A DNA stretch of 41,853 nt from Pirellulaceae bacterium (GTDB lineage: Bacteria; Planctomycetota; Planctomycetia; Pirellulales; Pirellulaceae). The translations under genes and the position numbers were made by a program. The notes under the pieces are model-generated. The model ran no database searches. It was given only the letters and a program-made list of their open reading frames with translations, and had not been told where the DNA came from. Shown here in pieces: positions 1 through 41,853 of this stretch (position 1 is its first letter; every line of letters starts with the position of its first letter). The DNA is taken from contig JAKVBY010000048.1 of NCBI GenBank assembly GCA_022446825.1, forward strand, positions 25,094-66,946, in the 5' to 3' direction.

Positions 1-435
1 CTGGGTTATGGATCCAGTAGCTTTGAACGGGCGAAAGCGGCCCTGTCGAGTTGGAAGATGTTTCCACCCTCCATGGCCACCCTGTATTGGCCAGATGCGC
101 CCATCGAAACAGGGACGGTCGTTTCTGTCCTATTTCGCGCCGGTCCCATCTGGTCACTTAACTCTTGCCGCATCATATATTGCCTTGATGAAGATGGAGC
201 GACCGAACGCTTTGGGTTTGCCTATGGCACATTGAAAGATCATCTAGAATGTGGCGAAGAGCGTTTTTCCGTCGAGTGGAATCATCAGGACGATTCGGTA
301 TGGTACGATCTCCGCGCCTGTTCGCGACCGCAACATTGGGCAGCCTACCTTGGATATCCGATAATTCGGTTTGAGCAAGCTCGTTTTCGAAAACTGTCCG
401 GCCAAAGCATGCACTGGGCAAGTTCCGCAGATTGA
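1..435 (+). CDS. DUF1990 family protein, 5' end missing
   Basis: The reading frame is open from the first base of the window, so the start lies upstream; 144 codons are visible. The sequence carries the DUF1990 (UPF0548) pattern: an opening Gly/Phe-Arg-Ala-Lys helix ending in a Trp, then a Trp near residue 30, a central GFAYGTL motif, a GEERF motif, a VWYDLRACSRP segment and a closing stretch in which a conserved proline, arginine and glutamine (YPIIRFEQARF) are kept. The visible part is close to the usual family length, so only a short N-terminus is lost. The biochemical function of the family is unknown. The stop overlaps the TTG start of the next ORF, which suggests translational coupling with a YndJ-like membrane protein. 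Family call firm, function unknown. Confidence 0.85.
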   Translation: MGYGSSSFERAKAALSSWKMFPPSMATLYWPDAPIETGTVVSVLFRAGPIWSLNSCRIIYCLDEDGATERFGFAYGTLKDHLECGEERFSVEWNHQDDSVWYDLRACSRPQHWAAYLGYPIIRFEQARFRKLSGQSMHWASSAD

Positions 436-794
436 CCGGTGCGGCTTCTCATAACATCGCTAGGCCAGAATCGGATGCATCACATAGGACACAACTCACG
501 GCGACGATTTTGCCCTGGGGAATTCTCGTGCTCGTCCCCTTGGAAATTCATCGTTTGGTGTGCTCCATTCGCGGTGTCCCTCCTTCGTTGGTCGGTCTGC
601 CGTTTTCCCCAGGTCTGTTACTTGCTGGACTATCTGCGGTCGTCGCGTTTTTATTTCCCCAAGGGAGTTGGGACGCCGCACTCTTTGTCACACCATGGAT
701 GCTTGTCACGTGGTTTCTAGCACTCACAGGCATGCGCGTTGGTACGGAACAATTCCTGATTCTCTTGCCCAGGAGAGAGAGATCCCTGACGTGA
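432..794 (+). pseudogene. Truncated YndJ-like membrane protein (N-terminal part only)
   Basis: A 120-codon frame starts at a TTG that overlaps the stop of the DUF1990 gene. It encodes three hydrophobic segments (about residues 27-43, 58-75 and 81-100). The last two, with the FLFPQGSWDAA and PWMLVTWFLALTGM motifs, resemble the N-terminal third of YndJ-type proteins, which from memory are several hundred residues long. After about residue 105 the resemblance stops and the frame ends 64 bp before the convergent epmA. I checked the other two frames up to epmA and saw no continuation, so this looks like a 3' deletion rather than one frameshift. It could instead be an intact short membrane protein. 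The YndJ resemblance is a judgement by eye. Confidence 0.5.
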
Positions 795-857
795 TCTCCC
801 TGATGATTCCCCGGGAAGCATTCCCATTAGCCTCAGTTCAGCGGGCAAGCTCACTTT

Positions 858-1850
858 TCACGCTCGATCAATGGGAAAGGCAATTACACGGTCAATCGAT
901 TCCGCGCCCGCGAGCATCATGACAAGCCGATCGAATCCAAGTGCCACCCCACAACAAGGGGGAAGACCTTGCTCCATCGCTCGAATTAATCGACTTTTTT
1001 CCGGCAGGCGTGAGCGTCCGTCGCGCGACCGCTGATCATTGATCGATCGATTTCTCTGCATCAAAACTTCGGCATCCAATAATTCATGATATCCGTTGGC
1101 CAATTCGATTCCTCGAAAATAAAGTTCGAAACGTTCGGCAACTGGAATATCGTCCTCGCGTACTTTTGCCAAAGCAGCTTGGCTGGCGGGATAATCATAG
1201 AGGATTACTGGTACTTCATCTCCCAGATTTGGTTCAATCAGTTCCGCCAGTAACAAATTCAACAATTGATCGCGATCATCTCTGTTCAGGCTTTGCGGAA
1301 TCGAAATGCAACGTTTCTCCAGAACAGCAACGAGATCTTTGTGAGGTGTCGAAAACGGCTCAATCTCAGCAAATGTTTCAAAAGCACTCTGATAGGTAAG
1401 CCGTTGACACGGGGGGGTTCCCAAAAGTTCATCAGCCACGGTTTCCAGTAAGGACATACCAGCTTCATAATCGTCACCCACGCGATACCATTCGACCATG
1501 GTAAATTCTGGATTATGCCAAGGTCCTTGCTCGCTGGCCCGAAAGGCATGGGCCACTTGGTAGATCGCATCCGCTCCAGCCGCCAACAATCGTTTCATGG
1601 CAAACTCAGGCGAGGTCTGCAAGAACATTCCCTTGCTATGTGCACTGCCCTCTGAATCAGGAATCGAGACTTTCATCGGCTCAATGAACCGGTCCACCAC
1701 TGTGTCGGCAGAAAGCAGTGGTGTATCGACTTCCAGAAAATCGCGGGCTGCAAAAAAACATCGCAATCGTTTCAAGCAATCGCTGCGCAAACGTAGATTC
1801 GCCCAAGGGGCACTCGGCAAGACGTCATTTCGGTTTTGCTCGGTGGACAT
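858..1850 (-). CDS. epmA: EF-P--(R)-beta-lysine ligase
   Basis: The 330-residue protein is a stand-alone class II lysyl-tRNA synthetase-like catalytic domain without an anticodon-binding domain, the size of E. coli EpmA (325). Class II motifs are visible: an N-terminal helix with FLEVDTPLLS (motif 1), FRASEQGPWHNPEFTMVEWY (motif 2) and GVALGFDRLVMMLAG (motif 3). The ELANGYHELLDA stretch matches the substrate pocket of EpmA/LysRS. Known role: it activates (R)-beta-lysine and attaches it to the conserved lysine of EF-P. The start is an ATG preceded by GGTGAG at five bases. It lies 69 bp downstream of efp on the same strand, so the two are probably cotranscribed. Confidence 0.93.
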   Translation of the reverse strand: MSTEQNRNDVLPSAPWANLRLRSDCLKRLRCFFAARDFLEVDTPLLSADTVVDRFIEPMKVSIPDSEGSAHSKGMFLQTSPEFAMKRLLAAGADAIYQVAHAFRASEQGPWHNPEFTMVEWYRVGDDYEAGMSLLETVADELLGTPPCQRLTYQSAFETFAEIEPFSTPHKDLVAVLEKRCISIPQSLNRDDRDQLLNLLLAELIEPNLGDEVPVILYDYPASQAALAKVREDDIPVAERFELYFRGIELANGYHELLDAEVLMQRNRSINDQRSRDGRSRLPEKSRLIRAMEQGLPPCCGVALGFDRLVMMLAGAESIDRVIAFPIDRA

Positions 1851-1919
1851 CGATTCTCACCCGAACAGATACGTTTGCATCCTATCCGTGATCTCACTTC
1901 CGTCTTCAACCAGCAAGCA

Positions 1920-2489
1920 CTAGTTGCTGACGCGCTCCACATAGTCACCTGTCCGGGAATCGATTTTGATAACGTTGCCTTCCTTAATAAAACCAGGAAC
2001 AATGAATTCCCCACCGGTTTCCACAATGGCGGGTTTGGTGACATTTGTTGCCGTATCGCCTTTCGCGCCGGGTTCACATTGAGTCACTTGCAATTCAACA
2101 TGATTGGGGGGAGTCATGGTAATCGGATTGCCATTCCACAGAATCATCGAACAGGCCAGACCTTCCTTAAGATATCGCCAGAGATCATCGATTTGATCAC
2201 CCGAAAGTTCATACTGTTCGTATGTCTTGTTGTCCATAAAGACAAACGTGTCACCCTGTCGATAGAGGTACTGCACATCGATTTCTTCGACATCTGCCGC
2301 TTCGACTGATTCGCCACCTTTATAATTGCGTTCCAAAAGGGTTCCACGAATGAGGTTCTTCATGCGCAAGGTGTAAATGGCGTTGCCTTTTCCCGGTTTG
2401 CGAAAAGTTGATTCAACCACCAAATACGGCTCGCCGTCTAATTGAATTTTGAGTCCTTTACGGAAGTCGCTTGTCTTGTACGTTGCCAC
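1920..2489 (-). CDS. efp: Translation elongation factor P
   Basis: The 189-residue protein has the EF-P length and three-domain order: KOW-like N-terminal domain, OB domain, C-terminal OB domain ending in KIDSRTGDYVERV. The modification loop reads RKPGKGN, placing Lys34 exactly at the beta-lysylated position of E. coli EF-P. EF-P rescues ribosomes stalled at consecutive prolines. The start is a GTG (bases 2489-2487), chosen because the translated ATYKTSDF aligns residue for residue with E. coli; GGGA lies about eight bases upstream. The next gene on the strand is epmA, and epmB diverges just upstream, so this locus encodes the factor and both main modifying enzymes. Confidence 0.96.
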   Translation of the reverse strand: MATYKTSDFRKGLKIQLDGEPYLVVESTFRKPGKGNAIYTLRMKNLIRGTLLERNYKGGESVEAADVEEIDVQYLYRQGDTFVFMDNKTYEQYELSGDQIDDLWRYLKEGLACSMILWNGNPITMTPPNHVELQVTQCEPGAKGDTATNVTKPAIVETGGEFIVPGFIKEGNVIKIDSRTGDYVERVSN

Positions 2490-2539
2490 GTTTCGTTCCC
2501 TACTTCGATTTAAGTCCGTCTATGGTTATTCTACGAAGC

Positions 2540-3568
2540 ATGGCAATTGTAACGTCTGATCACGATTCTGTCCGCGCCGGTAAGCTGTCCACACTTTCTT
2601 GGCAAAAAGCCTTGAAAGAAGCGATCCGTGATCCAGTCGAGTTATGCCGCACGCTCCAGCTACCAGCAAAATTCGAAATTGGAGCGGAGCAGGCCGCAGC
2701 AGAATTTCCCGTGTTCGCACCAAAAGATTTTGTCGCCAAAATGGAGGTCGGCAATCCGAGCGATCCGCTTTTACGTCAAGTCCTTCCAGTGGACGAGGAG
2801 CTTCTCCTGGCACCGGGATACGTTTCCGATCCCGTGGGGGATCTGGCGGCACAAAAAACACCCGGTCTGATTCAGAAATATCATGGGCGCGCGCTTGCAA
2901 TCACCACTGGTCGTTGCGCGGTGCATTGTCGCTACTGTTTTCGACGCGAATATCCCTATGCAGAAGGGCCACGATCGCACCGAGAGTTTGCACCTCTTTT
3001 GCAAACGATCGCGGCAGATTCTACGATCGAAGAAATCTTACTCAGCGGTGGCGATCCATTGACTGTCGTGGATGAGGGGTTATCCGACCTGATTCAGCAA
3101 CTTGAGAACATCGAGCATCTGCGGCGTCTACGGATTCATACGCGATTGCCAATCGTGATTCCGCAACGAGTCACAGATGCATTATTAGAATCTCTACAGC
3201 GCACACAACTGGTATCGCTGGTTGTTGTGCACGCGAACCATCCCGCAGAAATCGATTGCCATGTGGCTGCTGCATTACAGCGAATTGTAGAGGCCGGAAT
3301 CCCCGTATTAAATCAGTCCGTTCTCTTGCGCGGGGTCAACGACTGCGCGAAAACTTTAATTAAACTGTCCGAGAAGCTCATCAATTGTCGAGTCATGCCC
3401 TATTATCTCAATCAGCTCGACCGAGTTAACGGTGCCGCGCATTTTGAAGTAAAGGTCGATGTGGGAAAAGCCATCATCGCAGAGATGCGTACGCGTCTCC
3501 CAGGTTATGCGGTACCGCGATATGTCCAAGAACATGCCGGCGATCAGCATAAACGACCTCTTGCCTGA
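2540..3568 (+). CDS. epmB: EF-P beta-lysylation protein, L-lysine 2,3-aminomutase type
   Basis: Radical SAM/PLP enzyme of 342 residues, the same length as E. coli EpmB. The iron-sulfur motif CAVHCRYC is at residues 126-133, followed by a GGDPL cofactor-binding motif. The short C-terminal tail ends in HKRPLA, whose lysine (residue 338) sits where E. coli EpmB has its PLP lysine. Absence of the long C-terminal extension of catabolic lysine aminomutases supports EpmB. It converts L-lysine to (R)-beta-lysine for EpmA. In-frame ATGs also exist at 2522 and 2471; 2540 gives the N-terminus most like E. coli EpmB (MAIVT). The gene is divergent from efp across about 50 bp, which must hold both promoters. 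Confidence 0.92.
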   Translation: MAIVTSDHDSVRAGKLSTLSWQKALKEAIRDPVELCRTLQLPAKFEIGAEQAAAEFPVFAPKDFVAKMEVGNPSDPLLRQVLPVDEELLLAPGYVSDPVGDLAAQKTPGLIQKYHGRALAITTGRCAVHCRYCFRREYPYAEGPRSHREFAPLLQTIAADSTIEEILLSGGDPLTVVDEGLSDLIQQLENIEHLRRLRIHTRLPIVIPQRVTDALLESLQRTQLVSLVVVHANHPAEIDCHVAAALQRIVEAGIPVLNQSVLLRGVNDCAKTLIKLSEKLINCRVMPYYLNQLDRVNGAAHFEVKVDVGKAIIAEMRTRLPGYAVPRYVQEHAGDQHKRPLA

Positions 3569-3603
3569 CCCAACAAACTTATCAAGTCAAACAACTCTTT
3601 CTT

Positions 3604-4287
3604 TCAGACTCTCAAGCAGTACTTCCAGCGCAACGTGCAAGGTACCGAGGAGTTCGAGTTCGGGCGTTGGATCGTGATTTGACGTCCAATACTTAGTCGG
3701 CATTCCGGATCATCCCCTGCGGTGGGTTCCAATTGCAGTCTCACAGCTCCCGTTGCCGTAGTGAGTAGCGCCGTATTGTCATCACCAATTTCACTTTCGA
3801 CAGAATCGTTGGTGTACACGCTACCCAAGAATTGGGGGAAACCATGGCAGCGACAGGCGACATCAAAAATTATTTGGGAGGATTCTTGCCGCACTTCCAC
3901 GCTGCCTGACCAATGGCTCTTGCCCGCCATTCCCACTAAAAATAGCGTTTGTTGATCATCGCATGAGCCTTCCAAACTGAGTTGTTGAAATGGAGGACTC
4001 GGGGGCCAATCATCGTCACTGCTCCCTTCAAGGGAAGACAACACCAATTGCGATTGTTGCTGATGAATGCATTCAATCAACTGTCGGTACCGGTCCCGGT
4101 GCCACTCAAAGGTGACCCGCAAGCCGACTCCATTTGCATTGGAAACTTCTAAAATTGTCGGTTCGGTGGTCATTGTCTTTTCAGATTGTTCAATGCTTAG
4201 TTCGTCGACAAAAGCAGTACTCCCCCAGCGACAAGAGAGACTACGGCTGGTTGTGACCCTCTGGGCTGCGACAATCAGCAGGGCCAT
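3604..4287 (-). CDS. Protein of unknown function
   Basis: A 227-residue protein that I do not recognise. The ATG at 4287 has AAAGG eight bases upstream; a later in-frame ATG at 4173 has a weaker site. The N-terminus is mildly hydrophobic (MALLIVAAQ) but too short for a convincing signal peptide. The sequence is rich in Ser, Gln, Asp and Glu and looks mainly beta. Two similar Leu-Ser-Leu-Glu-Gly-Ser phrases occur around residues 85-110, and it ends in basic residues. It converges on epmB with 35 bp between the stops. Codon usage looks ordinary and the frame is uninterrupted, so I consider it a real gene; no function can be proposed. Confidence 0.6.
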   Translation of the reverse strand: MALLIVAAQRVTTSRSLSCRWGSTAFVDELSIEQSEKTMTTEPTILEVSNANGVGLRVTFEWHRDRYRQLIECIHQQQSQLVLSSLEGSSDDDWPPSPPFQQLSLEGSCDDQQTLFLVGMAGKSHWSGSVEVRQESSQIIFDVACRCHGFPQFLGSVYTNDSVESEIGDDNTALLTTATGAVRLQLEPTAGDDPECRLSIGRQITIQRPNSNSSVPCTLRWKYCLRV

Positions 4288-4290
4288 CAA

Positions 4291-4745
4291 TTGAACCTTT
4301 TGTTACGTCAACATCAACCTTGGTGACGTCTGAATCTCTAAAAATAGGCCCGTGTTAACTGAAGAACGCGCAATAATCCTCAGCTCATTCACGCACACAA
4401 AGTTACCAAAAATTTCAAGTGTGCAGTTAAGCAACATGAACAGTGCACCAAAAGCGACCAACTTTTGATCGGTTTGTCCGGCTCTGAGCAAATCCTAGGA
4501 TCGGTTGCTTTGGCGACACCGCTCCAAATTACTTCTGGGGCTGCCGAGAGACTCCCCACAAAGCCGAGTTGCCTGACAAACCGCGAACGAGTCGATAGGC
4601 CCTGCATCACCTCGTAGACTAAGATTTTGGGCCCGTTTCGAATCCTACGTTTTCCTCCTTTGCCAACTCGGGCGACAACGTTCAGAATGACCCCAGCAAT
4701 AACCGCCGCACACAACTACCGCCCCGAAAATCATCCTGGTTAAAA
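4291..4745. other. Gene-free stretch between two divergent genes
   Basis: About 455 bp between the divergently read unknown gene and the GNAT gene. I see no convincing ORF, RNA gene or repeat; it presumably holds promoters for both neighbours. A TTCGAATCC near 4637 resembles a tRNA T-loop but has no matching stem. Confidence 0.4.
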
Positions 4746-4754
4746 GTGCATCCC

Positions 4755-5750
4755 ATGACAAACAGCCCGCGCCCGTTTCAATGGACTCATCAACAGCCGC
4801 CGTTCCCGACCGGTTTGATTGATGAGTTTCTTTCTTTTTGGGAACGGGTGTTTCATTATTCTTTTTATGAGACGAAGGGGATTCTTCGTGGCGAAGAATC
4901 TGCCAACAATACCGACGTCCTCTATGTTGCTCGTGATGGTCAACGCTTGGCAGCGACCTGTCATCTAACAATCTCCCAAACCGATCCTCGCCTCGGCGGT
5001 GTCGGTGAGGTGGCAGTCCCGGACGAGTTTCGCCGTCTGGGGTTGGCAACGACCCTTTGTGAAACAGCCCGCGATGATTTTTTTGCGCGGGGTGGTGAAG
5101 CATTATTTCTCGGCACAGAAAACCCTCAAGCCCAACGAATCTATGAACGTCTGGGATGGCAGCAACTACCAGGCACAACTGTGATGGTTTGCACGCAACG
5201 ACCAGCGGCAGCGAAAACATTTTTAGAGCATTGGTTTCAAATGAGATCACGCCCGTGCCGGATTAAAGTGGCTGGCAGCGATATTCGCATTCCGTTGATT
5301 CCCTTAGCCCTAATAGATCACCCCTGGACCATTCTCGATGTTCATGCCGATTTGCTCTCATCGCGACAGTATGTGCAACATTCCTGCATGGGTTTGTATC
5401 CAAGATATGAGCAACTGGTCAGCAAAGGAGTCGTCTTTGCAGCGTGGACCGAGGATAATCGGTTACTCGGCCTTGCCAGCGTAAAGATTGATGGCCCGTT
5501 CGCTTCAATTGATGCGTTTGCCTACGAGTTCGACCAAGGCAACAGCCTCTGGAAGCAATTAATTCGTCGAGGTCTGCAGTGGGTTGCTGAGCACCCCATT
5601 TCTGAGTGCTATTGTCTGGTCGCTGTTTCGGATGAGACAAAACACAGCGCCTTTCATTCTGAAAATTTTGTCGACGTAGGAACCGGCGAAAGCCTCACGA
5701 TTGGAGAAGAGGTTATTAAAACCCGTAAAATGCGCTACGACCTCGGATAG
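4755..5750 (+). CDS. GNAT-family N-acetyltransferase
   Basis: A 331-residue protein. The N-terminal half is a standard GNAT fold: beta strands with LYVARDGQRLAATCHL, then VGEVAVPDEFRRLGLATTL, in which the R-R-x-G-L-A loop binds acetyl-CoA pyrophosphate, then ENPQAQRIYERLGW, the usual motif B. The C-terminal half (from about residue 165) has GNAT-like strand patterns (VVFAAWTEDNRLLGLASVKIDG) but no clear acetyl-CoA loop, so it is probably a degenerate second GNAT domain. The substrate cannot be told. A GTG at 4746 is an alternative start three codons earlier; neither has a strong ribosome binding site. It stands alone between two gene-free stretches. Confidence 0.75.
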   Translation: MTNSPRPFQWTHQQPPFPTGLIDEFLSFWERVFHYSFYETKGILRGEESANNTDVLYVARDGQRLAATCHLTISQTDPRLGGVGEVAVPDEFRRLGLATTLCETARDDFFARGGEALFLGTENPQAQRIYERLGWQQLPGTTVMVCTQRPAAAKTFLEHWFQMRSRPCRIKVAGSDIRIPLIPLALIDHPWTILDVHADLLSSRQYVQHSCMGLYPRYEQLVSKGVVFAAWTEDNRLLGLASVKIDGPFASIDAFAYEFDQGNSLWKQLIRRGLQWVAEHPISECYCLVAVSDETKHSAFHSENFVDVGTGESLTIGEEVIKTRKMRYDLG

Positions 5751-6316
5751 TAAGGTAAGTAAATACGAGGCGTTTTCGCTGAGAGATTTTCTGTGTGTCG
5801 CTGTTTTCCTCGGCGCACCTTGTCGGAGTGAGATTTGCAATTCGCTTGGGCAGGCAACAAACGTCACCTTTATCCTCGAGACAAAACACGCCGCAGAATA
5901 TGGCCAACTTCATGGATGCCGGCGGATTTTTTGTGGCGGTCAAACAGGCGGATTCTTGATTGTGGCGAATCAAGCAACTGAAACGTAGTTCCGCTTCACA
6001 TCGATACAACAACGGGCGCGGTGGCTCCCACTGGTTAAGAGTTGTAGATTCATTGCCCAGTTCGTATTTGCTACCGTGCCCTGTAAGCGGCCGCTCGACT
6101 ACAATGTTTTGTTGAGAAGATACCTGCGAAGCTCGAAGTGATCTTGTGACAGTTGTTTTCGTTAAGTCGATGCGACGAGAATGGTTCTTTCAGGAATCGG
6201 GAACATCACACCATGTTCCCTCACTAGTGTACGTCTGCTGTCTTTCATCCCTGCCGCTTCGATCAAAAGGTTATTTCGATAATCCTGGTCTAGTTTGCCA
6301 TGAGACATATGCTGTA
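5751..6316. other. Gene-free stretch upstream of the GH2-like gene
   Basis: About 565 bp. The first 170 codons' worth contain only chance frames. A TACAAT at 6100-6105 could be a -10 element for the downstream gene but lacks a good -35 partner. An upstream extension of the GH2 frame to 6146 exists but precedes the signal peptide and is probably untranslated. Confidence 0.4.
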
Positions 6317-9300
6317 ATGCCACGTCGAAACATTCCTTGGGTCAGGATGGTCATCTTGGCCTCCGTACTTTTTTGGCCGTTGCTTGTTGTTGGGGCAGAT
6401 CCGGCAACAGCCGACCTAACGAACGCGGATCCGCATGATGTCATGACGTCCAACTCGCTGGTCACGATCCTTAATCGGAAAAAGGTCGTTGATCTGGCAG
6501 GGCCGTGGAGGTTTCAGGCGGACCCGCATGACATTGGTGAAAGCGAACGCTGGTTTAAATTGGGTGTGCGTGACAGGTTGATCAAAGTGCCGTCGACCTG
6601 GCAAGTCGTTTTTGAGGATCTCAGAGAATACGTTGGCACAGGATGGTATGAGAGAGAGTTCACGCTTTCATCGGCGCATCAAGGGAAAAGGATCGCCGCT
6701 GTTTTCTGCGCTGTGAATTACTACACCACGGTGTGGGTCAACGGAAAATTGGCGGGCCAAAACGAAGGTGGTTATCTGCCGTTCGATGTGGATCTGACAA
6801 ATCTGATCAATTTTGACCAGCCGAACACGCTGACTGTGAAGGTGACTGATCCGGAGTATCAACTGGAAAATCCGGTCGGCTACCAGCAGATCGAAATGGA
6901 ACGAATGAGTGGCATCTGGCGGCAAGCCTGGATCGAAACAACGGGGCCTACCTATGTCTCGGACATTCATGTCGTTTCGGACATTGATCGATCCACAGTC
7001 GATGTAGACGTCGAATACAGCGTACCACCTCGGCAGGTCGAGAAAAACGTGCTGTTAAGCCTGCGCGTGGACGGCCCTCACGGGGTCACGCAACGCACGC
7101 AGCAGGCAATCGTACTGCCCTCAAGAGATCAGCGCGGACGTTGTCGAACGCATACACAGCTTTTCATTGATAACCCCAAATTGTGGTCACCCGACAACCC
7201 GCAACTCTATACAGTGACCGCCACAGTGTTAGATGAAAATACCGTTGTCGATGCAGCCACGCGCGATTTCGGCATGCGCAAAATCGACATCGATGGGATT
7301 CATATCCGGCTCAACAACCAGCCCCTCTTGTTGATGGGAGCGATCGATGCGGGTGATGTTCCCGATAAGAACGTTTATCTATCCGAGTATCACGCGCCCA
7401 CGGATGAAGAGATCAAACACGAGGTGCTGGCAGCGAAACAAATGGGCTTTAACATCATCCGTAAGCATCTCTTCATTGATGATCACCGATACTATGATTG
7501 GGCCGACCGGTTGGGATTGTTGGTATACGGCGAGCCTCCCTATTACTGGACGATTACCTCTGTTGCTAAAGCCCGCTGGACTCGACAAGTTGATGGTTGG
7601 GTACGCCGAGATCGGAGTCATCCCAGCGTCGTTTTTTGGGCGCTGTTCAATGCGGCTTCCGGCCTAGAACCCATGCCGCTCCCTTTCGGAGGTCCGGAGT
7701 ATCTAGGAGAAACACCGACCCACGAACAGCAGGCTGCGATGGTCCAAGCAGCTCGCGACATGGTGAAAGGTCTGGACCCCACCCGACCGGTTCTCGACAC
7801 GAGTGGTGGCAAACCGTTCAATACAGAAATCGTGGCCCTGATGCGCTACGGCTATTCGGGGCCACATTCATATTTGCGCGCCAAATCACATTATCCTGGC
7901 CTGCGCGCCGATAGCACCGCTCGCCTTCCGGGACAAGGCGACACAACGCAGACTCGACGGCCGCTGATATGTGGTGAGTTGGGCGGCTACGTATTTTTCC
8001 CGGATATCGAAAAATACAAACGCCAATGGCAAGGTCAGGTGCCATGGCCGATCGCCAGACACGCTGGGCTTGGGTGGGGTGAGTGTCGTTACATGGGAGC
8101 CAACTACGACCAACGGTTCTATGAATGGGGTTTGGACAAAGTGTACGGTAGCTTCGCACATTTTTCCCATCAGCATGATTGGTCGGCCTTTTACGATCTG
8201 AAATTCGAAATCGAGCAGCTGAGAAAAAGCCCCGAGGTCACTGGGTTTATCTTTACGTTGTTCAACAACACAGGACCGTTTGTCCATGGTCTTGTTGATT
8301 ACGATCTGTCGCTGCGCCCGTTTGCCAACCAATTGGCTGAGTTTCTCAACCCCGATTTGTTGATCATTGATTGGCAAAAACTGAACTATTGGGATGACGA
8401 GCCGTTCCAAGCAGACCTTCTTCTGTCTCACTACGGTAGGCAGCCAATTCACGATGCGGTGATCCATTGGGAACTACGAGCGGCGTCGGATACCAAGAAG
8501 GATTCGCTTATCACAGGGGATATTCACGGACTGTCGATGGCACAAGTCGGCGTCGGACCAGCGGGTCGAATCTCATTCAATATGCCTTCGGTCAGCGAGG
8601 GAACTACCTTGCGTCTCCTTGTCGAGCTTCGACAAGAGGGTATCGTTTTGTCCCGAAACTACACAGACTTGTATGTTTATCCGGCGCGGTGGAAGCGTGC
8701 TCCGACAAACCGGCAGTTGAATGTGACGGCTGTAAAGTTACCCACTGAAGTGAAGTACTCTATCGGCGATACGACGGGGCCAGTGAAACTGACAAAGATT
8801 CCGGTAAAGGTGGGCGATCGGATTAACTTTATCGCGGATCCTCTCCAACATGGCGGGGGTGATACACAGACATTGCATGCCAAGATTGGGGTGCATGGTA
8901 AAGCCGGCCAGATGTGGGATGTGGCCGATGACTGGACGATTGACCCTGGGAAAAACAACGAGGACTCGACCTGGTCAAAACGCTGGACTGAAAAATTATC
9001 CGATGTGACTCAGCGGTCGGGACAATACCCACTCATGACACGCCACAGTTTCTACGATGGTGTGTGGAACATCGGTAACGTGCCACCACAGTTCTGGTGT
9101 GTCGCTACCGATGTTGGTCCCTTCACCTGGAAAAACGATACCGACGGTGACGTAGGGATTGCTGGGGTCGGCGGTGTTCGTGTACCACCCGAAACAGTTG
9201 TCTGGAATCCTGTGAACATTGGTTCCAAACTCTACATGGCCGTGCACAGTTGGTTGAGTCCTCTCGATGGTTTTGTTGACATCGAGTTCCAGTCAACTCT

Positions 9301-9982
9301 ACTGCAAGCCAGTAGCGATGGCGTACGATTCTTTATCGAAAAGAATAATTCAGATTCGACACTGGCCGACGTGATACTGCAAGAAAAAATATCACACCAG
9401 CCATTAGACATCGACGGTTACGAACAGCACCTAGGACTCGATCCTGAGATTCCCGTCGCGCTGGCAACCCGCTGGGATGCAAAATTGGAGACATTCCTAG
9501 ACCACGGTGGAACGGTTTTATTCTTGCTAAGTAGTAACAGCCAGATTCCAGCCAAACTGGGGCTGACAGTGGGAGGTGTTGGGTATGCTCTGGCCGCCAA
9601 GGATCATTTTTGGAGCTTTATCCATCCAGAACAGGAGTTATTTCAGAGGATTCCTCACAGTAATCCGTTGGGATGGAATTTCTGCAACGTGTTGCTCTCG
9701 CACCAGGCCATTGCGGGCATTGACGTCAGGCATCGCGATGACATTCTGGTGGGCGCTTATGCAGAATGGTTGCGCACGGTGATCCGCTCGCCAGAACGAT
9801 CCATACACGGATCGGTGACCGGAATGGTGGTGCAATTTCGTTTTAAAAAGGGCCGAGTTGTGATGACAACGCTAGATCTGCTGGCACATCTGACGACCGA
9901 CCCGGTGGCCACGCTGATGCTCCAGGATTTAGTGGAATACTGTCACACGGGGTTTCAGCCAAGTCTCCGTTTGCCGAAGTGA
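6317..9982 (+). CDS. Secreted glycoside hydrolase family 2-like protein, acid/base Glu absent
   Basis: A 1221-residue protein. The start at 6317 is chosen because it begins a signal peptide (basic MPRRNIPWVR, hydrophobic core, cleavage near VVGA-DP); the frame is open back to 6146. GH2 architecture: jelly-roll sugar-binding domain (about 55-200, with TGWYEREF and TTVWVNGKL), Ig-like domain (about 210-315), TIM barrel (about 317-640) and a long C-terminal region of unrecognised beta domains. In the barrel, HPSVVFWALFN is followed by Ala446 where GH2 enzymes carry the acid/base Glu (usual Asn-Glu). The nucleophile motif ICGELGGY keeps Glu554. It may be a pseudoenzyme, a lyase or a hydrolase using another acid. 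It probably acts on extracellular or periplasmic glycans, in line with the nearby sulfatases. Confidence 0.85.
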   Translation: MPRRNIPWVRMVILASVLFWPLLVVGADPATADLTNADPHDVMTSNSLVTILNRKKVVDLAGPWRFQADPHDIGESERWFKLGVRDRLIKVPSTWQVVFEDLREYVGTGWYEREFTLSSAHQGKRIAAVFCAVNYYTTVWVNGKLAGQNEGGYLPFDVDLTNLINFDQPNTLTVKVTDPEYQLENPVGYQQIEMERMSGIWRQAWIETTGPTYVSDIHVVSDIDRSTVDVDVEYSVPPRQVEKNVLLSLRVDGPHGVTQRTQQAIVLPSRDQRGRCRTHTQLFIDNPKLWSPDNPQLYTVTATVLDENTVVDAATRDFGMRKIDIDGIHIRLNNQPLLLMGAIDAGDVPDKNVYLSEYHAPTDEEIKHEVLAAKQMGFNIIRKHLFIDDHRYYDWADRLGLLVYGEPPYYWTITSVAKARWTRQVDGWVRRDRSHPSVVFWALFNAASGLEPMPLPFGGPEYLGETPTHEQQAAMVQAARDMVKGLDPTRPVLDTSGGKPFNTEIVALMRYGYSGPHSYLRAKSHYPGLRADSTARLPGQGDTTQTRRPLICGELGGYVFFPDIEKYKRQWQGQVPWPIARHAGLGWGECRYMGANYDQRFYEWGLDKVYGSFAHFSHQHDWSAFYDLKFEIEQLRKSPEVTGFIFTLFNNTGPFVHGLVDYDLSLRPFANQLAEFLNPDLLIIDWQKLNYWDDEPFQADLLLSHYGRQPIHDAVIHWELRAASDTKKDSLITGDIHGLSMAQVGVGPAGRISFNMPSVSEGTTLRLLVELRQEGIVLSRNYTDLYVYPARWKRAPTNRQLNVTAVKLPTEVKYSIGDTTGPVKLTKIPVKVGDRINFIADPLQHGGGDTQTLHAKIGVHGKAGQMWDVADDWTIDPGKNNEDSTWSKRWTEKLSDVTQRSGQYPLMTRHSFYDGVWNIGNVPPQFWCVATDVGPFTWKNDTDGDVGIAGVGGVRVPPETVVWNPVNIGSKLYMAVHSWLSPLDGFVDIEFQSTLLQASSDGVRFFIEKNNSDSTLADVILQEKISHQPLDIDGYEQHLGLDPEIPVALATRWDAKLETFLDHGGTVLFLLSSNSQIPAKLGLTVGGVGYALAAKDHFWSFIHPEQELFQRIPHSNPLGWNFCNVLLSHQAIAGIDVRHRDDILVGAYAEWLRTVIRSPERSIHGSVTGMVVQFRFKKGRVVMTTLDLLAHLTTDPVATLMLQDLVEYCHTGFQPSLRLPK

Positions 9983-10425
9983 CCCCACAGGTATCGCTCT
10001 TTGGCGTGCCGAGCGGCCGGATCAACATCACGCAGTCTTTTACGATAACCGCGCAAAGCTCGTTCGGTTCCTTAGTCCTCTTTCATCCCCCCAACACTCG
10101 CCCGGAGCGCGCCGTCGAGCTGAAGCTTGACGAAATCAACGCGTCACAGGCCAGTGATTCGCTAGGACATCCGCTCCTTATAGTTGAAGCAGGCAACACG
10201 GCCGAAAGACCGGGGCGAATAGAGGACCCCGGAATGAACCATCGTTGTGTAGAAAATGCTTTCCCAGCACTACAATCTCACCTTGAAGGCTCGGAGAAAA
10301 TAGCTCCCGGATTCGACGATGGCTAGGTAGTTCTGCTCTTTATCAACACCGCAACGCTTCCAACTTAACTCGGGATGCAGGGTGCAATTGGCAGAACTGA
10401 ATTCAGTATGATCGTGACCGTTGGC
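9983..10425. other. Gene-free stretch between convergent genes
   Basis: About 440 bp between the GH2-like stop and the stop of the leftward Gfo/Idh/MocA gene. A 115-codon frame (9979-10326) begins with a GTG that overlaps the GH2 stop. Its product has no recognisable domain and uneven composition, so I leave it uncalled. No clear hairpin followed by a T-run terminator was seen. Confidence 0.35.
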
Positions 10426-11535
10426 TTACTTTACGCTTACCGGTGCACCAGACCTTCCAGAATCGATCGCCGCCAAAACAGTCGCTGTGATAGCTCGACC
10501 GGCGTGGGCATCAAGAATCGTTTCACCATCGGTGTCAATCGCGCGAGCAAAATCATCAGCCAACAAAAAATCATTATCAATCGCCATGCGACGACTACGA
10601 AATTCTGTCGGAGGCTGGCCCCGATAATAGATACTCACTTCGGGCGCCGCTTCATTGATTACAAGTGCTCCTTCGGTTCCCACTAGGTGCAGTTTAATTT
10701 CACCAATATTGGGGTGGCTGGCAGCACCGATACGTCCCAGGCAAAGAGAGCCGACCAAGCCCCCCTCCATTTCCAACGTCACCGTAGCTAAATCATCGAC
10801 ATCATTATCCACATTGGCTTGGTGAAAATGCGCCGTAGTGCGCGCAAATACACGACGGACATCCACGCCAGCCAGCATGCGAATATAGGCCAACGGATAA
10901 ATTCCTTCGATCTTCAACTCACCCATGGGTTCACTACCCACCCCGCCATCGGAACCGTCAGCATGCGCTTCCAGCTGGCGCTCGAGCCAATTGATCGGTG
11001 GCTCACCCGGCAACCGCGAACCTTTGGGAGGTCCCGAATCCTTGGCAAAATAAAAATCGACGTGAATTGCCAAAAGATCTCCAATCTTGCCCTCCGCTAG
11101 GACCTGTTGCGCGTGGACCAAGGCAGGCAAAAAGTTTCGGTTCCACAGGAGAAACTTAACCTTATTGCGATTGACGGCTTCCACTAAGCGATCGCATTCT
11201 GAAAGCTTGGTCGACATCGGTTTATCTTGCACCACATGCAAACCAGCCTCTGCTGCCCGGATACTTAATTCGCAGTGGCGTTCTGCTGCGGAACTGACAA
11301 TTCCCACCTGCACATCAAAGTCGTGGATTGCCTTTTCAACATTGCGTACATAGGGAATGTCATGCTGATCGGCAAAAGTTTGATTACGTTCATGAACCCA
11401 ATCGGGTTGATCGTCATCGTCGGTCACAACAACGAGTTCAAAGCGGTCATTCGCAATGACACCATTGGGCACATAATCGTGCTTTACGACACTGATTACC
11501 GCACAACGAAACTTATTCCCTGGATTAGCACTCAT
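10426..11535 (-). CDS. Gfo/Idh/MocA-family oxidoreductase
   Basis: A 369-residue NAD(P)-dependent sugar oxidoreductase-like protein. The N-terminal Rossmann half opens with FRCAVISVVKHDY, so the usual GxGxxG loop is altered. HVVQDKPMS holds the conserved lysine of the family's Glu-Lys-Pro motif, here Asp-Lys-Pro. The C-terminal alpha/beta domain has MGELKIEGIYPLAYIRMLAG, where a Tyr replaces the more common His. No signal peptide was seen. The ATG has GGGAGAT five bases upstream. It overlaps the 3' end of the upstream family member by 11 bp, so the two are coupled and could form a heteromeric enzyme. Substrate unknown; sugars or inositols oxidised at a ring carbon are typical for the family. 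Confidence 0.85.
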   Translation of the reverse strand: MSANPGNKFRCAVISVVKHDYVPNGVIANDRFELVVVTDDDDQPDWVHERNQTFADQHDIPYVRNVEKAIHDFDVQVGIVSSAAERHCELSIRAAEAGLHVVQDKPMSTKLSECDRLVEAVNRNKVKFLLWNRNFLPALVHAQQVLAEGKIGDLLAIHVDFYFAKDSGPPKGSRLPGEPPINWLERQLEAHADGSDGGVGSEPMGELKIEGIYPLAYIRMLAGVDVRRVFARTTAHFHQANVDNDVDDLATVTLEMEGGLVGSLCLGRIGAASHPNIGEIKLHLVGTEGALVINEAAPEVSIYYRGQPPTEFRSRRMAIDNDFLLADDFARAIDTDGETILDAHAGRAITATVLAAIDSGRSGAPVSVK

Positions 11536-12388
11536 AGTGATCTCCCACTAGCCGAGCCACTGTGCCTCGACCGACAGATTCGTATGCTGCTTCAAAGACA
11601 AGACATGCTCGAAGTGCATCGACCCCGGTTACCAATGGCGCGCGTTGCTGGTTGAGCGCATTGACAAACTCTTGTAGTTCTGTCAGACGTGCTATCTCTC
11701 CTTCACCCGTTGTCAATGAAATGGATTGTTCACCGCGAAACAATAACTGTTGATTGTGATGATCATCCGCATAGGCAGCACCGGTACCGCCGATGACGGA
11801 CAACGAAAAGTAGTTTTTTGTTGAAGTAGGTAACGTCGCCCCATCAATTAAAACCATGCCCTCACCAGGAAAGCCGAGGTGCAGCTGGAAATGGCGGTTC
11901 TTTTTATTACTCTCATTTTCAGCCAGAGCAAAAATTTCCGTCGGCATTGTCTGAAACATCCAGATTGCCAGATCAATCTCGGCGACCAGATTGGCTAAAT
12001 GCGGTTGCCAATGGTGCATACGAATCAGACCAAGGTTTCCTAGTTCTCCCGAGTCCAAACTTTGTTTGATGGCACATACGGCTGGCAGATAGCGTCTGGA
12101 ACCAACCATTAAGCGGACATCTTGGGTTTTGCACGCTTCTAACAGTTCGGTAACCAACTCCGCAGATCCAGGTGGTTTCACAAGAAATAGGTGGTGACCA
12201 CGGGCCGCAACAAACCGCCAGTCTTCTTCTTGACTGTCTCGCGGACAGAGGACCACCGCATCAAATCCTTGTCGATCTAGCTCCGTGACATCCGCCAGGC
12301 GCGCTATACTCGCAGCGCGCGTGCGCGGCGCAAGTTTCAAATATTCCTCCACATCACGGTCGTTTCCAATGACTGCCAGACGAAGCAT
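11525..12388 (-). CDS. Short Gfo/Idh/MocA-like protein
   Basis: A 287-residue protein, shorter than the typical 330-380 of the family. It begins MLRLAVIGNDRDVEEYLKLAP, a Rossmann start lacking the canonical glycine-rich loop. The next landmarks are DAVVLCPRD, HHLFLVKPPGSAELV (Lys-Pro without the preceding Glu) and an R-R-Y-x-P segment. The C-terminal domain has EIDLAIWMFQTMPTEIFAL and a final FVNALNQQRAPLVTGVDALRACLVFEAAYES, the usual helix pair at the end of these proteins. The weak nucleotide-binding loop suggests a diverged or non-catalytic partner of the downstream family member, whose start it overlaps. It has 685 bp of gene-free DNA upstream, the likely site of the operon promoter. Confidence 0.75.
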   Translation of the reverse strand: MLRLAVIGNDRDVEEYLKLAPRTRAASIARLADVTELDRQGFDAVVLCPRDSQEEDWRFVAARGHHLFLVKPPGSAELVTELLEACKTQDVRLMVGSRRYLPAVCAIKQSLDSGELGNLGLIRMHHWQPHLANLVAEIDLAIWMFQTMPTEIFALAENESNKKNRHFQLHLGFPGEGMVLIDGATLPTSTKNYFSLSVIGGTGAAYADDHHNQQLLFRGEQSISLTTGEGEIARLTELQEFVNALNQQRAPLVTGVDALRACLVFEAAYESVGRGTVARLVGDHYEC

Positions 12389-13073
12389 TTCGGTCGCAAT
12401 CGCTTTCGCAGAGGTCCAAGTGTTCGGACAAAGCCCGAAAATAATACGTGCTCAATGGAAGCCAAAAACAAATGCACCATCCAATATGCACATCCGTTGT
12501 ACATAGCCGCAGGCGAGAATGATCCCACAACTTCTCTTAAGCCCCAGGCTGTTAAGTGCCAGGGACGTTTAGTGTAACAATTCCAACCATGAATGACATG
12601 TGTAATCCAGGCACCCTGGAGGTCCCGTTCGTAACCTTGTAGGAATGAGCTCGCGCGTGGCAGCCAGGTACATTTTCAAAATTAGGTCGTCTCTCTCAAA
12701 CAAGATTACCATTCATCGGTAATGAACAGAGCGTAAATAGTGTATTTTTACAGCACCGCATGTTGAGTTAACTACTATGACATATCCGTGGCTTCTCGTT
12801 TTCAGTGTCAGGTGGGAAGCCCACATTTTTACAGCGGCACTTTCTGTGGCTTATTGTCGACACAAGCAGGACCCGTGGAAAGTAAAGGTGGATCATGGGG
12901 ATCAAATACCGGGCCTTTTCTCGCACCTTCCATCCCTTACTTGTCCTTCTCAACGCAACCTGACCCAAAGCACAATCAAGACTGTTCATCTTGGCGTCTG
13001 TATTTTACGAAAGACGGTTCCTCCTGCGCAAACGCCAGAGACAACAAAGCAACGTAGCACAAACAACTGGCAA
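12389..13073. other. Long gene-free stretch upstream of the oxidoreductase pair
   Basis: The largest gap in the window, about 685 bp, between the oxidoreductase start and the stop of the leftward sulfatase. Frames of up to 104 codons exist (for example 12777-13091 on the plus strand) but none shows a domain, a good ribosome binding site or consistent codon use. I see no tRNA, repeat or mobile element. It may hold the promoter and 5' leader of the oxidoreductase operon, or decayed coding sequence. Confidence 0.35.
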
Positions 13074-14483
13074 CTATTGAACTTTGCCTAAGGGTCGCGA
13101 AGATTTTAGTGTCTTTGCCCATCGCTGGTCCGTTCCCTGCCTGGACTCATTTCCGAGCCGACGCATCGCATCCTTAGCAAGACTTTGCATTTTGCGGACA
13201 ATTTCGGGGTACTCTGCAGCCACGTCTACCGTCTCCTGAAGATCCTGTTGAAGGTTTACTAGTTTCGCTTTGCGTCCTGGACCAGTGGGATCTGTGGATG
13301 CCCAGTTTGGGGATGTCCGATGCAAGGGTAAGTGATATTTCCAGTATCCCATGCGAACGGCCTGAAGCTGTCGACGTCGATAATAGAAAAAAGCCTGATA
13401 AGGAGACTTGGCCTGATCTTCTGCCAGCAAAAGACTTTGAATGTCAAAACCGTCGATCGGCCGTTGTGGACCGTTGGCACCCGCAAAGCTACAAAATGTT
13501 GGCAAAATATCCATGGTCGTTGTCAGCGCGTCACACTCCGCGGCCGCGGGAATCTTTCCAGGCCAGTGAGCAATCATCGGCACACGCATGCCACCTTCCA
13601 AGGTTCCCCCTTTGGCACCTGCCAGGGGCCGATTCGAACCACCATGGCGCCCGTTGGAACCATTATCTGAGGTAAAGATAATCAGCGTATTATCGACAAT
13701 CTCTAGGCGTTCAAGGCAAGCCCGAAGCTGTCCCGTAGACCAGTCAATCTCCTCGACGCAATCACCGTAACGCCCGTTTCTACTCGCCCCCTGAAAATCT
13801 TTCGAGGCAAACAGAGGGAGATGAGGAAACGTGTGCGGTAAATAGACAAAGAACGGTTCTGAATGATGCTTTTCGATAAACTGAATTGCCTGTTTCGTGT
13901 ACCGCTGGGTAAGGGTCGATTGATCTACCGGAGCTTCTACAACAGTGAGTTGCTCGACAAGTGGTAGAGGTGGATCTCCACGGCCGGCGTGCTGCATATC
14001 GTTCGAATAGGGAATACCGAAATAGTAATCGAACCCATGGCGCGTCGGCAGATGTTCGGGTTGATCACCAAGATGCCATTTACCAATGCAGGCGGTTGCA
14101 TAGCCTTTTCCCTTGAGGGCCTCGGCAACCGTCAGTTCATCAGGATGCATTCCCCGCCGACTGCGTGGAATAAGTACCCAGTGTCCCGTAGCATCTTCAT
14201 GCATCCCAACCCGTCGGGGGTAGCAACCCGTTAACAAGCTGGCTCGCGAAGGTGTGCATACCGGACTTGATGAGTAAAAATTCGTAAATCGAATCCCGTT
14301 TTTAGCAAGACTGTCGATTTCTGGCGTGCGATTCTTCGTCGACCCAAAACAACCAAGATCTCCATACCCTAAATCGTCACAGACGATGAGGACAAAGTTT
14401 GGCGGCTTTTCCAGAACCTGTCCGGAAACCGCCTGCAAAGAATTCACAATTCCCACAAAAAGTAGCGTGTAGACTCTGCTCAT
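13074..14483 (-). CDS. Secreted arylsulfatase-type sulfatase (CTPSR)
   Basis: A 469-residue type I sulfatase with an N-terminal signal peptide (about residues 1-21, ending VSGQ). The metal-site motif DDLGYGDLGCFG is followed by the sulfatase signature CTPSRASLLTG, whose Cys76 is the residue matured to formylglycine. GKWHLG and the FTSDNGSNGRHGG segment supply further active-site residues. The C-terminal subdomain ends in a basic tail. It hydrolyses a sulfate ester, in this context probably on an algal polysaccharide or a fragment of one. The ATG at 14483 is preferred over the GTG just before it. A second sulfatase lies about 150 bp upstream on the same strand. No formylglycine-generating enzyme is in the window. 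The carbohydrate target cannot be read from the sequence. Confidence 0.92.
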   Translation of the reverse strand: MSRVYTLLFVGIVNSLQAVSGQVLEKPPNFVLIVCDDLGYGDLGCFGSTKNRTPEIDSLAKNGIRFTNFYSSSPVCTPSRASLLTGCYPRRVGMHEDATGHWVLIPRSRRGMHPDELTVAEALKGKGYATACIGKWHLGDQPEHLPTRHGFDYYFGIPYSNDMQHAGRGDPPLPLVEQLTVVEAPVDQSTLTQRYTKQAIQFIEKHHSEPFFVYLPHTFPHLPLFASKDFQGASRNGRYGDCVEEIDWSTGQLRACLERLEIVDNTLIIFTSDNGSNGRHGGSNRPLAGAKGGTLEGGMRVPMIAHWPGKIPAAAECDALTTTMDILPTFCSFAGANGPQRPIDGFDIQSLLLAEDQAKSPYQAFFYYRRRQLQAVRMGYWKYHLPLHRTSPNWASTDPTGPGRKAKLVNLQQDLQETVDVAAEYPEIVRKMQSLAKDAMRRLGNESRQGTDQRWAKTLKSSRPLGKVQ

Positions 14484-14645
14484 CACTTGCTGGCCGGTGG
14501 TTTATGATCTCGGTGATGCGACATGCGTTCCGTGAAACTTAGGCAGATCTGTTTTTCGTACGCTAAAAACAATTGACGCCCTGATCTGGCAAAGAAACTT
14601 GGTTCCACAAGAGGTAAGCCGAATACCCTGATTGGCGATTGATGA

Positions 14646-16136
14646 TCACCGCTCTTTCTCCGTAGAAGGAAAACGCTGGCGGCGGTCGCTGGCGACCGGC
14701 TTGCCTGAACGCAAATTCCACCATTCATGTGCTCGAGCGGGATCATAACCTGGATTGTGGATGGGAATCCGCGCGGCAACCTGCTGCCGCCAACGCTGGA
14801 GTTTATGGGTTAGATCCATAACACGTCCTGGTTTTTCACTCACGAGATTCGTTGTTTCACCAAGATCCTGCGCAAGATGATACAGTTCTTTGTCACCTGT
14901 TCCATCTAGATATTCAATCAGTTTCCATTCACGCTCTCGGATACTGCTGGCAGGTCGATCATGGTGATAATGTGGATAGTGCCAATAAAGAGCTGACCGT
15001 GGAAGTTTTACAGCCGGTTGAGTGAGCAGGGGTAAGAGACTGTAGCCATCAATTGTCTGATGCTCTGGCAACTGACCACCCGCCAACTCGACAAACGTCG
15101 GATAAAAATCATGGCTGATCGTCGGTTCTGAAGACACAGTTCCAGCCTGCGTCAACGGTGGATATTTAATAATCAGCGGGACGCGGATACCCCCTTCGTG
15201 TAACGCACCCTTTTCCCCTTTGAGTGGTTCTTGCGTTGCCACGGTATCATCTGCATGCGCGCGGTAATCATACCGTCGATAGAGACCGCCATTGTCCGAC
15301 GAGAAAACAATCATAGAGTTTTCGGCGAGACCTTGGGCTTGAACCTCATCCAGAATTCGACCGACTAAATCATCACAATGCTCGACCAAGGCTGCGTAAA
15401 CAGGATGCGGTAATTTCTGGCCTGTTTGCTCAGATTTGATGCGATATTTTTCAACTTTGTCTGACATCGCCGCCAGCGGGATGTGAACGGCAAAAGGGGA
15501 AACCATCAAAAAAAAAGGGCGTGTTTTGTTTTGTTGGATGAACTCGATACAAAGATCAGCCTCAAAATCCGTACGAAACTGGCCTGGTTTGGGTTTGATC
15601 TCGGGATGCGAGCTGACACGATAATTTCCCGGCAGGTGGGGACCCCCAATCACACGACTGTAGTCATAACCCTGCTTGTCTGGCCAAAAGTTGCGCCCTG
15701 TATCAAGGTGCCATTTTCCGACATAACCGGTCGTGTAATTCACTGTCTTCAGAGCTTCTGCCACCGTTACGATATCCAGAGGCAAGGCCATCGTGGTCTG
15801 TGGTGTAATCACCCGTTCAAATGGTCGCCAGTGCCCAGGAATGTGCGCCGTGATCCCTATCCTCGCCTGATTTTGACCTGACTGCAGCGCACATCGCGTC
15901 GGCGAACAGACGGCCCCCGATGCATAAAAATCGGTAAAACGGATCCCTTCCAAGGCGAGCTGATCAATACGCGGTGTTTCGACAAATTCATTGCCGTAAC
16001 AACCAAGATCTTTCCAACCAAGATCATCAATCAGTATCAGAATTATGTTTGGTTGGTCAGCCGCCAAGGATACCGAGAAATTAGCTATCGAAAGCCACAA
16101 GCCACCGACGAGCGTCAAGACGATTCTGTTCTTCAT
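14646..16136 (-). CDS. Secreted sulfatase (CSPTR)
   Basis: A 496-residue type I sulfatase. The ATG at 16136 is chosen over an upstream TTG because GGAAAAGGG precedes it and it begins a clean signal peptide (MKNRIVLTLVGGLWLSIANF, cleaved near SLAA-DQ). Motifs in order are IDDLGWKDLGCYG, the signature CSPTRCALQSG with formylglycine Cys77, GKWHLDTGRNFWP, and FSSDNGGL. The C-terminal part has HYPHYHHDRPAS and a final tryptophan-rich segment, which differs from the neighbouring sulfatase, so the two are not recent duplicates and probably remove different sulfates. Likely role: desulfation of an extracellular or periplasmic glycan, together with the GH2-like and DUF1080 proteins nearby. Confidence 0.92.
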   Translation of the reverse strand: MKNRIVLTLVGGLWLSIANFSVSLAADQPNIILILIDDLGWKDLGCYGNEFVETPRIDQLALEGIRFTDFYASGAVCSPTRCALQSGQNQARIGITAHIPGHWRPFERVITPQTTMALPLDIVTVAEALKTVNYTTGYVGKWHLDTGRNFWPDKQGYDYSRVIGGPHLPGNYRVSSHPEIKPKPGQFRTDFEADLCIEFIQQNKTRPFFLMVSPFAVHIPLAAMSDKVEKYRIKSEQTGQKLPHPVYAALVEHCDDLVGRILDEVQAQGLAENSMIVFSSDNGGLYRRYDYRAHADDTVATQEPLKGEKGALHEGGIRVPLIIKYPPLTQAGTVSSEPTISHDFYPTFVELAGGQLPEHQTIDGYSLLPLLTQPAVKLPRSALYWHYPHYHHDRPASSIREREWKLIEYLDGTGDKELYHLAQDLGETTNLVSEKPGRVMDLTHKLQRWRQQVAARIPIHNPGYDPARAHEWWNLRSGKPVASDRRQRFPSTEKER

Positions 16137-16246
16137 CGTGGCCCTTTTCCGAAACAATCAGTTTCATGAACCGTCGTTTTTCTGGAGTGTTGGATCCCCC
16201 ACACCAAGCAGTCGCTCCACGTCGCTCCCTGAGCGCGCTTAACAGT

Positions 16247-16930
16247 CTACTTCGCATCTGCTGAGAGTTCTCTCACACGGATCGTGTTGTATTCGACCTT
16301 ACTCTTGGGGTCATGGCATTGCAGAGCGATGTAGCCGCCCAAAAGCCGCGAAGCCTGCTCTGCAGGTTCAGTAAACGTGGCGGCCAACTGACCATTTAAG
16401 AAGGTTGTGATGGTGCGACCCTTGACGATCACGACATATTCAAACCATTCACCGTCAGCGACCACCGATTTTTCCAGATTCTTATAGTTGTAGATACTGC
16501 CGGTTTTCTTGGGGTCACTATAATCGTTACTGCAGACTTGAGCCTCATAGCCCTGGGCCAACGGCCAGCCAGTGTCATGCCACTTGGCGTGCACGTAAAT
16601 CCCCGAGTTGGACGCTGGGTGAATGAACACTTTCGCCCGAAGTTCCATATCTCCAAACTTGCCGCCGTTTTCTCCTCCGACATAGTAAAGATGGGCACGT
16701 TTTCCATGGGTGACAATATTGCCGTTTTCAACATAGGCGGATGGTTGGTTTTCATTGATTTTCCAACCACTCAACGTTTCTCCATCAAACAATAATTGAA
16801 ACCCCTGTTCCGATTCTTTTTGTGTCAGAGAATTCGTTTCCTTGCTCGGTGAATCAGCAGTAACGGTATCGTTGCCTAAGAGGGTACAAACAAAAAGCGT
16901 AGCGAACGTAAGCTGTGGTAGTTGATTCAT
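16247..16930 (-). CDS. Secreted DUF1080 protein (3-keto-disaccharide hydrolase family)
   Basis: A 227-residue protein with a signal peptide (MNQLPQLTFATLFVCTLLGN) followed by a single DUF1080 concanavalin-like domain. Hallmarks are FQLLFDGETLSGWKI near the start, SNSGIYVHAKW, a GYEAQVCSND segment, the EWFEYVVIVKG strand and a closing LLGGYIALQCHD. GGAG lies upstream of the ATG at 16930; an earlier in-frame ATG at 16999 has no signal peptide. Members of this family have been reported to hydrolyse 3-keto-glycosides, working with Gfo/Idh/MocA-type dehydrogenases. Both protein types occur here, separated by the sulfatases, so a shared 3-keto-sugar route is a reasonable inference but not proven. 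Confidence 0.88.
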   Translation of the reverse strand: MNQLPQLTFATLFVCTLLGNDTVTADSPSKETNSLTQKESEQGFQLLFDGETLSGWKINENQPSAYVENGNIVTHGKRAHLYYVGGENGGKFGDMELRAKVFIHPASNSGIYVHAKWHDTGWPLAQGYEAQVCSNDYSDPKKTGSIYNYKNLEKSVVADGEWFEYVVIVKGRTITTFLNGQLAATFTEPAEQASRLLGGYIALQCHDPKSKVEYNTIRVRELSADAK

Positions 16931-17066
16931 CGTCTGCTCCCGTAAGTGATAGAGTTCCGGGCAACCCAACCGCACCCGTGCTGAATGGAACCTCGGCAAT
17001 GTAAGTCTTCAGCATGGATTCCAACAGCCACCCTTGCAACCGGGCATGCGTCACGGAAACGGCCTT

Positions 17067-18044
17067 CTATTTCCCCACCAGCACCGCTCTGATGGGAAAG
17101 TGATCTGACGGATAGCGACCATCTTGCTTCCAGATATCAATCGAGGCACTTCGTGTCTGAAAATGTGTATTGTGGAGAATCCAATCAATCCGTCCGCTAC
17201 TACGCTGACCTGTCCACCCTCCAAATGTACCTTCACCAGATTGGCGTTCTGGATAAGCCACCCGGAAGGTGTCGTAAAGAGCAAATTCGCCTGCCGGATT
17301 TTCTCCAATCAGTGCTCGGTACGGCGCGCTACCTTCGTCACAATTAAAGTCCCCCGTGACAACAACGCGAATCTCTCTGCCAAGATTTTCGAGGTATCGT
17401 CGAATCAGTCGCGCGGCTTCCAGCCGCGCTTTTACGCCACGATGATCAAAGTGGGTGTTCACAAACACCAGTTCCAATAATTTTTTTCCCGCCTGTTGTT
17501 TGTCTCGCAAATGCAACCAACTCGCTATGCGTGGCAACGAAGAATCCCAACTCTTACTACCCGGATCTTCCGGCTGGGAAGATAGCCAAAAAGTTCCTTT
17601 GCCAAGCACTTCAAATCGATCCGCACGGAAGAACATACCGCACTGTTCTCCCGCATCATTTTTTTCTCGGCCCACGCCGTAATACGTATATTCTGACAAC
17701 TGTGCTCGTAAATAGTCTGCTTGGAAATTCAAGGTCTCCTGGGTACCAAGTAAATCTGGTTGAAAACGTTGAATTGCTTTGGCAACTAGTTGTTTGCGCT
17801 GACGCCAACGATTCATGCCATCGTTCGCCGTGCCATAGCGGATGTTAAAACTCATAACACGTAAAGTACCGTCCACATCCTGTGGACTTGACTCTACGGC
17901 CATCCAATGGAGGCTCACAACCAGAACAAAGGCGTGACTTGTTAGGTTTCGTTTTTTGATGATTGACTTTCCTCTTGTCCCAGCGTGAGAAACAACTCTG
18001 GAAAAGATCCTTTTTGATCGCCTGCTGTAGAAATCGGCAATCAC
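17067..18044 (-). CDS. Secreted endonuclease/exonuclease/phosphatase family protein
   Basis: A 325-residue frame with an EEP (DNase I-like) fold. Motifs in order: LRVMSFNIRYG, DLLGTQET (metal-binding Glu), ELVFVNTHFDHRG (catalytic His region), VVVTGDFNCDEGS (Asp/Asn pair) and RYPSDHFPIRAVL (final Asp-His). All catalytic residues are present, so an active phosphodiesterase or phosphatase is likely. A hydrophobic stretch near residues 38-52 looks like a signal peptide, which would place the true start nearer residue 30 than the GTG at 18044. A strong AAGAGGAAAG site precedes tandem ATC codons around 17958-17963. It follows prfB by 15 bp. Members of this type often sit beside sugar genes; the substrate is unknown. 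Confidence 0.85.
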   Translation of the reverse strand: MIADFYSRRSKRIFSRVVSHAGTRGKSIIKKRNLTSHAFVLVVSLHWMAVESSPQDVDGTLRVMSFNIRYGTANDGMNRWRQRKQLVAKAIQRFQPDLLGTQETLNFQADYLRAQLSEYTYYGVGREKNDAGEQCGMFFRADRFEVLGKGTFWLSSQPEDPGSKSWDSSLPRIASWLHLRDKQQAGKKLLELVFVNTHFDHRGVKARLEAARLIRRYLENLGREIRVVVTGDFNCDEGSAPYRALIGENPAGEFALYDTFRVAYPERQSGEGTFGGWTGQRSSGRIDWILHNTHFQTRSASIDIWKQDGRYPSDHFPIRAVLVGK

Positions 18045-18059
18045 CTGAAAACGGTCTTC

Positions 18060-19161
18060 TTACTCGGATTGGCCGACGCGCCAGCGTAGCATGGAATCAA
18101 GAAAACCTTGGAGGTTGCCATCGAGTACGTCGTTAAAATTACCCATACTGAAACCCGTACGTGCATCCTTCACGCGCTGGTCTGGATGTAAAAAATAGTT
18201 GCGGATTTGAGAACCGAATCCGACCCGCGCTTTATTTTTATAGCGTTCTTCTTCTTCTGCTTCGCGCTTTTCCTCCTCAATCTTGGCTAGCTTGGAACGT
18301 AACATCTTCCAAGCCGTTGCACGGTTTTTGTGCTGACTACGCTCATTTTGACATTGCACAACAACCCCAGTCGGTTCGTGTGTCAGGCGAATCGCACTGT
18401 CCGTTTTGTTGACATGTTGTCCTCCAGCACCACTGGCGCGATAGCGATCTTCGCGAACGTCACTTTCGTTAATTTCGATTTCTATGGCATCAGAAACCTC
18501 CGGTGACACATCAACTGCTGCAAAACTTGTTTGCCGTTTTCCTTCCGAGTTAAAAGGGCTAATTCGCACTAAGCGATGCATACCCGCCTCGCCTTTGAGA
18601 TAACCGTAGGCCATCGGTCCCCGAATCGCAATCGCCGCACTATTAATGCCAGCTTCTGGGTTGTCATCTCGATCCAGGAGCGCTACAGAATAATCATTTT
18701 TCTGGGCCCATTGCGTGTACATGCGCAACAACATGTCTGCCCAATCGTTCGCATCTGTGCCCCCATCACGAGCATTGATCGTCACAAGCGCGCCAGCAGC
18801 ATCGTTGGGTCCGCCGAGTAGAGCTTTCAATTCCAGATCTTCAAGCACTTTTTCCAGACGACTAATTTCTCCACTGACCTCCGTCAGAATCGTTTCGTCT
18901 TCCGCTGCCATTTCAAGGAGGACTTCCAGATCCTCGCCAGCCTGAATCAAATCACCCATCGGGCCAACAATCGCTTTGACGGACTTTAGCTGTCCGACGG
19001 TCTCTTGAGCGCGTTCTTGATTGTCCCAAAATCCCGGAGCCGCCATCTTGGTTTCGATTTTTTCGACGTCTCCTTTCTTGGCCTCGTAGTCAAAGACTGT
19101 CTCGTAATTGCAGAATGCGTTGCTGAATCGCTTCGGCACGATCGGTCAACTCAGTATCCAT
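18060..19161 (-). CDS. prfB: Peptide chain release factor 2, made by programmed +1 frameshift
   Basis: RF2 recognises UGA and UAA stop codons and triggers peptide release. The first frame starts at the ATG at 19161 (AAAGG nine bases upstream) and encodes 23 residues ending in Leu before an in-frame TGA at 19092-19090. Reading CTT TGA C with a +1 shift continues in the main frame with DYEAKKGDVEK, aligning with DYDAKKERLEE of E. coli RF2. The full product is 366 residues (E. coli 365). The codon-recognition tripeptide SPF is at about residues 201-203 and the catalytic GGQ at about 246-248. A plain ORF call starting at 19139 would give a false N-terminus. It is divergent from mnmA. Confidence 0.95.
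19089..19095 (-). promoter_or_regulatory. RF2 programmed frameshift site (CTT TGA C)
   Basis: On the minus strand the bases read CTTTGAC. The zero frame stops at TGA; the +1 frame reads GAC and continues RF2. This is the autoregulatory site known from E. coli, where scarce RF2 lets the ribosome slip. The six bases before it (GACAGT) lack the strong Shine-Dalgarno-like AGGGGG that stimulates the shift in E. coli; CGAGA is the closest match. Confidence 0.93.
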
Positions 19162-19331
19162 GGAAGAATGCCTTTGGAAAAACCGCGAACCTCGAAAAGA
19201 ATGCTAAGCACAAATATACTGTAGAAACAGCCCAACGGGAAAGATGGCACGGCGCTGGCATTTCTTTCGCTCGCCTTCGCGTTTATGATGCAAAGCTGCT
19301 GTTCTGGTTTCCTTCCAAGGCGATGCTTTCC

Positions 19332-20447
19332 ATGTCGCGTGTCGTGTTAGCTATGTCCGGTGGCGTTGACAGTAGTGTCGCCGCTCATTTGCTCCTTGAA
19401 GCCGGCCATGAGGTCATTGGCGTCTTCATGCGACATGGCGAAGAATCGGTAGCGGCCTGTGCGACAGACAAAACAAACGATTTGTCCATATTGCCCCTGC
19501 TTAATGATCGCGCCGACCACAAACAAGGCTGTTGTAGTGCCGCGGATGCTGCCGATGCGAGACGGGTGGCTGATTTGCTCAGCATTCCTTTCTACGCCCT
19601 GAATTTACAAGAAGACTTTCGTGGCATTGTTGATTACTTTGTTGCGGAATACTCTGCAGGGCGTACTCCCAACCCTTGTGTAATGTGTAACAACTGGATC
19701 AAATTTGGACGTCTATTTGAGTATGCAGACAGTGTTAACGCTGAGTTTGTAGCGACCGGTCATTATGCTTCGTTGCAAGCCCGACCGGATACAGTCATCC
19801 CTGCCTTGTGTTGTGGCACCGATGACAACAAGGATCAGTCCTATGTACTGTTTGGTGTGCAGCGCGATCTGCTGTCCCGCATGCTGCTACCGGTCGGGCA
19901 GTTTGAGAAACCGGTAATCCGGCAGTTGGCTCGTCAGTTAGGGTTAAAAGTCGCAGACAAACGTGACAGCCAGGAAATTTGTTTTGTCACTTCCGGAAAG
20001 CATGATGAGTTTGTGCGGGCCAGACGCGAAGAAGATCTTTCCGGCGAAATTGTGACAACCGACGGGAAGGTTGTTGGTACACATCCAGGAATCGAACGCT
20101 TTACAATCGGCCAAAGGAAAGGGCTTGGTGTCGCCTTCGGAGAACCAAGGTTTGTTGTACGGATCGAACCCGCATCGCGGCGCGTTGTGATTGGAGAAAA
20201 ACACGAATTGGGACGAACCGACCTAACTGCCAACCGCACAAATTGGCTCGTCGATCCACCCACCACACGTTTTCACTGCACCGCCAAAATTCGCTACAAC
20301 AGTCCCGCCATGCCTGCCAGCGCAGAAGTGCTATCGGATGACCGGCTAGCAGTTCAATTTGCAGAACCCCGTTATGGTGTGGCACCAGGTCAGGCCGTCG
20401 TTTGTTACGACGGAAACCGTGTGTTGGGTGGGGGATGGATCGAATAA
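19332..20447 (+). CDS. mnmA: tRNA-specific 2-thiouridylase
   Basis: A 371-residue cytoplasmic enzyme (E. coli 368) that makes 2-thiouridine at wobble position 34 of Lys, Glu and Gln tRNAs. The N-terminal PP-loop SGGVDSS (residues 9-15) adenylates the tRNA. The catalytic cysteine is Cys119 in NPCVMCNNWIKFG and its partner is Cys218 in DSQEICFV. FTIGQRKGLGVAFGEPRFVV marks the central domain, and the C-terminal beta-barrel ends in GQAVVCYDGNRVLGGGWI. The frame is open far upstream over the prfB start; the ATG at 19332 gives the canonical MSRVVLAMSGG start, with AAGG 11 bases before it. An ATG at 19323 is an alternative. It is divergent from prfB, sharing about 170 bp. Confidence 0.94.
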   Translation: MSRVVLAMSGGVDSSVAAHLLLEAGHEVIGVFMRHGEESVAACATDKTNDLSILPLLNDRADHKQGCCSAADAADARRVADLLSIPFYALNLQEDFRGIVDYFVAEYSAGRTPNPCVMCNNWIKFGRLFEYADSVNAEFVATGHYASLQARPDTVIPALCCGTDDNKDQSYVLFGVQRDLLSRMLLPVGQFEKPVIRQLARQLGLKVADKRDSQEICFVTSGKHDEFVRARREEDLSGEIVTTDGKVVGTHPGIERFTIGQRKGLGVAFGEPRFVVRIEPASRRVVIGEKHELGRTDLTANRTNWLVDPPTTRFHCTAKIRYNSPAMPASAEVLSDDRLAVQFAEPRYGVAPGQAVVCYDGNRVLGGGWIE

Positions 20448-20561
20448 CACCGTACCTTTCGATCGCTCTGTCCTAAATCGTCGCAATTTGCCACACTTCG
20501 CAACTCCAGAAGACGGCTCCAGAAGTTGCGATTCGCTTTCAATCACCGGAAAGGACGACCC

Positions 20562-22334
20562 ATGCACCGCGCGCGGTGGACATTTAATTTGCTCATTGCG
20601 GCGCTCATGCTTGCGCCCAACCACTTGTCTGTTACAGGTCAAGAACCCAACACGACCGAAGCGACCTTACAGACAGAGCAGATCCCTACAACTTCTCAAC
20701 AAGTTCCTATCGAGATTTTTGCGACTCCCCGTGCAGCACTTGGTGCATATTTTGAGGCTGCTCGGAAGGCAGACTGGGATAGAGCGGCGCTGTCGCTTGA
20801 CTTTTCTGAACTCGATAATCCAACGTTTGCCGAACGGGCAACTTACGCTTATCAACTGAAAGCCATACTGGACCGGATCCATCTCATACCATGGAACAAC
20901 CCTGATTTAGATTACGAGGTAGGAAATCGGTTCGAAGTTCCTACGGGAACTACACCAGCATTGATTGTCGTGGACCGATCCGCAGATGGTGGTTGGCGAT
21001 TTTCCACCGAAACCGTCGCCAATATCGATTCCCTGTTCGAGAAGTTCCGTGATCAACAAAAAGTTGCTGGCATGGACGAGATCGAACGTTTCTTTTTAAG
21101 GTTCTCACCACAATTACTGAATGTGCAAGTTTTGTTGCCAACCTATCAATGGGTTTGCTTGTTAATCGTCATCTTTGTCGGTTTCCTTATCGATTTGCTT
21201 GTCCGACTGGTCTTAAAACAGCTCACCGCGGCTTGGTTCCACATTTTCCGCCAGGGTCAAGCCCATGCGATTAAGCGCCGCATTTGGAAACCGGTTGGAT
21301 TGTTGTGTCAAGTGCTCGTGTGGTACAGCGGAACGGTCCTGATAGGATTTCCCCCACTGATGCAATTGATTGTGGTCAACGCACTGAAATTCTTTGCGGT
21401 GATCGCTGGCGTCTGGACGACGTTTTTGCTCATCGAACTATTGGCGGCCTACATTGCGACAAAAGCCGCTAAAACGGAAACCAAATTTGATGACTTACTT
21501 GTACCGTTGATCTCCAAGTCACTCAAAGTATTCACTGTTGCCATCGGTGTGTTGGTTTGTGCCGAAACCTTTAATCTTCCCATTACCGGTCTGCTTGGTG
21601 GGATTGGCTTGGGGGGTATGGCCATTGCATTTGCTTCCAAGGATGCAATCGCCAACCTGTTTGGGTCAATTACCGTATTGGTTGATCGCCCCTTTGAAAT
21701 AGGGGATTGGGTAATCGCGGATGGAATTGAAGGCACAGTCGAATCAGTAGGATTCCGTAGCACACGGATTCGTACCTTTTACAGTTCACAGATCACCCTA
21801 CCGAACAGCCGCCTAACCACGGCAATTGTAGACAACATGGGGCGACGTCATTTTCGTCGCATCAAAGAGGTGCTGGGATTGCAATACGATACAACGCCGG
21901 AGCAAATCGATGCCTTTTGTGAAGGGGTGCGTGAATTAATTCGTCGCCATCCCTTTACTCGCAAGGACTACTATCATGTCTACTTCAATGGCTACGGCGA
22001 CAGTTCGCTTAATATTCTGCTTTACTGCTTTGTCGACTGTTCAGATTGGTCTGTTGAACTGCGTGAAACACATCGTTTGTTCAATGACATTCTCCGCTTA
22101 GGTGCACAGCTTGGAGTTAATTTCGCATTTCCAACGCGTACCCTGCACTTGTACCAGGAAAAGCACGGCTCGGGTGAATTACCAATCGACGTGTCCCGAG
22201 CGGATCAAGCGGGACAGCGCATCGGGTCCGAGATCGCCGGCCCTCTGATGGTTGGTGCAGAACGCCCGGGACCGGTCAGCTTCACGGGTCCCAGCAATAT
22301 CGATGATGCCCAACACGGTGACGACGGCGCATGA
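20562..22334 (+). CDS. MscS-family mechanosensitive channel with extracytoplasmic N-terminal domain
   Basis: A 590-residue membrane protein. AAAGGA seven bases before the ATG at 20562 and the signal peptide (ending near TGQ) decide the start. Residues about 45-185 form an exported domain (TPRAALGAYFEAARKADWDRAA). Four or five membrane helices follow (about 193-215, 240-262, 268-300, 318-340). The pore helix GLLGGIGLGGMAIAFASKDAIANLFGS (Gly/Ala-rich TM3) leads into VDRPFEIGDWVIADGIEGTVESVGFRSTRIRTF, the MscS beta domain, and an alpha/beta C-terminal domain. Known role of the family: release of solutes on osmotic downshock. A disordered tail of about 50 residues ends the protein. FloA starts about 140 bp downstream. 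Confidence 0.92.
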   Translation: MHRARWTFNLLIAALMLAPNHLSVTGQEPNTTEATLQTEQIPTTSQQVPIEIFATPRAALGAYFEAARKADWDRAALSLDFSELDNPTFAERATYAYQLKAILDRIHLIPWNNPDLDYEVGNRFEVPTGTTPALIVVDRSADGGWRFSTETVANIDSLFEKFRDQQKVAGMDEIERFFLRFSPQLLNVQVLLPTYQWVCLLIVIFVGFLIDLLVRLVLKQLTAAWFHIFRQGQAHAIKRRIWKPVGLLCQVLVWYSGTVLIGFPPLMQLIVVNALKFFAVIAGVWTTFLLIELLAAYIATKAAKTETKFDDLLVPLISKSLKVFTVAIGVLVCAETFNLPITGLLGGIGLGGMAIAFASKDAIANLFGSITVLVDRPFEIGDWVIADGIEGTVESVGFRSTRIRTFYSSQITLPNSRLTTAIVDNMGRRHFRRIKEVLGLQYDTTPEQIDAFCEGVRELIRRHPFTRKDYYHVYFNGYGDSSLNILLYCFVDCSDWSVELRETHRLFNDILRLGAQLGVNFAFPTRTLHLYQEKHGSGELPIDVSRADQAGQRIGSEIAGPLMVGAERPGPVSFTGPSNIDDAQHGDDGA

Positions 22335-22350
22335 TTCTTGAGAAATGTTC

Positions 22351-22363
22351 CTGTCCTGGACAG
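22351..22363. repeat. Short inverted repeat between mscS-type gene and floA
   Basis: CTGTCC-T-GGACAG: two perfect 6-base arms around one base, about 115 bp before the floA start. It could be an operator half-site pair or chance; the single-base centre rules out a normal RNA hairpin. Confidence 0.3.
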
Positions 22364-22476
22364 ATGTATTCTCGCACAGAATGCGTTATGATTGTGGCAA
22401 GCCTATAGGTTCAAAGCTGTCCTTCTCATGAACCAGGGGCTCTATCACCATTGCCGTTTATCTGAAGGAACCTCCT

Positions 22477-23457
22477 ATGCACAATCGACTACCGCTTCTC
22501 ATGGTATCGCTGACCGATCTGGGTGGTTGGAATTTGCTTCTTTTGGCAATTGCTGTCGTCGCGGGGATCGTGGTGCTCGGTTTACTCTTTTTTGTACCCG
22601 TCTACGGGAATTTGTGGTTTCGAGCTTATATGTCACGAGCGGACATTACGTTTTTCAGCTTGATTGCCATGGGCTTTCGGCAAGTCAATCCGAAGATCGT
22701 AGTACAAGCCAAAATCATGGCGGTGCAAGCCGGTTTTGAGGTAAGCAAAAATTCTGAAATTTCCACAAAGCGACTCGAAGCCCATTACTTAGCCGGTGGC
22801 AATGTGATGAATGTCATCAACGCCATTATCGCTGCTCACCGAGCAGAGATTGACCTAGGCTTTGACCGTGCCGTCGCCATCGACTTAGCAGGGCGGGATG
22901 TGTTGGATGCCGTGCGGACAAGTGTCTATCCAAAAGTCATCGACTGTCCCGATCCACAACGCAGTGGCAAAACAACTCTGAGTGCCATCGCCAAAGACGG
23001 CATTGAGTTGCGAGTACGAACACGAGTAACCGTCCGCACCAATCTAGAACAACTAATCGGTGGTGCGACTGAAGATACTGTGATTGCCCGTGTGGGCGAA
23101 GGCATCATCACTTCCATTGGATCCGCGCAATCGCATAAGAACGTTCTCGAAAATCCTGACATGATCACCAAGGCTGTTCTGGGGCGTGGACTCGATGCTC
23201 AGACCGCCTTCGAAATCGTCTCCATCGACATCGCCGATATTGACGTCGGGGAAAACATTGGCGCGCGATTGCAGGCGGATCAGGCTGAAGCAGACACCCG
23301 TGTAGCAAGAGCGGAGGCCGAAAGTCGCCGAGCCGAAGCGATTGCCGAAGAGCAAGAGATGAAAGCCTCCGTGTCCGAGCAACGAGCGCGGCTTGTCTTG
23401 GCGGAAGCCGAGGTACCTTTGGCGATGGCAGAAGCCTTTCGCAATGGGAACGTCTAA
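22477..23457 (+). CDS. floA: Flotillin-like protein FloA
   Basis: A 326-residue protein, close to B. subtilis FloA (331). One N-terminal membrane segment (about residues 19-42, [21 protein letters not shown]) is followed by the FloA-type SPFH region ([63 protein letters not shown]) and a C-terminal coiled coil rich in Ala, Glu and Arg. The known role is membrane-microdomain organisation. AAGGAA seven bases before the ATG supports the start. In Bacillus floA follows an NfeD-type gene; here its upstream neighbour is an MscS-type channel and no NfeD is in the window. The ThDP enzyme follows by 42 bp. Confidence 0.93.
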
Positions 23458-23499
23458 CGCAATTCCGATCAAATTTAAGCGCTTGAGGCAGTGCATCCA

Positions 23500-25149
23500 A
23501 TGCACATAACCGGTGGTGAAGTCGTCGTTCGTTCTCTCCTAGCACACGGCGTCAAGGCCGTGTTTGGCATACCTGGTGTCCATAATCTTGCGGCCTATGA
23601 TGCTTTGCTCGACGCGCCACAAATTCAGCACATCGTTGCCAGACATGAGCAAGGTGCAGCGTTTATGGCCGACGGCTATGCTCGCGCCAGTGGTCGTGAG
23701 GGCATTTGTTTCTGCACCTCGGGACCTGCTGCACTGAATGCTTTAGCCTCATTGGGTACGGCATTCAACGATTCGTCGCCCGTGCTCTGTATCATGAGTC
23801 AAATACCCCTGGATATGATTGGGAAGGAAAAGGGCCTGATTCATGAATGTCGGGATCAACTTGCTTGTTTTGCACCGGTAACAAAATGGTGCGCGCGAGC
23901 CAATTCGGTAGCTGAAATTTCAGAACTCTTAGCGGAGGCTTTTCTCCACATGCGCAGCGGCCGTCCACGGCCCGTGGCAATTGAAATTCCTTGTGACATC
24001 CTCGATGCGTCGGACGAAGTAACCCTTGTCTCACCTCGTGAAATTGTGCCTCATGTTCCCAACCAAGCTGCGTTAGATCATGCCAGTGAGTTACTCAGCG
24101 ACTCCAAAGCACCGGTGATTTGGGCAGGGGGCGGGGTGATTAGTAGTGGTGCCACAGAAGCCTTACTGCAACTTGCGGAGAGATTAAACGCCCCAGTGTT
24201 TACAACTGTGCTCGGAAAAGGTGCAATTGCAGATGATCATCCACTCTCCGCAGGTACAAACATCGTACATCCGGCAGGGAAAGAGTTTCTCAGACAATGT
24301 GATTTGATGCTCGCCGTAGGGACAAGGTTTACACAAGAAGAAACCAATAATTGGGCTTTCCAACCACCGGATACTCTCATCCATATTGACATTGACGCTG
24401 ACGAAATCGGGCGCAACTATACGTCGACGGTAGGCATCGTCGCCGATGCACGGGAAACGCTCAAAGCTCTGAATCAGATCCTCGAAACATCTGCTCCTGA
24501 AGCACGTGCCGATCGGGCCTCGGACATCCAGGCACTACGGCAACGAGTTGTCGATGAGTGTGAGGCGATGGCACCAGACGGTGTGAAGTTAGTGAACGGA
24601 CTTCGTTCTGCGATTCCACGCAATGCGATTCTTGTCAGTGACCTGACACTGGCCGCTTATTGGTCGCGCCGATTATTGGGCGTTTATGAACCGCGAACCA
24701 ACATCTATCCCTGGGGATTCTGTACCTTGGGATTTGGGTTGTCTGCCGCCATAGGAGCTAAACTAGCCCACCCCAAGCAACCCGTGGTTTGTATTTCAGG
24801 GGATGGTGGTTTTCTCTTCAACTGCCAAGAACTTGCGGTGGTGGCACAATTTGACTTGCCTATCGTGTTGCTTGTTTTTAATAACAACGGTTACGGAGTG
24901 TTGAAACCTCAACAGGAACTGCGTTATGGAAGATCGTTGGGCGCGGATCTTGTTAATCCAGATTTTCTCAAATTAGCCGAAGCTTTTGGCGTCGAGAGCC
25001 AACGTGTCGACAAGTTAGACGAGCTGCAAAATAGCGTCGAAAACGCCCTCGCTTCGCATCGTACCACACTTATTGAAGTCACTGTCGAGATACCACTTCC
25101 GGTTATGGAAGAGGGGTCGCGCGCCGTTTACGAAGCGCTGCAAAACTAA
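23500..25149 (+). CDS. ThDP-dependent enzyme, acetolactate synthase large-subunit-like
   Basis: A 549-residue thiamine diphosphate enzyme with the three-domain order Pyr, central, PP. GGEVVVRSLLAHGVKAVFGIPG opens the Pyr domain and VARHEQGAAFMADGYARASG carries the cofactor-activating Glu. The central domain has the WAGGGV and VGTRF segments. The PP domain has the ThDP/Mg motif GDGGFLFNCQELAVVAQFDLPIVLLVFNNNGYG. Substrate specificity (acetolactate, benzoylformate, sulfoacetaldehyde or similar) cannot be assigned; no small regulatory subunit is nearby, so a catabolic decarboxylase or lyase is as likely as branched-chain synthesis. The ATG at 23500 is preferred over the GTG at 23491 because GAGG then lies 11 bases upstream instead of 2. 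Confidence 0.88.
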   Translation: MHITGGEVVVRSLLAHGVKAVFGIPGVHNLAAYDALLDAPQIQHIVARHEQGAAFMADGYARASGREGICFCTSGPAALNALASLGTAFNDSSPVLCIMSQIPLDMIGKEKGLIHECRDQLACFAPVTKWCARANSVAEISELLAEAFLHMRSGRPRPVAIEIPCDILDASDEVTLVSPREIVPHVPNQAALDHASELLSDSKAPVIWAGGGVISSGATEALLQLAERLNAPVFTTVLGKGAIADDHPLSAGTNIVHPAGKEFLRQCDLMLAVGTRFTQEETNNWAFQPPDTLIHIDIDADEIGRNYTSTVGIVADARETLKALNQILETSAPEARADRASDIQALRQRVVDECEAMAPDGVKLVNGLRSAIPRNAILVSDLTLAAYWSRRLLGVYEPRTNIYPWGFCTLGFGLSAAIGAKLAHPKQPVVCISGDGGFLFNCQELAVVAQFDLPIVLLVFNNNGYGVLKPQQELRYGRSLGADLVNPDFLKLAEAFGVESQRVDKLDELQNSVENALASHRTTLIEVTVEIPLPVMEEGSRAVYEALQN

Positions 25150-25289
25150 CAACTAGTTCTCATCTCTCGAACATCTCACTTCACAATTTTGGTAGCCGCC
25201 GTCACTTGGTAATTGAGCTATGGCCTGTTTCATACGACAATAGCCTTTCCCACTGGAACTTCCTTCCAGCGCACTACCGGAGACAATCG

Positions 25290-28200
25290 ATGCAACCTCC
25301 GTTGACACAGAACTATAGCCACTTGTTGGCGTTTCATTTCAGGCAATCTGTGCGATTTATCGGAGTGGCTATCTTGGCACTTTGTTACTGCTTTGAGCAG
25401 GCAAAGCTTAGAGCCGATGAAGTTGACTCCTTCGCTGTACTGGACAACCAATTTCAAACGAAAGTGCAACCACTGCTGCGTACGTTTTGCATCAATTGCC
25501 ATTCATCAGAAAAACTGGCAGGTGAACTTAATCTGCAACGCTTTGCTTCGATTGTGGATGTCCGAAAAGACCCACGAATCTGGCAAAAAATAGTCTTTAT
25601 GTTGGATAACCAAGAGATGCCACCAAAAGACAGTCAGCAGCTTTCTGCTTTGCAATTGATGACCTTGCGGAGTTGGATAGCTCACTATCTCGATGTCGAG
25701 GCCCACGCAAATGCTGGTGATCCAGGGCGGGTTGTTCTGCGGCGATTGAGCAATGTGGAGTACAACAACACGATTCGTGACTTAACAAACATTGATTTCA
25801 AACCAACCCAACAATTTCCTGCGGACAGCGTGGCGGGGGAAGGATTCACCAACACCGGCGAGTCGCTCGTGATGTCACCGGCCTTGTTAGACAAATACAT
25901 GGCAGCAGCTCGTGATCTGGCGGCCCATGCTGTTTTGCTTCCTGATGGTTTTCGCTTCTCCAAGACAACCACCGAACCCGATTGGGTTGAGGAAGTTCTT
26001 ACAGAGATCCGCGCAATCCATGAAAAACACACGGTACTGTACGAAGATCGCGATCGTGACAACGTCACGCGCATTCAATGGGGCCACGTGGACATTCAAC
26101 CTTACCTAAGCGCGTTGATTAAATATCGACAACAATTACTGAAGGACGACAAGGCAGCGAGCACGATCGCTAGCCAAACAAACCTAAATCCGATTTACTT
26201 GCAGCGGTTAACAACGCTGCTCGATGAGACACCCTTGACTCCTTTGCTGGCCAAGGTGCAATCCCGCTTGCGCCAAGCAACGCTTGAAGATGCGGATGAC
26301 ATCGTACATGACATTCAGACCTGGCAAAACCAATTGTTTGAATTGAAAAACGTTGGGGAGATGTTCAATCAAGGACAAGTACCGCTGGACCCATTATCGA
26401 CACGACAAACTTTTCGGCTCCAGATGAAACCAGCACCCAGCGACGAGTTCGTCACGCTGACTTTTACCGCCAGCGACGCTGGCGACAATTCTGTCGAGGA
26501 CCGGGTTATCTGGAGCAACCCGCGCTTTGAGGCATTAGGTGCACCCCCAATCTTGTTGCGGGATATGCGAGCTTACATCAGCCGGCTCGGTCTGTTTCGC
26601 CAAGAAACTTTGGCGCAAACGGCCAAGTATCTCTCCGCTGCCGTGCAAACCAGTCTGGGCGAAGCCGATGTGGTCGATTTGGCAAAACGGGCAAATCTCG
26701 ACTTGGCAATCTTGGAATCCTGGATGAAGTACCTCAACGTCCAGCCCCGTACTGACCAACACACCAAGTTTGCTCCTCAACCGGGTCGCATATTATTGAT
26801 GGTCGTGAATGCACAGGATCCCAAGATTGGCGATGCGGGTATCGCGCAATTTCTCCGAGCGCGGGGGCACGAAGTTACATTCTACAATCCGGCGGGAAAA
26901 ACAGCGGAACAACAACATCAAGAAGCTTTGCATCACGATCTGGTGATAATTTCCGAATCGATTGCTGCGGCAGATGTGATCTTTACAGGAGAGCGAAGTT
27001 TAAAGGATTTACCTCGGCCAATTATCTCGTTTGAACCATATATGTTCGATGATGCAGCATGGACAAACCAAAACGTTTGGGGAGATTTCGGACACACTGG
27101 GATCACCGCCGTACAGCCGATTGGACTTGGTGAACCGAGCACTTCGCTTTTTGTATCTGCGATTGAACATCCCATGACCCTCGGACTCCGAGGCAAGACG
27201 CGGATCTACAACGAACCCTATACATTTACATTTGGAGTGCCCGCCACAACAGCAACCATCATTGCTACGGTTGACGAGCAAGGTCGATATCCGGCGACTT
27301 TCGTTTACGATGCGGGAGACACCCTTGTCGACGGATCAAAAGCACCTGCCGCACGCATTGCCCTATTTTTGGGACAAGCGGCACAAAACCAGCCCGCTGC
27401 GGACACACCGACAAATATGGGAAATGTTTCCTTTGTTGGCCACATGCTCATGAATGCGGCGGTTGAATACGCAGTTAATCCCCAGCAAGTGTCACGGCCT
27501 CATTCCCGTATGCTTACGGACAACGATCAGTACTTAAATCTATTTCAGCAACCACAAATTCCAGGACTACTTGTCAAAACACTATCCGCTGTCAAAGGGC
27601 ATCCATTTGTTAATGGTTGGGGTGGAGGACCTGAAGATCCTTTGTTCTTGGCAAACTCCTCTGCCTCCGATGTGCGGATTCCTGGTCACGTGCGTGCCCG
27701 TTCTATTATGGTACATCCCACGACGACACATTTTGTTGCGGCAGGATGGCGTTCTCCCATCAACTCTTTAGTACGCATCGAAATCTCTGTTGTGGATGCA
27801 CACCCCGAAGGGGGCAACGGCATCGCCTGGTCCCTAGATCATCATCAAGGTGCCAGTCGACAACGTTTGGCGAGTGCCAACCTGGACCCAGGTAGACGAA
27901 CGACTGCTACGATCCATGATTTGATGGTGGGTAAGGGTGACGTGGTCTCTTTAGCAATCGATTCCCGCGGCGCAGATTGGGCCTGCGACAGCACCAGAAT
28001 CAATGTCGTTATCACAGAACAATCGGACCCACTACGATCTTGGAATCTCGCCAGCGATGTTAACCAGGATATTCAGGCGGGAAATCCACATCAGGATCGA
28101 TATGGTAATCCAGCGACCTGGCTTTTTTTTGCCGCCGAAACAGGATCCTTGGAACCCACCGGTGTCGTGCTGCCCATTCACTCTTCCCTGGCACTCTGGC

Positions 28201-30290
28201 GTAGTGCGGCAATGCGGGGTCGAGATAAACCCGCTGCCCTGCTGGCCCAGAACATCACCCGATTACTTGTGGATGGTCCTTCAGAATCTTCTTCACTGGC
28301 CGATAAACAACTCTATCGGTACTTACGCGCATCGACTTCTCCACTCTTTCGTCAATTTGATTTCCATGCCCTGATGACGCGCAACGATTTCTCTTTAGAC
28401 CAGCTACCTGGGACCCAATTCGGTTTGGATCCAACTCGATTCAAACCGGATCCAGCAGATCCCAACAGTGAGGCCACGAGTTTGTTCGCAACAGCCCCAA
28501 GTGTTCTTGAAATCAAGTTGCCAGCAGATATTGTGGCCGGCCGTGAATTTGTCGTAGACGCACAAATAGCCCCCGATGCAGAGGACGGCACTGTGCAATT
28601 ACAAGTAGCGACAACCACATCAACGCCCTCGGAAGGGCTCTCGATGACACTACCCGTACTCGTTCACCCGAGCGGTGTTGGAAAGAAACGGATGGAGACA
28701 ACTTTTAGTGACTTCCGAAACCTTTTTCCCAAGATGATGTGTTGCCGCACGGTGGTTCCACTCGACGCGGTCGTAACGGTCGTCTTGTTTCATCGTGAAG
28801 ATGAACACTTGAGCCAGTTGTTGTTAAACGCCAAGGACCGCAAACGCCTGGATCGTTTGTGGAATGAACTTCATTACATCAGCCAGGACGCAATCAAGAC
28901 TCACGATAGCTTTCCTCTCATTCTAGAATTCGCTTCGCAAGTTGGGGAAGTTCCTAAATTGGCTCCCTTGGAAGACCCCATTCGAGAACGAGCGGAGGCA
29001 TTTTCCCAGTATAGGCAGGCGACCGAGCCAGTCCATCTCGATCAACTCATTCAATTTGCTCAGCGGGCATATCGAAGATTGCTGACTTCTGAAGAGGACG
29101 CAGAATTGCGCGCGTTGTATGCGGACCTGCGCACGGCTCAGCAAAGTCATGAGTCTGCCATTCGTGGCGTCCTGGCGTCAATTTTTGTGGCGCCAATGTT
29201 TCTGTATCGCCTTGAAAAACCACTCGCTGGAGAAGAAGCCGCACCTATCTCAGCAAGCGAATTGGCAACGCGGCTAAGCTACTTTCTCTGGTCCAGTATG
29301 CCAGACCAGGAATTACGCGCAGCAGCCCATAGTGGCGAGATCCTAGAACCATCTGTATTAAGCCATCATGCACTTCGGATGAGAAAAGACCCGCGTATTC
29401 GCGGACTCGCAACGGAGTTTGCATGCCAGTGGCTCGGCATTCGTAACTTCGATGAACATGACGAAAAGAATGAGCAAGAATATCCCTCGTTCGTTCAACT
29501 TCGCGGGGACATGTACGAAGAATCACTTCGTTTCTTTGAAGATTTGTTTCAGCAGGATGGCTCGGTATTGGACATTCTGGATGCCAATCATACGTTTCTA
29601 AATAGCCAGCTCGCCGCACACTATGGTCTCATGGAGATTGAACAGGATCAGTGGCAGCGCGTGGAAGGAATCAAGAACCATTCACGTGGAGGCGTCCTGG
29701 GAATGGCAACCATCCTCTCCAAACAAGCGGGTGCAACTCGGACGAGCCCCATTTTGCGTGGGAATTGGATTGCAGAAACGTTACTCGGCGAAAAACTCCC
29801 CGACCCGCCTGCCACAGTACCAGACCTACCAGACGTGATTAATCGCGATGGACTTACCGTCCGGCAGCTGACCGAAAAACATGTGAGTTTAGCGCAATGC
29901 GCTCATTGTCACATCCGAATCGATCCCTTGGGTTTCGCCTTGGAATCTTTTGATGCCATCGGACGATTTCGTGAAAAAGATCTTGTGGGACAACCCGTCG
30001 ACACGCATGCTCGATTACGCAACGGCACAGAATTTAGCGGAATTGATGGCCTGAGATCCTATTTACTGACAGAGCGCAAAGATGATTTTCTACGCCAGTT
30101 TTGTCGCAAATTGCTGGGATTTTCTCTTGGTCGTGCCGTGGAATTGTCAGATGAACCACTGATTAGCAAAATGCTAACCGAACTAGAAAAAAACAACTAT
30201 CGCGTTTCCGTTGCACTTGAGATAATTATCCATAGTCAGCAATTTCGAAATCACCGTGGTCTCGCAGCAACGCAACCATCCTCGATCTAA
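25290..30290 (+). CDS. Giant secreted planctomycete cytochrome-type protein (PSCyt1, DUF1587/1595/1592/1588/1585)
   Basis: A 1666-residue protein; GGAGA seven bases before the ATG and a following membrane/signal segment (VRFIGVAILALCYCF) set the start. Order: CINCHS haem c motif (residues 67-71) in a PSCyt1 domain with EMPPKD; DUF1587 (VVLRRLSNVEYNNTIRDL, about 150-215); an insert of about 230 residues (about 498-730) that looks like a class I glutamine-amidotransferase-type alpha/beta fold; a beta-rich region (about 750-1000); then DUF1595 (YRRLLTSEEDAEL), DUF1592 (LATRLSYFLWSSMPDQEL), DUF1588 with a second haem motif CAHCH, and DUF1585 at the end. Typical relatives are roughly half as long. 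The catalytic role is unknown. The DUF1552 gene follows by 42 bp, the usual partner. Confidence 0.9.
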   Translation: MQPPLTQNYSHLLAFHFRQSVRFIGVAILALCYCFEQAKLRADEVDSFAVLDNQFQTKVQPLLRTFCINCHSSEKLAGELNLQRFASIVDVRKDPRIWQKIVFMLDNQEMPPKDSQQLSALQLMTLRSWIAHYLDVEAHANAGDPGRVVLRRLSNVEYNNTIRDLTNIDFKPTQQFPADSVAGEGFTNTGESLVMSPALLDKYMAAARDLAAHAVLLPDGFRFSKTTTEPDWVEEVLTEIRAIHEKHTVLYEDRDRDNVTRIQWGHVDIQPYLSALIKYRQQLLKDDKAASTIASQTNLNPIYLQRLTTLLDETPLTPLLAKVQSRLRQATLEDADDIVHDIQTWQNQLFELKNVGEMFNQGQVPLDPLSTRQTFRLQMKPAPSDEFVTLTFTASDAGDNSVEDRVIWSNPRFEALGAPPILLRDMRAYISRLGLFRQETLAQTAKYLSAAVQTSLGEADVVDLAKRANLDLAILESWMKYLNVQPRTDQHTKFAPQPGRILLMVVNAQDPKIGDAGIAQFLRARGHEVTFYNPAGKTAEQQHQEALHHDLVIISESIAAADVIFTGERSLKDLPRPIISFEPYMFDDAAWTNQNVWGDFGHTGITAVQPIGLGEPSTSLFVSAIEHPMTLGLRGKTRIYNEPYTFTFGVPATTATIIATVDEQGRYPATFVYDAGDTLVDGSKAPAARIALFLGQAAQNQPAADTPTNMGNVSFVGHMLMNAAVEYAVNPQQVSRPHSRMLTDNDQYLNLFQQPQIPGLLVKTLSAVKGHPFVNGWGGGPEDPLFLANSSASDVRIPGHVRARSIMVHPTTTHFVAAGWRSPINSLVRIEISVVDAHPEGGNGIAWSLDHHQGASRQRLASANLDPGRRTTATIHDLMVGKGDVVSLAIDSRGADWACDSTRINVVITEQSDPLRSWNLASDVNQDIQAGNPHQDRYGNPATWLFFAAETGSLEPTGVVLPIHSSLALWRSAAMRGRDKPAALLAQNITRLLVDGPSESSSLADKQLYRYLRASTSPLFRQFDFHALMTRNDFSLDQLPGTQFGLDPTRFKPDPADPNSEATSLFATAPSVLEIKLPADIVAGREFVVDAQIAPDAEDGTVQLQVATTTSTPSEGLSMTLPVLVHPSGVGKKRMETTFSDFRNLFPKMMCCRTVVPLDAVVTVVLFHREDEHLSQLLLNAKDRKRLDRLWNELHYISQDAIKTHDSFPLILEFASQVGEVPKLAPLEDPIRERAEAFSQYRQATEPVHLDQLIQFAQRAYRRLLTSEEDAELRALYADLRTAQQSHESAIRGVLASIFVAPMFLYRLEKPLAGEEAAPISASELATRLSYFLWSSMPDQELRAAAHSGEILEPSVLSHHALRMRKDPRIRGLATEFACQWLGIRNFDEHDEKNEQEYPSFVQLRGDMYEESLRFFEDLFQQDGSVLDILDANHTFLNSQLAAHYGLMEIEQDQWQRVEGIKNHSRGGVLGMATILSKQAGATRTSPILRGNWIAETLLGEKLPDPPATVPDLPDVINRDGLTVRQLTEKHVSLAQCAHCHIRIDPLGFALESFDAIGRFREKDLVGQPVDTHARLRNGTEFSGIDGLRSYLLTERKDDFLRQFCRKLLGFSLGRAVELSDEPLISKMLTELEKNNYRVSVALEIIIHSQQFRNHRGLAATQPSSI

Positions 30291-30332
30291 CCCGTTTACG
30301 CCATTTATCTGGCGACAGACAGGGAGAACCTG

Positions 30333-31667
30333 ATGCAGAAGTCAACGTCAACTCAGCAGCAAAATCATCGCTTACTTTCTCGACGTGTCATGTTGCGCGG
30401 TGCAGGCGTCACAATGGCCTTACCATGGTTTGAATCGATGTCCGTTTGGGGGAACGATTCTGCAGCCTCGACAAAGGTCTCCGAGCCCCCCGTGCGGATG
30501 GCGGCTTTGTTTGCTGGTAATGGTTTTCATCGCAACGAATGGTGGGTTAAAGGTTCTGGCGCCGAAATGCAACTCGGTAAAGTACTCCAACCATTAGAAG
30601 ATCATCGTGAGAAGTTATTGTTCGTTCGTGGTCTTTGGAATGAACAAGCGACCAAGGGCAATATTCATAGTTCTCAGACTGGCAATATGCTTTCGGGCGC
30701 GCCGTTAGCGTCAGGCGGAAAGATACGCTCGGGGACGAGCATGGATCAATTCATTGCCCAACAAATTGGACACCAAACAAAAGTTCCCAGTCTTGTTTTA
30801 GGTTGTGAAAAGCCAATTGCATCGCAGCACCGTGAGTATTCCATGCTTTATAGCTCTCACATTTCTTGGAGTTCACCTACCACTCCCACGCCTCTGGAAC
30901 TTTACCCCGCCCTCGCGTTTGATCGGCTTTTCAAAGACAACACAGCAACCATCACGGACCGTAGTGTCTTGGACCGAGTGTTAAAACAAGCCAAAAGCTT
31001 GCGCAACAAAATTGGCTATAACGACCGGGCAAAATTCGACGAGTACTTGAATTCTGTGCGCGAAGTTGAAGCCCGTATCGAACGTGCGGGCAAAGAACAA
31101 CGTCTGCAAGGTTGGCGACCAACATTGGCAGAACCTAATATGGATCGGCCCGCCGATGGAATACCACAGGACATCGAAGAACACATGCGACTCATGTGCG
31201 ATATTCTTGTGCTTGCTTTTCAAACCGACACCACCCGTGTTTGCACGTTGAAATTAAACAACGATCACTCGTCTCTGCGATTTCCTCATATCGGTGTCGA
31301 TTATATGATTCATCATCTTTTGTCGCACACCGACAATGATGACTGGTTGAAAGTGAATCAGTTCTTCACCAAACAACTTGCTTATGTGGCAAAAAGACTC
31401 GATGCCATCCAAGAGGGCGAGCGGACTCTGTTGGATAACTCGATGATCCTGCTATGTTCCAGCATGCTGCACGGCAACCACGATAATTCACAATTACCCA
31501 TCGTTCTTTTGGGTCGTGGCGGGGGACAATTGAAAACAGGACGTTCACTTGACTATCGGGAGAAACCAAATCGAAAGATGTGCAGTTTGTTCCTTTCGAT
31601 GATGGACAAAATGGGGGTTCACCTCGACGAATTCGGCGACTCCACCGAGCGATTGTCAGAAGTTTAA
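30333..31667 (+). CDS. DUF1552 protein exported by Tat
   Basis: A 444-residue protein. The N-terminus has SRRVMLRGAGVTMALPWFE, a twin-arginine signal as usual for DUF1552. The body shows family phrases: RMAALFAGNGFHRNEWW, LLFVRGLWNEQATKGNIHSSQTGNMLSGAPL, GTSMDQFIAQQIG, and the C-terminal LPIVLLGRGGGQLKTGR followed by MCSLFLSMMDKMGV. GGGAG precedes the ATG at a good distance. DUF1552 genes in planctomycetes normally sit next to DUF1592-type cytochrome genes, as here with a 42 bp gap, so both products probably act in one exported complex or pathway. No enzymatic activity is established for the family to my knowledge. Confidence 0.93.
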   Translation: MQKSTSTQQQNHRLLSRRVMLRGAGVTMALPWFESMSVWGNDSAASTKVSEPPVRMAALFAGNGFHRNEWWVKGSGAEMQLGKVLQPLEDHREKLLFVRGLWNEQATKGNIHSSQTGNMLSGAPLASGGKIRSGTSMDQFIAQQIGHQTKVPSLVLGCEKPIASQHREYSMLYSSHISWSSPTTPTPLELYPALAFDRLFKDNTATITDRSVLDRVLKQAKSLRNKIGYNDRAKFDEYLNSVREVEARIERAGKEQRLQGWRPTLAEPNMDRPADGIPQDIEEHMRLMCDILVLAFQTDTTRVCTLKLNNDHSSLRFPHIGVDYMIHHLLSHTDNDDWLKVNQFFTKQLAYVAKRLDAIQEGERTLLDNSMILLCSSMLHGNHDNSQLPIVLLGRGGGQLKTGRSLDYREKPNRKMCSLFLSMMDKMGVHLDEFGDSTERLSEV

Positions 31668-31880
31668 ATCGACTGCCGTCTATTTATTGGTTGCTGCTGA
31701 GCTGCTTGGATTGTGGTCAGAACCCTTCTCTCTACTGCACACAAGACTTCCCAGCACCTCCGATATGCGGAAGCCCATATCTTATCGTAGGAGCAGGGTT
31801 ACGTTCTGGACACGTGTCAAACGTGTGAGATTATCGCATTATAGATTCTGGGGTCAAAACCAAAGGAAGGAATCAGTGTC

Positions 31881-32813
31881 GTGAGTTCACGCAAAGTCAT
31901 CATCACCTGTGCAATAACAGGTTCTATTCATACACCAACCATGTCTCCTCATTTGCCCATCACTCCAAACCAAATTGCTGATGGAGCTATTGGCGCAGCA
32001 AATGCTGGGGCCTCTATCCTCCATCTTCATGCGCGCCACCCAACGGACGGGAGCCCCACGCCCGATCCGGATGTTTTCCGTCAATTTCTTCCGAAGATCA
32101 AAGCTGAAACCAGCGCCATCATCAATATCACGACGGGTGGCGCACAAACCATGTCCATCGACGAACGATTAGAGGGACCTTTATCGCTGCAGCCTGAAAT
32201 GACCTCATTGAACATGGGATCCATGAATTTTGGTCTCTACCCGGCGCTTGAGAAATTCAAGGAATGGGAACATGAATGGGAACATGGATATCTTGAATCC
32301 TCGCGCAGTGGGATTTTTCGAAATACATTTTCGGATATTGAGGCAATCTTACAGCGCTTGGGACAAGGTTGTGGAACGCGATTTGAATTTGAATGCTACG
32401 ACGTTGGCCACCTCTACAATCTGGCCCATATGATTGATCGCGGGTTGGCAAAACCGCCGTTCTTTGTGCAGACAATTTTTGGCATTCTTGGAGGAATCGG
32501 AGCCGACATCGAAAACTTGGTGCACATGCGTCGTATTGCCGACAAACTTTTTGGCCAGGACTATCAGTGGTCCATTCTGGCGGCCGGACGCTTTCAGACC
32601 AGCTTTGTCACAACGGGAGCCATTATGGGTGGCAATATTCGCGTGGGCCTGGAGGACAATCTGTATCTGTCGAAAGGGGTGATGGCGGAAAGTAATGCGC
32701 AGCAAGTCACCAAAATCCGTTCCATTCTGGATGAATTGTCGCTTGAAATCGCGACGCCCGATGAAGTTCGTGAACTGCTAGATTTGAAAGGCGCAGATCA
32801 AGTTGATTTTTGA
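31881..32813 (+). CDS. BKACE / DUF849 beta-keto acid cleavage enzyme
   Basis: A 310-residue TIM-barrel enzyme of the 3-keto-5-aminohexanoate cleavage (Kce) family. These Zn-dependent enzymes cleave a beta-keto acid with acetyl-CoA to acetoacetate and an acyl-CoA. The HLHAR motif (His48, His50) supplies two metal ligands and FEFECYDVGHLYNL a Glu. VQTIFGILGGIG and GGNIRVGLEDNLYL are family signatures. The start is a GTG with GGAAGGAA about ten bases upstream. A 12-base tandem repeat (32262-32285) encodes EWEHEWEH. The substrate is not readable. It is 213 bp after the DUF1552 gene and its last 16 bases overlap, convergently, the DUF3817 gene. Confidence 0.9.
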   Translation: MSSRKVIITCAITGSIHTPTMSPHLPITPNQIADGAIGAANAGASILHLHARHPTDGSPTPDPDVFRQFLPKIKAETSAIINITTGGAQTMSIDERLEGPLSLQPEMTSLNMGSMNFGLYPALEKFKEWEHEWEHGYLESSRSGIFRNTFSDIEAILQRLGQGCGTRFEFECYDVGHLYNLAHMIDRGLAKPPFFVQTIFGILGGIGADIENLVHMRRIADKLFGQDYQWSILAAGRFQTSFVTTGAIMGGNIRVGLEDNLYLSKGVMAESNAQQVTKIRSILDELSLEIATPDEVRELLDLKGADQVDF

Positions 32814-33118
32814 TCGTGTTCTGTTTCGATTCGCTTGAGCCAACGGTCCACCACAAACGGTCCAAACGGAACTATTGCCGCCAAGATCCCAGCAAAAGCA
32901 AGCTTGGACTTAAGCGGCACTTTCTGAATTGCCAGCAGAAATGTAACCACTAAACAAATGAATAATATTCCATGCAGCATTCCCACAATGCTGACGGCCT
33001 GGGGCAGATTTGCGAAATACTTTAAGGGCATTGCCACGCCAAACAACAGAAGTGTCGAGACACCTTCGCAAAGGCTCAAGCGGCGTAACTTATGAAGAAA
33101 ATCAAGATTGATCGACAT
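32798..33118 (-). CDS. DUF3817 integral membrane protein
   Basis: A 106-residue membrane protein with three hydrophobic segments (about residues 18-34, 43-63 and 72-89). It matches DUF3817 by LRRLSLCEGVSTLLLFGVAMPLKYFANLPQAVSIVGMLHGILF and the closing PFGPFVVDRWLKR. The ATG at 33118 is chosen because it starts just before the family-like sequence; the frame extends upstream to 33187. Function of the family is unknown. It is the last gene of the leftward run, 135 bp after the isochorismatase-family gene, and its end overlaps the BKACE gene by 16 bp. Confidence 0.85.
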   Translation of the reverse strand: MSINLDFLHKLRRLSLCEGVSTLLLFGVAMPLKYFANLPQAVSIVGMLHGILFICLVVTFLLAIQKVPLKSKLAFAGILAAIVPFGPFVVDRWLKRIETEHDQKST

Positions 33119-33253
33119 GGCGGGTTCCGTTGTGCAGTTGCTTTCTGGGGGTCCGTGACGTGTCTCTAAAGAAACCGCGGCACACATTGACTACGTTTTG
33201 AGATTCACCCTGCTGAAATGTCTTCGATGCCTTAGCATTTCCCTTTGCTCTCC

Positions 33254-34006
33254 CTAACCAGAAGACTGCGGTGCGCTTCCACTGCTTTCCATCGGTTCTG
33301 GCAGCATATTTGTGATTTCACTCAAAACCCGTTCGGTGGTCCACACCTGAGTATAAACGCGGGCCATCGCTGCGAGGGCGGCGTCATGATGTTCCTCCTC
33401 AAACGTTGCGACAGCATCTTCTACAACAATGACATTGTAGCCTCGATCCGCCGCATCGCGGGCCGTCGTCTCCACACACATGTCGGTGGCCATGCCGGTG
33501 ATCACCAAAGTATCGAGGGCGAGATTTCGCAGGATTTGATCAATGCCTGTGCCATTAAACGCACTGCTGGCATTCTTATCAATCACCAATTCAGTCTCTA
33601 GCGGGGTGAGCAAATCTACAATCTGGTGTTCGCTTGTACCCTTTGACCAGAGGGTAGGTTTATTCGAACGTCCCAAAGCATCCAAGTCACGCCGTTGGCG
33701 CCGCGAAATCATATCCCGCCCATCAGGCACCAAAGGTCCGTGCCGGGTAAAAATAACTTCTCGCCGCAATGCTCGAAACTTGTCCAGAAGTAGGCGGGTT
33801 TGCGCCAGCGTTGTGTTGATCCGTGGCACATAGTATGCCGCAACTTGCGGATGCTGCTCTGTCAACATCTGGGTGATCCCGCAAGTTGGATTGGAACTAT
33901 AATTCTGATAGTCAACGACAAGTAAGCCTGCACGTGACCAATCCACATCAAAATCTGGCCAAGGCATGATCCAGGGCTCCGACAAATCGATGGGCCATAA
34001 GCTCAT
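33254..34006 (-). CDS. Isochorismatase-family cysteine hydrolase
   Basis: A 250-residue cytosolic hydrolase with the complete Asp-Lys-Cys triad: Asp32 in LLVVDYQN, Lys144 in VIDKNASSAFNGTG and Cys177 in TDMCVETTARDAADRGYNVIVVEDAVAT. The family includes N-carbamoylsarcosine amidase, nicotinamidase, biuret amidohydrolase and isochorismatase. The SAFNGTG and TDMCVETTARDA phrases fit the amidase side better than isochorismatase, but the substrate is unassigned. It starts 44 bp after the CocE-type gene stop and likely belongs to the same transcript. A carbamoyl or amide substrate would fit the upstream nitrilase-family hydrolases. Confidence 0.88.
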   Translation of the reverse strand: MSLWPIDLSEPWIMPWPDFDVDWSRAGLLVVDYQNYSSNPTCGITQMLTEQHPQVAAYYVPRINTTLAQTRLLLDKFRALRREVIFTRHGPLVPDGRDMISRRQRRDLDALGRSNKPTLWSKGTSEHQIVDLLTPLETELVIDKNASSAFNGTGIDQILRNLALDTLVITGMATDMCVETTARDAADRGYNVIVVEDAVATFEEEHHDAALAAMARVYTQVWTTERVLSEITNMLPEPMESSGSAPQSSG

Positions 34007-34050
34007 GGGAAATCTCGTTACTGAAGAAAACGAAAATGATGATGACCGCC

Positions 34051-35772
34051 CTAGGGTCTGCAGGGCAAGACAATATGTGACCGATGCAACGAATCGTGAT
34101 AGACCCGTTCCGTTGCCACTGCCGTACGTTTTCCGAAGGGTCCCTCGGCGGTATTGGTGTTGCGGTCATAAAGTGGAAAATAAGCGCCGCAAATGTCGAC
34201 GCGCATTCGATGCCCTGGACGAAACTGGGCTGCGACCGGGCCAAGATCAACGGTGATTTTGTAGATTTTGTCCGGTTGCAACGGAGTGGGATGGGATTCC
34301 GATTCTCGGAAACTACCGCGCAGGATCCCTACCGCAAGGTTCTGTGCAAATCCGTCCGGGTGAACATCGACAAGTTTAACGACCCAATCGGCGTCCGCGG
34401 TATCGGACGACACAAACAGTTCGGCTTTAATATCGCCCGCAAATGTGAGCGCCTCCGGCAGCGGTGGGGATGTATACACCAATACGTCGTCGCGCTGTTC
34501 AATCTCTCTCTGATCCACAGGCGCCCAAGTCGCCGCCATGAGAGGCCGAGCATCCGTCACAAAACATGCGGGTGTGGGGTTATCAGGATCGGCCTGAAAA
34601 GAATCCACAACTTCATCGCTCGTGGGCGCCACACGATCAAGGGTTCCAGCGCCGTTGCTTGTATTCGCGCGACCATCCGAGTGGAAGTAAAAAGAGGTGG
34701 CTTCAAAGCCTGCCGGTGGCCAGTTTGTCGCCTTCCGCCAAACATTGTCACCCATGGAAAAATATCTCACCGGCAGATCGACACGCCCGGTACCATCACC
34801 TTTCAAATAACGATCAAACCAGACCAAATTTTCAGCAGCTGAATCTATCACTGCCTGCTCGCCAAAATCAACTTCGCCAACCTTCGCCTGCCCAATGGTC
34901 CCGTGATCCCAGGGCCCCAAGATGAGTTGTTGCTGTTGCCGGGTTTTTGGGTTGCCTGCGTGCTGTCGCATTTGAACAAAATTGTTTACCGATTCACGTG
35001 CAAAGAAATCGTAGTAACCCACAATATGCTGCATCGGTAACTCAAGATTCACGATCTCTTCGGTCAACTCCACGCGTTTCCAATAACCATCCAATCGAGG
35101 GTGGGTCAGCATTCCCGCCAACCAGGGAATCGACCAACCCACTTGTTGGTCGATTTCGCTCAAAGGCAGGTGCATCAATGTCTGTTGCCAATCGTTGTTC
35201 AAAACGGCACCGTCTGGTTTTTCCGCATTCCCGCCGGCCCAGCCTGCAATTAACGACAACCTCACAGCACCGCCAAGATAAAGATTCCGGTAGAAACTAC
35301 TCCAAGTCGCCGTGGGCGCAATCGTCACCAGACCCGGAGGTTTTTCCACTGCGGCCTGCCACTGCGTGGCACCAACGTACGAGGCCCCCCACATCCCCAC
35401 GCGTCCGTTACACCACGGTTGTCGCTGCAGCCATTCCACCGTGTCATACCCATCTTGGCCTTCGGTGTTGTAAGGATAAAAGTTTCCCTGGGACTGGAAT
35501 CGACCGCGACAATCTTGAACCACGGCAATGTAACCAGCAGAGGCAAATGCTTCGGCGGCCGTTTGGGCACGAGCTTTGTTATAAGGCGTGCGCATTAATA
35601 AAACTGGCAAGGGCCGTCCAGCGACCTCGCCATAGATATCTGTCGATAACAGGATCCCGTCACGCATCGGCACGGTGATGGTTTCTTTTTCAACCGGCGC
35701 TGCGGGGTCCGCCGCGACACCTTGACCGATTAACAGAAAGCAACTGAACAACAAAAAAACAATTCGTTTCAT
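34051..35772 (-). CDS. Secreted CocE/NonD family hydrolase (peptidase S15 type)
   Basis: A 573-residue alpha/beta hydrolase; the ATG at 35772 starts a signal peptide (MKRIVFLLFSCFLLIGQGVAA), so it acts outside the cytoplasm. The N-terminal catalytic domain has VPMRDGILLSTDIY, the oxyanion region VVQDCRGRFQSQG, the nucleophile motif GASYVG (Ser), and GPWDHGT with the catalytic His. The C-terminal jelly-roll (from about residue 355) carries ALTFAGDIKAELFVSSDTADADWVVKLVDV, the typical X-Pro dipeptidyl-peptidase C domain. Known members are cocaine esterase, alpha-amino acid ester hydrolase and glutaryl-7-ACA acylase, so an ester or amide bond is the target. It follows the ABM gene by 61 bp. Confidence 0.9.
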   Translation of the reverse strand: MKRIVFLLFSCFLLIGQGVAADPAAPVEKETITVPMRDGILLSTDIYGEVAGRPLPVLLMRTPYNKARAQTAAEAFASAGYIAVVQDCRGRFQSQGNFYPYNTEGQDGYDTVEWLQRQPWCNGRVGMWGASYVGATQWQAAVEKPPGLVTIAPTATWSSFYRNLYLGGAVRLSLIAGWAGGNAEKPDGAVLNNDWQQTLMHLPLSEIDQQVGWSIPWLAGMLTHPRLDGYWKRVELTEEIVNLELPMQHIVGYYDFFARESVNNFVQMRQHAGNPKTRQQQQLILGPWDHGTIGQAKVGEVDFGEQAVIDSAAENLVWFDRYLKGDGTGRVDLPVRYFSMGDNVWRKATNWPPAGFEATSFYFHSDGRANTSNGAGTLDRVAPTSDEVVDSFQADPDNPTPACFVTDARPLMAATWAPVDQREIEQRDDVLVYTSPPLPEALTFAGDIKAELFVSSDTADADWVVKLVDVHPDGFAQNLAVGILRGSFRESESHPTPLQPDKIYKITVDLGPVAAQFRPGHRMRVDICGAYFPLYDRNTNTAEGPFGKRTAVATERVYHDSLHRSHIVLPCRP

Positions 35773-35833
35773 AACAGAAACTCTTTTCCCAAAGCATCGC
35801 AAAGTGTCGGGCACCAATTCGGTACAAATACCT

Positions 35834-36172
35834 TTACCAATTTAACAAACCTGGCTTTTGAGCTTCCCAACCAGACTCGGAAGGAAACACTGTCTGCATG
35901 ACGACTTTTTCGAACTCGCCATCGAACATCGCCGAAACTTTCTCACGCCAAGCAAGGAAGTGGGGTGCTTCAAGATGCGCCTGAAAGGCATCCTCATCGC
36001 GATAAACTTCATAGAGATAAAATCTGGTCGGTATTTCTGGATCGCGATTTATGTCAAATCGAAAACAACCAGGTTCATCACGACAGGCACCCTCTGCATC
36101 ACCAAAACTTGCCTCACCAAATTCTTCCACGTTTTCAGCTTTAACATTGATCGTTACAAAAATTGCATACAT
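35834..36172 (-). CDS. Antibiotic biosynthesis monooxygenase (ABM) domain protein
   Basis: A 112-residue dimeric ferredoxin-like (ABM) protein. Signatures are MYAIFVTINVKAENVEEFGEAS, the EPGCFRFDINRDPEIPTRFYLYEVYRDEDAFQAHLEAPHFLAW block typical of YgiN/LsrG-like quinol monooxygenase-type proteins, and a short C-terminal extension. AAGGAT seven bases before the ATG fixes the start. Members act on quinols, phospho-AI-2 or unknown substrates, often in catabolic operons. It is the first gene of a leftward group, ahead of the CocE-type hydrolase, with 473 bp of gene-free DNA upstream. Function here unassigned. Confidence 0.87.
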   Translation of the reverse strand: MYAIFVTINVKAENVEEFGEASFGDAEGACRDEPGCFRFDINRDPEIPTRFYLYEVYRDEDAFQAHLEAPHFLAWREKVSAMFDGEFEKVVMQTVFPSESGWEAQKPGLLNW

Positions 36173-36645
36173 GGCATATCCTTTTATAAAATTCCCACAG
36201 TCTCACGCGTTGACTCGGAGTAACTGCGCACAAATAAGTTTAACTTCAACGTAATAAGGTAACTGAGGGAGACTTTGAATTCATCGGGTGTGAATAATTT
36301 GTGTTCGGGCCTTTGCCGATCACAACACCCGAACTCAGGACGCTCCACTGCAGGCCCTATTCGTCCGGACATAACGCTTTAAAGAAGCTTCCTTTACCAA
36401 TAGAAAGCCAACCCATCGCTGCAGCGCGACAACACCATGAAATCTCGTCCCAAGGCGTTGTCGCAGGTTCTCAATATAACCATTGAAACGCTACGCTTCT
36501 GGCAACCTATACTCGGAGAAAACAATTAAATGGCATGTGCGCCGTCACCATCTAAACGCGCAGCTAGGAACTTCCTGAGAACTCTTTAGCTCTTTTGATC
36601 TACCAAGTTACTTTGAAAAACAAAAAACAAAACCCGATGCATTTT
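36173..36645. other. Gene-free stretch between the ABM and AroE-like genes
   Basis: About 470 bp with no convincing ORF or RNA gene. It contains the inverted repeat at 36303-36334 and, at the AroE-like end, A-rich DNA (T-rich on the transcribed strand) that could help termination but shows no clear hairpin. It probably holds the promoter of the ABM-CocE group. Confidence 0.4.
36303..36334. repeat. Inverted repeat with 7-base arms
   Basis: GTTCGGG (36303-36309) and CCCGAAC (36328-36334) are perfect reverse complements separated by 18 bases, in the gap upstream of the ABM gene. It could be a regulator site or a weak hairpin; chance cannot be excluded. Confidence 0.3.
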
Positions 36646-37503
36646 TTATAGTTCCAGATATTCTTCCAATGCCTCGCGCATGACTTGAGCGTTCGGTTCA
36701 ATGCCAGTCCAAATTTTAAAGGCAATGACGCCCTGATTAACCAACATGCCCAGTCCGTCAAGGGTCGTGCATCCGAGTTCCCGCGCACCCCGGATGAGCT
36801 GGGTGTTTGGTGGGTTGAAGATAACATCGGCAACCACCATTTCTGATGTCAAAGAGGCCATGTCCAAAGGCACATGCGCCGTCTCGTCCCCAAGGCCAAT
36901 CGAGGTCGCGTTGATGACAATTTCAGTTCCACCTTCAAGTACATGGTCGCCCTCAAGAACAACTAAGTCCGCGTTCACTTGAACTCGCTCATTAAGCAAG
37001 TCAACCAGTTTTTGACCGCGTTCTTGGCCACGGTTAACAATCGTGATCTTTGCCACCTTGGCCAACCCTAATTCAACAGCAATCGCCCGGGCAGCCCCTC
37101 CAGCACCAAAAAGAACGACTTGTTTTTCTTGCGGATCAATTACCTTTCGCAACGATTGAATGAATCCTTTTCCATCCGTATTCTCACCAATCAGTTGGCC
37201 ACCGTCACGATTGATGCAATTGACGGCACCCATGAGAGCTGCTGCTTCGCTCAATTCATCCAGATGTTCGATCGCAGCCACTTTATGTGGGATTGTCAAA
37301 TTACCACCTTTGAAACCTAACGCTCTCAGTCCCTTAATGGCAGCTGACAAATCTTTCGGACAAACTTCCAGAGTAAGATAACGCCAATCCAAAGCGGCCT
37401 CTTCAAAGGCGCGTTCCATCATGAATTGCGTTGGGTTGCCGGCAACCGGTTGACCTAAACAGCAAACAATTGTTTCAAGCAAAGGATCCTGCACCTTTTT
37501 CAT
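36646..37503 (-). CDS. Shikimate dehydrogenase-like oxidoreductase (AroE family)
   Basis: A 285-residue AroE-family protein. The N-terminal substrate domain keeps the catalytic Lys74 (GGNLTIPHK) and Asp110 (ENTDGKG); VVLFGAGGAARA is the NADP-binding loop, and the C-terminus has LGMLVNQGVIAFKIWTG as in AroE. The substrate-binding segment that normally reads Ser-His-Ser-x-Ser-Pro is here AGNPTQ (residues 21-26), so the two carboxylate-binding serines are replaced by Asn and Thr. That makes biosynthetic shikimate dehydrogenase uncertain; a quinate/shikimate-like catabolic enzyme or a different acid substrate is possible. It lies 208 bp downstream of the nitrilase-RraA-nitrilase block on the same strand. 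I leave the symbol empty for that reason. Confidence 0.8.
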   Translation of the reverse strand: MKKVQDPLLETIVCCLGQPVAGNPTQFMMERAFEEAALDWRYLTLEVCPKDLSAAIKGLRALGFKGGNLTIPHKVAAIEHLDELSEAAALMGAVNCINRDGGQLIGENTDGKGFIQSLRKVIDPQEKQVVLFGAGGAARAIAVELGLAKVAKITIVNRGQERGQKLVDLLNERVQVNADLVVLEGDHVLEGGTEIVINATSIGLGDETAHVPLDMASLTSEMVVADVIFNPPNTQLIRGARELGCTTLDGLGMLVNQGVIAFKIWTGIEPNAQVMREALEEYLEL

Positions 37504-37711
37504 TTCTCCATCAATGGAACTGGGAAGTCTTTTATATCACAGCATTCCAGGGATTTGAGCGCGCCTATTTACCATAACAATGCTTCACCAAAGCACGCAA
37601 ACGATCAAACAAACGCTGCATTTTGAAGCAGGATCCGTCGGATTGCAATGTTATCTCAAGCAGTCCATCGGGCTTCCGTTTCCCTGGAACTGCAGCCGCT
37701 ACGATCTGTGC

Positions 37712-38692
37712 TTAATCGGCTGTCGCCGCATCACGTTTTTCTTTTTCATGTTCCATGCGCCAGCCTGGTAAAGTAATTGATTCTTGTGGTTCAACAAGTT
37801 TTCCATAAAGTTCGGGACGACGGGCTTTGAGATAACGCTGACCGGAAGACTCTTGGAGCTTCTCCGGAGTTAATAGACCAACCACCACATCGTCCTCCAG
37901 CGCAGTGCTCTCCACCACAATTTCCCCAAACGGATCCAAAATCATCGCCAATCCAGGTTTCACGGTGTCGTAATCCCAACCAATTGGGTTACTAAAAACA
38001 GCATAAATGCCATTCTCATAGGCTCTCGTCGGTAACCACCGCATTAACCAATCGCGCCCTTTTGGTCCTTGGAATTCTTTCCGTAAGCGGGCTGGGTCAC
38101 GATGTCGATTCTCCCACAGCGACTGCTCAACCACACCACGACCGGGCATCATGGAGGGCAAGCAACAAGTGACGTGGGGCATAAAAATAATTTCGGCCCC
38201 CAGCATCGCGGTAATACGAACATTTTCAGCGATGTTGTTGTCGTAACAAATCAAGAATCCAACTTTACACCCGAGTAAATCGATCACCTTAAATTCGTTA
38301 CCTGCGGAAAGATGTGGATTTACAAAGGGATGAATTTTTCGAAATTTTGTTACATAGCCGTCGGGTGCTACTGTAACGTACGTGTTGAATAGTTCATCGT
38401 TTTCATCCCTTTCGACCAATCCCGCCATCAGAACAACATCGAATTCTTTGGCGATCTCTTCTAGTTGTCGAACCGAGTTACCACCCGGTACCGCTTCGGC
38501 GATCGCCAGCAACTGATTTTTGTCCAAAGGCTGAATCCAAGAATAGCCTGGAATACAGCCTTCGTGAAAACTGACAATTTCAGCACCTGCATCGACTGCA
38601 CGACGGGTGAGGGTGCGCACGCGAGCGAAATTAAAATCTTTGTCGTTGTCGCGATTCTCAAATTGGGCCGTAGCAACACGAATGTCACGCAT
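37712..38692 (-). CDS. Carbon-nitrogen hydrolase (nitrilase superfamily), copy 1
   Basis: A 326-residue cytosolic hydrolase with the nitrilase triad Glu44 (FHEGC), Lys119 (KFRKIH) and Cys149 (FLICYDN). It carries a longer insertion (about residues 175-215, PSMMPGRGVVEQSLWENRHRDPARLRK) than the second copy. The C-terminal tail contains RYLKARRPELYGKL. Family members hydrolyse amides, N-carbamoyl groups or nitriles; the bulky tail and insertion suggest an omega-amidase or carbamoylase-type enzyme, but the substrate is unassigned. AGGA precedes the ATG. It follows the RraA-like gene by 20 bp. Confidence 0.9.
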   Translation of the reverse strand: MRDIRVATAQFENRDNDKDFNFARVRTLTRRAVDAGAEIVSFHEGCIPGYSWIQPLDKNQLLAIAEAVPGGNSVRQLEEIAKEFDVVLMAGLVERDENDELFNTYVTVAPDGYVTKFRKIHPFVNPHLSAGNEFKVIDLLGCKVGFLICYDNNIAENVRITAMLGAEIIFMPHVTCCLPSMMPGRGVVEQSLWENRHRDPARLRKEFQGPKGRDWLMRWLPTRAYENGIYAVFSNPIGWDYDTVKPGLAMILDPFGEIVVESTALEDDVVVGLLTPEKLQESSGQRYLKARRPELYGKLVEPQESITLPGWRMEHEKEKRDAATAD

Positions 38693-38712
38693 GGGGCTGT
38701 CCTGCTAAGCAA

Positions 38713-39381
38713 TTAAAGCACGCCGTATTTTGCGTAAGCGTCAGTTGCTTTCATTCCCTGACGAATCGCATCACGAGTGATATTTTCGTCGTGGACCTTT
38801 TGCCATGCGTTCCGAATGGCTTCGGTTTCAATCTCCTTAGGTACGACCACAACACCGTCCACGTCAGCAAATACAAGGCTCTGAGGCTCAAAACGCACGC
38901 CATCGATATCGACCGGGATATCGATATCGATGACCCGCTGACGATTTTGACTATCGTAAATAGATGTCCCGCGCGCAAAACACGCAAACCCCATTTCTCT
39001 CATCTTGGCCACATCCCTTGCCGCACCATCCACAATGGCACCAACACAACCACGATTGCTGGCGGCTGTCGATAGTAATTCACCCCAGATCCCTGAACGC
39101 ATCGAGCCGGCTGCCGCAGCAATCAATACCGAATCAGTTTCGCACTCATCAACGGCGCGCAATTCTAATTCATAAGGGTTAGGGTCGACGTGTGCCATCT
39201 CGGTCCAAAGGGTTGTTTTACAACGGCCCACAAGTAAGCGATCGGTGGTCCAGGGTCGTAGCGACACGCGCGGTGATTGATGTGGATAGCCGAGAGCATC
39301 CAAGGCATCACAGACAACTGCGGCATAAAGTGACTCACGCATCATCTCAATGGTGATTGGTTCTTGAGAGTTCCCACGCAT
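38713..39381 (-). CDS. RraA-family protein (HMG aldolase-like)
   Basis: A 222-residue protein of the RraA / 4-hydroxy-4-methyl-2-oxoglutarate aldolase family. Landmarks are VVCDALDALGYPHQ, the WGELLSTAASNRGCVGAIVDGAARD stretch with the conserved Arg122-Asp123 pair, GFACFARGTS, and FADVDGVVVVPKE. In the aldolases the Arg-Asp pair is followed two residues on by an acidic metal ligand; here Lys126 takes that place, so the chemistry may differ. GGGAG precedes the ATG by six bases. It sits between two nitrilase-family genes with gaps of 10 and 20 bp. A metal-dependent C-C lyase or decarboxylase role is inferred. Confidence 0.87.
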   Translation of the reverse strand: MRGNSQEPITIEMMRESLYAAVVCDALDALGYPHQSPRVSLRPWTTDRLLVGRCKTTLWTEMAHVDPNPYELELRAVDECETDSVLIAAAAGSMRSGIWGELLSTAASNRGCVGAIVDGAARDVAKMREMGFACFARGTSIYDSQNRQRVIDIDIPVDIDGVRFEPQSLVFADVDGVVVVPKEIETEAIRNAWQKVHDENITRDAIRQGMKATDAYAKYGVL

Positions 39382-39391
39382 GTTTTTCTCC

Positions 39392-40288
39392 CTAACTTCG
39401 CACCTGTTCTATGGCGAGTTCAGCAAACAACTCGGGGCGCCGGGTCCGCAACGTATAATTGGGCAAGCTCCGTTCAGTCGCTAAACGTGTTGCGTCAAGT
39501 TCACAAACAATCATTTCATCTTCCACAACCTGCTCTTGTGTAGAAGCCAGCTTTTCACCATCCGGAGCAAACACCAAAGCTCCACCACAATGATGTGGTT
39601 GATTAGGCGAATCGTCGGGATACAGATCGACATAACCAGCACGTCCTGCCTGGTTCGCTAGGACGGCAAAACAAGCATTTTCTCGTGCTCGCTGAGCGTA
39701 ACAGGACGTGAAATATTCATGTGTGTGTTTTCGGGCCGTGGCCATCGAAGCGGTATCGTCGGTCCACATTTTCACTCGCGCCGCATGGGGCATGAGGAGC
39801 ACATCCGCACCACGTAAGGCAAGAATTCTCGCCACCTCCGGAAACTGGTTGTCATAACAAATGATCGTGCCGATTTTACATTTACCAATATCAAAAACCG
39901 GCATCTCGAGGCCACCCTTGTAATAAAGGACTTCATCTCGTGACATATGGATTTTTCGCTGTTTGCCTATGTATCCCGACGGCCCCAACAAAACTTGTGC
40001 GTTGTAGACAACATCGTTTTCTTTTTCACTCAGGCCCACCGACAAAAATTGACGATGCTTTTGAGCGAGTTGGATTAATTGTCGCGTGCTGGGACCGTCC
40101 GGAATCGATTCGGCAAGGTCCCAGGTGTTGGGCGTGCAGTGGCCGTGCACCAGCAACTCCGGAAACAATACCAGCTCGGCCCCTTCGGAAGCCGCTTTTC
40201 CGCACCAAGTATCAACAACCTCAAGAATAGTCTCCAATTGATCAAAGGGACTGTTAATACTAATGGCGGCGACGCGAATCGATTGCAT
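39392..40288 (-). CDS. Carbon-nitrogen hydrolase (nitrilase superfamily), copy 2
   Basis: A 298-residue hydrolase with the triad Glu44 (LFPELL), Lys112 (KQRKIHMS) and Cys144 (IICYDN). It ends in TLRTRRPELFAEL, closely matching the tail of copy 1 (RYLKARRPELYGKL), so the two belong to one subfamily and may have arisen by duplication around the rraA-like gene. Overall similarity is modest, so the substrates probably differ. It follows the MFS transporter by 26 bp and precedes the RraA-like gene by 10 bp, which argues for one transcript and a shared imported substrate. Confidence 0.9.
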   Translation of the reverse strand: MQSIRVAAISINSPFDQLETILEVVDTWCGKAASEGAELVLFPELLVHGHCTPNTWDLAESIPDGPSTRQLIQLAQKHRQFLSVGLSEKENDVVYNAQVLLGPSGYIGKQRKIHMSRDEVLYYKGGLEMPVFDIGKCKIGTIICYDNQFPEVARILALRGADVLLMPHAARVKMWTDDTASMATARKHTHEYFTSCYAQRARENACFAVLANQAGRAGYVDLYPDDSPNQPHHCGGALVFAPDGEKLASTQEQVVEDEMIVCELDATRLATERSLPNYTLRTRRPELFAELAIEQVRS

Positions 40289-40314
40289 GAGGACTTCTTC
40301 ATTCTGGTCAATGG

Positions 40315-41853
40315 TTAGTTGGGGGATAAGTCTGCAATGTCTCTCTTGGGAGGGTCTTGGTCAAGCGACTTCGTGCAATCTACACCTAACCAGCAGACTG
40401 CACTGAGTACATACATGAGTCCCACCACGTAAAAAAGTTGTTCATATCCAGGAATGGTGATCGCCGCTCCATCGATCGATACCGTGTGAGCGTATCGGTC
40501 GAGTACAAAACCAAACAATGGTGGACAGAGAATCCCGCCGACCGCACCTGCCGAGTTAATGATTCCAAAGACAGTTGCCGAAAAACGGCCGCCCATATCG
40601 GTGCAGGTACCCCACACGGTCGGCTGACTCCAGTCGGTAAAGAATTTTGCACAAAACAACGACCCAGCAGCATAGGCTGGATCGGCTTGCTGGATAGCGA
40701 TAAGCATCCAGATGGCAGCAACCACTTTTCCTGTAAATCCAATCAGACTGCGGCCCCAACGGTAGCTACCGGTCAGCCAAATGGTTAAGTCATTCAAGAA
40801 CCCGCCAAGAAATCCACCGAACGCACCACCTAATAAGGGTAACGCGATGTAATAACCCGATTCTTCAATCGGTAAACGCAACGCCTCGAGAAAAAAACCG
40901 CCCAGAAACAGACTATAAAGTGCATCGGCACCTGCGCTATTGAACTGTTGCACGATGAAGAACCACATGCTGCGACTCTTGAGTGCGTTACCCCAGCGAA
41001 GTGTCTTGCGATTCTCACCCTCGTGCGCAGCAGGTATCAAAATAGCCGTGTGATCTTCTATCACCTCGACACGGACTTGCAGGCGGGAGGCCACCGTATC
41101 AGCAGCTTTTTTCAGGAGCTCATCACCGGGGAGCGGCCCGGTGACAAACAGGGTGTACTCATCCGCGGCTGAATTGGTCAAGCGGATCTTCATGCCAGCA
41201 TCTTTCAAGGCCTCTTCTATTGCCATCGCCTTGGCACTGGGTATCATGCTGTCCGCTGGCTCACCTGGCTTGTGGGGATCATTATTTCCCAAGCGGATTT
41301 TAAAAGTCTCGCCGGATCCCGCGGGGACGCGCGGTCGTCCCGTATCCACGTCCACCTCGGGCGAGTTGCGAAAAACGAGGGCAAAAAGAATCGCAAAAAC
41401 GATCCCAATCATCGAGAGAATAATCAGGGCGGCCCGCCAACTTAATCCGTACCAACCCATTAAAACCGTTCCGAAAATAATCGGCGATAAGGCACCACCA
41501 CCGCGACCTGACAAAGATGCCACCATGGCTTGAGAAATCGTGCGGAACCGTCTCGGCACCCAACTGTGGGTCACTTTGGTGAGCGATGGATAAGTCCCGG
41601 CTTGGGCCACTCCGAAGGCCATGCGGACGCCTCCTAGGGCGAACAGATTACCCGTCGATCCATGCAACAAAAGGACGACGGACCAGAGAGCGATGATGCA
41701 TCCCAGGAACATGTGCGGACCAAAAAAATCGGCGACGACCCCACTCGGAATCTGTAAGGGTCCATAAGTCCAATTGAACATCCCTGCCAGCGTGCCAACT
41801 TGTGTATCGTTTAAACCGTACTCCTTCTTCAGTTCCGGTCCAATGAAGTTCCA
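40315..41853 (-). CDS. MFS transporter with soluble domain in the central loop, 5' end missing
   Basis: The frame runs open to the window end, so the N-terminus is missing; 512 codons are visible. The N-terminal half has the MFS phrase GPLQIPSGVVADFFGPHMFLGCIIALWS and WVPRRFRTISQAMVASLSGRGGGALSP, resembling anion:cation symporter-type (hexuronate/tartrate) permeases. After the sixth helix, about 130 residues (bases about 40970-41365) are soluble; they contain MAIEEALKDAGMKIRL and DELLKKAADTVASRLQVRVEVIEDHTAILIP, a beta-alpha-beta-like pattern. The remaining helices follow, with WSQPTVWGTCTDMGGRFSATVFGIINSAGAVGG. It is the first visible gene of the nitrilase-RraA-nitrilase block, so uptake of their substrate, perhaps an organic acid, is inferred. 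Confidence 0.88.
   Translation of the reverse strand, partial: WNFIGPELKKEYGLNDTQVGTLAGMFNWTYGPLQIPSGVVADFFGPHMFLGCIIALWSVVLLLHGSTGNLFALGGVRMAFGVAQAGTYPSLTKVTHSWVPRRFRTISQAMVASLSGRGGGALSPIIFGTVLMGWYGLSWRAALIILSMIGIVFAILFALVFRNSPEVDVDTGRPRVPAGSGETFKIRLGNNDPHKPGEPADSMIPSAKAMAIEEALKDAGMKIRLTNSAADEYTLFVTGPLPGDELLKKAADTVASRLQVRVEVIEDHTAILIPAAHEGENRKTLRWGNALKSRSMWFFIVQQFNSAGADALYSLFLGGFFLEALRLPIEESGYYIALPLLGGAFGGFLGGFLNDLTIWLTGSYRWGRSLIGFTGKVVAAIWMLIAIQQADPAYAAGSLFCAKFFTDWSQPTVWGTCTDMGGRFSATVFGIINSAGAVGGILCPPLFGFVLDRYAHTVSIDGAAITIPGYEQLFYVVGLMYVLSAVCWLGVDCTKSLDQDPPKRDIADLSPN

Follow-up and report, generated by a model that had tools for sequence, protein, structure and literature searches.

The families represented at this locus include several characterized enzymes. 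The RraA family includes the HMG/CHA aldolase, a proven 2-oxo-acid enzyme (PMC5065237), as well as FlDet, a proven 2-keto-3-deoxy-glucarate (KDGR) dehydratase/decarboxylase of alginate (uronate) breakdown (PMC8563752). Related to the shikimate dehydrogenases is TM-KFR of Tatumella morbirosei, which reduces 5-ketofructose (PMC7954740). An MFS transporter, two nitrilase-family hydrolases, an RraA-like protein and an AroE-like dehydrogenase have been predicted to form a catabolic operon in a Pirellulaceae bacterium. The original prediction held that no described pathway has this set and, in keeping with that, we found no match in the open-access literature.

Here, we analyzed the window that contains these genes, a 41,853-nt stretch of contig JAKVBY010000048.1 (positions 25,094 to 66,946). 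We propose, with somewhat less than even confidence, that four of them (MFS–N1–RraA–N2) make up a lineage-specific catabolic operon for a sugar-acid-like compound, built from planctomycete genes that evolved separately. What stands of the predicted catabolic cluster is a tight four-gene set of an importer, two amide hydrolases and an RraA enzyme; a conserved five-gene operon does not. If true, our proposal would supply testable substrates and partners for RraA- and nitrilase-family proteins that are usually labelled "hypothetical", and would tie planctomycete RraA proteins to M81 amidases and PLP dehydratases.

Gene arrangement and protein families

The gene order is MFS–N1–RraA–N2, followed by the AroE-like gene, with all five ORFs on the minus strand. 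The MFS transporter (positions 40315 to 41853, 512 aa seen) is cut at its 5' end by the contig end and matches Pfam MFS_1 (E 1.8e-34). N1 (39392 to 40288, 298 aa) and N2 (37712 to 38692, 326 aa) are nitrilase-superfamily amidases that match CN_hydrolase (E 3.8e-42 and 7.3e-39; 144.8 and 134.1 bits, above the cut-off of 23.2), and between them lies a gene for a 222-aa RraA-family protein (38713 to 39381; RraA-like, E 5.4e-32). The AroE-like gene (36646 to 37503) encodes Shikimate_dh_N and SDH_C domains. Intergenic gaps measure 26 bp (MFS–N1), 10 bp (N1–RraA) and 20 bp (RraA–N2), and a 208-bp gap (37504 to 37711, minus strand) separates N2 from the AroE-like gene. These coordinates and gaps reproduce those first reported, and Pfam agrees with the families assigned then, in the case of AroE only at the superfamily level. 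Shine-Dalgarno-like sequences precede RraA (GGGAG), N2 (AGGA) and the AroE-like gene (GGAG).

The window ends where its 66946-base contig ends, so the MFS gene lacks approximately 40 N-terminal residues and any further genes upstream of it lie outside the sequence. The draft genome comprises 6.17 Mb in 153 contigs and is 94% complete and 0.65% contaminated. GC contents of the cluster genes (0.478-0.528) are similar to that of the window as a whole, which rules out foreign DNA as judged by composition.

Distribution and neighborhoods of the four genes

No genome other than this one contained all five genes as a set, whether N1 was sought in 241 genomes of the family or N1, N2 and RraA in 392 genomes of the phylum, the latter being a sample and a loose first look. 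Among the genomes searched, where the genus is represented by this one genome only, no relative has MFS, N1, RraA and N2 together, and the case for cooperation of the four genes thus rests on their spacing in one draft genome. All N2 orthologs, and most N1, RraA and MFS orthologs, occur in different neighborhoods. Conserved neighborhoods of both hydrolases had been expected; the orthologs are instead scattered, largely the outcome that the original prediction had named as counting against it, and among the genomes searched this one alone has the set. A serious alternative, to which we give roughly a one-in-three chance or slightly less, is that four functionally unrelated planctomycete genes were joined by rearrangement and share a transcript with no single pathway behind it. 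The scattering of the orthologs and the uniqueness of the set both favor such a chance cluster, but it sits poorly with same-strand genes spaced only 10-26 bp apart, with an N1–MFS pairing that recurs in other genera, and with a rare PALP partner common to RraA and N1 in relatives.

N2 is the gene for which the scattering is most complete. Its Glu-Lys-Cys triad (E44-K119-C149) is intact and invariant in 82/82 homologs, and 57 named relatives at 48-78% identity come from Planctomycetota, Gemmatimonadetes-labelled MAGs, Zipacnadia and Bacteroidota. Near none of these 57 does any other gene of the window set occur, and no neighbor recurs apart from close strains. Judged from these neighborhoods, the gene for the amidase N2 is free-standing and became part of this operon, and a role of N2 as a matched partner of N1 is not upheld. 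The two hydrolases are only 35% identical to each other and far closer to their own orthologs, which excludes a single recent duplication. The C-terminal Arg-Arg-Pro-Glu-Leu motif that had been noted in both is indeed present, but it is general to the family and marks no special link: unrelated CN-hydrolases of the same genome, 27-29% identical to N1, carry it as RRPELY (C138) and RRPEMY (C24), so it cannot serve as a pair-specific signature.

N1 has an intact triad (E44-K112-C144), invariant in 20/20 homologs, and orthologs at E < 1e-60 in 15 of the 241 family genomes searched. Transporters recur as its neighbors in relatives. In G422 (L187), an N1 ortholog (74-75%) adjoins the MFS subfamily of the window (MFS 53%) and a D-galactonate dehydratase scoring above its cut-off. 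Another galactonate-type MFS lies directly upstream of N1 in G395, approximately 24 bp away, with the same arrangement in G457, and SSF symporters are found near N1 in G404, G464 and G440. In G130, N1 adjoins a galactonate-dehydratase-like gene, whose score of 272.9 bits falls short of the cut-off of 311. N1 and MFS occur in the same genome in seven cases (15 N1-positive and 19 MFS-positive genomes, with the total taken as 199; Fisher p 9e-5, uncorrected for relatedness). In G504 and G535, which belong to one genus, N1 stands beside the same PALP gene as is found at RraA loci (see below) and near a distant M81 gene. Plasmid homologs of N1 and RraA (approximately 30-42% identity) have varied contexts, none of which repeats the gene set.

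MFS relatives were sought in 199 genomes of the family. These homologs adjoin genes for enolase-superfamily sugar-acid dehydratases, and a D-galactonate dehydratase ortholog lies beside them in 5/16 loci (323 bits against an NCBIfam cut-off of 311, scored for one of the five). The window MFS is the sister of the MFS at L173 (support 100/99), which adjoins a D-galactonate dehydratase. Against TIGR00893, the D-galactonate transporter model, it scores 111.4 bits, short of the cut-off of 395. From its sequence and relatives, we infer an importer of the galactonate/organic-anion type. A dehydratase just past the contig edge, as beside the MFS relatives, was considered but gained no support: this genome contains no close copy of D-galactonate dehydratase (best homologs only 37-38%). 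The central loop of the window MFS spans 124 aa, compared with 23-54 aa in about 30 homologs. No Pfam family matched the insert; a single-sequence model (pLDDT 64) suggests, with low confidence, a ferredoxin-like fold.

The RraA-family protein carries the acidic-X20-Arg-Asp metal/catalytic motif of RraA-fold class II aldolases in the form E-X20-RD, and the motif is kept in 26/27 distinct homologs. On the assumption that Glu can replace Asp in this motif, the protein is a probable metal-dependent 2-oxo-acid aldolase/decarboxylase. It scores below the HMG/CHA aldolase (LigK/PcmE) cut-offs (77.6 of 304.5 bits; 89.2 of 179). Orthologs at 58-75% are common across the class. In 7/15 RraA loci, spanning several genera and two families, they are accompanied by M81 (MlrC-like), AstE/DoeB-like deacylase or threonine-synthase/dehydratase-like PLP (PALP) genes, compared with 0/75 control loci from the N2 and AroE-like sets (p 9e-7, a value that is too small because the loci are not independent and relatedness was ignored). 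MFS, N1 and RraA thus each have catabolic neighborhoods in relatives; N2 and the AroE-like gene have no such link.

Two amidases of the same superfamily within one operon could also point to nitrogen scavenging rather than carbon catabolism. In that case, imported amides or ureido compounds would yield ammonia through N1 and N2, and RraA would have a side or regulatory role. Such a function would fit with the biuret-hydrolase-like isochorismatase gene (99 bits against a cut-off of 370) that lies past the AroE-like gene at a distance of 2.6 kb. We consider it improbable: the enolase-superfamily genes that accompany MFS relatives, D-galactonate dehydratase among them, indicate a carbon-acid context, and conservation of the RraA motif is what would be expected for an enzyme.

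The AroE-like gene

The AroE-like protein exceeds the TIGR00507 cut-off (242.2 against 200.2 bits), and automatic pipelines would therefore name the gene aroE. Its best solved relative is the 5-ketofructose reductase 7cok (E 2.4e-82), ahead of a shikimate dehydrogenase (2e-57), and it is 51% identical to the Gluconobacter 5-ketofructose reductase over 266 residues. In a maximum-likelihood tree it falls within a 25-row clade with 7cok (support 100/100). Every row of this clade has Asn-x-Thr/Ser in place of the Ser-x-Ser that binds the shikimate carboxylate, the window protein having N-x-T, and Ser-x-Ser is kept in 14/14 planctomycete AroDE fusions and in 1nvt. The catalytic Lys and Asp are retained, so that both clade and pocket residues agree with a 5-ketofructose reductase. 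A separate 495-aa DHquinase_I–SDH (AroDE) fusion is encoded at C74 of this genome, and long SDH-domain proteins (495-592 aa) are present in 17/17 genomes tested. By these comparisons, the gene does not qualify as the housekeeping aroE of this genome; the 7cok match, the AroDE fusion, the clade and the residues rule out a shikimate/quinate enzyme. It probably encodes a keto-sugar-type reductase that makes no shikimate. This indicates that a gene annotated aroE across Planctomycetes belongs to a different enzyme class, and the shikimate step in Planctomycetes appears to be borne by the AroDE fusion.

Orthologs of the AroE-like gene (54-74%) are present in 22/34 planctomycete genomes tested. The neighborhoods examined in the 34 genomes searched contain no MFS, RraA or N1/N2 orthologs, with weak CN-hydrolase matches (27-42%) in three of them; the commonest neighbors are a methyltransferase gene and a dethiobiotin-synthetase-like gene. 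Four alphaproteobacterial plasmid relatives are located directly downstream of a GMC oxidoreductase gene, and one of these loci additionally encodes another GMC protein alongside a multiheme-cytochrome-like gene, which by eye resemble parts of a fructose dehydrogenase. The pathway first envisaged, in which the AroE-like dehydrogenase supplies a reductive or oxidative step as a fifth member, is the least likely of the readings weighed here: the gene lies on the same strand 208 bp on, scans found no promoter-like or terminator-like site in that gap (site numbers in these scans were not clearly above chance expectation), and a sugar-type reductase would suit a sugar-acid substrate, but across the phylum it is common as a gene of its own, with other neighbors in every relative examined. 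It is probably a neighbor of the operon and not a functional member.

Proposed function and comparison with known systems

Under the four-gene catabolic operon that we favor, the MFS transporter would import a sugar-acid-type (galactonate-type) hydroxylated organic acid or a compound derived from one, and the imported molecule would bear an amide, a carbamoyl or an N-acyl group. N1 would hydrolyze its C-N bond by means of the Glu-Lys-Cys triad, and N2, through its own triad, would either perform a second C-N hydrolysis step or act on a second substrate. The RraA-family enzyme would then cleave or decarboxylate the resulting 2-oxo acid, and its acidic-X20-Arg-Asp motif would bind the metal that it uses. 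The type of import, the C-N chemistry and the 2-oxo-acid chemistry are all deduced from protein families and gene neighbors. Import, C-N hydrolysis and cleavage are thereby retained from the scheme first put forward and make up the best-supported, putative mechanism; the AroE-like gene is left out of it. A broader idea, which we regard as speculative and rather unlikely, is that planctomycetes possess an undescribed modular pathway for hydroxy or amino sugar acids bearing amide or N-acyl groups, of which the window operon would be one assembly. Its modules would be interchangeable C-N hydrolases (nitrilase N1, M81/MlrC-like, DoeB-like), a nitrogen-removing enzyme that is either a nitrilase or a PLP enzyme of the threonine-dehydratase-like kind, and an RraA enzyme that cleaves or decarboxylates the 2-oxo acid.

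Among known systems, N1 and N2 share their fold family and Glu-Lys-Cys triad with amidases of the nitrilase superfamily, such as PH0642 (1j31), the nitrilase/beta-ureidopropionase-like 3ivz and N-carbamoylputrescine amidase, and the best solved relatives of both are generic archaeal nitrilase-like amidases. They differ from the characterized members in falling far below the curated cut-offs (128 of 500, 97 of 410), including the NCBIfam cut-offs for N-carbamoylputrescine amidase, archaeal nitrilase and deaminated glutathione amidase; N1, N2, RraA and MFS are alike in that each NCBIfam score is far short of its cut-off. The RraA-family protein shares its fold family with the HMG/CHA aldolase (3noj) and FlDet, and its acidic-X20-Arg-Asp motif with 3noj. 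Similarity to 3noj is distant, with E instead of D in the window motif and scores under the NCBIfam cut-offs, and the likeness to FlDet is at the family level, the alignment having covered 3noj. For the AroE-like protein the nearest known enzymes are the 5-ketofructose reductase of Gluconobacter (7cok/7col) and TM-KFR of Tatumella morbirosei, a non-shikimate class within the shikimate dehydrogenase family; it forms one clade with the Gluconobacter enzyme and has the same Asn-x-Thr position and the retained Lys and Asp. Where the window clade has Thr, Ser is found in 7cok, in two planctomycete copies (C80, L261) and in the four plasmid relatives; unlike these plasmid relatives, the window gene has no adjacent GMC oxidoreductase gene. 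With systems that combine a D-galactonate-type MFS with D-galactonate dehydratase, the locus shares the MFS subfamily and, in its relatives, the adjacency of the dehydratase; it differs from them in that no dehydratase lies beside the window MFS in the available sequence, and in that the window MFS carries an extra domain in its cytoplasmic loop.

The central loop of the MFS importer

The importer gene of the MFS-N1-RraA-N2 cluster carries an extra domain of about 85-90 residues in its central loop (40984-41358, MFS residues 166-290). This domain was not present in the approximately 30 homologs compared, and it matched no Pfam family. A structure model of low confidence gives it a ferredoxin-like fold (beta-alpha-beta-beta-alpha-beta).

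Other gene groups in the window

Past the AroE-like gene, beyond a 473-bp gap, genes read leftward (33254-36172) encode an ABM/LsrG-like protein, a CocE/NonD hydrolase and a biuret-hydrolase-like isochorismatase. A BKACE protein (31881-32813) matches the NCBIfam model for 3,5-dioxohexanoate:acetyl-CoA acetone transferase at 528 bits vs the 430 cut-off. At 858-3568, a class II tRNA-synthetase-like protein of 330 aa is encoded together with a divergent 365-aa radical SAM protein; the two are suggestive of the pair EpmA and EpmB, which act in EF-P modification. At 10426-18044, two ORFs of GFO/IDH/MocA type and two sulfatases share one strand with a 3-keto-disaccharide-hydrolase-domain protein and an endonuclease/phosphatase-family protein, making up a cluster of polysaccharide type.

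RraA neighborhoods in relatives

In a related genome (G452, locus L186, 295-4555), RraA is divergent from an operon of overlapping or abutting genes for an M81 (MlrC-like) protein, a DoeB-like deacylase and a PLP enzyme. RraA recurs with parts of this set in several genera.

Ketofructose-reductase-type genes elsewhere

The genome containing the window has a second 5-ketofructose-reductase-type gene (G000:C80:95814-96620, L222), neighbored by a sulfatase-like and a cupin-like gene, in a subclade sharing the pocket residues (N, T, Ser) of the Gluconobacter 5-ketofructose reductase structure 7cok. On Rhizobium gallicum plasmid pRGM101b (L220, 7413-13126), a ketofructose-reductase-like gene has two GMC oxidoreductases and a multiheme-cytochrome-like gene around it; this locus may represent fructose-to-5-ketofructose oxidation and reduction outside the acetic acid bacteria.
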